64,000 nucleotides of DNA from Ceratodon purpureus. Taxonomy: Eukaryota; Streptophyta; Bryopsida; Pseudoditrichales; Ditrichaceae. The notes under the pieces are model-generated. The model saw nothing but the letters and a program-made list of their open reading frames with translations. It made no database searches and was not told the origin of the DNA. The stretch spans positions 3,800,529 through 3,864,528 of the forward strand of contig CM026425.1 in NCBI GenBank assembly GCA_014871385.1. The letters run 5' to 3'. The position numbers and the translations under genes were made by a program. Shown piece by piece: positions 1-64,000 of the stretch (within the stretch, counting starts at the first letter, position 1; the number at the start of each line of letters is the position of its first letter).

Positions 1-654
1 GACTCGGAAGACCCAGACATCAAGGCAAGACCCGGCCAGCTAGGAGATAGAGTACTTAGAGGGTAGGTCAGCTAGAATATAGACTACCTAGGATACTAGG
101 CTAGCTAGGACCAGGGACTGAATCAGCGGTGCTAACTGCTGTTCCACCGTAGTGAGGTAACAGTACTAATAGGGAAGGACAGTCGAGGAAGACACTCTTT
201 TACACTTGGAGTCCAGTGCCGCTCTTAGACCTATTGATGTATCCCGCCTCGCCCCTCTTGGAGCCTGGGGATTTTCTCTAACTCCATGGACATCATGGTC
301 CCCCTTTGCTCACCCTCGTCTCACTGCTTTTAACTCTTCCCTGTCCTGCTTCATGTCTCGGTTGCTTGGTTGTATGAAGCCTCTGTTTTGCATGCTGTTC
401 TTTCCCCTAGACTGTATTCCTTTATCTCTTCTTGTTTTCCCGAAGTCCTTTGGTGACCAGGAACCATCCAAGGAGAACTCTGACAACTATAACTCCTCCC
501 AAACTGGCTCCTCTCATTCTATAACTTAAACATTGTCTTTCCTGCTTCTCAACACAAGGTTCTCTGCCCAAGTCCCCTTGCCCCAATTCCTTGGATTCCT
601 TGATTCCCCTGATCACCCTACATTGCTTGGTCTCAGGCATCACCATTCCCTAAC
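1..654. other. No supported gene
   Basis: Short open frames occur on both strands but none shows a recognisable domain or consistent splice structure. The minus strand just downstream of the exon ending at 655 could hold further exons of that gene; none can be placed. Confidence 0.4.
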
Positions 655-996
655 CTGGACTAACAGCCCCTTCCCACGTCTAGGTGTGACAACTTGGGCG
701 TCTGTCTCAGGGGTCCTATTGAAGTTCTCCATAGATCTTGGCGTCATCACCTGCTCCTCGATGCTATCAAGATCAAGACGTTGCGGTACACCTTTCCTGC
801 GTCTGGGCGAAATGAAGAAACCTTGGACATCTGGTTCACCCTGCTCCGTAACAGGTGCTTCTGATCGCCTCTGGATCTGAGGGAGCCTTCCAAGTCCGGA
901 CTCTCGCGTATCGAATTTCCTTGATAAATCCTGAAAGCTCCCAACAGAGGGGCTTATCGTGTTTGATCGTGCTGACTGATTCTCACTCCTCGACAT
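655..996 (-). CDS. Putative first exon of an unassigned gene
   Basis: An ATG at 996 opens a 342-nt (114-codon) frame that ends exactly at a CAG|GTTAGG splice-donor match, phase 0. The translation is polar and basic with two similar blocks, SPRRRKGVPQRLDLD and TPRRGKGLLVQV, each with a proline-directed Ser/Thr next to arginines. No domain is recognised. It lies downstream of the RING-like gene on the same strand, but nothing shows the two are joined. It may be a host gene or part of an old mobile element; confidence is low because no following exon was found. Confidence 0.35.
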
Positions 997-1501
997 TGAT
1001 CGGGATGTTCGAGCTGGATCTGCATTGATGGAAAACAGGACACTATGCAGGCCTGATTAGTCCAGGTCGAACATAGCAACTCTTTGTAACAACTACGAAC
1101 ATATACTAAACGGACAGAGGTTACAGTCACATCTGAGTAACACCTAGAATCTTCTGGCAATATCAAGTAACAACAGTAACTTCACATGAATCGGTAGTGA
1201 ATGTTTAAACCTCTCCTACAACTAATATGTACAACTATGAACTCTTCCTCTGTGATATGACCGAACATAATCTTCTATTAAACTGAAGCATTTGCACGAA
1301 AACACTATAAAGACACAATACATTGAAATGAATTAGCATTGCCTTGAACATGCTGCAATGAACTTCTAGGGAGTATAGACTAGGTCATATAAAGCCTAAG
1401 ATCAGATCGTGTATAGAAGTCCCTAAGCCATATCTACAACTTCCTATGATGCAACACATACATCCTCCCACTCTCATACTTCATTACAAAACAACTGCAA
1501 G
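997..1501. other. Intergenic, no gene seen
   Basis: AT-rich, no coherent frame on either strand. It separates two minus-strand coding segments and may hold the 3' end of the RING-like gene. Confidence 0.4.
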
Positions 1502-3043
1502 TCATTGCGGTCCACAGTTCGTACCTTGGAAGCCTCGGCCAACATTCTGGGACTTGCAAATATCCCATGGATCCAACTGCGCTCCGCCATTATCCACCTC
1601 AGGCTTCGTGATCCCCGCCATTATCCACCAATCTCGATGCTGCTCAGAGTTGCAACCTTCAAACATGCACTTAGTATTGCTGGAAAAGTGTGTATACGCA
1701 CACCACGTATGATAAGGGTGGCGGCATGAAGACAATCTGCAATCCCACGCAGGCTCGAAGCCTCTTGTACAAAATGGACAAGGTGGGATTTCCAAGCTAA
1801 AAACTGGCACATGTATACTCTCACAATCAAGATAAAGAAAAGGCAAAGGGGCTGGGTGCAGCGTAGGACGCTTGTAAGCACTCTTCATTTCTCTAAGCTG
1901 ATTGCTGAGTGCAACCCTATGTCGTTTCCAGAGATCCTGTTTCTTCACAGCGCTGCCCCACGCTTGTTCCGCCTCTTGGCATTTGACCTCAGCAACCTCC
2001 CCTTCAGAGGCTGTCCCGCCAAGAAACAACGCCTTCATCTGCTCGATGGCCCCCAATTGTGACTCGACCTTCCTTCGCGCCCGCTCAAGCTCCGATACAG
2101 CGGAGTCAATCTCTGTTGTGCACCCCGGCTCCGCAGACGTCAGCCCTTCGACATGCTGTTCCTTCATCTCACAATCGGCCTGTAATGCCGCAAGTGTTTC
2201 TTGTGCAGTTGAGAGGAGTGACCGACCATAATCTACCTGTGAGGAGACCTTCACCAGCTCCAGTTTGGCACGCTCCTTTTCTTCACTTAACCGGCTCACA
2301 AGCGCCTCCAAAGTCGGCGCTTCTCTCTCCAGAAGCCCAAGATACTCCTGCCACTCCCCGATTGCCATCGCTCGGTAATCCACCGGTGCCTCGAGCAAGA
2401 CGCCACTTGGTGTTCGATGCTCGCCACTCACAGTTCCTTGAACCCCTGCAAAACCACTGGCATTGCTGAGACCGCCTCCGTCATCTGCGTCGTCTTCAAA
2501 AAACTCGCAAACCGAGACCTTTCCGGCCTTGGCAGCATCTCTCTCCTGGTTTATCCTACGCAATTGGTCGCGGCAACTCCACTCTGCGTGCACACACCAG
2601 TTTACAGCCTTCTCCCCCTTCTTAAGCTCATACGCCAAACCCTTCGCCTCCGCTGCGTTGATCAACCTAGTATTCGGCACTTGAGTTCGTTAGTGTGTGA
2701 TCATCCACATGCGCTCCACCTTTCTCACCCACTCCACGTCCTCTGACCAGGAATAAGAGTATCCATTGCTAACCTTCTGGCCGAACAACTTCTCAATCTC
2801 CGCTTCAGTTACATGCAGCGGTATTTTCAAGCGCTTTGGTGGTATTCCCTGGTTGCTCAAACCATACTTCTTCTCGAAATCAGTCTTCTTCACTGGCTCA
2901 ACTCGGTTCCACAGAAGATTAGGCTTCTCGGCGTATAGCGGATCCACCCACGAGAGCGACGAAGCACCTTCGACCTTAATTTTCTTCTTCAACCTGGGGT
3001 TTGCTCTCTCGCACTCACTCGGCTCTTCCTCCGTATGACTCAT
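1502..3043 (-). pseudogene. Coiled-coil protein with C-terminal RING-like Cys/His cluster, one in-frame stop
   Basis: ATG at 3043 starts a minus-strand frame that runs to TGA at 1502 in one register, broken once by TAA next to codon CAA positions near 2690. Read across, it is about 513 codons. The N-terminus (about 117 aa) is basic (NPRLKKKIKVEG). The middle is a long glutamate/leucine-rich coiled coil. The C-terminus has CPFC, then CRHPYHTWC, then CMFEGC, a C-x2-C...C-x-H-x2-H-x2-C...C-x4-C pattern like a RING or related zinc-binding fold, which would suggest ubiquitin ligation or protein binding. The lone stop can be a C-to-T change of CAA. An unrecognised intron over the stop cannot be excluded. 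The frame carries no transposase or replication domain. Confidence 0.5.
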
Positions 3044-4091
3044 GTTTTTCTTTCAGGCTATGGCGTTAACCCTACTACCTGACACAAACTACAGCGAAAA
3101 ACTCGTGACAACTCCAAAAATATCAGTGTCCTGCAACTCTCATCAAGTTCTACACTGAGCTTCGTATGCAAAACTTCACGTCACGTTGCAAGCATCCTCG
3201 CATACTGTCCAGAGAGTGAGACAACACGCTGCCGTCAGCCGCCATCATCTCCTTCCCTCCCGCCCCTCCCCGTCACCACTCGAGCAGAAATCCTAGCCAC
3301 TCGATCAGAAACCCTAGCAGACGAACGGACAAGATTGTATCCGCTTAAACCCCAAAGCTCCCCTGTTCCCGAAGCTCTGTGGCGTGGGTGCCTTACGAGG
3401 TGGCGGGAACGCGGTATTCATCAGACTATGCATACTGATCGACACCGTCCATCTTTCCCTCCAACAGATCAATGGCGCCTGAGCGTGGGAACTTAATGAT
3501 GAGGTCTTGCTTGACAGCTCATGGGCTCATCAAATGCCAGCTTGTTATGGACTTCAAGTAACTCCCCTCATGTCGCCCTTGAGGCACCCAACCATGCATC
3601 TACCCTGTGACCTATGGCCGTGGACAATTTCAGTGAAATGACTAGAGGACGTAGATCTATGACCGTGGAAATCTTGGTGTTAGGGTCAGTGGACAGTACG
3701 GGACAATACTCGTGGAATGCTGTCATAAGAATTGTTCGGTCGGTACTTATTTTGCAAACATTGGTCCGAAGTGCAGAATGTATCACTCTTTTATGACAGT
3801 TGGGAATTTGTGCCTTTCTAAACATGCTAAAGTGACCTTTCATATGTCAAGAACCTTTCAACGGGTCACCTCCTCAAATGCCTCTGACGATTCAAAACAT
3901 CGAACTTCATTTATTGATCACTTCTTGCCTAGATTCAACCGAGTGAATGACTGCTTGAATTTGAGTTGAATACATCGTAATCCTTTTTGAACACAATATT
4001 TGTCTGCGAGTAATTCCTCTGTTACAATTTCCAGGCAGAATCAAAAAATAACATTGTTGCACATAGTAATAGTTCTTGCCCATTTGTAGAT
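3044..4091. other. Intergenic between divergent genes
   Basis: Holds the upstream regions of the minus-strand RING-like gene and the plus-strand S1-like gene. No coding frame with a domain is seen. A possible 3' splice site (TTTGTAG) sits just before the ATG at 4092, so the S1-like gene might have a 5' exon here. Confidence 0.35.
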
Positions 4092-5156
4092 ATGCAAAAC
4101 CAGGTCTCTAAGAATCAACTTTGTTCTCTGATTTTTTTAATGTTCTTAGATTTTTATTGCGTACATGCTTCGCGACCGAATACACATAGTCCCCTTCAGA
4201 TTCAAAACGCATCTCCTCATCCGGTTATAGTGAATTGTGCCGAAAAGAAAGAGGCCGATGGACTAGTTAGAATGGAATACAGTTTCTCTAAAAATCTTAG
4301 TCCGAATTCGGTAGCTCTTCTTGGTTCTCCGCTTCAACAACGTATGAATTTGGAAATGTTCAGAAACAATCTGTTCTGCAGATTTACATACAAAACCAGG
4401 AGTTGGAATTGCGTGGAATCCTATATTGTTGAACCTGTCTGCGTTTATGAAAATCCAAAAGTGTTGAGCAAGCAAAACAAAATGGCAGGATACTCGGACG
4501 ATGATTGTCCAATATGTGATGAATGGCCGCATACTAAGGAACCTCAATGTCATTGGAGAATTCAGGCCGATGGAGTATATGTCTCTCAATTCAGTCCTCC
4601 TCGAGGTAGTAAGCACTTGCTGAAGAAGGGCTAGTTCGGGAGAAATCCATACACCTGGGGATTGATTGATAGACTTGGCGACTACTTTGTTTCAATACTT
4701 AATGACCTCGACCACGAATTGATGCTGGTTTACGGGCCAGTAAATGGTGCAACGACAGTCAGAACACTGCCATCCCGTCTTCAGAGAGAATCTGAGAATG
4801 AACGTACCACAGGAGTTATCTTAAGAAGAGCTACACATCCACATTTTATTACAAAATGGATATGCAACTTCATTCTAATAGCAACAAGGCAATCCCGCAA
4901 TGACGTGTTCCTATGGATACCACCTGATGACCCCGATCAGCCCATGTTGTGTATTGATTGCGCTTGGAAAGCAAATGACAGTGGTATTTTCCTGGATACC
5001 AGAACCTGTCACTAGAACGGCCCTAAGTGGGTGAAACAATTTGATTGGATTGGACGTCGTGAGGCAGTAGCTAATGTCGAGGACCGTCACTCAACAGCCG
5101 ATGTGGACGATGAAAATCCAAACAAGCGCCAAAAACTGGAGCACAACGAATTATGA
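4092..5156 (+). pseudogene. Tandem S1/self-incompatibility-like (SPH) secreted protein with two TAG stops
   Basis: One reading frame of 355 codons runs from ATG 4092 to TGA 5154-5156 and is interrupted only by TAG at 4632 and 5013. Residues 1-27 look like a signal peptide (CSLIFLMFLDFYCVHA). Two units follow that fit the plant S1 protein homologue pattern: VIVNC, NLFCRFTY, then CHWRIQADGVYV in the first; LVYGP, WICNFILI, then CIDCAWKANDSGIFL in the second. S1 homologues are small secreted disulfide-linked proteins; a tandem arrangement is unusual. Coding character continues past the second TAG (WVKQFDWIG) to a lysine-rich tail. Both stops fit CAG-to-TAG changes. It may be a pseudogene, a readthrough gene, or two genes with a 3' remnant; family assignment is moderate. 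Confidence 0.5.
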
Positions 5157-5893
5157 CTACAGTGTGCATGTGAGAGGTGATTGAAACATAGATATGCAAC
5201 ATAAGATACACACATACGCACGTACAACAATCAACGACAAAAAGAGCAGTTCTCAGGAGGATATAAATTACTGTAGAGGACCTTGATTTCAAAACGGTGT
5301 ACAGTCTCAATGGTCATGCATAAATCTAGTGGTGGGGTTAATACGGTCAGAAGCTTCTACCTTACTCAATATATTCTGACAAAGCTGGGCGGTATACCCT
5401 TTGAAACAAAGTTCGCTGTGTTCTAGGAGTCTGAGAAGGGATTGGGAATGCCCAAGCACTTATGTGACCCACTCCTAAACCCTGGAAAACGTTTGCTCGG
5501 TCCCGAACACACTTACGTGACCCCCTCCTAAACCATGAAAAAGGATTGCTCGGTCCCGAGGACACTTACATGATCCCCTCCTTAACCCTGGAGAAGGTTT
5601 GCTCGGTCCCGAGCACACTTACATGACCCCCTCCTAAACCCTGAAAAATGTTTGCTCGGTCCCGAGCACACTTACGTGACTCCATTCTATTGGGGATTAC
5701 ATAGTTCCTTACATTGCTTAGTAGTAAATAGTTCTTTACAGAGCCTATGTATATTCAGAGCGAGACTCACACGAATTTGAGGAAATGGAATCCAGTGCTA
5801 CTGCAAATTTTTGGTAGTGGCCCTTTTAGTCTCACTACTTCACCATTAAAATAAATACAGGCTACACATGTGCGAACACCAACTCAGATATCA
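5157..5893. other. Flank of MULE copy 1, no gene
   Basis: Contains the 53-bp minisatellite and, at about 5720-5893, sequence matching in reverse the 3' flank of the intact MULE (55283-55470), including a shared block with GTGAGACTAAAAGGGCCACT. Copy 1 of the mobile unit therefore extends leftward past the transposase stop. Confidence 0.5.
5440..5690. repeat. 53-bp minisatellite, about 4-5 units
   Basis: Tandem units of about 53 bp, each with GCTCGGTCCCGAGCACACTT and CCCCCTCCTAAACCCTG. One diverged single unit is recognisable in the equivalent flank of MULE copy 2 near 55505-55565 (minus sense), so the array seems to be a local amplification of element flank. Confidence 0.75.
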
Positions 5894-8800
5894 CTAGGTC
5901 TCCAAGAATTTCAGAAGGCCACTCTCCAGGACTCGCTTCACTTCGTTGAAGCTAAAACTAGCTGCATGAATGAAAGTATCCAACTCTGATTCAAGACCGC
6001 AGACTACACTGAATAGGTAATACAAATGCTTACAATTAGCCCATTGACCCCGCTTCCCAAGTGCCGTAATTGCCATCTCCTTGAAATTCGGGCAAGTGCA
6101 GGCAGGGTGTTGCGATATGGTCAGGTAATATTGCTGTACCTTTGGAGGCTTCCCAGAATCCAATGTGACGATGCATCCGAGGGCTGGGGCAGGCAGCATG
6201 CACAACTTGCTCACCTTCGCTTGCAACGATAAGGCGGAGGCACAATTATTCCTGTGCTTGGTCGACAGAGCCTTCTTGTTCCGTCAGATGAGCTTTCCTG
6301 ATCGCTGGCTAGGGAACTCGTCCGGGTATGCCGGCGTAGGGTAGGCCGAGAAGTCCACTGCCGCTGCCCGGTCTTGAAAGAGTCTTCTCGGTGACATCTC
6401 CTTCTGCTGCGGGGAGTCTGAAGCCGGCATTTTCTAGAGAAAGTATCTTTTTCTTCGTCAACTTTGTCCCAAGTTTCACGGGCCACACCTCAGGTACCTT
6501 TGGTACCGATAGGACCCACTTCCGTTTGCTACCCTTGACGCACCTGTCAATGTCGTCATTGCAGAAAAAGAACTGATGAGTCTCTATTCTGTCCTTCTGG
6601 TAGTTCTTCATGGGGCCTGTGTATGTCGGCGCCGCAGTGCTCTTCTGGTGCTGCACGATCCGTGCCACGCATTTCTTCTTAGTCACAGCATGTTGGGCGA
6701 AGCACGCCTTGGCGGATGTCTTAGGAAGTCGTGCAATGTGCCACTCGGAAGGGTTGCAGGCGGTCTCCTCAACTGAAGTGACGTGATGGTAGTCGACTCG
6801 AGGTGGAGACTGGTCAGGTTGAAGGTCGGCTTGGTCCTCTTCGCTGCTTGTAGGAGAGTCCGTTATTACCACCGTCGGAGGATAGTCGCTCTCCCGGCGT
6901 GCAGCTCAGGTTTGGACACGAGGTCTTGACACGCTGATCTTGTCTGGCCTATGAGACTCTCGTTCATCTCCGAAGGCAACATCAGGTTTTCGTTTTAGTG
7001 AGACACAGACCTCCTCCCCTTCGAGATGCGGGTCCCTTGTGCACCACTCGCCCGCTCCTGGCATGTTCATAATCGCTTCATGTAGGACCTTCGGGTTCCC
7101 TGTCCTTGCTGCAGATCTTTGTGCACGTCGGAGCTTCAGCTCCTCTTTGGACGGACCTTTCCCGGGACGCTCCCCCTTCAAGAACTGGAAGTAGGCAACG
7201 CATTGCATGAAGGCCCTTACAAAGTCGTCCACAGCTGCAACATACAAGTCGCTACCACGATCTCCGGACTACTGCTTCCACCGGTTGTGGATGTTACCGC
7301 AAGGAAGCTTCTACAACTAACAGTTAAGACGGCATGGTGGCAGCAACAACTGGAGAGGACTCGCAGTTCCAAGGACGACCTGAATAGTATAAAAAGATCA
7401 TAGGCAGAAAGTGTAGACAGTCGGCTTAGTTTTGATAGCAGTGACGCCGTAGTTCAGTTCCACGGCCTTGGCCCTAAGGCACACACTGACTCCCCTTTTG
7501 TAATACCGGCGTTTGGCCGGACTCTAAGGACCTGATCACTTTCTACTTCTATTACTCTTTCCTATGTTTGCTGCTTGGTCTTCTTTTGCCTACCGTTATT
7601 GTGTATGCTTGTTCCTCAAACTGTGACGACACCGTTGCATACTCTAAGGACGCCAGAAGACTCTCTGGGCAAGATCATATGCCCTGTGTCACCTAAAGAA
7701 TCTCTCTCTCCTCAGACACCATAGCTTCTTTTCTCTGCTCCAACCTAACAGTTTCTCAAACCCAGAAGTAACGCTTACTCTTCCCCGGGACTGTCCAGAC
7801 CCTAGCAGTTGACGTCCTAACTCCGGGACCTGGGTCATCATTGATGTCTCAACGACTTCTTCCCACTATGACACCCTTGGCATCTAACTAAGTTACTAAA
7901 CCCCCCCCCCTTCTAAAGACATAGCGCTCTATCTATCTCCCTAAATCCAAGTGTTTACGAGATTATTACTAGTTTATCCTTTCCTCTGCCTTCCATCCGA
8001 AGAATCCAGCTAACAGTGGATTGATTCAGCAAGGTTGCAGGACGGCATCTGTGCGAGCTCATCTTCGCTGTGATTCTGCACATAGTGGAGGTTAGGTTAG
8101 ATATCTGAGTGTCCAATACCTAACTGTAGGGCACCAAACTTCAGATGCGACAGAGATTTAAAGGATAGGGTTTACTTATAAATTCCATGAAACCTCCCCA
8201 TTGGCGATACCGGTACTGCCAGAACGAAATCCACGTTTCTAGATCTGAGAGCCCTTTTTCTGTTGCAGCACCGGATGACATCCACCATGCTCGGATTGCC
8301 AAGAACATTGTTTCAGCTTCCGCCATAGTCGTGGCGTTCTTGTACTGCTGGCAGAGTTTGATGTGCTGCGCTCGGAGGTCCGGACAAATGTGAGCCTTTG
8401 TATGTTGCTCTAGAGACTGCCTCCAATGGAATAGGCATGTCCTGTCCCTATCAATCATCATGTCGGAGGCGTTACCGCTTCCATAGATAATGCGAACTAC
8501 ATTGAAGTTCGCTTGGGCACCATCCGCCATGAAGCCCTTAAAGTTAACTCTCTCGACCCCGTGAGTCTGCATGATAGCATTCAGATTCTTCCAGAGGACG
8601 GAGAGGGCAGCCGTGTCCTCCGACTGCATGTCGCACGCTGCGATTGTCATTATCCGACAATAGGTGGGGTCATAGACGTGGCAGGCCATCGTAACCCAAT
8701 CCCTGACTCGCCTCACGTGGTCAAACATGATCCACGCATTCTCCAAGTCACCGCCAGCCTGCATACGCTTAACTAAATCGACTCCACTACCCGGCCCTAC

Positions 8801-10333
8801 CTCAGACATCTTGAAGACATACACCTTCGCAGCATCATCGCCTTGCCCCGGAAACAAGTTGTTTTGGATAAACTTCCAGTTGCTGAAGCCTCGCAGCATT
8901 CTGATGCTGTCCATGGTCCCAAAGCGTCTAACAGCCTTGAACGAGGTAATGCAATTTCTGATGTTTGGGGAAGAAAGGTGCTTACAGCGGTCGAAGATTG
9001 GTTCGAGCTCCTCCAATTCCAGAATCTTCTGCGGTTCACCTTCCTTGGCCAGAAGTAATGGGCCGAGCAGCTCCTTCGCAGTTTCGAGGACGATGGCGGA
9101 ATTGGTGGCGGATGGAGTACGCTCCACCTGCTCCCTGATCAAGTTCTCCGCGTGTTCGACAAAATCGCGGTTCTCGCCGGACTTCACTGGATGGTCGTGA
9201 GTTCCCAGATGAACGCATGCTCTCGTCATGTAAGGTCCAGCACTGACGTAGTATATCCTTGCAGGGCAAAGTGCAACGCAGGTCGGTGGTGTATTGCAAG
9301 ACTTACAGACCACACTGGAACTCTACGGCGGGTTAGATCTGACTTCAAACAGTCTCTCAGATATCCCATTCCATTCAGTCTCGTTCACTACCAAAGTCCT
9401 GTTTCCACGTGTCAAATACTCACATTTGACATTGTCACAACGGAGATGGCCAAGGCACGACGAAGAACGGAAGACCAACTTGAGGTCGTTCTGAATATTT
9501 GAAGTCACTGTGCGAGTCCAAGGGTGTCCATCGTATTTTCTATCCATTCCACGTAGCTGCTTTGCAGCGGAATGATGACCGTGAGCACCTAGGGATGGGA
9601 ACTCGAAAATGACATCGCTGTTGTACTCAGGTGGAAGGTACTGAACTTCCTGCATTCTAATTGCATTAAAATTGATGCGCGACAGAACACTCTTTGACCT
9701 CTTACGAGCGCTAAGCTTCATGAGGCATTGAACAACACTTTCTGAAGGGGAGACTGCAACAGTAGACGGAACCGAGGACTTCGCAGGGACAACCACCTCC
9801 TTACAATTATCATCTGCAACACTAGAAGGAACCGAGGACTCCACAGGGACAACCACCTCCTCACAATTATCATCAGCAACTGGCAGTGTCTTCTCCTTGC
9901 TCTCATGGGTCACCGGAATCTCGTCTGCGTTTTCACCATCGGAGCCATCACTGAGCTCATAGATGGTCTGAAGACCTGGCTCGGTCTTGACCTTCCTCAA
10001 CAACGGCTCAGACTCAAGGCACACTGTTGTGGACGATCGGGGAGTAAGCAATTCAGTAGAGGCAGCTAGTAGAGACAGGGTAACTCCGTAAACTCTATAC
10101 TTTCCAGGTTTGAGCATCCAGAACGTTCCAATCTCATTCTGAGTTGACAACTAACCAACGGCATGCGAGAGAGCACTGGTGATATCGTCAAAGAACTCCT
10201 CTTCTACATGCAGTGATTCCTCACGAAACCGAAATTGAAGACTTAGAGTGGTGGAACTGATCAAAGCGCGGCCATCTACACCTAGAGGAAAGGTAATAGG
10301 AACGGAATGGGAATCCGCACAAAGATAGGCCAT
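5894..10333 (-). pseudogene. MULE transposase, copy 1 (decayed)
   Basis: Minus-strand relative of the intact transposase at 51179-55282, starting MAYLCADSHSV at 10333 and ending after the SWIM finger at 5894. Exon 1 (10333 to about 8190) has the HNHP-type zinc region replaced by THDHPVK, MADGAQANFN and CLFHWRQ. An intron of about 0.9 kb (near 7290-8190) lacks the minisatellite seen in copy 2. Exon 2 has NCKHLYY. The frame is broken by two CAG-to-TAG changes (near 10150 and 9320), a TAG in exon 2 near 7275, a CGA-to-TGA near 6905, and a frameshift near 6440. It also carries a tandem 20-aa duplication (VADDNCEEVVVP type, 9760-9880) absent from copy 2. Non-functional copy. Confidence 0.85.
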
Positions 10334-10832
10334 CGTGTTCAGATTAAGGGGCACCTGCAACAAAGAGATCTCTAAAGAGAAATAAAAAACAAAGAGGTGA
10401 AGACGCATAAGAATTCTCCAGTGGTTAAGTATGACGCCAAATTCAATCATCGAGTGCATATCTACGAGTGGTGGAATAGGAAAGAACCCGAATTTGCATG
10501 CTTCAGTACTGCGATCTTAATGAGACGGTTCGTACGTACTTAGTTTGGCAACTGTAATTTATTACATAGGGATTAGTACACGTACCCGCCCTAATCAGCA
10601 GAATTAACCCAGAGGCTGGGATACGACAATCATGATTGATTATGACAGCAACTTCCTAAAATATTATCTTTAAGTTAGATATTTTAACTAGTGAAGAAAA
10701 ATCACCAACAAAATAATGTATATAAAATAATTATAGTAGAGAAGTCGAAAGAAATAGTTCAGTGTTACATTAGAACCACTCAATTCATAATGGGCTAGAA
10801 GTAACTAATAAACGCGACTCCTGGGACCTATA
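10334..10832. other. Spacer between transposase and gene B, copy 1
   Basis: AT-rich spacer between the transposase start and the gene B stop. It corresponds to 50782-51178 in copy 2. It may hold a transposase promoter or a small 5' exon; nothing conserved enough to place. Confidence 0.4.
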
Positions 10833-11282
10833 TCACATTTGACGACTGCGTTTCATAGATCTCTGAGCAGCAGCGGAATCAGTATTACTATCTTCTTCTC
10901 GTCCTTCTGTGCTATGAACTGCTCGGCATCCTCTACTCTGTAGCTTACGCCCTTTGGGCCGGGGGATACTTCTTAAAAGAAGTCTGGAATATGTTCCAGG
11001 CTTGATGACCCCAACATTTGCGTAGGCATGGGAAGCATTACTAGAATTGCCCTCGGACTCTTGTACTTCAACAGTGGCTGCTGGCAACGACCGGTCACAC
11101 GCCTTTGCGTCCAAAGTCATCACATTCGACTGTATGATCGGTGCTTTGCTGTGGCTGCAATCAGGCAACTTGGACTCCTCAATTGGTTCAAGAGGCCCGT
11201 CAAAATTAACTAAGGACAAGCTATCCTCTCTTCCCTGCTGTGTAACCGGAACTGAAGGAGTACGGGACTGATGCGAGTCCAT
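10833..11282 (-). CDS. MULE-associated gene B, copy 1 (149 aa)
   Basis: Start chosen at ATG 11282 (MDSHQSR) because it aligns with the start of the copy 2 protein and lies about 60 nt below a TATATAAG box. The N-terminal half is acidic (FDGPLEPIEESKLPDCS); the C-terminal half is basic and best conserved between copies (AYANVGVIKPGTYSRLLLRS, PRPKGRKLQSRGC), ending in a basic tail. The frame is open although the adjoining transposase is decayed. No known domain is recognised. The acidic-basic layout and its place between the divergent promoter and the transposase suggest a small nuclear accessory protein of the element, for example DNA-binding or anti-silencing; this is inference. Confidence 0.65.
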   Translation of the reverse strand: MDSHQSRTPSVPVTQQGREDSLSLVNFDGPLEPIEESKLPDCSHSKAPIIQSNVMTLDAKACDRSLPAATVEVQESEGNSSNASHAYANVGVIKPGTYSRLLLRSIPRPKGRKLQSRGCRAVHSTEGREEDSNTDSAAAQRSMKRSRQM

Positions 11283-11686
11283 TACGTCATGAGTAAAAAA
11301 AATCATGTGAGAAGTCTGATACTGAATGTGGCGTTCGCTTGTCTTATATACAGATTGACACAACTTGACATTGGATTAAGGCATTCTGTTTTGAATATAA
11401 GCGGGTATAAATAAAGGGGTTATTGTAAATTCAAGCGGCATATCAAAGACGGCGGCCTTGATGATATTCTTCTTAACATGCAGTAAACAGCTGACAGTAT
11501 GAAAGTTGAACTAACTTTGTTTGTACAACAGTAATTAAGTCTTGGTTACCGGATCTTAACCATGATATGCGTCGAAGTGTTATCAAGCACTCGAGTACAT
11601 ATGAACATTTGGTCTGTTCATAAATTGTTGAATCATAGCAATGTCATGAATAAAAGAGCGGGTCTTATTTTAGCATACAAGCAGAG
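11283..11686. promoter_or_regulatory. Divergent promoter region, copy 1
   Basis: The 404-bp gap between gene B (minus) and the ParB gene (plus). TATATAAG on the minus strand (11343-11350) faces gene B; TATAAATA on the plus strand (11406-11413) faces the ParB gene. Both box types recur at equivalent places in copy 2. Confidence 0.6.
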
Positions 11687-12550
11687 ATGATAACCAGATC
11701 CGGTGCAAAAGCTAAGCTAGAATCTAGAAGAGAGCGACGTCTAGAGAGGTTACAGAAGTTAGCGCTTAGAGACGGCATAGCTACTCCATACAATTTGCGT
11801 TCAACCATGGGGAGGAAGGAAGGAAACTCTAGTAAGGTTGTTACTCGGGGAGAAGGGGGTGACGGGGATGCTTTTGATGAAGCCGAGGTCCAGCCAAAGA
11901 AACTTCAGTTTCATGCCGACGGCGGTTGTTCAACTTTAATAGAGACTACGAAGGTAAGTTATGTTGATATGTAGTTCACATTCCAGTCATGTAGTTGATT
12001 TCATATATTATTAATTGATTACTAGTTCACGTTAAAAAGAGACTTGTTCCAGCTAGAACGATTACCGCTGCCCATATTCCAGTCACTTCATGCATTTTAT
12101 TCCGAGTAGACTCAAGAGTACTAAACCAGTACGTAGTACTTTAATAACATCATTTAGGGCAACCGGACCTTAGGCAGTCGGTACACAAGGCAGATGAGCC
12201 CATGGAGGCTGTCTTTTGAAACCCTGGTTCACTAGGTAATGCTTGGCCTCGAGGCATCCACCCCCCTGCAAGATCTGCAAAGTGCTAGCTCTGAAAATGC
12301 AATCACCAAACCTGTTCTAAGCTAGTGGAATTGTTTCGCAGGAAGGGATTCGCAGGAAGTGGATTCGCAGGAAGGGGATTCGCAGGAAGGGCCTTCGCAG
12401 GAAGGGGCTTTGCAAGTTTGACAGAGGCGCGGTCGACCCCAGTTTCAAAAGTCTGATTCGCATTCCTTCTGCCCTGAGCCATCTCAAAGGATGGTGGAAT
12501 TAGGCGCCTCAAGCGCTGGACGTGAAGAGATCGAAGTCGATGGAGACCAG

Positions 12551-13254
12551 GTAATGTGACCAGTAGGGATTTATTTGCTGCTTTCTCTCCACGGGGCTCC
12601 TCGATCATGTATAGATAGAACCCATCATGCGTTGGTTACAGTTGGACCAGTGGGTACTATTCACAAACGCGATCCTAGAAAATGAGATAGGGATTCGGTG
12701 TGGTCGGAGAGGAACAGAGAGGTCTGACTAAGTGATGTAGTAAGTCGATGTCGTGGGCTGGACATGTGCTAGAGAGCTACAATTTGTGGGATTCTTGATC
12801 TGCATTATATGACTTTGTTTCCCTGTCCAAGCCTAGGATGAATTGCGAACATTCTCCCCTACTCTACTTGGAAATGTTAATTTAGACTCACAGCCCGCAG
12901 TCGAAGGTACTTGAATTCGGTACTGTAACCAGGAGGAAGCGCCCGAGCAGACTCGCAGCAGGGTCATCAAGAACTTAGGATGAGGTTCTGTAACGTCACT
13001 TCTTGTTGGGTTCCCATGTGGCCCATTCATTTTTTTTTGTTAAGGTCTACTTTTGTTTCGGTTCAGCTGGATGAAGTCAACTTAGTACACTCTTACTGTT
13101 AAGGCGTATGGACCATCACAGTTGGGCATGTGAAAATTCTAGGACTGTTCTAAATTACAGCATATACAAGTAAATCATAGCCATTCAAAATGTCATTATT
13201 GCCTCTTCGTAGGTCATCATAGCCATATCGTTGGTCATCATAGGAAGTCCAATG
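12551..13254. other. Intron of ParB gene copy 1, no exon placed
   Basis: No frame matching copy 2 exon 3 (GGP...ATPSNNQ type) was found. One degenerate 65-bp minisatellite unit lies at about 12891-12970. Confidence 0.35.
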
Positions 13255-15900
13255 ATTAGCAGACTCGAAGCAGGCACTTGGAGGTATGTGATCTCGGTAG
13301 TGTAACCAGCTGGAAGGGCCCGAGTAGACTCGCAGCAGGCACTTGGAGGTATGTGATCTTGGTAGTGTTAGTAGGTGGAAGGGCCCGAGCAAACTCTCTG
13401 CAGGCTCTAATGAATCTCGAATTCAGTAGTGTTTCCAAGAGGGAGTGCCCGAGCACACTCGCAGCACGTACTTGATGGTAGGTGATCTCGGTAGTGTAAC
13501 TAGGTGGAAGGGCCCGAGCAGACTCTGTGCAAATACTAGAAGGTATGTGATCTCGGTAGTGTAACCAGCTAGAAGGGCCCGAGCAGACTCGCAACAGGCA
13601 CTTGGAGGTATGAGATCTCGGTAGTGTAACCAGGTGGATGGGCCCTAGCAGACTCTCTGCAGGCTCTAATGAATCTAGAATTCAGTAGTGTTACCATGAG
13701 GAAGGGCCCGAGCAGACTTGCAGCAGGCACTAGAAGGTATGTGATTTCGGTAGTGTAACCTGCTGGAAGGGCCCGAGCAGACTCTCTGCAAATACTAGAA
13801 GGTATGTGATTTCGGTAGTGTAACCAGCTGGTAGGGCCCGAGTAGTCTCGGAGCAGGCACTTGGAGGTATGTGATCTCGGTAGTGTAACCAGGAGGATGG
13901 GCCCGAGCAGACTCTCTGCAGGCTCTATTGAATCTAGAATTCAGTAGTGTTACCAGGGGGAAGGGCCCGAGCAGACTTGCAGCAGGCACTAGAAGGTATG
14001 TGATCTCGGTAGTCTAACCAGGGAGAAGGGCCCGAGTAGACTCGCAGCAGGTACTAGAAGGTATGTGATCTTGGTAGTGTAATTAGGTGGAAGGGCCCGA
14101 GCAGACTCTCTGCAGGCTCTAATGAATTTAGAATTCGGTAGTATAACCAAGGTGAAGGGCCCGAGCAGACTAGCAGCAAGCACTTGGAGGTATGTGACCT
14201 CGGTAGTGTAACCAGGGGGAAGGGCCCGAGCAGACTCTGTGCAGGCACTAGAAGGTATGTGATCTCGGTAGTGTAACCAGCTAGAAGGGCCCGAGCAGAC
14301 TCGCAGCAGGCACTTGGAGGTATGAGATCTCGGTAGTGTAACCAGGTGGATGGGCCCTAGCAGACTCTCTGCAGGCTCTAATGAATCTAGAATTCAGTAG
14401 TGTTACCATGAGGAAGGGCCCGAGCAGACTTGCAGCAGGCACTAGAAGGTATGTGATTTCGGTAGTGTAACCTGCTGGAAGGGCCCGAGTAGTCTCGGAG
14501 CAGGCACTTGGAGGTATGTGATCTCGGTAGTGTAACCAGGAGGATGGGCCCGAGCAGACTCTCTGCAGGCTCTATTGAATCTAGAATTCAGTAGTGTTAC
14601 CAGGGGGAAGGGCCCGAGCAGACTTGCAGCAGGCACTAGAAGGTATGTAATCTCGGTAGTCTAACCAGGGAGAAGGGCCCGAGTAGACTCGCAGCAGGTA
14701 CTAGAAGGTATGTGATCTTGGTAGTGTAATTAGGTGGAAGGGCCCGAGCAGACTCTCTGCAGGCTCTAATGAATTTAGAATTCGGTAGTATAACCAAGGT
14801 GAAGGGCCCGAGCAGACTTGCAGCAAGCACTTGGAGGTATGTGACCTCGGTAGTGTAACCAGGGGGAAGGGCCCGAGCAGACTCTGTGCAGGCACTAGAA
14901 GGTATGTGATCTCGGTAGTGTAACCAGCTCGAAGGGCCCGAGCAGACTCGCAGCAGTGAAACAAATCACAAAATCAAGTGTAAAGAATGATAGAAGTAGA
15001 TCTCCCTGACGAACATATTCACTTTTATGCTTCTAACTATCATGATTACGTAAATCCACAATTCATTTGTAGGTTCAGTTGTCAACTTGGGCCGGATATA
15101 TACATATATTGAGCTTATTCCTTGGTATTTCTCGAAAAACATATTGGAATGATGTAGTGTAACCAGGTAACAGGGCCCGAGCACACTCGCAGCAGGCACT
15201 TGGAGGCATGTGATCTCGGTAGTGTAACCAGGTGGATGGGCCCGAGCAGACTCTCTGCAGGCTCTAATGAATCTAGAATTCAGTAGTATTACCAGGGGTA
15301 AGGGCCCGAGCAGACTGGCAGCAGGCACTAGAAGGTATGTGATTTCGGTAGTGTAACCAGCTGGAAGGGCCCGAGTAGTCTCGCAGCAGGCACTTGGAGG
15401 TATGTAATCTCGGTAGTGTAACCAGGTGGATGGGCCCGAGCAGACTCTCTGCAGGCTCTAATGAATCTAGAATTCAGTAGTATTACTAGGGGTAAGGGCC
15501 CGAGCAGACTGGCAGCAGGCACTAGAAGGTATGTGATTTCGGTAGTGTAACCAGCTGGAAGGGCCGGAGTAGTCTCGCAGGAGGCACTTGGAGGTATGTG
15601 ATCCCGGTAGTGTAACCAGGTGGATGGGCCCGAGCAGAGTCTATGCAGACTCTAATGAATCTAGAATTCAGTAGTATTACTAGGGGTAAGGGCCCGAGCA
15701 GACTGGCAGCAGGCACTAGAAGGTATGTGATCTCGGTAGTGTAACGAGTTGGAAGGGCCCGAGCAGACTCGTAGTAGGCACTTGAAGGTATGTGATCTCG
15801 GTAGTGTTACCAGGGGAAAGGGCCCGAGCAGAGTCGCACCAGGCTCATCTTAGAATTAAATCGATGTAGTGTAATCAAGTGAAAGGGCCTGAGCAGAGTC
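13255..15900. repeat. 65-bp minisatellite, about 40 units
   Basis: Units of 65 bp built on GGTATGTGATCTCGGTAGTG and GGGCCCGAGCAGACTCGCAG. A higher-order period of 647 bp (about 10 units) is visible: blocks starting 13795 and 13989 recur at 14442 and 14636 with few changes. The array is interrupted once at about 14956-15150 by unique AT-rich sequence. It lies in the large intron of ParB gene copy 1; the homologous introns of copy 2 hold a different minisatellite. Confidence 0.9.
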
Positions 15901-16916
15901 GTCGCAGGAAAGACACAAAGTTTAGAGACATGTGCTGATGGTCTGCTCGTCTCCTAGCTTGCTTGCAGCAGCGTTGTTTGGACTTATTTAATGTCGTTCA
16001 GGTGGTCGTTGACATTTGGTTTGGGCCGAGCAGGATAAATTTCTTTTTAATTTACTTGATTTCATCGACTCACAGAGGATAGTCATGTGTGACGTAGTGT
16101 ACTAATTCTTCTGCTTCCTGTCAGGGCTGCGAAGTTCTGTTGAGAATTAGGTACATTGTTTTTTAATTCAGGCCGTATGTTGAGTTTAAATTGAAGCAAG
16201 GGCTATTGATCAATACTGATTCATATTGGATATTACTCTTTCTTTGTTTGGCAACTATTGTGCTCTGTCCTCAACCATGTATCGAAGAACTTTGATCATG
16301 CATAACTTTGATCAGAACTTTGTACGTGCTGGTCTGCATTCTCTTGTAAAATTCGAATTCATCATTCGCCTTTCTAATGTGGTATTGCTTGAGATTGCAG
16401 GAGCACCAACCTGAAGTAGGAGGCAATCTGGATGAGTCCCCACTGGCCCTGACCCAAAACCTGACGGTCAAGATGGAGATTCAGATGGAGAAGCGGACTC
16501 AACTAGTGATACGTTTGTGGGGAATGAGGACGAAATTCGGAACCGCCAGAAGCTAAATTTTGTTTCGACAATTGCTGAGCTCCGAATGCAGCCACATTAT
16601 GCTTCAAGATTTGAAGTTCCTCTTTGCCGTATGCTTGCAATGCCGATGGTGCGGCCTACGTTACAGAGTGACCTGTCCAGACTTGAGCAGGAATTTGTGC
16701 ATGGCTATCGCGAGGGTGCCTCGGTATTCTACTTGTCAACCACTGACGAGGAGGGGAGAACCCGGGAGATTTCTGAAATTGACAAGGCCAAGTGGGGACC
16801 AATTTGGGAGAAGAAAAACGATGAACTCAACAACTACCTTCTCTCCATTCCCGAGTTGGCTTCCCTTACCAATCTGATGTTTTTTGTTTGCGACGGTAAC
16901 CATCGGTACCAGGCCT

Positions 16917-17010
16917 GGTGGGGAAATGCTATTCTGCGAGCCTTGAGCGGTGAGCGGAGAGCGGTGAGCGGTAAGTTTGCGGATATTTTGATGTTTTTGG
17001 TGAAGTTTCT
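16917..17010 (+). mobile_element. Terminus of an unclassified repeat, GAGCGGT array
   Basis: Begins GGGGAAATGCTATTCTGCGA, then repeated GAGCGGT/GAGCGGA, then a block with GATATTTTGATGTTTTTGGT and GAAGTTTCT. The same end occurs reversed at 62281-62372, and its inner part at 56108-56172. It interrupts the ParB exon precisely. The array contains three consensus 5' splice sites (G|GTGAGC, G|GTGAGC, G|GTAAGT). Confidence 0.65.
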
Positions 17011-17575
17011 CACACTCTATAACTGCAGCATGTTGGTTTTATTTTTATTTTTATTTTCAAAAAGTATGACCTTAAAAACACCTATCACCGTGCGTGCCTA
17101 TTCCAATTTCCCGTGCATGCATGGATACAGATTTAGGTAATGAAGACTATCAGATTATTCAGGAATTTTTTATGAATACAGTCTTATCCTTTGCTTAGTA
17201 TCTAAGTCTATTATCAATATAAAGTAAGTCTAATATCAATATAAAGTATAGCCATGTAAGAGAGACAAAGGATAAATTCTTGACCACTATTAGACTACTT
17301 GGAATTGTCTCCATTAATAGAATGGATTTCAATTTAGTCGTTGAGTCTATTATAATTATAAGGTCTAGGTAGAAAGAGAGATAAGAAGACTGCTCAGCAA
17401 CTGCAGATTTTCTTTTTTCAGATTTTTTGTTTTATCCGATTTGAATTTGTTTATGTCAGTTTGGGAATGGCCCCGGCGATTATCCTTTGCGAGGTACGAC
17501 GTCCATTGTTTTCTCTCGGGAAGTATAACACACCGAAGCCACTGCCCAAGTGACGAAATTATAATGTTGCAGGTT
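17011..17575. other. AT-rich interior of the inserted repeat, no gene
   Basis: AT-rich with no meaningful frame on either strand. It may belong to the element whose terminus is at 16917; the opposite end was not identified. Confidence 0.35.
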
Positions 17576-20500
17576 CGGTTATATCGAAGTGAAATCCAGG
17601 GTTTACAATGCTTATGGGATAATGTGCTTTGCTTTGCGAGTTAATAATGTGGTTAATAATTTCGTCAAAACAGTTTGAAGTGCTGCGGTCTCGACAGCCG
17701 GATAAGTGCTGAGTACTTGAAGCAGAAATTACTGTGATTGCATTAATTAGTGTGACTGCATGGGTTAAAAATATAAATAATTACTCTGACTGCATTAGTT
17801 AGTGTGACTGCATGGGTTAAAAATTTAAAAAATTACTGTGCTTGCAAATAAGATTACTTAATGTCAAGACTGCTTGGATATAATTGACCAACTTCATCTT
17901 AGAGAACGAACTTAAATTAAAGGGCAGGCCTGTGAGAATGGACATTTTGTGATTCCAACTTAGGATATGGCTTAGTGGGTTTCGTCTCCCAAAAAAAAAA
18001 CAACAAATAAGTCGTATACCATTCAAAATAAAAAAGAAAGGGAATTAAAATAAAAATCAAATAAGCATGAAGGGAAAAACAATTTCAGAAAGAAATGGAA
18101 TAAGTTTAATAACATGTACGAAGAAGGGGAAAAAGAATAAGCATGAAAGAAAGAAAAGAATGTAATAAATTAAATGATTATGTGACTTCAGTTAAAATGT
18201 AACATAGCACAAGATGCGTAATACGGTTTAGGGTACTCTTAATATAATAATCGAAGTGATTATGTACCTTAAGTTAGAATGTAACATAGAAGAAAATAGG
18301 TAATATCTTGCAGTCGATACATAGATTTAGGAAGTAAAACAACATTCTTAGAGTCTACGCGAAAAGAGAGAGAAAAAGACTGCGAAGCAACTGCAGGTTT
18401 TTTTGATAGGGACCCCTGGTGGGGGATATGAAACTGCTTAGTGTGTGTTGTTAGTGGGATTCGAACCAGAGCCCTTTGAAGCAACCTCGCTGCCCTTCAC
18501 ATAATGCCTCGGTGCCAAGGACCAATGCTGGGGGCTCCAACTCTGGTCAGTGCATGACGTTGTTCTTCTCAGTTCAAGAGGAACACAGGATAGTTTAGAT
18601 TTTAATTAGTTACTTCTTACATTTACGAATTGATAACTGATAAGTCTCTACAAAGCGGCTTTTGTAATTTACGAATTGATAAGTGTTAAGTCTCTAGAAA
18701 GGGGCTCCTATAAGAACCACAGTCTCTATGAACAATCTCGCTCTAATCTTCCATTTTAGCAACAAAATGGTTGCTTAAAGGTATTCTTAATATAATAAAG
18801 TAAATCAGTAGGTGACTTGAGTTAAAACATAACATAGTAGAAAATAGGTAATGTGGACCACTGGATACATAGATTCAGGAGGTAAAACAACATTTCTAGG
18901 GTCTAGGCGAAAAGAGAGAGAAAAAGACTGCGAAGCAACTGCAGATTTTATTGTAGTTAATGGGATTCGAACCAGAGCCCTTTCAGGCATACTCGCTGCA
19001 TTGATTTGTAAGTTGCATTGTGTGCCCCTCTAGCAAGCCTCGCAGCCCTTGGCATCATGCCTCGGTGCCGAGGACTCCCACTAGGGGCTCGAACTCTGGT
19101 CTTTTTATGTTGATTTGTAAGCAACCTCGCAGCCCTTGGCATAAGGCCCCGGTCCGAGGACTCCCGCTGGGGGCTCGAACTCTGGTCCTTTTATATTGTG
19201 TTTTACGTGGCATTGGTTATATCGAAGTGAAATCCAGTGATTTCAATGCTTATGGGATAATGTGCTTTGCTTTGCGAGTTGATAATGTGGTTTCGGAGTT
19301 GATAATGTGGTTATTATTTCCGTCAAAACAGTTTGAAGTGCTGCGGTCTCGACAGCCGGATAAGTGCTGAGTACTTGAAGCAGAAATTACTGTGATTGCA
19401 TTAATTAGTGTGACTGCATGGGTTAAAAATATAAATAATTACTGTGACTGCATTAGTTAGTGTGACTGCATGGGTTAAAAATTTAAAAAATTACTGTGCT
19501 TGCAAATAAGATTACTTGATGTCAAGACTGCTTGGATATAATTAAGCAACTTCATCTTAAACAACGAACTCAAATTATAGACCAGGCCTGTGAGAATGGA
19601 GATTTTGTGATTCGAACTTAGGATATGGCTTAGTGGGTTTCGTCTCCCCAAAAAAAAAAAGAAACAGATAAGACGTATACCATTCAAAATAAAAAAGAAA
19701 GGGAATTAAAATAAAAATCAAATAAGCATGAAGGGAAAAACAATTTCAGAAAGAAATGGAATAAGTTTAATAACATGTACGAAGAAGGGGAAAAAGAATA
19801 AGCATGAAAGAAAGAAAAGAATGTAATAAATTAAATGATTATGTGACTTCAGTTAAAATGTAACATAGGACAAGATGCGTAATACGGTGTCAAGACTGCT
19901 TGGATATAATTGACCAACTTCATCTTAGAGAACGAACTTAAATTAAAGGGCAGGCCTGTGAGAATGGACATTTTGTGATTCCAACTTAGGATATGGCTTA
20001 GTGGGTTTCGTCTCCCAAAAAAAAAACAACAAATAAGTCGTATACCATTCAAAATAAAAAAGAAAGGGAATTAAAATAAAAATCAAATAAGCATGAAGGG
20101 AAAAACAATTTCAGAAAGAAATGGAATAAGTTTAATAACATGTACGAAGAAGGGGAAAAAGAATAAGCATGAAAGAAAGAAAAGAATGTAATAAATTAAA
20201 TGATTATGTGACTTCAGTTAAAATGTAACATAGCACAAGATGCGTAATACGGTTTAGGGTACTCTTAATATAATAATCGAAGTGATTATGTACCTTAAGT
20301 TAGAATGTAACATAGAAGAAAATAGGTAATATCTTGCAGTCGATACATAGATTTAGGAAGTAAAACAACATTCTTAGAGTCTACGCGAAAAGAGAGAGAA
20401 AAAGACTGCGAAGCAACTGCAGGTTTTTTTGATAGGGACCCCTGGTGGGGGATATGAAACTGCTTAGTGTGTGTTGTTAGTGGGATTCGAACCAGAGCCC

Positions 20501-23500
20501 TTTGAAGCAACCTCGCTGCCCTTCACATAATGCCTCGGTGCCAAGGACCAATGCTGGGGGCTCCAACTCTGGTCAGTGCATGACGTTGTTCTTCTCAGTT
20601 CAAGAGGAACACAGGATAGTTTAGATTTTAATTAGTTACTTCTTACATTTACGAATTGATAACTGATAAGTCTCTACAAAGCGGCTTTTGTAATTTACGA
20701 ATTGATAAGTGTTAAGTCTCTAGAAAGGGGCTCCTATAAGAACCACAGTCTCTATGAACAATCTCGCTCTAATCTTCCATTTTAGCAACAAAATGGTTGC
20801 TTAAAGGTATTCTTAATATAATAAAGTAAATCAGTAGGTGACTTGAGTTAAAACATAACATAGTAGAAAATAGGTAATGTGGACCACTGGATACATAGAT
20901 TCAGGAGGTAAAACAACATTTCTAGGGTCTAGGCGAAAAGAGAGAGAAAAAGACTGCGAAGCAACTGCAGATTTTATTGTAGTTAATGGGATTCGAACCA
21001 GAGCCCTTTCAGGCATACTCGCTGCATTGATTTGTAAGTTGCATTGTGTGCCCCTCTAGCAAGCCTCGCAGCCCTTGGCATCATGCCTCGGTGCCGAGGA
21101 CTCCCACTAGGGGCTCGAACTCTGGTCTTTTTATGTTGATTTGTAAGCAACCTCGCAGCCCTTGGCATAAGGCCCCGGTCCGAGGACTCCCGCTGGGGGC
21201 TCGAACTCTGGTCCTTTTATATTGTGTTTTACGTGGCATTGGTTATATCGAAGTGAAATCCAGTGATTTCAATGCTTATGGGATAATGTGCTTTGCTTTG
21301 CGAGTTGATAATGTGGTTTCGGAGTTGATAATGTGGTTATTATTTCCGTCAAAACAGTTTGAAGTGCTGCGGTCTCGACAGCCGGATAAGTGCTGAGTAC
21401 TTGAAGCAGAAATTACTGTGATTGCATTAATTAGTGTGACTGCATGGGTTAAAAATATAAATAATTACTGTGACTGCATTAGTTAGTGTGACTGCATGGG
21501 TTAAAAATTTAAAAAATTACTGTGCTTGCAAATAAGATTACTTGATGTCAAGACTGCTTGGATATAATTAAGCAACTTCATCTTAAACAACGAACTCAAA
21601 TTATAGACCAGGCCTGTGAGAATGGAGATTTTGTGATTCGAACTTAGGATATGGCTTAGTGGGTTTCGTCTCCCCAAAAAAAAAAAGAAACAGATAAGAC
21701 GTATACCATTCAAAATAAAAAAGAAAGGGAATTAAAATAAAAATCAAATAAGCATGAAGGGAAAAACAATTTCAGAAAGAAATGGAATAAGTTTAATAAC
21801 ATGTACGAAGAAGGGGAAAAAGAATAAGCATGAAAGAAAGAAAAGAATGTAATAAATTAAATGATTATGTGACTTCAGTTAAAATGTAACATAGGACAAG
21901 ATGCGTAATACGGTGTCAAGACTGCTTGGATATAATTGACCAACTTCATCTTAGAGAACGAACTTAAATTAAAGGGCAGGCCTGTGAGAATGGACATTTT
22001 GTGATTCCAACTTAGGATATGGCTTAGTGGGTTTCGTCTCCCAAAAAAAAAACAACAAATAAGTCGTATACCATTCAAAATAAAAAAGAAAGGGAATTAA
22101 AATAAAAATCAAATAAGCATGAAGGGAAAAACAATTTCAGAAAGAAATGGAATAAGTTTAATAACATGTACGAAGAAGGGGAAAAAGAATAAGCATGAAA
22201 GAAAGAAAAGAATGTAATAAATTAAATGATTATGTGACTTCAGTTAAAATGTAACATAGCACAAGATGCGTAATACGGTTTAGGGTACTCTTAATATAAT
22301 AATCGAAGTGATTATGTACCTTAAGTTAGAATGTAACATAGAAGAAAATAGGTAATATCTTGCAGTCGATACATAGATTTAGGAAGTAAAACAACATTCT
22401 TAGAGTCTACGCGAAAAGAGAGAGAAAAAGACTGCGAAGCAACTGCAGGTTTTTTTGATAGGGACCCCTGGTGGGGGATATGAAACTGCTTAGTGTGTGT
22501 TGTTAGTGGGATTCGAACCAGAGCCCTTTGAAGCAACCTCGCTGCCCTTCACATAATGCCTCGGTGCCAAGGACCAATGCTGGGGGCTCCAACTCTGGTC
22601 AGTGCATGACGTTGTTCTTCTCAGTTCAAGAGGAACACAGGATAGTTTAGATTTTAATTAGTTACTTCTTACATTTACGAATTGATAACTGATAAGTCTC
22701 TACAAAGCGGCTTTTGTAATTTACGAATTGATAAGTGTTAAGTCTCTAGAAAGGGGCTCCTATAAGAACCACAGTCTCTATGAACAATCTCGCTCTAATC
22801 TTCCATTTTAGCAACAAAATGGTTGCTTAAAGGTATTCTTAATATAATAAAGTAAATCAGTAGGTGACTTGAGTTAAAACATAACATAGTAGAAAATAGG
22901 TAATGTGGACCACTGGATACATAGATTCAGGAGGTAAAACAACATTTCTAGGGTCTAGGCGAAAAGAGAGAGAAAAAGACTGCGAAGCAACTGCAGATTT
23001 TATTGTAGTTAATGGGATTCGAACCAGAGCCCTTTCAGGCATACTCGCTGCATTGATTTGTAAGTTGCATTGTGTGCCCCTCTAGCAAGCCTCGCAGCCC
23101 TTGGCATCATGCCTCGGTGCCGAGGACTCCCACTAGGGGCTCGAACTCTGGTCTTTTTATGTTGATTTGTAAGCAACCTCGCAGCCCTTGGCATAAGGCC
23201 CCGGTCCGAGGACTCCCGCTGGGGGCTCGAACTCTGGTCCTTTTATATTGTGTTTTACGTGGCATTGGTTATATCGAAGTGAAATCCAGTGATTTCAATG
23301 CTTATGGGATAATGTGCTTTGCTTTGCGAGTTGATAATGTGGTTTCGGAGTTGATAATGTGGTTATTATTTCCGTCAAAACAGTTTGAAGTGCTGCGGTC
23401 TCGACAGCCGGATAAGTGCTGAGTACTTGAAGCAGAAATTACTGTGATTGCATTAATTAGTGTGACTGCATGGGTTAAAAATATAAATAATTACTGTGAC

Positions 23501-26500
23501 TGCATTAGTTAGTGTGACTGCATGGGTTAAAAATTTAAAAAATTACTGTGCTTGCAAATAAGATTACTTGATGTCAAGACTGCTTGGATATAATTAAGCA
23601 ACTTCATCTTAAACAACGAACTCAAATTATAGACCAGGCCTGTGAGAATGGAGATTTTGTGATTCGAACTTAGGATATGGCTTAGTGGGTTTCGTCTCCC
23701 CAAAAAAAAAAAGAAACAGATAAGACGTATACCATTCAAAATAAAAAAGAAAGGGAATTAAAATAAAAATCAAATAAGCATGAAGGGAAAAACAATTTCA
23801 GAAAGAAATGGAATAAGTTTAATAACATGTACGAAGAAGGGGAAAAAGAATAAGCATGAAAGAAAGAAAAGAATGTAATAAATTAAATGATTATGTGACT
23901 TCAGTTAAAATGTAACATAGCACAAGATGCGTAATACGGTGTCAAGACTGCTTGGATATAATTGACCAACTTCATCTTAGAGAACGAACTTAAATTAAAG
24001 GGCAGGCCTGTGAGAATGGACATTTTGTGATTCCAACTTAGGATATGGCTTAGTGGGTTTCGTCTCCCAAAAAAAAAACAACAAATAAGTCGTATACCAT
24101 TCAAAATAAAAAAGAAAGGGAATTAAAATAAAAATCAAATAAGCATGAAGGGAAAAACAATTTCAGAAAGAAATGGAATAAGTTTAATAACATGTACGAA
24201 GAAGGGGAAAAAGAATAAGCATGAAAGAAAGAAAAGAATGTAATAAATTAAATGATTATGTGACTTCAGTTAAAATGTAACATAGCACAAGATGCGTAAT
24301 ACGGTTTAGGGTACTCTTAATATAATAATCGAAGTGATTATGTACCTTAAGTTAGAATGTAACATAGAAGAAAATAGGTAATATCTTGCAGTCGATACAT
24401 AGATTTAGGAAGTAAAACAACATTCTTAGAGTCTACGCGAAAAGAGAGAGAAAAAGACTGCGAAGCAACTGCAGGTTTTTTTGATAGGGACCCCTGGTGG
24501 GGGATATGAAACTGCTTAGTGTGTGTTGTTAGTGGGATTCGAACCAGAGCCCTTTGAAGCAACCTCGCTGCCCTTCACATAATGCCTCGGTGCCAAGGAC
24601 CAATGCTGGGGGCTCCAACTCTGGTCAGTGCATGACGTTGTTCTTCTCAGTTCAAGAGGAACACAGGATAGTTTAGATTTTAATTAGTTACTTCTTACAT
24701 TTACGAATTGATAACTGATAAGTCTCTACAAAGCGGCTTTTGTAATTTACGAATTGATAAGTGTTAAGTCTCTAGAAAGGGGCTCCTATAAGAACCACAG
24801 TCTCTATGAACAATCTCGCTCTAATCTTCCATTTTAGCAACAAAATGGTTGCTTAAAGGTATTCTTAATATAATAAAGTAAATCAGTAGGTGACTTGAGT
24901 TAAAACATAACATAGTAGAAAATAGGTAATGTGGACCACTGGATACATAGATTCAGGAGGTAAAACAACATTTCTAGGGTCTAGGCGAAAAGAGAGAGAA
25001 AAAGACTGCGAAGCAACTGCAGATTTTATTGTAGTTAATGGGATTCGAACCAGAGCCCTTTCAGGCATACTCGCTGCATTGATTTGTAAGTTGCATTGTG
25101 TGCCCCTCTAGCAAGCCTCGCAGCCCTTGGCATCATGCCTCGGTGCCGAGGACTCCCACTAGGGGCTCGAACTCTGGTCTTTTTATGTTGATTTGTAAGC
25201 AACCTCGCAGCCCTTGGCATAAGGCCCCGGTCCGAGGACTCCCGCTGGGGGCTCGAACTCTGGTCCTTTTATATTGTGTTTTACGTGGCATTGGTTATAT
25301 CGAAGTGAAATCCAGTGATTTCAATGCTTATGGGATAATGTGCTTTGCTTTGCGAGTTGATAATGTGGTTTCGGAGTTGATAATGTGGTTATTATTTCCG
25401 TCAAAACAGTTTGAAGTGCTGCGGTCTCGACAGCCGGATAAGTGCTGAGTACTTGAAGCAGAAATTACTGTGATTGCATTAATTAGTGTGACTGCATGGG
25501 TTAAAAATATAAATAATTACTGTGACTGCATTAGTTAGTGTGACTGCATGGGTTAAAAATTTAAAAAATTACTGTGCTTGCAAATAAGATTACTTGATGT
25601 CAAGACTGCTTGGATATAATTAAGCAACTTCATCTTAAACAACGAACTCAAATTATAGACCAGGCCTGTGAGAATGGAGATTTTGTGATTCGAACTTAGG
25701 ATATGGCTTAGTGGGTTTCGTCTCCCCAAAAAAAAAAAGAAACAGATAAGACGTATACCATTCAAAATAAAAAAGAAAGGGAATTAAAATAAAAATCAAA
25801 TAAGCATGAAGGGAAAAACAATTTCAGAAAGAAATGGAATAAGTTTAATAACATGTACGAAGAAGGGGAAAAAGAATAAGCATGAAAGAAAGAAAAGAAT
25901 GTAATAAATTAAATGATTATGTGACTTCAGTTAAAATGTAACATAGCACAAGATGCGTAATACGGTGTCAAGACTGCTTGGATATAATTGACCAACTTCA
26001 TCTTAGAGAACGAACTTAAATTAAAGGGCAGGCCTGTGAGAATGGACATTTTGTGATTCCAACTTAGGATATGGCTTAGTGGGTTTCGTCTCCCAAAAAA
26101 AAAACAACAAATAAGTCGTATACCATTCAAAATAAAAAAGAAAGGGAATTAAAATAAAAATCAAATAAGCATGAAGGGAAAAACAATTTCAGAAAGAAAT
26201 GGAATAAGTTTAATAACATGTACGAAGAAGGGGAAAAAGAATAAGCATGAAAGAAAGAAAAGAATGTAATAAATTAAATGATTATGTGACTTCAGTTAAA
26301 ATGTAACATAGCACAAGATGCGTAATACGGTTTAGGGTACTCTTAATATAATAATCGAAGTGATTATGTACCTTAAGTTAGAATGTAATATAGAAGAAAA
26401 TAGGTAATATCTTGCAGTCGATACATAGATTTAGGAAGTAAAACAACATTCTTAGAGTCTACGCGAAAAGAGAGAGAAAAAGACTGCGAAGCAACTGCAG

Positions 26501-28383
26501 GTTTTTTTGATAGGGACCCCTGGTGGGGGATATGAAACTGCTTAGTGTGTGTTGTTAGTGGGATTCGAACCAGAGCCCTTTGAAGCAACCTCGCTGCCCT
26601 TCACATAATGCCTCGGTGCCAAGGACCAATGCTGGGGGCTCCAACTCTGGTCAGTGCATGACGTTGTTCTTCTCAGTTCAAGAGGAACACAGGATAGTTT
26701 AGATTTTAATTAGTTACTTCTTACATTTACGAATTGATAACTGATAAGTCTCTACAAAGCGGCTTTTGTAATTTACGAATTGATAAGTGTTAAGTCTCTA
26801 GAAAGGGGCTCCTATAAGAACCACAGTCTCTATGAACAATCTCGCTCTAATCTTCCATTTTAGCAACAAAATGGTTGCTTAAAGGTATTCTTAATATAAT
26901 AAAGTAAATCAGTAGGTGACTTGAGTTAAAACATAACATAGTAGAAAATAGGTAATGTGGACCACTGGATACATAGATTCAGGAGGTAAAACAACATTTC
27001 TAGGGTCTAGGCGAAAAGAGAGAGAAAAAGACTGCGAAGCAACTGCAGATTTTATTGTAGTTAATGGGATTCGAACCAGAGCCCTTTCAGGCATACTCGC
27101 TGCATTGATTTGTAAGTTGCATTGTGTGCCCCTCTAGCAAGCCTCGCAGCCCTTGGCATCATGCCTCGGTGCCGAGGACTCCCACTAGGGGCTCGAACTC
27201 TGGTCTTTTTATGTTGATTTGTAAGCAACCTCGCAGCCCTTGGAATAAGGCCCCGGTCCGAGGACTCCCGCTGGGGGCTCGAACTCTGGTCCTTTTATAT
27301 TGTGTTTTACGTGGCATTGGTTATATCGAAGTGAAATCCAGTGATTTCAATGCTTATGGGATAATGTGCTTTGCTTTGCGAGTTGATAATGTGGTTTCGG
27401 AGTTGATAATGTGGTTATTATTTCCGTCAAAACAGTTTGAAGTGCTGCGGTCTCGACAGCCGGATAAGTGCTGAGTACTTGAAGCAGAAATTACTGTGAT
27501 TGCATTAATTAGTGTGACTGCATGGGTTAAAAATATAAATAATTACTGTGACTGCATTAGTTAGTGTGACTGCATGGGTTAAAAATTTAAAAAATTACTG
27601 TGCTTGCAAATAAGATTACTTGATGTCAAGACTGCTTGGATATAATTAAGCAACTTCATCTTAAACAACGAACTCAAATTATAGACCAGGCCTGTGAGAA
27701 TGGAGATTTTGTGATTCGAACTTAGGATATGGCTTAGTGGGTTTCGTCTCCCCAAAAAAAAAAAGAAACAGATAAGACGTATACCATTCAAAATAAAAAA
27801 GAAAGGGAATTAAAATAAAAATCAAATAAGCATGAAGGGAAAAACAATTTCAGAAAGAAATGGAATAAGTTTAATAACATGTACGAAGAAGGGGAAAAAG
27901 AATAAGCATGAAAGAAAGAAAAGAATGTAATAAATTAAATGATTATGTGACTTCAGTTAAAATGTAACATAGGACAAGATGCGTAATACGGTGTCAAGAC
28001 TGCTTGGATATAATTGACCAACTTCATCTTAGAGAACGAACTTAAATTAAAGGGCAGGCCTGTGAGAATGGACATTCTGTGATTCGAACTTAGGATATGG
28101 CTTAGTGGGTTTCGTCTCCCAAAAAAAAAACAACAAATAAGTCGTATACCATTTAAAATAAAAAAGAAAGCTAATTAAAATACAAATCAAATAAGCATGA
28201 CGAGAAAAACAATTCCAGAAAGAAATGGAATAAGTTTAATAACATTTACGAAGAAGGGGAAAACCAATAAGCATGAAAGAAAGAAAAGAATATAATAAAT
28301 TAAATGATTATGTGGCTTCAGTTAAAATGTAACATAGCAGAAGATGCGTAATACGGTTTAGGGTACTCTTAATATAATAATCG
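17576..28383. repeat. 2,026-bp tandem satellite, about 5.3 copies
   Basis: Landmarks recur every 2,026 bp (18269, 20295, 22321, 24347, 26373). Copies are almost identical: only scattered single-base differences are seen, for example near 19870, 23925, 26388 and 27243. Each monomer has internal duplication (two versions of a block ending in A-rich runs, near 19475 and 19849 in the first) and two or three diverged units of the 108-bp minisatellite (CCTCGCAGCCCTTGGCAT...GCCTCGGTGCCGAGGACTC). Several spots read GGTTCGAATCC-like on the minus strand, resembling a tRNA B box. Short open frames in the monomers repeat with it and are not credible genes. The high identity implies recent amplification or homogenisation. 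Confidence 0.92.
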
Positions 28384-28828
28384 AGTTAATCAAATGTATT
28401 CATGATTTTCTAAGTCTCTGTGAATTCCATTTTTTTAATGTTAACGAATCAGCGTAGACTGTGCTATTTGAGCTCATACGTCTTTCATTAACTATTCGCT
28501 TACAATCCTAACCATACATGGGCAAAATCAAAACATAGATAATTCCGGGCTTGCCCCTGTCAAAGGCCATCTGAACTGTACTGTTTCGTGCTGGAGTATC
28601 AAGAACTGACATTTTCGTGTGAAACTTAAATCTGCCGTGCTGGCGCCGGCTCCATATCATGTGTATCGAATAATGCACCGGACCACCCACAATCTGCCCG
28701 CCGGAGACTAGACTTGGAGGCTGTGTATCATTAAGGAATGAGGAATTACAGTCAGAAACCTGGATAGAGAAACGTGAATATCAAGGAAATGCCGGCGACG
28801 CCGAGGCGTGACGTTGACGGCAGAGTGC
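28384..28828. other. Unique sequence upstream of orphan gene
   Basis: Satellite homology ends at about 28383; the remainder is single-copy in the window and probably holds upstream control sequence of the gene at 28930. Confidence 0.4.
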
Positions 28829-28838
28829 TTTATATATC
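28829..28838 (+). promoter_or_regulatory. TATA box of orphan gene
   Basis: TTTATATATC about 95 nt upstream of the ATG at 28930, with a typical short leader between. Confidence 0.55.
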
Positions 28839-28929
28839 AGGTGCGAGAAGAACATGCTTGACTCAAAAGACCTGAATGCTCATTTCATTCTAAGGCGGAT
28901 AGTATATCATCATTTTCTGCCTCCTAACT

Positions 28930-29583
28930 ATGTCTCCTCTCATGTTTAGCCTCCACTCTGGAACACAGTTCTTGCTCAACCTTGGGACCATGCTTGAACC
29001 GCAGGTTGGAGATATAGTTATACGTAGAAGGCGGGCGGATTCCAACATCCGGTACTATCCATACAAGTCTCCGGAACAGTGGTACCAGTATCATAAGACA
29101 TGGCTGCTGAAGATCTTCCCGTCGTCAGTTCTTTATGCTTTAGATAGTGATAAAAGTAGTAATCTCCCTCCGAACATGAAATGCATGATGCTTATGGTTT
29201 GGGAGTACGGGCTTGGATTCAAGGAGGCGATGACAGGAGGAATACTTATTCCGAAGGCAGAAGACCCCGGAGCGGCGCAAGTGCTCGGTTTAGGACGCGG
29301 AGGAACCGTCCCTGACCAGAATACTATTGTCCTGGCATTTACGCAGCCGAGTATGCCTCATGGTCCAACATTTTTGCGTGCAGATTTCTGGAAAGAAAAG
29401 TACCTCCACGATGACTACGCAAACCTTATGGTTTTCTCAGTCGTAGACTCCCTCATTGGACCTAGCAACATGAGTAGAACAGTGACGAATTGGAGCAGAG
29501 CGGGTCTGTCTTGGGTATCCACTAACTCAATCACAGGGGCTTTATCGCAATACTCAGGGTTGACCCTCGTAAATCTAGGCTAG
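28930..29583 (+). CDS. Orphan single-exon gene, 217 aa, function unknown
   Basis: ATG at 28930, TAG at 29581-29583, with a TATA box about 95 nt upstream and AATAAA about 110 nt downstream, so it has a complete transcription-unit layout without introns. The protein is of average composition, neither low-complexity nor repeated, with aromatic-rich segments (SPEQWYQYHKTWLLKIFPSS, TFLRADFWKEKYLHDDYANL) and a glycine-rich segment (GLGRGGTVPDQN). No signal peptide, membrane helix or known family is recognised. It lies tail-to-tail with the ParB-methyltransferase gene, just beyond the satellite array. It could be a cargo gene of the mobile unit or a host gene. Confidence 0.6.
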   Translation: MSPLMFSLHSGTQFLLNLGTMLEPQVGDIVIRRRRADSNIRYYPYKSPEQWYQYHKTWLLKIFPSSVLYALDSDKSSNLPPNMKCMMLMVWEYGLGFKEAMTGGILIPKAEDPGAAQVLGLGRGGTVPDQNTIVLAFTQPSMPHGPTFLRADFWKEKYLHDDYANLMVFSVVDSLIGPSNMSRTVTNWSRAGLSWVSTNSITGALSQYSGLTLVNLG

Positions 29584-29694
29584 TTAGGCTCACTTCAGCT
29601 AGGAATATTGAGTGGTTGCACTGTTTGGAGTCGAACAGGGTAATGTTATTCCTGAAGGATATCTGTAAGTTTCTGAAGTATTACCAAGGAAGTC

Positions 29695-29700
29695 AATAAA
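29695..29700 (+). terminator. Poly(A) signal AATAAA
   Basis: AATAAA about 110 nt after the orphan gene stop codon. Confidence 0.5.
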
Positions 29701-29857
29701 AGTTGATAATTTACCGGTCATATTCGCATCGTGTAACCTGAACTTAACATCCATATGTAACCCCTTATGCCATCTCCTCCACTGAAATCAGAATCCCTTA
29801 TGCCATCTCATTATGGTCATTGTTTTTAATTTTATCCCTTCGCTAGGGCCCTCTGGA

Positions 29858-30060
29858 TCAACGTCGCAGCCCTTGGCACAATGCCTCGGCCCCGAGCAGA
29901 CTTCATTGGGTCCGTGACTCTGGTGAATTCATGATTTGTTACAGTTGTTACTGGAGCCCAATGAAGCAACCGTGGCTCACATGGCAATGCCTCGGTGCGA
30001 AACTCTCCTTTCAGGGGCTCACAGTCTGGTCAACGGATGTATGTTTGTCGTTCGTAATGG
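29858..30060 (+). repeat. Diverged 108-bp minisatellite units
   Basis: Two degenerate units (GTCGCAGCCCTTGGCACAAT and a second near 29960) in plus sense. The rest of 29701-30293 shows no coding frame and contains the 3' flank of the ParB-methyltransferase gene. Confidence 0.6.
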
Positions 30061-30293
30061 AGCGAATTGAAGCGACCGTGAAGCACTCCATCACAGTAAT
30101 TTTAGAAAGTGCTAATTTTATCATGTGGTGATTTTATCATCTGCTTTGCCATGTGCTAGGGCCCTTTGCAGCGTAGTTGCTTATGGGCCACCGTATTGTA
30201 TAAATATATAGTCGTGAATGTTCATTACTTGGAAAGCAAATACAAATACCGTGTAGACTAACTCAAGAGAAGGCTAATCACGTGACTGGGTTC

Positions 30294-33200
30294 CTACATT
30301 AGATGATTGGAGTCGCTAGGATCTGTACTGAACAAAGTGACGCTCGAGTCTGTATGCTCGGATGAGGAGGAGGTGATACTCGAGGAACTACTGAAGGAAG
30401 CTCCACCATCAGAAACAGCCTCACCATCGGACTCAAGAGCTTCGCTATCGATGAATTCCAGAGTCCTACTAGGGGGGTTTCTGGACTGAAAGGTACGGTG
30501 GTTGCCACGAGCTAGTTGAATAGCTGCATCGTTCGCGTAACTGGGAAGATGCCATGACTTTGGGGGGCTTGGGAAAAAATGTGGATGACAAAAAAAAGGA
30601 AGATTCATTGAAGTGCTCAGAATGCCGCATCTGCAAATATAAATGGCACAATGTTCATAAATCCAGTCCAGAGCAAATCATATTATAAAGAGTATGTAAC
30701 ATTACAAAACAAGTTTCTAAACTCACGTAGTGAACCGGGACCTCTTTGCAACCTTTGTCACATTGACTTCTCCATCGGGATCCTCACTAGTGACCAGTCT
30801 TGCGGTAGTAACGTTCGGGGCAGCAGTAGTTCGAATGAGAGGTTTCAATACAGCTGCGAAGATCTCCTGGTCGGCCTCCAAACCAACAATATGCCGATCA
30901 GCATGTCGGCATGCATGAATTGAGGAACCTGAGAGGGAGAGCAAGGTCGTTACTGAGGATACCTGGAAAATGGAAACTGAGAACTACAACGAAGAGGACT
31001 GTAGCTTACCAGTCGAGGTCGTGCAGTCAAGAACCACACTTCCAGGGTCGGTCATGGCCTCGACCAGCATCTGCAGAAGAGGAACGGACTTCTCGCGAGG
31101 GCCGCGCCAGGGCCTTGAGGCATTCATGAGCTGGGTGCCACGGGAAACGTGGTTCTGCAGGACATCATCCCGACCAACATCGTATCCAAGGCGCTCCAGT
31201 GCAGGCACCTCGCGAAATGAGAACCGGGATTTGCGGCCGCCGGACTTGAAGCTCCTCACAGCCAGTAGAATCCCCAACTTCATTGTCTGTAAAACAAGGA
31301 AGAACAATGGTTGCTTCACAGGGCTCTAGAACAAATATAAAGAACTACATGCACTGACCAGAGCTAGAGCCCTCAACAACGGTCCTCGGCACCGAGGCAT
31401 TATGCCAAGGGCTGCGAGGTTGCTTCGATGGGCCCCAGAGCAGCAAGAAAAACATGATGAGCTCATCACAGTTGGAGCCCTCAGCAGGAGCCCTCGGCAC
31501 CGAGGCATTTTGCCAGGGGCTGCGAGGTTGCTTCACAGGGCTCTAGAACAAACATGAAGAACTACATGCACTGACCAGAGCTGGAGCCCTCAGCAACGGT
31601 CCTCGGCACCGAGGCATTATGCCAAGGGCTGCGAGGTTGCTTCAATGGGCTCCAGAGCAGCAAGAAGAACATGATGCACTCATCACAGTTGGAGCCCTCA
31701 GCAGGAGCCCTCGGCACCGAGGCATTATGCCAGGGGCTGCGAGGTTGCTTCACAGGGCTCTAGAATAAACATGAAGAACTACATGCATTGACCAGAGCTG
31801 GAGCCCTTAGCAACTGTCCTCGGCACCGAGGCATTATGCCAAGGGCTGCGAGGTTGCTTCAATGGGCCCCAGAGCAGCAAGAAGAACATGATGCACTCAT
31901 CACAGTTGGAGCCCTGAGCAGGAGCCCTCGGCACCGAGGCATTATGCCAGGGGCTGCGAGGTTGCTTCACTGGGCTGAAGATATACCAATGACAAACTGT
32001 ACTAGGGGGTGACCCAGAAGTGAGCTTACCGTCAGTGTAGGATTGATGGGAGATGTGAGGTGAAGCTTATTCGTCCCCCACCACTCTTTCCGAACTTCAA
32101 ACTCAAAGGCGTCGCAGTACCCGAAGATCTCACCCTTTGTTGAGGCACGAAAGGGGTGGAATAATATGACGGCCCCATCATCATGTAAATGGTTGTCGGC
32201 GAAATCGAAAATGGGCTGCAAGCAGTTATCGGTGTCAATATTCCATGAGGGGATGGATGTGGGAGGATCGGAAACTCCAGGGACCGGCAGTCCCTCAGGA
32301 ATGTCCGCAATGATGAGGTCAACAACCGGATGCACCCTCGGCTCGCCCCTGAAGCGCAGGGATCTCCCTTCCGACTGCTGCACAATATCAAGCAAAGTAC
32401 TCCTCAATAAGGAGTCAAAGCCGAAATCACTCTAACTTACGACTACAACGAAATAGCACCCCGTGGCCACATTTTCATGCGCACGGTTACAGTATCCTGG
32501 ATGAAATCAATTGCACATTAGAAAGTACCTTGAGCAAGAAGCTCTTGATGTCGAGGTAGGCTTGGGTGAAATTATTAGAGGACCCCGCCAGGACATCCTT
32601 CAGTGAGGAATTGATGATGAGCTCGCGGTTGTTGCTCCCCTCCTTGTCACCTACATTAATGTTAGGGACCTGAGTGAGAGCTTCTTCGTACGTAGAGTCC
32701 ACATTGCGCTTTGTGCCCCTTGAGTTCGGAGGTGCCTGTGATCCCGAATTGCTTATAGGACTTTTCACAACATCCCCGCCGGGAGACTTCACTTTCCTCT
32801 TGCCTTTCTTCGAACTCTTCTCCGCGGCCTTCTGCTGCTTCTCCTCCTCCCTCTGAAGCGCCTTCTCCTCGGCCTCCTTGATCTTCTGTGCCTTCCTGCG
32901 ATCCTCCTCAACGCGGCGCTTCAAGGCCTTTGCTCTCTCGGCCTCGTCTTCAATCCCGAGAAGATCTTGCATCTCAGCCCCAGATTCACCTACGGAGTCT
33001 CTCGACTTCCTGAGCTCAACTTCAAACGATGGGGTGAAGCTGGATAGGCAATCTAGGTACCACGCACCGGCGCTAAGATGCGATGTGGTCCAGGTTCGTT
33101 GCTGAGCAGCAGAAAACATGCAACTGGAACTAGAGCGATCAACCCAAGCCTGAAGAAATATCGGAAGATCATCCTTTGAGATTGCCCCTTTCGCCAGTAG

Positions 33201-36200
33201 CTCGTACTTGAAGTACCTGCATTACGTACGACCAACATGTAAGTTACAGCCTGAACCAGCAGTAGTCATTGGCACCGAGGCATTGTACCTAGGGCAGCGA
33301 GGTAGCTAGAAAGCGCTCTAGAACAAACAAGAAGAACTACATGCACTGAGCTGGTGCCCTGAGCATGGGTCCTCGGCACCGAGGCATTATGCCAAGGGCT
33401 GCGAGGTTGCTTCAATGGGCCCCAGAGCAGCAAGAAAAACATTATGCAGTCATCACGGTTGGAGCCCTCAGCAGGAGTCCTCGGCACCGAGGCATTATGC
33501 CAGGGGCTGCGAGGTTGCTTCACAGGGCTCTAGAACAAACATGAAGAACTACATGCACTGACCAGAGCTGGAGCCCTCAGCAACGGTCCTCGGCACCGAG
33601 GCATTATGCCAGGGGCTGCGAGGTTGCTTCAATTGGCCCCAGAGCAGCAAGAAGAACATGATGCACTCATCACAGTTGGAGCCCTCAGCAGGAGCCCTCG
33701 GCACCGAGGCATTATGCCAGGGGCTGCGAGGTTGCTTCACAGGGCTCTAGAACGAACATGAAGAACTACATGCACTGACCAGAGCTGGAGCCCTCAGCAA
33801 CGGTCCTCGGCACCGAGGCATTATGCCAAGGGCTCCGAGGTTGCTTCAATGGGCCCCAGAGCAGCAAGAAAAACATGATGCACTCATCACAGTTGGAGCC
33901 CTCAGCAGGAGCCCTCGGCACCGAGGCATTTTGCCAGGGGCTGCGAGGTTGCTTCACCGGGCTCTAGAACAAACATGAAGAACTACATGCACTGACCTGA
34001 GCTGGAGCCCTCAGCAACGGTCCTCGGCACCGAGGCATTATGCCAAGGGCTGCGAGGTTGCTTCAATGGGCCCCAGAGCAGCAAGAAAAACATGATGCAC
34101 TCATCACAGTTGGAGACCTCAGCAGGAGCCCTCGGCACCGAGGCATTATGCCAGGGGCTGCGAGGTTGCTTCACAGGGCTCTAGAACAAACATGAAGAAC
34201 TACATGCACTGACCAGAGCTGGAGCCCTCAGCAACGGTCCTCGGCACCGAGGCATTATGCCAAGGGCTGCGAGGTTGCTTCAATGGGCCCCAGAGCAGCA
34301 AGAAAAACATGATGCACTCATCACAGTTGGAGCCCTCAGCAGGAGCCCTCGGCACCGAGGCATTTTGCCAGGGGCTGCGAGGTTGCTTCACAGGGCTCTA
34401 GAACAAACATGAAGAACTACATGCACTGACCTGAGCTGGAGCCCTCAGCAACGGTCCTCGGCACCGAGGCATTATGCCAAGGGCTGCGAGGTTGCTTCAA
34501 TGGGCCCCAGAGCAGCAAGAAAAACATGATGCACTCATCACAGTTGGAGCCCTCAGCAGGAGCCCTCGGCACCGAGGCATTATGCCAGGGGCTGCGAGGT
34601 TGCTTCACAGGGCTCTAGAACAAACATGAAGAACTACATGCACTGACCAGAGCTGGGGCCCTCAGCAACGGTCCTCGGCACCGAGGCATTATGCCAAGGG
34701 CTGCGAGGTTGCTTCAATGGGCCCCAGAGCAGCAAGAAAAACATGATGCACTCATCACAGTTGGAGACCTCAGCAGGAGCCCTCGGCACCGAGGCATTAT
34801 GCGAGGGGCTGCGAGGTTGCTTCACAGGGCTCTAGAACAAACATGAAGAACTACATGCACTGACCAGAGCTGGAGCCCTCAGCAACGGTCCTCGGCACCG
34901 AGGCATTATGCCAGGGGCTGCGAGGTTGCTTTAAGAGGATGCTCATAGTAAACTAAGTGAAGATAAGAGAATTACCTGTAAAGGACTCTTCGAACCACTA
35001 AGTCGGACCCCTTGAAATCCTTGAAGTCGTTGGACTTGGTGAAGGCGTCTGTACCTTTGAAGTACGACAAGAAGGCATGGTCAAATAGCTTCATTCTGCA
35101 ATCCTCTACGTAGGTCTCCAAACCCATGGGCTCTGTTGAGACGTTCATGTTGATTGGAGGTCGGTCCGAGCGGAGAATGTCGTCCAGAGAAGTGGATGCT
35201 TCCTCACTCAACTGAAAGATCGACTCGGCATACGTAATTGAATGAAGTACGCAGAAGTTAACAATAGGATCGAAACAGAAATACAGCATAGCATTACAGT
35301 GTAGTTGAGAGATATGACTCACTGCTGCCCAGAAGCATGCCCTTTCCAGCCAATGGGTGAGCCTCTGCTCGTTGCATGGTTTAGGTGGTAGGCACCGGGC
35401 CTCTCTTGTGGCTATAGAGGAGTTGAATAACTCGAGCCATCTGATCTTGGCGGTTGAAGAAGCCTTCGCCGTTGCTATCAGTTGCAGCTTTTCAAGATTC
35501 AACTCGGCGCCCGTGGAGCCGTTCAACGAGTAGTGCCGCTCAATCTGAATTGGCAGACCCCGAACCAAGATCAGTATGGCATAATCAGTGGTGTTCTTAT
35601 TCGATAGATCGGTGGAGCATAATGTATGGTAGTCCGGAGAAATGGAAACAATACCTCTTTCAAGAAACCTGGTGTTAGGTCCGGGTTAGCGACCGCTGTT
35701 AACTTGTTCATTTTCTTTATCAAGTTCTCGGTCTTCTTTGCAGCCGCCAACTTCATTGCAGCTGCTTTATCTTTCTCGGCGACGTCACCCTCAGCATTCT
35801 CGAGGTAAGCACGTAGCCCCTCGTCTGCTGCTCTGCTGATCTCATGCTGCACCAAGCGAGAAACTTGTCAAATTATGATAGAACGAATCATAGCGAGAAG
35901 TGGGGATTTGACAATACTCACAAAAAAAACGGAATGCAGTAATCAGAGGTGGTGCCCCAAGCATTAGTCCTCGGCAACAACGCATTATGCGAAGGGCTGC
36001 CAGGCATGAAGCCAAGGGCTCTAGAACTGAGGAAACGACATACATGCAGTGACCAGCATTGAAGCCCCGAGCATTTGACCTCGGCACCGAGGCATTAAGC
36101 CAAGGGCCGCGAGGTTGCTTCAAAGGGCTCGAGTACTGAGAAGACAGAAGACATACACTGAGCAGATTTGGTGCCCCCAGCATAAGTCCTCCGCACCGAG

Positions 36201-39200
36201 GCATTAGGCCATGGGATGCGAGGCTGCTTCACAGGGCTCTAACACTGAGAGTAAAAACGACATGCAGTGACCACAGTTGGAGCCCCCAGCATTGCTCGTC
36301 GGCACCGAGGCATTAAGCCAAGGGCTGCGAGGCTGCTTCACAGGGCTCTAACACTGAGAGTAAAAAGTACATGCTGTGACCACAGTTGGAGCCCCCAGCA
36401 TTGCTCGTCGGCACCGAGGCATTAAGCCAAGGGCTGCGAGGCTGCTTCACAGGGCTCTAACACTGAGAGTAAAAACGACATGCTGTGACCACAGTTGGAG
36501 CCCCCAGCATTGCTCGTCGGCACCGAGGCATTAAGCCAAGGGCTGCGAGGCTGAGAGTAAAAACGACATGCTGTGACCACAGTTGGAGCCCCCAGCATTG
36601 CTCGTCGGCACCGAGGCATTAAGCCAAGGGCTGCGAGGCTGCTTCACAGGGCTCTAACACTGAGAGTAAAAACGACATGCAGTGACCACAGTTGGAGCCC
36701 CCAGCATTGCTCGTCGGCACCGAGGCATTAAACCAAGGGCTGCGAGGTTGCATCAAAGAGCACATACGGAGGGAAATTTATAAAACAATTAGAGATGTTG
36801 AATCTCATGGTGTACCTGGTAAATGAAACTAGTGAATACATTCACAGGTAATGTGTACCACGTTCCGTGCTTAGTTTTCCTGCATCTCTTTACATCCGAG
36901 GGGGACAACAGCTCCTTAAATTGCTCGAAGGGCATGAGGCCGTACTTTTGAACTCTGAAAAGGGTGTGAACATCGTTCGTCTTCACATGACTGTCCTCGG
37001 TATGCCTGGCACAGGTACAACAGAACCAGATTTAATGTACTAACATGAAATACAGAAGGAATCGTAATAATGGAAAGATAACCACGATTAAGACTTTAGG
37101 AAACTTACTTGTTGATGTTGTGCATGACCTGCATGACTAACCCGATTCTACCCTTTGTGTCCAGAAGGATAGAGTCCACAAGGTAATGCCACGATTCATC
37201 GGCCTTGTGTAGGCGCTCAATATGGTTTAACCATGCTTGACAACGATGATTACCGTCACAAACAAAGAACATTAGATCTGCATATCCTGCAAGCTCCGGG
37301 ATCGATAGCAAGAAATCATTAAACTGATCGTTCTTCTTGTTCCAGATAGGGCCCCATCTGGCCTTATCAGCAGCCGAAACTTCCCTAGTCCTACCTCCTT
37401 CATCTGTAATTGACACGTAAAACACAGATGCCCCCTCCCGGTACCCGTGCGAGAACTCCTCTTCCAGTTTCGACAGGTCGCACTGCATCATCGGGCGCAC
37501 AATAGGCATTGGCTGCATTCTGCACAGAGGAATGTCTATACGTGAATAAGCAAAAGGCTTCACTCTCAGACTCGAAATAGTAGTGACAGAGTTAAGCTTC
37601 TGGCGAGATCGAATCTCGTCTAGATCTCCAGTGAAAGCGTCCTCATCATCAACCGAGTCATCGTCCTTTTCGGTGTTTCCTGGGGAGGCACACAATGCAA
37701 CTTTAAAACGAACATAAGAGGACCAAAACTGGAGGCCCCAGCGGGAGTCCTCGGCACCGAGGCATTACGCCAAGGGCTGCGAGGCTGCTTAAGGGGCACA
37801 CAATGCAACTCAGAATACATCATAAAAGGACCAAAATTGGAGCCCCCAGCATAAGTCCTCGGCACCGAGGCATGAAGCCAAGGGCTGCGAGGCTGCTAGA
37901 GGGGCACACATTGCAACTTTAAAATAAACATAAAAGGACCAAAATTGGAGCCCCCAGCATAAGTCCTCGGCACCGAGGCATGAAGCCAAGGGCTGCGAGG
38001 CTGCTAGGGGGGCACACAATGCAACTCAGAATACATCATAAATGGTCCAAAATTGGAGCCCCCAGCGGGAGTCCTCGGCACCGAGGCATTATGCCAAGGG
38101 CTGCGAGGCTGCTACAGGGGCACACAATGCAACTTTAAAATGAACATAAAAGGACCAAAATTGGAGCCCCCAGCATAAGTCCTCGGCACCGAGGCATGAA
38201 GCCAAGGGCTGCGAGGCTGCTCAAGGGGCACACAATGCAACTCATAATACATCATAATAGGACCAGAGCTGGAGCCCCCTGCATAAGTCCTCGGCACCGA
38301 GGCTTGATGCCAAGGGCTGCGAGGCTGCTAGGGGGGCACGCAATGCAACTCAGAATACATCATAAAAGGACCAGAGCTGGAGCCCCCAGCATAAGTCCTC
38401 GGCACCGAGGCTTGATGCCAAGGGCTGCGAGGCTGCTAGAGGGGCACAGAATGCAACTTAAAAATTAACAGAAAAAGACCACAGTGAAAGCCCCTAATGG
38501 GAGTCCTCGGCACCGAGGCATTATGCCAAGGGCTGCGAGGGTATCTTAATGGTCTCCTGGTACAATCGAGTAACACATTCATTAAGCACACTGTATTGAA
38601 CAGAACCCAGCGTAGACGATGTTCGTACCTGATTGTTGCTTGGTGTTGCGTCGACGTCATCCTCTCCTCCGCTCATGGTTACTGGACCACCTTTTCGTGG
38701 CACCTGTTCCAAAAGAGAAACAACATATATTGGTCAATCTTAGTTCCCTAAGGAGGACTGATCAACATAAAAAGACCAGAGGAGGAGCCCACAGCGTAAG
38801 CCCTCGGCACCGAGGCATTATTCCAAGGGCTGCGAGGCTGCTAGAGGGGCACACATTGCAACTTTAAAATGAACATAAAAGGACCAAAATTGGAGCCCCC
38901 AGCATAAGTCCTCGGCACCGAGGCATGAAGCCAAGGGCTGCGAGGCTGCTAGGGGGGCACACAATGCAACTTTAAAATGAACATAAAAGGACCAAAATTG
39001 GAGCCCCCAGCATAAGTCCTCGGCACCGAGGCATGAAGCCAAGGGCTGCGAGGCTGCTAGAGGGGCACAGAATGCAACTTTAAAATAAACAAAAAAGGAC
39101 CAAAATTGGAGCCCCCAGCATAAGTCCTCGGCACCGAGGCATTATGCCAAGGGCTGCGAGGCTGCTCAATGGCACACAATGCAACTTACAAATCAACATA

Positions 39201-42200
39201 ACAAAACCAAACTTGGAGCCCCTAGCGGGAGTCCTCGGCACCGAGGCATTATGCCAAGGGCTGCGAGGCTGCTAGAGGGGCACACAATGCAACTTTAAAA
39301 TGAACATAAAAGGACCAAAATTGGAGCCCCCAGCATAAGTCCTCGGCACCGAGGCATGAAGCCAAGGGCTGCGAGGCTGCTCAAGGGGCACACAATCCAA
39401 CTCATAATACATCATAATAGGACCAGAGCTGGAGCCCCCAGCATAAGTCCTCGGCACCGAGGCTTGATGCCAAGGGCTGCGAGGCTGCTAGGGGGGCACA
39501 CAATGCAACTCAGAATACATCATAAAAGGACCAGAGCTGGAGCCCCCAGCATAAGTCCTCGGCACCGAGGCTTGATGCCAAGGGCTGCGAGGCTGCTAGA
39601 GGGGCACAGAATGCAACTTAAAAATTAACAGAAAAAGACCACATTGAAAGCCCCTAATGGGAGTCCTCGGCACCGAGGCATTATGCCAAGGGCTGCGAGG
39701 GTATCTTAATGGTCTCCTGGTACAATCGAGTAACACATTCATTAAGCACACTGTATTGAACAGAACCCAGCGTAGACGATGTTCGTACCTGATTGTTGCT
39801 TGGTATTGCGTCGACGTCATCCTCTCCTCCGCTCATGGTTACTGGACCACCTTTTCGTGGCACCTGTTCCAAAAGAGAAACAACATATATTGGTCAGTCT
39901 TAGTTCCCTAAGGAGGACTGATCAACATAAAAAGACCAGAGGAGGAGCCCACAGCGTAAGCCCTCGGCACCGAGGCATTATTCCAAGGTTAGCGAGGCTG
40001 CTCAAGGGGCACACAATGCAACTTACAAATCAACATAACAAGACCAAAATTGGAGCCCCCAGCGGGAGTCCTCGGCACCGAGGCATTATGCCAAGGGCTG
40101 CGAGGCTGCTAGAGGGGCACACAATGCAACTTTAAAATGAACATAAAAGGACCAAAATTGGAGCCCCCAGCATAAGTCCTCGGCACCGAGGCATGAAGCC
40201 AAGAGCTGCGAGGCTGCTAGAGGGGCACACAATGCAACTTTAAAATGAACATAAAAGGACCAAAATTGGAGCCCCCAGCATAAGTCCTCGGCACCGAGGC
40301 ATGAAGCCAAGGGCTGCGAGGCTGCTAGGGGGGCACACAATGCAACTCATAATACATCATAAAAGGACCAAGATTGGAGCCCTCACCATAAGTCCTCGGC
40401 ACCGAGGCTTGATGCCAAGGGCTGCGAGGCTGCTAGGGGGGCACACAATGCAACTCATAATACATCATAAAAGGACCAAGATTGGAGCCCCCAGCATAAG
40501 TCCTCGACACCGAGGCTTCATGCCAAGGGCTGCAAGGCTGCTAGGGGGGCACAAAATGCAAATTAAAAAACGTCATAAACAAACCAAGATTCGACCCCCC
40601 AGCATAAATCCTCGGCACCGAGGCTTGATGCCAAGGGCTGCGAGGCTGCTCAAGGGGCACACAATGCAACTTACAAATCAACATAACAAGACCAAAATTG
40701 GAGCCCCCAGCATAAGTCCTCGGCACCGAGGCATGAAGCCAAGGGCTGCGAGGCTGCTAGGGGGGCACACAATGCAACTCATAATACATCATAAAAGGAC
40801 CAAGATTGGAGCCCTCAGCATAAGTCCTCGGCACCGAGGCTTGATGCCAAGGGCTGCGAGGCTGCTAGGGGGGCACACAATGCAACTCATAATACATCAT
40901 AAAAGGACCAAGATTGGAGCCCCCAGCATAAGTCCTCGACACCGAGGCTTCATGCCAAGGGCTGCAAGGCTGCTAGAGGGGCACACAATGCAACTTAGAA
41001 TACATCATAAATGGACCAAAATTGGAGCCCCCAGCATAAATCCTCGGCACCGAGGCTTGATGCCAAGGGCTGCGAGGCTGCTCAAGGGGCACACAATGCA
41101 ACTTACAAATCAACATAACAAGACCAAAATTGGAGCCCCCAGCATAAGTCCTTGGCACCGAGGCATGAAGCCAAGGGCTGCGAGGCTGCTAGAGGGGCAC
41201 ACAATGCAACTTAGAATACATCATAAATGGACCAAAATTGGAGCCCCCAGCATAAGTCCTCGGCACCGAGGCTTGATGCCAAGGGCTGCGAGGCTGCTCA
41301 AGGGGCACACAATGCATCTTACAAATCAACATAACAAGACCAAAATTGGAGCCCCCAGCATAAGTCCTCGGCACCGAGGCTTCATGCCAAGGGCTGCGAG
41401 GCTGCTAGGGGGGCACACAATGCAACTAACAAATCAACATAACAAGACCAGAGCAGGAGCCCCCAGCATAAGTCCTCGGCACCGAGGCTTGATGCCAAGG
41501 GCTGCGAGGCTGCTCAAGGGGCACACAATGCAACTTACAAATCAACATAACAAGACCAAAATTGGAGCCCCCAGCGGGAGTCCTCGGCACCGAGGCATTA
41601 TGCCAAGGGCTGCGAGGCTGCTAGGGGGGCACACAATGCAACTTAGAATACATCATAAATGGACCAAAATTAGAGCCCCCAGCATAAGTCCTCGGCACCG
41701 AGGCTTGATGCCAAGGGCTGCGAGGCTGCTCAAGGGGCACACAATGCAACTTACAAATCAACCTAACAAGACCAAAATTGGAGCCCCCAGCGGGAGTCCT
41801 CGGCACCGAGGCATTATGCCAAGGGCTGCGAGGCTGCTAGAGGGGCACAAAATGCAAATTAAAAAACGTCATAAACAAACCAAGATTGGACCCCCTAGCA
41901 TAAGTCCTCGGCACCGAGGCTTGATGCCAAGGGCTGCGAGGCTGCTAGAGGGCACACAATACAACTTTAAAATGAACATGAAAGGTCCTAAATTGGAGCC
42001 CCCAGCATAAGTCCTCGGCACCGAGGCATGAAGCCAAGGGCTGCGAGGCTGCTAGAGGGGCACACAATGCAACTTAGAATACATTATAAATGGACCAAAA
42101 TTGGAGCCCCCAGCATAAGTCCTCGGCACCGAGGCTTGATGCCAAGGGCTGCGAGGCTGCTCAAGGGGCACACAATGCATCTTACAAATCAACATAACAA

Positions 42201-45200
42201 GACCAAAATTGGAGCCCCCAGCATAAGTCCTCGGCACCGAGGCTTCATGCCAAGGGCTGCGAGGCTGCTAGGGGGGCACACAATGCAACTAACAAATCAA
42301 CATAACAAGACCAGAGCAGGAGCCCCCAGCATAAGTCCTCGGCACCGAGGCTTGATGCCAAGGGCTGCGAGGCTGCTCAAGGGGCACACAATGCAACTTA
42401 CAAATCAACATAACAAGACCAAAATTGGAGCCCCCAGCGGGAGTCCTCGGCACCGAGGCATTATGCCAAGGGCTGCGAGGCTGCTAGGGGGGCACACAAT
42501 GCAACTTAGAATACATCATAAATGGACCAAAATTGGAGCCCCCAGCATAAGTCCTCGGCACCGAGGCTTGATGCCAAGGGCTGCGAGGCTGCTCAAGGGG
42601 CACACAATGCAACTTACAAATCAACCTAACAAGACCAAAATTGGAGCCCCCAGCGGGAGTCCTCGGCACCGAGGCATTATGCCAAGGGCTGCGAGGCTGC
42701 TAGAGAGGCACAAAATGCAAATTAAAAAACGTCATAAACAAACCAAGATTGGACCCCCCAGCATAAGTCCTCGGCACCGAGGCTTGATGCCAAGGGCTGC
42801 GAGGCTGCTAGAGGGCACACAATACAACTTTAAAATGAACATGAAAGGTCCTAAATTGGAGCCCCCAGCATAAGTCCTCGGCACCGAGGCATGAAGCCAA
42901 GGGCTGCGAGGCTGCTCAAGGGGCACACAATGCAACTTTAAAATGAACATGAGAGGACCTAAATTGGAGCCCCCAGCATAAGTCCTCGGCACCGAGGCAT
43001 GAAGCCAAGGGCTGCGAGGCTGCTAGGGGGGCACACAATGCAACTCATAATACATCATAAAAGGACCAAAATTGGAGCCCCCAGCATAAGTCCTCGGCAC
43101 CGAGGCTTGATGCCAAGGGCTGCAAGACTGCCAGGGTTGTCACGGTCGTCCGGGACGCTCGGGACGTGGGGACGTCCGCGGACGTCCGCCAGCGCCAGGG
43201 GACGTCCTATGACTTAGAAAAAAAAAATCACCCGCATAGGTTTCACCCCGGGGTGAAACCACATCTTCTACGCGGCGGAGGGGTTGCAGGGGAGGGTGCG
43301 GCCGTCGCCGCGGAGCGGGGGGGGGCCGTCGGACGCGTCGGGAAAGGGCCATCCCCAGCGACGGCCCCTTGCCGTCGCCGCGGAGCGGGGGGCCCTCCCC
43401 GGCGACGGCCCCTAGCCGTCGCCGCGGTGGGGGGGGGCCGTCCCCGGCGACGGCCCTTTGCCGTCGCCGCGGTGGGGGGGGCCGTCCCCGGCGACGGCCC
43501 CTTGCCTTCGCCGCGGTGGGGGGGGCCGTCCCCGGCGACGGCCCCTAGCCGTCGCCGCGGTGGGAGAGGGCCGTCCCCGGCGACGGCCCCTTGCCGTCGC
43601 CGCGGTGGGGGGGGCTGTCCCCGGCGACGGCACCTTGCCGTCGCCGCGGTAGGGGGGCCGTCCCCGGCGACGGCCCCTTGCCGTCGCCGCGGGGACGGCC
43701 GCAAATTTTTTTTAAAAAAATCCCGAATCTTAAAATCTTCATAACTTCTTCAAAACGTCTCCAAATCGGGCTTATGAGGTGTTTTTTGGCATCTACATTT
43801 CCTGTAGATGCCAAAAAACATCTCATAAGTCCGATTTGGACAAGTTTTGAAGAAGTTACGGGAATTTGGAGATTTCGGGGAGTTGAGGGGTCGGCCGTCG
43901 GCGGGGAAGGGGGGCCGACCCCCGGGGACGGCCGTGGGGACGGCAGGCCGTCCCCGGCGACGGCCGCGGGGACGGCCGCAAATTTAAAAAAAAAATCCCG
44001 AATCTTAAAATCTTCATTACTTCTTCAAAACGTATCCAAATCGGGCTTATGAGGTGTTTTTTGGCATCTACATTTCCTGTAGATACCAAAAAACATCTCA
44101 TAAGTCCAATTTGGACAATGTTTGAAGAAGTTACGGGAATTTGGAGATTTCGGGGAGTTGAGGGGTCGGCCGTCGGCGGGGACGGGGGGCCGACCCCCGG
44201 GGACGGCCGTGGGGACGGCAGGCCGTCCCCGGCGACGGCCGCGGGGACGGCCGCAAATTTAAAAAAAAAATCCCGAATCTTAAAATCTTCATAACTTCTT
44301 CAAAACGTCTCCAAATCGGGCTTATGAGGTGTTTTTTGGCATCTACATTTCCTGTAGATGCCAAAAAACATCTCATAAGTCCAATTTGGACAATGTTTGA
44401 AGAAGTTACGGGAATTTGGAGATTTCGGGGAGTTGAGGAGTCGGCCGTCGGCGGGGACGGGGGGCCGACCCCCGGGGACGGCCGTGGGGACGGCCGGCCG
44501 TCCCCGGCGACGGCCGCGGGGACGGCCCCCCGTCCGCTTGGAGGCGGGGTCTCGCATGGCCTTCCTTCTTCTCTTGCGTTTTCTCTAGAGACGGCCATCC
44601 CTCCCCTCCTCCTCTCGTCCAACCTTGACAAAAAAAATTCTATTTCTAGATACTCTAAAAACAAAATCAATACCGAATTAGAAATTTCAGACATATCCCT
44701 GAAATCATGGAAAATGTCCAAAAGATTTTGTAATCGGGATTGTGGGATCCGCCTTGATGTTGGGGTATACTTTAGAAGGAGATATTTATGCCCTTCAATT
44801 GTTGGTGCTCTACTATGGTTTGCAAACATAATCTCAATGTTTAGAAGGAAGAATCCATTTGTTTTGGAAATGAAATTATGGCCCATGGGCCTATAGACGA
44901 GGGAGGTATACGATGGGGGGTACAACTTAAAAGGTAATGAGAAGCTTATAAAAAATAATATTCTTTTATTTGAAGACATTAGGTAATAAAATTAAAAGAG
45001 AACTCGACATGGATTTCTCTTACATTAATATGACAAGTTTGTATGTTTTTGGCTTTAATTTTATATGGCAAGACAAATCCCTTTTTCCATAAATGGAACA
45101 TTGGAATTAAATAAAGGATAAACTTGAAATTTAGAAATGAATTTGAATGAGAGGATTTGGAAGGTATGTTGTAGAGGACGTAACACTTAAAAATTAGATT

Positions 45201-48200
45201 TCAAATCAAATTAGATAGAAGTTGAAATTGTGTGAAGGAGGTTGGAGGACACATTAAATAGAATTGAGGATTGTAAAGTTGAATTAGAAGTCGAAGATGG
45301 TGGACAAAAAATTCATTATAAGTGATAGAGGATAGAAATTTAAATACAACAAATTTTAGTTCTAATAATAAATAAATTGATTAATTAATTAAAAAACCAA
45401 GCAATCTGACAAGGATGGATGTTTAATTTTAAAAGGTGAGTGAATTTTGAAGGTTTGGGAGTTGACATTAAGAGAACTGTTTCTTGCTTTTGAAATGAAA
45501 GATATGCTAGTATTACATTTGAGTACTTGGGCAAGTGAATGCCACATTGTTTGCCTTCCATTCCTTTTAGACAAACACCAAGTCTATATGGCTTAAAGTT
45601 TAACAAATCTCGTCAATTTTTTATTCTGAGACTTATGATTTCTTTCCATCTTAAAGGTGATTCATAATCATTATTTTTATGAATGAAAGACATAACATGT
45701 GGATTCATCTAAATGTGGAAATACAAACACATACTTCATAGCCAAAAATTTATATTTGTTTATTTATTTATTTAAGTATTTAATTATTTTGTATTCTTTT
45801 CTTAGTCTCCGATTCTACCTTTTATTTTTATACTTTTTCCATTTGCCTTCTATGCTATCTTCTTGTTATTTTATTATTACACTATTATTCCATTCTATAC
45901 TCTGAACTTTTTATTATTACACTATTTTTCCATTCTATCGTCTCTTTAGTTTTTCATCTTAACATTATTCTTCCATTTTATCTTCTCATTTTCCTATCCT
46001 TCCATTCCTCTCCCATCATCTATTTATTTATTTAATATTCCTCTAATCTGTCTCCCATTCTATCTTTTTACTTTTGCCTATCGGAAGAAAGGAAAAATAA
46101 ATAAAAGATTAGGGGATTATATTATGTACAAGACAATAATAAAAAACAGACAATTGAAATAAAATACAATATGACAGTAAATGAAACATAACAAATAACC
46201 GCGAGACAGACAAACTACAATGGGAAAAGGTTTGAAGGAAATAGATGTGTATAGAGAAGATAGATATCAAGGGAAAAAACAAAAAATAAAAAAAGTACAT
46301 GAGAGGTAATAATAAATCAAAAAGATAATTAGAATAAAAGATCAAATAAAAAATAATAATAATAATTGCAAAAGTGGAAATGACATACAAGAAGAAATGA
46401 GGAGTATGAAGTGAATAGAAAAAACCATGTCATGGTGATAACATTATGGCAAAAGAAGAAACTAAATAAAAATATCCAACTTAGAAAGGACTTTTTTCTT
46501 AAAGATTAAAGGATTAGATAAAGCACGAGACAATAATTGGAAAATAGTTAATTAAAATTACATAGAATAAAATGGTATTTGAAAACATAAGAAATAAGTT
46601 CAATAACACTAAGATATACAAACTAAAGTGGGCATAATTTTAAATACCCAAGAAAGCAATTAATTAGGAAAAGAGCATTTTCATGGAAAAAAGGATTTGT
46701 CTTGCCTTATAAAATTAAAGCCAAAAACATACAAACTTGTCATATTAATGTAAGAGAAATCCATGTCGAGTTCTCTTTTAATTTTATTACCTAATGTCTT
46801 CAAATAAAAGAATATTATTTTTTATAAGCTTCTCATTACCTTTTAAGTTGTACCCCCCATCGTATACCTCCCTCGTCTATAGGCCCATGGGCCATAATTT
46901 CATTTCCAAAACAAATGGATTCTTCCTTCTAAACATTGAGATTATGTTTGCAAACCATAGTAGAGCACCAACAATTGAAGGGCATAAATATCTCCTTCTA
47001 AAGTATACCCCAACATCAAGGCGGATCCCACAATCCCGATTACAAAATCTTTTGGACATTTTCCATGATTTCAGGGATATGTCTGAAATTTCTAATTCGG
47101 TATTGATTTTGTTTTTAGAGTATCTAGAAATAGAATTTTTTTTGTCAAGGTTGGACGAGAGGAGGAGGGGAGGGATGGCCGTCTCTAGAGAAAACGCAAG
47201 AGAAGAAGGAAGGCCATGCGAGACCCCGCCTCCAAGCGGACGGGGGGCCGTCCCCGCGGCCGTCGCCGGGGACGGCCGGCCGTCCCCACGGCCGTCCCCG
47301 GGGGTCGGCCCCCCGTCCCCGCCGACGGCCGACCCCTCAACTCCCCGAAATCTCCAAATTCCCGTAACTTCTTCAAACATTGTCCAAATTGGACTTATGA
47401 GATGTTTTTTGGCATCTACAGGAAATGTAGATGCCAAAAAACACCTCATAAGCCCGATTTGGAGACGTTTTGAAGAAGTTATGAAGATTTTAAGATTCGG
47501 GATTTTTTTTAAAAAAATTTGCGGCCGTCCCCGCGGCCGTCGCCGGGGACGGCCGGCCGTCCCCACGCGGTCGGCCACGTGGACGGCCGCGTCTCCACGC
47601 GGTCGCCCACGCGGTCGGCCGCGGGATCGGACGGCCCTCCGCGGCCAACCATGCCGGCCGCGGGCCATCCGATCCCGCGGCCGTCGCCGTTGCCGACCGC
47701 GGGGTCGGCCAAGGGGACGGCCGCGGGATCGGACGGCCCGCGGTCGGCCGCGCCGCTCGAGCGGTCCCCGATGGCCTGCGCCGAGGTCGATCCGGGCCGT
47801 TGGATCCCGCGGCCGTCCCCGAGGCCGTCCCCGCGGTCGGCCACGGTGACGGCCGTGGGATCCGACGGCCCAGGAGGGCCGCCCACATCCGACGGCCCGC
47901 GATGTGCCAGCACGGCCGCATCTTGGCCGTCGGATCGACGTGCGGCCGTCCCCAACGACCCCGCGGCCGTCTCCGCGGCCGTCCCCGCGGCCGTCCCCGC
48001 GAACGGACGGCCGAGATGGGGCGTGGTGGCGGGATCGGCCGATCGGACGGCTGGGGAATGTTTTTACCCCTCCGGGGTCGCAAAATTATTACCGCGACGT
48101 AATTCTCGAGCGTCGGGGACGCCACGTCCGGGACGGGGGACGTCCGGGTCGGACGTCTTGACGTCCGGAGCAGGGTCGGACGTCTATTTGAACAACCCTG

Positions 48201-49802
48201 GAGACTGCTACGGGAGCACACAGTGCAACTTAAAAATGAACATAGAAAGACCAGAGCAGGAGCCGCCTGCATAAGTCCTCGGCACCGAGGTATAAAGCCA
48301 AGGTCTGCGAGGCTACTAGGGGGGCACACAATGCAACTTACAAATCAACAGAAGAAGCCTACAGTTGGAGCCTCCGGCACAAGTTCTGGGCACCGAGGCA
48401 GTATGCCGAGGGCTGCGGGGATGCGAGAAGGGCACACAATACAACTTACAAATCAACATAAAACGACGAGAGTGGGAGCCGCAGCGGGTGTACCTTAAAC
48501 CGAGGCATTATGCCGTGGGCTACGACGCTGCTTGAAAGGGCTGTAGAATGGAGTGATATTACGACATGAGCTGATCGGAGTTGGAGCCCAAGCATTAGCT
48601 CATACCTGATTGTTTGAGGGTGTTGCGATCATGACGTTGCCTCCTCTGGTCGCGATGAAAGGACCACCGCTGTCGCTGGTACTGCTTCCCGCACCGGTTT
48701 GAGGCTGCGACATCGAAATTTGTATTCTCTCAGAAAACCCTGGATATTAGGTATCCTCGCGAGACCTAATGCTGTACTAACCAGAAGCTCCAATTACTCG
48801 AAATGGATGGCATCAACAAGCTAAAGGAAGACGTATATAATGCAGAACATAATAACATATGAAGTCGTCACCTGAATATGGTTGCTGGGCTTCAGCTTTA
48901 CTGGTGCTCGCATACTCCGGTCGACTGATTCTTCCTCCATGTCGTCCTCGACTTCGATCTGCTCCAGGAGCTGTAGTAATAACTAAATGCTCAATGAGGT
49001 CTGCAGTGCAGGGGAATGGAAGACCAACAGAAGGGACACCAAAATCACAAGGAACGCAGAATACTACGTAGGATGTCGTTGCGAGGCTGCATGCGCCCCC
49101 TCTCTCTTAACCTAGACCCGTCCTACGTATATGCTGCGGTCTGAATCGGCCCCCTAGGCTATTGCAACGAGAACTTGCCTCAGTCGGTGCCGACCCCGAT
49201 ATTACCGCCAACGAACTATTATTAAGGATTCGCTCTTTGCAATTTCTCAGTACGTAAATAATATGACAAGAACGCAAAAAATGAATTCATACGGCTCAAA
49301 CATCGTTCAATCTGTGACCATTTTAATCACATGAGTAATAGGCCTTATCGTCCGCAGGAAACGTCCCGCACTAAACCCTCAATTCCTAAACTACAGCCTA
49401 CTCGATGACTATGTACTTGACAACTCTGAAGTAACCCATACTCATGAGGACAGTGGTGTTTATTGTCTACCAGAGAACGAAGTTGACAAGCGTATGCATG
49501 GTTCCCATTGAATTGGAGCATACCTTACTGCGAGGATTCTGGATGGGCGTTCCGTCCTCTTCCACATAGTTCAGAGTTCGCGGTGAAACATCGTCTCGTC
49601 CAATCGAAGCGCCAGGCCGTCTAGTTTGTCCTCCGACGGCCTGACTAGAATTCCCTCCCTTCTTCCCCATCGCTGAACGCAAATTGTACGGGGATTCAGT
49701 GACCTCCGGAGCCGCTAACCTCCTCTTCCTTCGAAGACGCCTCCGTTTCTGTACAGACCTGGATAACTCTGCCTGCGCCTTCGAAGCAGACCATGTGATC
49801 AT
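30294..49802 (-). CDS. ParB-like / beta-type DNA methyltransferase-like fusion gene, 15 predicted exons
   Basis: Predicted exons on the minus strand: 49802-49524, 48970-48872, 48704-48606, 39863-39789, 38703-38629, 37665-37109, 37005-36816, 35846-35655, 35544-35323, 35211-34976, 33216-32529, 32431-32030, 31286-31010, 30928-30727, 30630-30294. All borders are GT..AG and phases agree, giving about 1,309 codons with no stop; the start of exon 6 is the least certain (AG at 37666 chosen for phase). Order: basic nuclear-type N-terminus (RRRLRRKRR), PYNLRSAMGKK, acidic linkers, a ParB/sulfiredoxin-like domain with VCDGNHRCQAW (about residue 346), an Ala/Lys-rich helix, a charged coiled coil with KKGKRKVKSP, then a methyltransferase-like domain and a Ser-rich acidic tail. 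Head-to-head with gene B. Confidence 0.7.
30727..32431 (-). other. Exons 12-14: permuted DNA amino-methyltransferase-like domain
   Basis: Exon 12 has VDLIIADIPEG at about residues 940-951, where N4C/N6A methyltransferases have (D/N/S)PP(Y/F/W), followed by a strand-like HDDGAVILFHP. Exon 13 has GPREKSVPLLQMLVEAMTDP then GSVVLDCTTSTG (about 1110-1131), matching motifs X and I (usually D-P-F-x-G-S-G). Exon 14 continues SSIHACRHADRHIVGLEADQ, like motif II. The order IV then X-I-II is that of beta-class enzymes. The SAM-binding side is well kept; the catalytic tetrapeptide reads DIPE, so activity is doubtful or altered. Confidence 0.62.
31320..31978 (-). repeat. 217-bp minisatellite in intron 12
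   Basis: Three 217-bp units, each a dimer of about 108 bp with CCTCGGCACCGAGGCATTAT and CCAAGGGCTGCGAGGTTGCT on the plus strand. Confined to the intron between exons 12 and 13. Confidence 0.9.
33235..34935 (-). repeat. 217-bp minisatellite in intron 10
   Basis: About eight 217-bp dimer units (starts at 33549, 33766, 33983, 34200, 34417, 34634 mark the period). Fills nearly all of the 1.76-kb intron between exons 10 and 11. Confidence 0.92.
35935..36765 (-). repeat. About 108-bp minisatellite in intron 7
   Basis: About seven to eight monomeric units, the later ones nearly identical to each other and distinct from the dimer type of introns 10 and 12 (GCTCGTCGGCACCGAGGCAT). Confidence 0.88.
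36816..37665 (-). other. Exons 6-7: ParB/sulfiredoxin-like domain
   Basis: Exon 6 holds PLCRMQPMPIVRPMM, a long helical part, then FFVCDGNHRCQAW, which resembles the G-x-H/R-R-x-x-A box of ParB and sulfiredoxin folds. Copy 1 (16517-16916) aligns throughout (VCDGNHRYQAW). In bacteria ParB-like domains are often fused to N4/N6 DNA methyltransferases, which matches the domain partner here. Exact biochemical role (nucleotide hydrolysis, DNA binding) cannot be read from the sequence. Confidence 0.55.
37690..38545 (-). repeat. 108-bp minisatellite in intron 5
   Basis: About eight units in the intron between exons 5 and 6, with the GGGGCACACAATGCAACT variant that dominates the 38-43 kb arrays. Confidence 0.9.
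38196..39960 (-). repeat. 1,160-bp tandem segmental duplication containing an exon
   Basis: Sequence at 38196-38800 recurs at 39356-39960 with an offset of exactly 1,160 bp and few changes. The duplicated block carries minisatellite units and the 75-nt exon encoding GGPVTMSGGEDDVDA(T/I)PSNNQ, so exons 4 and 5 of the gene are duplicates. The exon is a multiple of three and phase 0 at both ends, so the duplication keeps the frame. Confidence 0.85.
39920..43131 (-). repeat. Large 108-bp minisatellite array in intron 3
   Basis: About 30 units of 108 bp. A higher-order block of about 863 bp (8 units) is repeated: features at 41189 and 41621 recur at 42052 and 42484. Because 108 is divisible by three, long stop-free frames arise on both strands and are not genes. 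Confidence 0.92.
43124..43131. repeat. Left 8-bp target-site duplication
   Basis: AAGACTGC directly before the CAGGGTTGT end; pairs with GAGACTGC at 48201-48208 (7 of 8 identical). The surrounding minisatellite unit normally reads GAGGCTGC here. Confidence 0.7.
43330..43700. repeat. GC-rich minisatellite, about 44 bp, 7-8 units
   Basis: Units of CCGTCCCCGGCGACGGCCCC, GCCGTCGCCGCGG and a run of 6-10 G. Extremely CpG-dense, with G runs that could form quadruplexes. Related GC-rich sequence recurs at 61915-62110. Confidence 0.85.
43743..43857. repeat. 115-nt hairpin, 55-bp stem
   Basis: Arms 43743-43797 and 43803-43857 pair over 55 positions with about four mismatches around a 5-nt loop (TTTCC); the innermost part around GGCATCTACA is perfect. 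Further copies: about 44018-44133, 44287-44408, 47366-47480 and 61757-61872. Confidence 0.85.
48201..48208. repeat. Right 8-bp target-site duplication
   Basis: GAGACTGC immediately after the ACAACCCTG end, matching the left duplication at 7 of 8 positions. The minisatellite resumes right after it. Confidence 0.7.
48209..48560 (-). repeat. Diverged 108-bp minisatellite, start of intron 3
   Basis: Three to four degenerate units between the hAT-like element and exon 3. They are the 5'-most units relative to the gene and the most diverged. Confidence 0.75.
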
Positions 49803-50325
49803 CTCTGATTCTAATGGGCCATCCGAAGCATTACGTAATGGCTTGAAAAAATAGCTGACGAGGGATCTATGAACCCCATAATATGTTGATTCTTTAAAAT
49901 GTCTTAAAGCGTGTCATTATGAGCTAGACCGCGATTTATAGTTCTCACTGACATTTGGGCCCTCCATAAGATATTTGGACGCTAATAGTTGTCTTAATGA
50001 ATGAGCCGCCGTTGGCTGTACGTGGAATACATGAAATTAGTTACCTGATAATATTCCAATATCTACTCACCAGGACGTAGCATTTGTTCTGCAGCACAAG
50101 TTAGTTCACCTTTCATACTGTCACGTATTAACTGCATGTAAACAACCATGCGAAGACTGCGCCGTCCCTGATTCATTCTTTGCATTAATATAGCCCTCCT
50201 AGACACGTGTTTTAACATGAGCCGAGGCTGCGTTCATTGTACTCCTATATAAGAAATGTCACTGGCTCCTCCATTTCCAGACGCATTTCCAGACTGAGAT
50301 AATCTTAGTAGAGGCTTCACTGGAG
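49803..50325. promoter_or_regulatory. Divergent promoter region, copy 2
   Basis: The 523-bp gap between the ParB-methyltransferase gene (minus) and gene B (plus). TATAAATC on the minus strand (49933-49940) and TATATAAG on the plus strand (50246-50253) match the box types at the equivalent places in copy 1. Confidence 0.62.
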
Positions 50326-50781
50326 ATGGAGGCAGAACCGCTCATGTCCCCTTCTCGTATACTTCTAGATTCACAGGTAGTGGGAGAGTATGAGGTGTCC
50401 TTAGACGATTTTCAGGGTCCCTTTGATCCAGTTCCAGATTGCAGCTTGCCAGACTCCAAGGAGCCACCCACCCAAGTTGCTTCCGTTCATGTCATGATTG
50501 TGGACGCCGAGGGCTGTGTCCAATCGGCCACACCAACCACGGTAGAAGGAGAACGGGCTGTGTGCGACGTTATTAGTGCAGCCCATGCGTACGCCAAAGT
50601 TGGAAACATCAAACCGGGGACCTACTCCAGATGTCTTTTAAGAAGCACCCCTCGTCCGAAAGGACGTAAGCTCCAAAGTAGAGGCTGCTGGACTGCAATT
50701 AGCACTCATGGGCTTCTTGAAGACAGTATCAAAGACTACGATGCGAGGGAGCCATCCAGAAAACACATTCGTCGAGTTTAA
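50326..50781 (+). CDS. MULE-associated gene B, copy 2 (151 aa)
   Basis: ATG at 50326 about 75 nt below a TATATAAG box; TAA at 50779-50781. Acidic N-terminal half (SLDDFQGPFDPVPDCSLPDS) and basic C-terminal half (AYAKVGNIKPGTYSRCLLRS, PRPKGRKLQSRGC) align with copy 1. In both copies the protein ends in a basic tail and stops at the same place, so it is a gene of its own rather than a 5' exon of the transposase. No known family is recognised. It lies 0.4 kb before the transposase on the same strand. It resembles in layout, not in sequence, the small second proteins of some autonomous plant MULEs. Confidence 0.7.
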   Translation: MEAEPLMSPSRILLDSQVVGEYEVSLDDFQGPFDPVPDCSLPDSKEPPTQVASVHVMIVDAEGCVQSATPTTVEGERAVCDVISAAHAYAKVGNIKPGTYSRCLLRSTPRPKGRKLQSRGCWTAISTHGLLEDSIKDYDAREPSRKHIRRV

Positions 50782-51178
50782 CAGAGTAGTGGGATTAAAG
50801 ACCTTGGAGTACGTGTACCTGAATGTGATCGGAATGGTTCTGCTGTAATGAAAGCGTTTCATTGTAATAAAAAATCTATTAGTACTAAAAGTGGCCGTCA
50901 TCTTCCACTCATGTCTGTAATATCCCAGCCTATATGACAATGAATATTAGGGCGGGCATGTTCTCTGGACTTGTACTAATCCATGATTAATTAGTTCATA
51001 TAAGGTTATTCGCTCCAGAAATTATCCTAACTATACGTCTTAATGTTAACCGTCTCCTGAATCATGTACTCTTGTGTGAGTTTAGAAGAATGTCGCAGCG
51101 AGAAGGGTACGTAATATTCTGTGATCATCTCCTCCGCCGTGTTTGCTTTTTTCACATCTCGCTCTTCGTGTTCACAGT
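50782..51178. other. Spacer before the transposase, possible mini exon
   Basis: A possible first exon is 51090-51106 (ATG TCG CAG CGA GAA GG, donor GTACGT), spliced to T at 51178 after TTCGTGTTCACAG, which would add MSQREG in frame before the MAYLRAD start. Translation from ATG 51179 works equally well. Confidence 0.35.
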
Positions 51179-54100
51179 ATGGCTTACCTTCGTGCAGATT
51201 CGCATTCTGTTCCGATTACGTTTCCTTTGGGTGTAGATGGGTGTGCTATGATCAGTTCTACCACTCTGAGTCTTCGCTTCCAGTACAGAGAGGAATCACT
51301 TCATGTAGAGGAGGAGATATTTGACGACATCAGTGGCGAACTCTCGCATGCAGTGGGTCAGTTATCTACCCAGAAGGAGTTTGGGACGTTTTGGTTGCTT
51401 AAACCAGGGAAGTACAGAGTCTACGGAATTACGGAGTCTGTCTTAGGTGCTTCTACTGAATTGCTTACCCCCCGATCGTCCACAACAGTTTGCATCAATT
51501 CTGATCCGCCGTTGAGGAAAGTGAAGACCGAGCCAGGACTTCAAACCATCTTTGAGTTGAGTGATTCTGATAGTGAAAACGTACTTGAGACGACAGTACT
51601 CCCTGAGGTGAAGGACACGACATTGCCAACTGCAGTTGAGATTCCTGCAATGGTAGTAACCTCCCTGAAGTCATCCGTTCCATGTACCCCTGCAGTCTCC
51701 CCTCCGTCTATCCCGGCAGTCTCCCCTTCAAACAGTGTCGTCCAGTGCCTCATGAAGCTTAGCGCTCGTAAAAGGTCAAAGAGTGTTCTGTCTCGCATCA
51801 ATTTTGATGCAATTAGAATGCAGGAAGTTGAGTACCTTCCTCCTCAGTACAATGGCGATGTCATTTTTGAGTTCCCACCCCTAGGTGCTCACGGCCATCA
51901 CTCCGGCGCAAAGCAGTTACGGGGAATGGATAGGAAATACGACGGACACCCTTGGACTCGAACAGCGACTTCGAATATTCAGAACGACCTCAAGCTGACA
52001 TTCCGTTCTTCGTCGTGCCTTGGCCATCTGCGCTGTGACAATGTCAAATGTGAGTATCTTACACGTGATAATAGGACTTCGGTACTGAACGAGACTGAAT
52101 GGGATGGGAAATCTGAGAAACTGTTTGAAGTTGGGTCGAAGCCGCCGCAGAGTTCCACCGTGGTCTGTAAATCTTGCAGTACGCCGCCTACCTGCGTTGC
52201 ACTTTGTCCTGCAAAGATTTACTATGTCACTGCAGGACCTCACATGACAAGAGCGTGCGTTCACTTCGGAACTCACAATCATCCAGTGAAGTCTGGCGAG
52301 AACCGTGACTTCGTCGAACACACGGAGAATTTGATCAGGGAGCAGGTGGAGCGCACTCCCTCCGCCACACCCTCCGCAATCGTCCTCGAAACTGCGAAGG
52401 AGCTGCTGGGCCCGTTACTTCTGGCCAAGGAAGGTGAACCGCAGAAGATTCTTGAATTGGAGGAGCTCGAACCAATATTCGACCGCTGTAAGCACCTCTC
52501 TTCTCCAAACATCCGAAATTGCATTACGTCGTTCAAGAATGTTAGGCGCTTTGGGACTATGGATGGCATCAGGATGCTGCGGGGGTTCAGCAACTGGAAG
52601 TTTATCCAGAATAACATGTTCCCGGGGCAAGGCGATGATGCGGCGAAGGTGTATGTCTTCAAGATGTCTGAGGTAGGGCCGGGTTCTGGAGTCGATCTAG
52701 TTAAGCGTATGCAGACAGGCGGTGACTTGGAGGATGCGTGGATCATGTTTGACCACGTGAGGCAAGTAAGGGACTGGGTAACGATGGCCTGCCACGTCTA
52801 CGACCCAACTTACTGTCGGATAATGACAATCGCTGCGTGCGACATGCAGTCGGAGGACACGGCAGCCCAGTCCGTGCTGTGGAAGAATTTGAATGCCATC
52901 ATGGAGACTCACGGGATCGCGAGAGTTAACTTTAAGGGCTTCATGGCAGATGGTGCCCAAGCGAATTGGAACGCAGTTCGATTTATCTATGGGAGCGGTA
53001 ACGCCTCCGAGAGGATGGTTGACAGGGAGAGGACATGCCTATTTCATTGGAGGCAGTCTTTGGAGCAACATACAAACGCGAACATTCGACAGGACCTCCG
53101 AGCACAACATATCAAACTCTGCCAACAGTACAAGAATGCGACGACACTGGCCGAAGCTGAAACAAAATTCTTGGCAATCCGAGCATGGTGGATGTCATCC
53201 GGCGCTGCAACTGGAAAAGGGCTCTCCAACATGGAGACGTGGCTCTCGTTCTGGCACCATCGCTATCGGCAGTGGGGAGGCTTCATGGAACTGGTAAGCT
53301 ATCTCTCGGCCTTTCAGGTGTCTATCGCATCTTAGGTAACTTGGTGAAGGTAAAGAATCTGCTCTCTCGTGATGCTCCTTGCGATGCCCTAGCGTCCAGT
53401 GCAGCACCCTTTCAGCCCTCGGTGCCGAGTACTCCAGGTGGGAGTACAGAATCTGCTCATTTCTGATCCTCCGAGGCATGACCTACCGCCGAATCCAGCA
53501 GCCTTGCAGCCCTTGGCTATTGGCCTCCGTGCCGAGGACTCTTGCTGGGGGTACTGAGTCTGGTCTTTCATGATGCTCCATGCCTTGACTAAGCGCCCAA
53601 TGCAGCAGCCTTGCAGCCCTTGGCAATTTGCCTCGGTGCCGAGGACTCTTGCTGGGGGTACTGAGTCTGGTCTTTCATGATGCTCCATGCCTTGACTAAG
53701 CGCCCAATGCAGCAGCCTTGCAGCGCTTGGCAATTGGCCTCGGTGACGAGGACTCTTGCTGGTGGCACTGTTTTTGCTTCGCAGTCAGTAATTGGACCCT
53801 AAACCCTAACCTAACCCCTAATGTGCGCAGAATCACACTGAGGAAGAGCAGGCGGAAATGCCGTCGTGCAATCTTGCTGAATCAATTCACAACAGGTGGA
53901 AGCAGCACTCTGGAGATCGGGGCAGCGACTTGTACGTTGCAGCTGTCGACGACTTTGTAAGGGCGTTCATGCAATGCGTTGCCTACTTCCAGTTCTTGAA
54001 GGGGGAGCGTCCCGGGAAAGGTCCGTCAAAAGAAGAGCTCAGCCTCCGACGTGCACAGAGATCTGCAGCGAGGACAGGGAACCCGAAGGTCCTACATGAA

Positions 54101-55282
54101 GCGATTATGAACATGCCAGGAGCGGGCGAGTGGTGCACAAGGGACCCGCATCTCGAAGGGGAGGAGGTCTGTGTCTCACTAAAACGAAAACCTGATGTTG
54201 CCTTCGGAGATGAACGAGAGTCTCATAGGCCAGACAAGATCACCGTGTCAAGACCTCGTGTCCAGACTAGAGCTGCACGTCTGGAGAGCGACTACCCTCC
54301 GACGGTGGTAATAGCAGACTCTCCTACAAGCACTGAAGCGGACAAAGCCGACCTCCACCCTGAGCACTGTCCACCTCCAGTTGAGTACTATCACGTCACT
54401 TCAGTTGAAGAGACCGCCTGCAACCCTTCCGAGTGGCACATTGCACGACTTCCTAAGACGTCCGCTAAGGCTTGCTTCGCCCAACACGCTGTGACTAAGA
54501 AGAAATGCGTGGCACGAATTGTGCAGCACGGGAAGAGCACGGCTGCGCCGACATACACAGGCCCCATGAAGAACTACCAGAAGGACAGAATAGAGACTCA
54601 TCAGTTCTTTTTCTGCAATGACGACATTGACAGGTGCGTCAAGGGTAGCAAACGGAAGTGGGTACTATCGGTGCCAAAGGTACCTGAGGTGTGGCCTGTG
54701 AAGATTGGGACGAAGTTGACGAAGAAAGAGATCCTCTCTCTAGAGAATGCCGGCTTCAGACTCCCTCAACTGAAGGAGATGTCACCAAGAAGACTCTTCC
54801 AAGACCGGGCCGCGGCAGTGGACCTCTCCGCCTACCCTACGCCGGCATACCCGGATGAGTTCCCTACCCGGCGATCAGGGAAGCTCATCCGACGGAACAA
54901 GAAGGCCCCGTCGACCAAGCATAGCAATAATTGTGCCTCTGCCTTATCGTTGAACGCGAAGGTCAGCAAGCTTTGCATGCTGCCTGCCCCAGCCCTGGGA
55001 TGCATTGTCACATTGGATTCTGGGAAGCTTCCAAAGGTACAACAATACTACCTGACCATTTCGCAGCACCTTGCCTGCACTTGCCCAAACTTCAAGGAGA
55101 TGGCAATGACGGCACTTGGGAAGCGGGGTCAATGGGCTAATTGTAAGCATTTGTACTACCTTCTCAGTGTAGTTTGCGGTCTTGATTCGGAGTCGGATAC
55201 ATTCATTCATGCAGCTAGTTTCAGCTTCAACGAAGTCAAGCGAGTCCTAGAGAGTGGCCTTTTGAAGCACCTGGAGAAGTAG
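51179..55282 (+). CDS. MULE transposase with SWIM finger, intact, 1,188 aa
   Basis: Two exons: 51179-53293 (ends CTG|GTAAGC) and 53831-55282, phase 0, no stops. N-terminal part of about 200 aa is element-specific. A Cys/His region (KSCS...CPAK...CVHFGTHNHPVK, about 330-370) resembles WRKY/GCM1-type fingers of MULE transposases. The catalytic part has HVYDPTYCRI (about 540), FMADGAQANWN (about 590) and CLFHWRQ (about 620), fitting the MULE DDE order with C-x2-H. Exon 2 starts NHTEEEQAEMPSCNLAESIH and ends with a SWIM finger, CTC (about 1121) ... CKH (about 1143). It should cut and join the element ends in the nucleus. It is the intact counterpart of the decayed copy at 5894-10333. Confidence 0.88.
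53294..53830 (+). repeat. Intron of the transposase gene filled by 108-bp minisatellite
   Basis: About four units (period near 110) with TTGCAGCCCTTGGCAATTGG and CCTCGGTGCCGAGGACTCTT, in the same sense relative to transcription as in the ParB-methyltransferase introns. The equivalent intron of copy 1 lacks them. Confidence 0.85.
53796..53822 (+). repeat. Telomere-like CCCTAAA stretch
   Basis: CCCTAAACCCTAACCTAACC just upstream of the intron's 3' splice site. It may simply serve as the pyrimidine tract. Confidence 0.6.
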
Positions 55283-56107
55283 TGATATCTGATTCGTTAT
55301 TCACACATGTATCGCCTGAATTCATCTGGATGACGAAGTAGTGAGACTAAAAGGGCCACTACCACAAATTTGCACTTGCACTGTAAACCGTTGTTCCCAT
55401 TCTTGTGAATCACGCCCTTATTTTTCTTAAGCGCTGTTAAGAACCATTTTGCAAGTCATTTAAAGAACTGTGTAATTCCTGAAGAGGTCCATGTAAAAGG
55501 GTCTGGGAGGAAGTCACATATGTGTGCCTAGGCCCGAACAATCCTTTTCCAGACTCCCTAAACCGAGAGAACTCTTACTGAAGGGGAGGTGTACTACTGA
55601 CCCACCTTTGTCATAGGTCCATGAATGGGATAAACTACCACTTGTTCTGTTGTACTTTGCAGAACGTGCATACTTTTGTATGATATGTTGCACATGTATG
55701 GTCTAATCTTTTTGTTCGTGCGCAAAGTGAGAATTCATTGTCCTCCAGTTTTCGACGCTTGCTTGGGTTGGAATCATCGGCAGTGGCTGTTGGCTGACGT
55801 TCATCCCCTACCTCCGTGGCTCACGACACACTGAAGAGAAATTCAGCGCTACAGTGTTACCTCACGGCCTGTCCTTATAAAAAGACCCGGCTGACCAGTC
55901 TCTATAACAGGAATCCACGAGTGGAGGCCACTAACGCACCCGAAAACCGTAATACAATAATTTCCACGGCCATAGATCAGGCCAAGTATTAATTTTGCTG
56001 AGACTGTCCACGGTAATAGGTCCCATTACGAACTAAATTTAGAAATTTCAAAACCCAAAAAATTGTTAATCCATAAAATACCATAACCATATCGCTCTAA
56101 ATTCCCA
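55283..56107. other. 3' flank of MULE copy 2, no gene
   Basis: The first 200 bp match the flank of copy 1. A diverged single copy of the 53-bp minisatellite lies near 55505-55565. No AATAAA and no clear terminal inverted repeat was found. Confidence 0.4.
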
Positions 56108-56172
56108 AATACATCAAAATATCCGCAAAGTTACCGCTCACCGCTCTCCGCTCACCGCTCAAGGCTCGCACT
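56108..56172 (-). mobile_element. Repeat terminus, GAGCGGT array (reversed)
   Basis: Plus strand reads TTACCGCTCACCGCTCTCCG then CTCACCGCTCAAGGCTCGCA, the reverse of the terminus at 16917, preceded by ACATCAAAATATCCGCAAAG. The outermost GGGGAAATGCTATT part is missing here. Confidence 0.6.
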
Positions 56173-56630
56173 TTAGTGACGTCCGGCATGTTCCTCCTGC
56201 TGCCGTCGGCGGGCAGCCGACGGCAGACGAGCAAACCTCATCTAACCCCTCTGCCAAGACCAAGTTAACAGGGAAGTCAATCGCATTCGTCACTCAAGGT
56301 GTGAAGGGCGCAACTCGGATGATTGGCCCGGATGAGAACCCTCTGGTCAAGACACGATCAATGAAGAGAAGTAAGACCGATGGTACTGCGCAGGATTCCT
56401 CTCTTGTGGGTAACTTATCCCGTGATTCCTCAGGGGTTCAGGAAGGGGAGGAGTCCTCTGGGAAGGGCAAACGGAAGGCTGCTTCGAAGAAGACTTCCTC
56501 CAAGAAGGGCACATCTGGGGATCTGCTCATGAGTCCCAGGAATGTGGACGCTCCAGAGGACGTTCTGTCAGTTGTGCGGGCATCGAAACGGGAGCCTAGG
56601 CCGAAGAAGCACAAAGGTGGAGGTCAGTGA
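56160..56630 (+). CDS. Basic Lys/Ser-rich protein, 5' end uncertain
   Basis: Open frame to TGA 56628-56630, with AATAAA about 100 nt later. The only in-frame ATG is at 56319; the frame is open upstream to the repeat terminus, so an upstream exon is likely. The protein has GGQPTADEQT encoded over a 15-bp palindrome, then TRSMKRSKTD, SSGKGKRKAASKKTSSKKGT and EPRPKKHKGGGQ at the C-terminus. This looks like a nuclear, DNA- or RNA-binding tail without a recognised domain. It precedes three FCP1-like genes on the same strand; phases do not allow a simple splice into the next exon, so it is treated as a separate gene. Confidence 0.5.
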   Translation, partial: QGSHFSDVRHVPPAAVGGQPTADEQTSSNPSAKTKLTGKSIAFVTQGVKGATRMIGPDENPLVKTRSMKRSKTDGTAQDSSLVGNLSRDSSGVQEGEESSGKGKRKAASKKTSSKKGTSGDLLMSPRNVDAPEDVLSVVRASKREPRPKKHKGGGQ

Positions 56631-56731
56631 ATCAGGCGGTGGCCCAGTCCATCTTTTAAATGCCTGCATTGATAATTTAGTGTAGTGATCGGGCGCTAGG
56701 ATTGTGTTAGATGTTTGTACTGCCAAATATG

Positions 56732-56737
56732 AATAAA
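56732..56737 (+). terminator. Poly(A) signal AATAAA
   Basis: About 100 nt after the stop of the basic-protein gene. Confidence 0.5.
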
Positions 56738-56876
56738 TTTTCGGTAAATGCCAAGTTGTACGCTTTCCCTTTTTTCAAATAATGTTGCTTGCAAGTCGGC
56801 TGTCCGCCGACCGTCATCCTAACCGTCACGTTTGTCCTCTGCTTCGTTTTTTGTCACTCCATTGTCCGCGGACAAG

Positions 56877-57632
56877 GAAGTCCATGGAAAACTTCACGAA
56901 GATAGACCCAGTGCAGTTCTGGAGCAGGGACCTCCACCTCTGAATCCACTTCACATAGCCCCGGAACAGGCTGGTACTCAGGTACACGATCCAGTGCTGA
57001 AGTACTTTCTGGTTCTGGATATTAACGGCCTGCTATTAGTCCAGACGAAGCAGGGTACTAGGTGGAATACTAAACTTAGACCGGGTTTAGAGAGGTTCCT
57101 AGAGTTCAGCCTGGACAATTTCGAGGTGGTCTTCTGGAGTTGCGTTCAGGAAAAGAGGTTCCAGATTCTGTGGACAGCGTTGCAGCAGCGCTGTCCTCGT
57201 CTAGATGCCGAAGTGCGCTACAAGTTCGACCAGAGTTTCTGCGAGACTTGCGTACATAAGGCTAGTAGGGAGTTTTATTTGAAGAGACTCCAGACCCTCT
57301 TTGACCTCGATGACGGGCTGAAGGGGACGGGGGCGTCTTCAATTAACACTCTCTTGGTTGATGATTCCCCTTATAAGAATGTCGCAAACACTCCTTGGAA
57401 CGCTGTGCACCCTACACCATATACCTTCGAGTCGAAGGAGTCGGAAAGTAAGAGGAATTATCTGCTTGGAGAATTGATTCCTTGGCTTACCAGTTTGAAA
57501 GAATCCAAACTCCCCGTGCCCGAGTACTGCCAGAAACATTCCGAATTCGGTCAGCGTCGTCTGTTTCCGGGGGATGAAGCTTATAGTCTCTTCTCTCCAC
57601 ACATTGATTGCCCTAAACGAAAGAGAACATAG
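56877..57632 (+). CDS. FCP1/HAD-like protein A (plant LDINGLL type)
   Basis: Exon of 252 codons after a pyrimidine-rich tract and AG at 56875-56876; no in-frame ATG upstream, so a first exon is missing or unrecognised. It follows the FCP1/CTD-phosphatase-like fold: YFLVLDINGLLL (nucleophile Asp kept, second Asp of DxD is Asn), RPGLERFLEF, NFEVVFWSC, FDQSFCETC, LKRLQTLFD, NTLLVDDSPYKNV, NAVHPTPYTF, VPEYCQKH, FGQRRLF. This is the plant group in which DLNGLL replaces DLDxTL, so catalysis is uncertain by family rule. Basic KRKRT tail. AATAAA lies about 90 nt downstream. First of three tandem paralogues. Confidence 0.72.
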   Translation, partial: EVHGKLHEDRPSAVLEQGPPPLNPLHIAPEQAGTQVHDPVLKYFLVLDINGLLLVQTKQGTRWNTKLRPGLERFLEFSLDNFEVVFWSCVQEKRFQILWTALQQRCPRLDAEVRYKFDQSFCETCVHKASREFYLKRLQTLFDLDDGLKGTGASSINTLLVDDSPYKNVANTPWNAVHPTPYTFESKESESKRNYLLGELIPWLTSLKESKLPVPEYCQKHSEFGQRRLFPGDEAYSLFSPHIDCPKRKRT

Positions 57633-57720
57633 TAGATGTAGAAACTATTTTAGAGAGCATGCACATGATTCAGTCGGCTGCCCGCCGATGGGATCTTCAT
57701 GTAATTAGACTTTTTCAGTA

Positions 57721-57726
57721 AATAAA
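57721..57726 (+). terminator. Poly(A) signal AATAAA
   Basis: About 90 nt after the FCP1-like A stop codon, supporting that A and B are separate genes. Confidence 0.5.
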
Positions 57727-57856
57727 GTTTTCCTCCTTTTAAATATATGAGAACGGAACTCAGTGTCGAGACTGTGTATTCTGTCGTGGGTGTCTTATTG
57801 TGTCTCCATTTGTACACTAGAGCAAGTATGAATTGTGAGCATGCGATTGATCACCC

Positions 57857-58987
57857 ATGTTTTCTTGGAATTTGTCCTTCATTTTTCAGGAGTCACTGGA
57901 GGATGACGCTGAAATTGAAGTGCACCAGGGACCTTCCCTTCTTAGTATGCTCTTGGAGGAGTACCCAACATCTCCTGATGGTGATGCTCTCAGAGAAGAG
58001 TATCCGGGAGCGGAAGCCGATAATGAAAGTGATGGGAAGGACGAGTACGACTATCCACTCGGCGGGCCGCCGACGCTGTCTGCTGCACATAGCTCTGGCC
58101 GGTGTGCGATGGCTTCCACCTCGTTCGTCGAGACCAACGTCGCGATCCCGCGCACCGGTTCCCCGCGCGATGATTCCGTCAGTGTTAGCACTGATATTAT
58201 TGCGCGTAATATTGAGGTACCTCTCCAACGATACTACCTTGTCCTTGACATTAAGGGATTGCTCATCGCGGAGCACCACGGGTATATCGGTGATGACCAG
58301 AAGACAAAAATTCATATCCGGGCTAGACCAGGACTTCTTTCATTTCTAGAGTTCTGCACGGCGAATTTCGAGGTAGTCTTTTGGTCCACGATTTCTGAAA
58401 AGAATCTCGATCGTCACTTCCAGAAGCTGTTAGCCATTCATCCTTTGCTCAGGAGCAATTACAGACGCCTTCCAGGATTCTGGTGTGATATCTCAACAAG
58501 GACTAATCCGAATGGGAAACGGGAGTACTTGTTGAAGCGTCTGGATAGACTTTTCTGCGACACTAGGCTACTGGCTCGATCTGGTGCCACTGTCCTGAAT
58601 ACCCTACTGGTAGACGACCGCCCTTATAGGAATGTACTTAATCATCCATTTAGCGCTGTCCATCCTAATTCTTTTTTCTGGGACTCTGCAGAGTGCAAAG
58701 AACCTCAACCCACCCCCAATCCCTATTTAACTAGGGTAGTTACACCATTCCTTGCAGGACTTAAGCAGTCTGGATTGGATGTCCAGGAGTATTGTAGGAG
58801 GAATTCTAGCGTGGGGAAGCCACGTCTTTTTCCAGAATCTCGCGAATACCAGAAGTATAGGGAGGTTATTCCTTCTCATGCATGCGGGTTTGACGTCCCG
58901 GGTAATCCTGGATCTTGGTTTGTGAATTTACCTTGTCCTCCGGAGGCCCCTGGTAGTTCCATCATTGGCGGGCAGCCGACTGATTAG
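57857..58987 (+). CDS. FCP1/HAD-like protein B
   Basis: Frame from ATG 57857 to TAG 58985-58987, 376 aa. The first 11 codons read like an intron end (ATTTTTCAG|GAG at 57890), so the exon may start there after an unseen first exon. The N-terminal 110 aa are acidic, with LGGPPT encoded over a palindrome. The domain reads YYLVLDIKGLLI (second Asp replaced by Lys), RARPGLLSFLEF, NFEVVFWSTI, LKRLDRLFCD, NTLLVDDRPYRNV, SAVHPNSFFW, VQEYCRRN, VGKPRLF. The last residues, IIGGQPTD, are encoded by another palindrome that reaches the stop codon. Same fold and strand as A; the Lys in place of Asp/Asn makes phosphatase activity unlikely. Confidence 0.72.
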   Translation: MFSWNLSFIFQESLEDDAEIEVHQGPSLLSMLLEEYPTSPDGDALREEYPGAEADNESDGKDEYDYPLGGPPTLSAAHSSGRCAMASTSFVETNVAIPRTGSPRDDSVSVSTDIIARNIEVPLQRYYLVLDIKGLLIAEHHGYIGDDQKTKIHIRARPGLLSFLEFCTANFEVVFWSTISEKNLDRHFQKLLAIHPLLRSNYRRLPGFWCDISTRTNPNGKREYLLKRLDRLFCDTRLLARSGATVLNTLLVDDRPYRNVLNHPFSAVHPNSFFWDSAECKEPQPTPNPYLTRVVTPFLAGLKQSGLDVQEYCRRNSSVGKPRLFPESREYQKYREVIPSHACGFDVPGNPGSWFVNLPCPPEAPGSSIIGGQPTD

Positions 58988-59296
58988 AGCCTATATCAGC
59001 GGCGCCACTAGTTTTAAAAATCACATATGATACTCTGCACTCTTTAGTTTAATACGCTAAGACTGTTCCCTTTCTGAACTTCCCTGCACCACACATTTGT
59101 TTCCAGTGCAGCAATTCGGTACTTCTTTTTGTAGATGCATGCATGACATTTCACTTGCTGCACATTTACCTTTGAGGTTTCTTCAATGCATCGTTTTGTC
59201 GGCGGGTCGCCGACGACTTTGAATGTAGTCCATTTCTTTCATATACTTCGTCCTGTTCCTTGATTTCCTTCACTGATTGCATTTCATATTCTTCAG

Positions 59297-59974
59297 GGTT
59301 CCTCGTTTTATTTCAAATGCCTTCACGGTCCACCTCATCATGTCAAGAAATGTATTGTCCTATGCGTCAATGGCCTTCTCTGCTATGTGGATCCCAGGAT
59401 AGAGGCTTTGCCATGGGATACGCATCGGAATGTAGTGAAGCGCCCAGGTTTGAAGAAGCTTTTCGACATGCTTTTCTTGCATTTCCATGTTGGTCTGTGG
59501 TCGAAGATGCCCTTGGGAGAACTGAAGCCTTTACTCACACATATTCTGCCGGCCGGTGTAATGGAGAGGCTGTCCTTCGAGTATAGCAGAAGTGACCTTA
59601 TCGACCGAGAGAATTTCCCCTGGAGTTATAAGACGTTAGGTCAAGTTTGCTCCAAGGTACAGTCTAGAAACGTCTGCAAACTAGATCAGGTGCTATTTGT
59701 GGATGTTGACCCGAGGTCATTGAGGAGGACACCAAACTGTATGTGCTACATTCCTTGGCCTTTTCAGGGTCATCTAAACTTTCCGAACGATGACGGCGTT
59801 ATACCTAACATTGCTACAGATATCCTTCCTCTGGTTTATCCCTTGCACAAGTTCGGATCTGTACCGGAGTATATGGCGCAGGGGTGTAGGCCGGGGCAAG
59901 TGCACTGGGCAATTGAAGCTGCGAGAAAGTTTGGACGTGCACGAGTGGACTGGACTGAAGTTTGCTGGGACTGA
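59297..59974 (+). CDS. FCP1/HAD-like protein C (nucleophile lost)
   Basis: Exon of 226 codons after CATATTCTTCAG at 59285-59296. It aligns with A and B: CIVLCVNGLLCY where the nucleophile Asp is Cys, RPGLKKLFDMLF, FHVGLWSK, LFVDVDPRSLRRT (DD partly kept), CYIPWPFQGH, VPEYMAQG. It lacks the nucleophile, so it should be a catalytically dead member with a binding role at most. No in-frame ATG precedes the domain; an upstream exon is expected. It is the most diverged of the tandem set; the order A, B, C on one strand at 0.2-0.3 kb spacing points to local duplication. Confidence 0.65.
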   Translation, partial: GSSFYFKCLHGPPHHVKKCIVLCVNGLLCYVDPRIEALPWDTHRNVVKRPGLKKLFDMLFLHFHVGLWSKMPLGELKPLLTHILPAGVMERLSFEYSRSDLIDRENFPWSYKTLGQVCSKVQSRNVCKLDQVLFVDVDPRSLRRTPNCMCYIPWPFQGHLNFPNDDGVIPNIATDILPLVYPLHKFGSVPEYMAQGCRPGQVHWAIEAARKFGRARVDWTEVCWD

Positions 59975-60061
59975 GTTAGGCGGACTTTTTCGCCTCCAAC
60001 TTGCACTTCTTCCCTCCTCCTGACCAACAAAACACCTTCCATCGGCTGCCCGCCGACTTGG

Positions 60062-60522
60062 TCGACCCGTTTGTGCGGCCTTCAAATATATGATTTACTC
60101 ATTGACCTTACGGCTATGCTTTCAGGGAAATAGTTTTCCGAGTAGGTTATAATGTGATAGGATTTACGTCAACTTGGTACATAGTGCTGGGTGTAGACTT
60201 AATATTGTAGGACTTCAGGACTCAAAGTGCTACGGGACTAGTTAGTTTAGCGTGTTCTATTATCGGCGGGTCGCCGACTCTGTATTGTACATTTCATTAC
60301 TTGAATCAACATGATATTCTTTAAAGTATTCATTGTAACTCTTATTCTGCATTATATGTCCCAATCTTCGGGTTCATATATCCATCACTGGCAAATTCCG
60401 CCCATGCACATCTCGATGTCTAGTTTTGCATTCTATATTCTGTGGTATTCATGTACAATGACACTGTTCATCTGTGGTCTCCATCCATCGGCGGTCCGCT
60501 GAGTTCGCATTGGTCATTTTTG
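60062..60522. other. Intergenic, palindromes only
   Basis: No coding frame with a domain; two copies of the 15-bp palindrome. Confidence 0.4.
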
Positions 60523-60550
60523 AATTCTGGACTTTTTTTTGTCCAGAATT
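60523..60550. repeat. 10-bp perfect hairpin with T8 loop
   Basis: AATTCTGGAC and GTCCAGAATT flank eight T, just before the second hAT-like copy. Confidence 0.7.
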
Positions 60551-60567
60551 ACCTAAATATCCCTTCA

Positions 60568-62279
60568 ATATGACAGTAAATGAACCATAACAAAGAACCG
60601 CGAGACAGACAAACTACAATGGGAAAAGGTTTGAAGCAAATAGATGTGTAAAGAGAAGATAGATATCAAGGGAAAAAACAAAAAATAAAAAAAGTACATG
60701 AGAGGTAATAATAAATCAAAAAGATAATTAGAATAAAAGATCAAATAAAAAATAATATTAATAATTGCAAGAGTAGAAATGACATACAAGAAGAAATGAG
60801 GAGTATGAAGTGAATAGAAAAAAGCATGTCATGGTGATAACATTATGGCAAAAGAAGAAACTAAATAAAAATATCCAACTTAGAAAGGATTTTTTTCTTA
60901 AAGGTTAAAGGATTAGATAAAGCACGAGACAATAATTGGAAAATAGTTAATTAAAATTACATAGAATAAAATGGTATTTGAAAACATAAGAAATAAGTTC
61001 AATAACACTAAGATATACAAACTACATTGGGCATAATTTTAAATACCCAAGAAAGCAATTAATTAGGAAAAGAACATTTTCATGGAAAAAAGGATTTGTC
61101 TTGCCTTATAAAATTAAAGCCAAAAACATACAAACTTGTCATATTAATGTAAGAGAAATCCATGTCGAGTTCTCTTTTAATTTTATTACCTAACGAAATA
61201 ATGTCTTCAAATAAAAGAATATTATTTTTTATAAGCTTCTCATTACCTTTTAAGTTGTACCACCCATCGTATACCTCCCTCTTCTATAGGCCCATGGGCC
61301 ATAATTTCATTTCCAAAACAAATGTATTCTTCCTTCTAAACATTGAGATTATGTTTGCAAACCATAGTAGAGCACCAACAATTAAACGGCATAAATATCT
61401 CCTTCTAAAGTATACCCCAACATCAAGGCGGATCCCACAATCCCGATTACAAAATCTTTTGGACATTTTCCATGATTTCAGGGATATGTCTGAAATTTCT
61501 AATTCGGTATTGATTTTGTTTTTAGAGTATCTAGAAATAGAATTTTTTTGTCAAAGGTTGGACGAGGGGAGGAGGGGAGGGGAGGCCGTCTCTAGAGAAA
61601 ACGCAAGAGAAGAAGGAAGGCCATGCGAGACCCCGCCTCCAAGCGGACGGGGGGCCGTCTCCGCGGCCGTCTCCACGGCCGTCCCCGGGGTCGGCCCCCC
61701 CCCGTCTCCGCCGACGGCCGACCCCTCAACTTCCCGAAATCTCCAAATTCCCGTAACTTCTTCAAAACTTGTCCAAATTGGACTTATGAGATGTTTTTTG
61801 GCATCTACAGGAAATGTAGATGCCAAAAAACACCTCATAAGCCCAATTTGGATACGTTTTGAAGAAGTTATGAAGATTTTAAGATTCGGGATTTTTTTTT
61901 TTTTAATTTGCGGCCGTCTCCGCGGCCGTCGCCGGGGACGGCCCCCCCACCGCGGGGTCGGCCCCCCCTCCGCGGCGACGGCAAGGGGCCGTCGCCGGGG
62001 ACGGCTTCTCCCACCGTGGCGACGGCCCCTCTCCGCGGCGACGGCAAGGGGCCGTCGCCGGGGACGGCCCCCGACCGCGGCGACGGCCCCTCCTCTGCGG
62101 CGACGGCCGCTTTCTGCTCCCGCAACCCCTCCCCCCGCGTTCGATGTGTGGTTTCACCTCGGGGTGAAACCTGTGCGGGTGATTTTTTTTTTCTAAGTCA
62201 CAGGACGTCCTGTGGCGCTGGCGGACGTCCGCGGACGTCCCCACGTCCCGAGCGTCCCGGACGTCCGTGACAACCCTTA
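60568..62279. mobile_element. Second hAT-like copy, truncated
   Basis: 60568-61905 matches 46163-47515 of the first element (loop part plus right arm with hairpin). The right end (62150-62279) matches the reverse of the first element's left end, ending ACAACCCTT. The left terminus is missing. It was inserted into, or joined to, the repeat whose terminus follows at 62281. Long frames inside are mirrored in the other copy and not credible proteins. Confidence 0.7.
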
Positions 62280-62372
62280 AGAAACTTCACTGAAAACATC
62301 AAAATTTCTGCAAAGTTACCGCTCACCGCTCTCCGCTCTCCGCTCTCCGCTCACCGCTCGCAGAATAGCATT
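62280..62372 (-). mobile_element. Repeat terminus, GAGCGGT array (reversed)
   Basis: GAAACTTCACTGAAAACATC, CTGCAAAGTTACCGCTCACC, more ACCGCTC/TCCGCTC units, then GCAGAATAGCATTTCCCC, the full reverse of the terminus at 16917-17010 with one or two more heptamers. Confidence 0.7.
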
Positions 62373-63444
62373 TCCCCATCAAAAGGGACCTGTGTTATCG
62401 CACTTCCCGTTTATATATCATGGCATACCTCGCGCACTATAGTCCGCCATTCGCCCTTTGCCGGACGACGCTGCCTCGGATTGAATCCGAACGTACGTTG
62501 CCTGTTGCCCCTATCCGACCGTACCGGATCACCATCCGCGCTAGACCGGACCGGCACAATCTCCTGCCAGAGGCCGGATGTGCGAGGTTCGTATTATCCG
62601 GCGCCGTTTTCACTGTCCAGACACAATCCGCCTGTCCGAAGTCGGATTACGTTTCGCAAAGTTCCGACCCCTGACCTGTGCTCTAGAAGAACGACGCGAT
62701 ATTGTTTAATCGTCCCTGTAATCAACTATGTCCGCCTTCGCCGCAGTCCTGCCCCGAGGTCGCGTCCGACCGATTCCGGAACGCGCACGTTTCGATCGGC
62801 GGACCACGTCCGAGCCTCTAATCCGTCGGGGTACCTCGTCGATGTCCGATTGCGGAGTGACCACATTCCGCAAATCGATCGGATTTCAGGTAGTCCGCCC
62901 GTCCGTGGTTGATCCATCTCCGTACATGGGCAAATCTCACGGAGTGCGAACCACCTCACCGATGTCAGCACACGACTGCCATAATATGCACATCCTGACC
63001 ATCTTTTTCCTACAACGCGGACCAAAATCGAATCTGGTTACTGGACCGCCATCGATCCCGCCCTCGTCCGACCTCGTCCGCAACACCCGGAACAACTCCG
63101 AGATGTTCCGCTTCCTGGTCCCGGACACGCTCGGGGAGTGCCATAAAAGATGCGACTCACCACGATTTGTTCTCCCTTCTTTGCACTGCGTGTCTCAGGA
63201 CTTTGGGGTCTCGTCTGAGGTTCCTCTGCCTGAGACCCAAGTGTGCTCAAGGGGTCAAGCATAGCCCACTGGAACGGACCGTCCGAACTCCATCGGAGAT
63301 CTGGAACATAATCAGGGCAAGTCCATCCCTCCACCCTCGTTCAACGACGCTAGAAGTGCGTTGTTCGGGCGCAATTTCTGTAATAGGTCCATCTCGCCTT
63401 AAATAGTGCGTTCACCCTCCAGATTCTTGCTTTCTGTCGCAGGC
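62373..63444. other. Upstream region of the hAT transposase gene
   Basis: CpG-rich with many short TCCG/CGGA motifs in both orientations, which may be subterminal repeats. TTATATAT at about 62411 and TTAAATAG at about 63399 are TATA-like; the latter is about 45 nt before the ATG. A CTTGCTTTCTGTCGCAG acceptor-like tract ends just before the ATG, so a 5' exon is possible. Confidence 0.4.
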
Positions 63445-64000
63445 ATGCCACGAAGAGTAGAGGCCTGGGATCAGTGGTGGCAAGACTTGGGCGTGGTGGG
63501 TGCGAGGCCTCAGAGACAGGTTAGGTGTAGAATTTGTAATGTGACTATTGTGTACCGTCGGGATAGAATGTTCGCCCACTTTGGATACAGACCTTTAGGT
63601 GGTCCAGGTAACTACGTTATACAAATTTGCAGGTTACTGAGTGCGCGGGTGAGGAGGTTGTTCATAGACTGCGGAGGTGAAGTTCCTAGAAGAGAGCCCG
63701 ATGATGTTCATGACATTGGCTTGGGAGGTGACGGGGTCCCAGATCCGGTAATACCTCAAGCTCCCGATAACGAGGGGGCGCGCGCGAATGATGGGCCAGC
63801 TATGCAGGAGACCGATATGGCATCCCAGGGTTCTCCACCCAGGGAAATGCGTCAACTGAATATTGTGCAAGGATTCAATGCTTCCACGAAGCTTCGATTA
63901 GATAATCTGTGGGCAACGGCATTCTACGAAGCCAATATCCCATTCAACGTTGTTAAGCATCCTGCCTTCATTAACGCCGTTCGGGAAACAGTGCGATCCC
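63445..64000 (+). CDS. hAT transposase, N-terminal part, runs off the window
   Basis: ATG at 63445 opens 185 codons without a stop to the end of the window. The N-terminus, VEAWDQWWQDLGV then VRCRICNVTIVYRRDRMFAH, is a BED-type zinc finger. A linker rich in acidic residues and proline follows. The last 45 residues, RQLNIVQGFN, LDNLWATAFYEANIPFNVVK and HPAFINAVRETVRS, match the start of the hAT catalytic region (usually FFYECGIPFNVV-like). It would bind element ends and carry out cut-and-paste transposition. It may supply transposase for the CAGGGTTGT elements, but no matching terminus was found next to it. Whether the gene is whole cannot be seen. Confidence 0.75.
   Translation, partial: MPRRVEAWDQWWQDLGVVGARPQRQVRCRICNVTIVYRRDRMFAHFGYRPLGGPGNYVIQICRLLSARVRRLFIDCGGEVPRREPDDVHDIGLGGDGVPDPVIPQAPDNEGARANDGPAMQETDMASQGSPPREMRQLNIVQGFNASTKLRLDNLWATAFYEANIPFNVVKHPAFINAVRETVRS

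Follow-up and report, generated by a model that had tools for sequence, protein, structure and literature searches.

The 15-exon gene that joins a ParB-like to a methyltransferase-like part in the window analysed here (the whole 64,000-nucleotide stretch, C5:3800529-3864528 of the 362-Mb Ceratodon purpureus genome) is almost certainly an accessory (passenger) gene of a giant terminal-inverted-repeat DNA transposon, which is multi-copy in this moss. As a whole, we consider it probable that this accessory gene encodes a protein that binds its own element and in which the methyltransferase part has a role other than the usual one. A sequence-only reading had placed the feature at 30294..49802; its extent is wider, as the gene is part of an element at 16920..56184.

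The window copy of the element measures 39,265 bp (16920..56184, ends GGGGAAATGCTA...TTAGTGACGTCC), as delimited by the homology breakpoints against copies A (on C12) and B (on C3). Comparison of repeats located inverted repeat arms near its ends, the left one of about 72 bp starting 15 bp inside the end (16935..17007, plus strand) and the right one at 56099..56170 (minus strand). The layout comprises two head-to-head genes, one transposase-like and the other the 15-exon ParB-like/methyltransferase-like gene, in the 26-kb copy A and the 39-kb window copy. Copy A (26,084 bp) also has inverted repeats of about 72 bp and carries the same exon set along with the three ORFs of the transposase side, T0, T1 and T2. 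Copies A and B are 99.5% identical over 6.1 kb and 99.7% identical over 3.0 kb adjoining the two ends, the comparison covering the end regions, and their end homology stops at identical bases. Both ends were identified in five copies, of which four (A, B, C8 and C41) are flanked by perfect 9-bp target-site duplications; the window copy has none (AGGCCTGGT / GGCATGTTC). The window copy differs from copy A in a unit of about 2,026 bp, repeated in tandem about five times at 17871..28384 according to self-repeats and expanded relative to copy A, and in a segment at 43137..48200 that is missing from copy A. This GC-rich and AT-rich segment holds two ORFs on opposite strands (44131-44991 and 46782-47849) whose translations resemble each other and reappear near 61153-62196; it is probably a nested mobile element.

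Next to the window copy sits an older copy of another subfamily in inverted orientation (5056..16919, with a weak match reaching 3606). Its transposase-like ORFs, on the minus strand, carry stops, and the left end of the window copy falls within its ParB-like exon. Sequence matches identify its exon 1 (11687-11956, plus strand) and the truncated ParB-like exon (16463-16919, plus strand). Elsewhere in the window, three adjoining plus-strand ORFs at 56823-59971 match NLI-interacting-factor phosphatases (PF03031; 3e-12, 5e-9 and 3e-5) and have DINGL, DIKGL and CVNGL at the position of DxDxT, which we take to be the motif expected in these phosphatases; they form a local cluster of probably inactive paralogues. 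In a minus-strand ORF at 1505-2689, a group of cysteines bears a weak likeness to RING/PHD domains (E 0.07-0.2).

Matches to both genes are numerous across the genome; because scoring was limited to the top-ranking candidates, all counts are minima. Exon 6, which holds the ParB-like box, has at least 152 genome matches (best 150 of 1,874 candidates scored), exon 12 at least 150 (best 150 of 1,760), the methylase protein P0121 at least 211 (best 150 of 2,842 first-look candidates) and the transposase-like ORF T1 at least 61 (best 61 of 2,759). When T1 copies were scored against the 150 listed exon 6 places, 56 of the 61 had a ParB-like exon in divergent (head-to-head) orientation within 25 kb, at distances of 4.0-20.0 kb; for the remaining five, none of these places lay that near in this orientation. 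On C6 (110.5 Mb, a size that we take to be that of the sex chromosome), stops interrupt 21 of the 45 listed ParB-like exon copies, compared with 10 of 105 elsewhere, and 18 of the 20 listed exon 12 matches with stops sit on C6 (both our own counts); the copies there therefore look older.

The transposase-like gene occupies the plus strand and comprises T0 (50221..50781), an upstream ORF found in the ORF list and in copy A; T1 (51125..53335), identified by its genome matches; and T2 (53822..55282), taken from the ORF list. T1 and T2 can be joined through a GT..AG intron into a protein of 1,188 residues. Twenty-six T1 copies, the window copy included, share 99-100% identity, 25 of them without a stop, and the dN/dS of T1 is 0.18. 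T2 ends in a CxC..CxH tail, which we take to be SWIM-like, and a D..D..E arrangement was likewise read by eye. A 9-bp target-site duplication is typical of Mutator elements. Terminal inverted repeats combined with such a duplication, as expected of a MULE, were found in the four copies named above and not in the window copy. The duplication length, together with the D/D/E and SWIM-like motifs, suggests that the element is Mutator-like, although we do not classify it as a MULE. A competing assignment would place the element outside Mutator, in a Sola1- or KDZ-like group of DNA transposons, and retains a substantial, if minority, share of the probability: the joined T1 and T2 protein has no Pfam match, as would suit such a group, while the 9-bp duplications in four of five copies speak against it insofar as this length marks Mutator. 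In its favour, a published ParB-methyltransferase transposon is a Sola1 element (PMC12477816).

The accessory gene (30294..49802, minus strand) was recovered as originally modelled: splicing of the window sequence yields 15 minus-strand exons running from 49802 to 30294, all introns being GT..AG with compatible phases, and a frame of 3,930 nt (1,309 codons plus stop); two splice borders, at exons 6 and 12, need correction. The spliced frame and the exon set of copy A together define exon 1 with a basic N-terminus (49524..49802), exon 2 (48872..48970), exon 3 (48606..48704), exons 4 and 5 (39789..39863 and 38629..38703), exon 7 (36816..37005), exon 8 (35655..35846), exon 9 (35323..35544), exon 10 (34976..35211), exon 11 (32529..33216), in which a charged coiled-coil-like and a basic stretch were seen by eye, and exon 15 with a serine-rich tail and the stop (30294..30630). 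Exons 4 and 5 are a coding exon that was tandemly duplicated together with the flanking array, adding an extra 25-residue repeat to the protein, and this cassette is present twice in copy A as well. Exon 6 (37109..37665) and exon 12 (32030..32377 with its revised start; motif IV region VDLIIADIPEGLPVPG) are based on the spliced frame and on protein relatives, and exon 13 (31010..31286; motif X and the beginning of motif I, VVLDCTTST) and exon 14 (30727..30928; the remainder of motif I, followed by motif II, IVGLEADQ) on the spliced frame, Pfam and the exon pieces of P0121. The motifs quoted in the sequence-only reading are all present: exon 6 contains VCDGNHRCQAW, exon 12 ADIPEG, exon 13 both VPLLQMLVEAMTDP and VLDCTTST(G), and exon 14 VGLEADQ. 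P0121 (KC19_5G032000), a C. purpureus protein, joins the exons of a paralogue at corresponding places, and its three exon pieces were found exactly at locus L096 of the genome with GT/AG borders.

Regarding the two borders, a start of exon 12 at 32377 (...GTGCAG|CAGTCG) is more probable than one at 32431, because metagenome relatives align only from about that point; with this revision, the protein would comprise 1,291 codons. In copy A, exon 6 begins at AG|GCTGATGGCGGG (ADGGMDAPQFEEDTPGNTEK...), and in the window copy a tandem array replaces this acceptor and the first exon 6 residues, so that a cryptic acceptor is needed for exon 6 here.

The ParB-like part was claimed from the VCDGNHRCQAW box in exon 6, and the box itself held up while profile support for the domain did not appear. 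At E up to 10, 312 of 359 candidates are protein relatives of exon 6, the 120 listed being 64-99% identical; in 45 aligned sequences, C136, D137, G138, N139, H140 and A144 are invariant and R141 is conserved in at least 90%. A DG.HR box is the signature of the ParB/sulfiredoxin superfamily. In a Pfam profile search, ParB_N (PF02195) was matched neither by exon 6, with or without exon 7, nor by the 45 relatives, and the genome translated without regard to introns gave no PF02195 hit for this part; comparison of the exon 6 family with one phage ParB family likewise gave no profile-profile match (hhalign prob 0.2). The best of five AlphaFold2 models of this part is of middling quality (pLDDT 64, pTM 0.64; an earlier attempt reached pLDDT 41.7), and its order of strands and helices, along with the box, may resemble the ParB/Srx fold. 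A weak DUF1015 match falls on the DGNHR box in 8 of the 45 members (best E 0.061), and DUF1015 is counted among the architectures of the ParB-CTPase fold in PMC12704722. On balance, we lean towards a ParB/Srx fold and treat this part as ParB-like.

The C-terminal part is, with high confidence, a permuted beta-class DNA N6A/N4C amino-methyltransferase fold. The Pfam profile N6_N4_Mtase (PF01555), proposed as a check in the sequence-only reading, matches across the spliced exon 13/14 junction (E 4e-6), scoring 27.4 bits against the full protein (residues 1101-1156) and 30.5 bits (4.4e-7) against the methyltransferase domain alone, both above the curated cut-off of 26.7; the paralogue P0121 falls just under it at 25.2 bits. 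Furthermore, PDB entries 5hek/5hfj (adenine-specific DNA methyltransferase, DpnA) match the domain at 2e-6, and tblastn at E up to 0.01 returned 299 phage records, 36 of which cover at least 80% of the query. The order IV, then X, I, II, read at first from short motifs, is borne out by the co-linear match to PHROG 67 (9e-9), which spans residues 37-251 of a domain of 265, and by tblastn co-linearity over residues 17-250.

The catalytic tetrapeptide is indeed altered, in the window copy and beyond it. The canonical (D/N/S)PP(Y/F/W) is absent from the window copy, where motif IV reads ADIPEG, and relatives mostly have D-x-P-E/D. All 12 metagenome relatives covering motif IV carry E at the aromatic position, 11 of them retaining the preceding Pro; 20 genomic loci of other subfamilies read AD[L/V]PEG in 19 cases and ADLPKG in one (L094); and 12 further copies, mostly picked for their divergence and read by eye, have E in nine (two of these without the Pro), D in two and K in one, K being found at this position in some copies (L094, L132). 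The usual active site thus seems to be lost, and we regard this part as a derived member of the fold and not as an active enzyme.

It is nevertheless conceivable that the protein is an active modifier, binding its own transposon and writing 4mC or 6mA with a D-x-P-E/D motif that still works. The Asp of motif IV is kept, the Pro mostly so, motifs I and II are recognisable, and the bacterial relative P0134 has DIPY at this position; such an activity has also been proposed for algal transposon proteins (PMC12477816). Against this stands the replacement of the aromatic residue by E in all metagenome rows and by E or, rarely, D or K in the two genomic sets. In the rotifer enzyme N4CMT, moreover, changing both the Ser and the Tyr of SPPY to Ala abolishes activity, according to PMC8885841. 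Because the aromatic residue is lost, the writing of methylation is judged less likely, and we consider this reading improbable.

The introns of the accessory gene are filled with units of about 108 bp. Repeat analysis delineated 108/217-bp tandem arrays at 31349..31976 and 33257..34931 and 108/324-bp arrays around exons 4 and 5 (37683..43136), all with the palindrome CCTCGGCACCGAGG, as well as a 109-bp array at 35934..36755. Each of the 73 window occurrences of the palindrome CCTCGG-CA/TG-CCGAGG falls within the element, 67 of them in the gene span and none in exons; in copy A, all 74 are inside the element and none is found in 7.9 kb of flanks, and shuffled sequence contains none. Two other subfamilies (one copy each) have different units, of 65 and 129 bp, in the introns of the same gene, and the palindrome of the window subfamily was not found in the loci read of these two. 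No 8-mer other than CTCGCAGC reaches 8, 8 and 4 gene-strand copies in the three subfamilies (observed 68, 12 and 4, with 0.2-0.9 expected in shuffles of the stretches on both strands), a count to be read knowing that this 8-mer had been noticed by eye beforehand, that the thresholds were set for it and that tandem copies are not independent. The arrays resemble parS iterons; alternatively, they could be mere intron expansion.

We propose no more than a tentative scheme for the protein's action. The protein would be made from the accessory gene and enter the nucleus, where its ParB-like part would dock onto the tandem arrays typical of the subfamily that encodes it, with CTCGCAGC as the shared core. 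The methyltransferase part, in which an acidic residue stands where DPPY has its aromatic one, might for that reason bind SAM or DNA, or block host silencing, without the usual methyl transfer, a step that is less certain. With such a binding or anti-silencing role, the protein would act like VANC of VANDAL elements. A self-binding, anti-silencing function is a plausible suggestion, somewhat short of an even chance. Its most specific form is rather doubtful: a self-recognition factor, arisen independently of VANC, that combines a ParB-like clamp with a methyltransferase bearing an acidic for an aromatic residue, reads its own fast-evolving intronic iterons (CTCGCAGC) and shields its subfamily from silencing.

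The possibility that the methylase-like gene is idle cargo, selection acting on the transposase only, appears quite remote. Genes of obscure purpose are common in giant elements (PMC12477816), and the missing splice acceptor of the window copy would fit such a gene. Three observations argue otherwise: the two exon 6 copies inside the window have a dN of 0.255 over 145 codons against a saturated dS, which suggests purifying selection on exon 6; exon 12 is free of stops in 130 of the 150 matches listed (counted by eye); and the linkage between T1 and the ParB-like exon has been retained in 56 of 61 cases. A single host gene of bacterial origin that was domesticated, for which the open 1,309-codon spliced frame with introns and the selection on exon 6 might be cited, can be virtually dismissed, being contradicted for the window copy by at least 150 copies across chromosomes, many of them near-identical, in elements with target-site duplications.

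The sequence-only reading had considered a fusion of this type remarkable as a single nuclear gene; the gene instead recurs many times in the genome as part of a giant transposon. Since ParB-methyltransferase accessory genes have already been reported in algal transposons, the kind is known and the moss gene is a variant of it. Judging from the open literature searched, what is new is the host, a moss, together with the type of duplication, the changed motif and the arrays. The range of such genes, so far algal, thereby comes to include a land plant and a transposon whose duplications are 9 bp long. The altered motif, the many near-identical copies and the subfamily-specific arrays, in a host that can be grown and sequenced, allow a long-standing question to be tested: whether transposon-borne proteins target the element's DNA in order to modify it or to ward off host silencing. 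If the most specific form of the scheme is true, a bacterial-type partition/modification module has been turned into a transposon anti-silencing reader. The case also serves as a warning that a strange plant gene may be transposon cargo.

Several known systems share parts of this design. Gene 71 of Vibrio phage 1.213.O (L006) encodes a single protein with ParB_N ahead of N6_N4_Mtase, matching the arrangement of the two parts in the moss; this protein is only about 404 aa long, with its parts about 100 aa apart and a DPPY motif, whereas more than 500 residues separate the two parts in the moss protein. Fusions of the ParB-CTPase fold to an N6_N4 methyltransferase are frequent in phages (PMC12704722), and DNA nicking is described for a Bacillus cereus ParB-methylase (PMC5512222). 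The N4CMT of bdelloid rotifers is likewise a bacterial-type amino-methyltransferase fixed in a eukaryote; it differs in being, as described in PMC8885841, an enzymatically active, horizontally transferred host enzyme with SPPY and a chromodomain. VANC of the VANDAL Mutator-like elements of Arabidopsis is, like the moss gene, a DNA-transposon accessory gene, and it binds fast-diverging tandem repeats, noncoding and differing between families, which the moss arrays resemble (PMC10398659). Another counterpart is Sola1-1_Ec32 of Ectocarpus, a giant transposon of 21.5 kb (26 kb in the moss) in which a ParB-like and amino-methyltransferase gene, encoding a long protein (1,104 aa, compared with about 1,300 in the moss), lies on the strand opposite the transposase, as in the moss; PMC12477816, which describes it, also cites green and red algal ParB-methyltransferase cases. 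Compared with these algal systems by their description in that source, the moss element is distinguished by its moss host, its 9-bp duplications and its subfamily-specific intronic arrays, and may also differ in having a motif IV of the form D-x-P-E/D.
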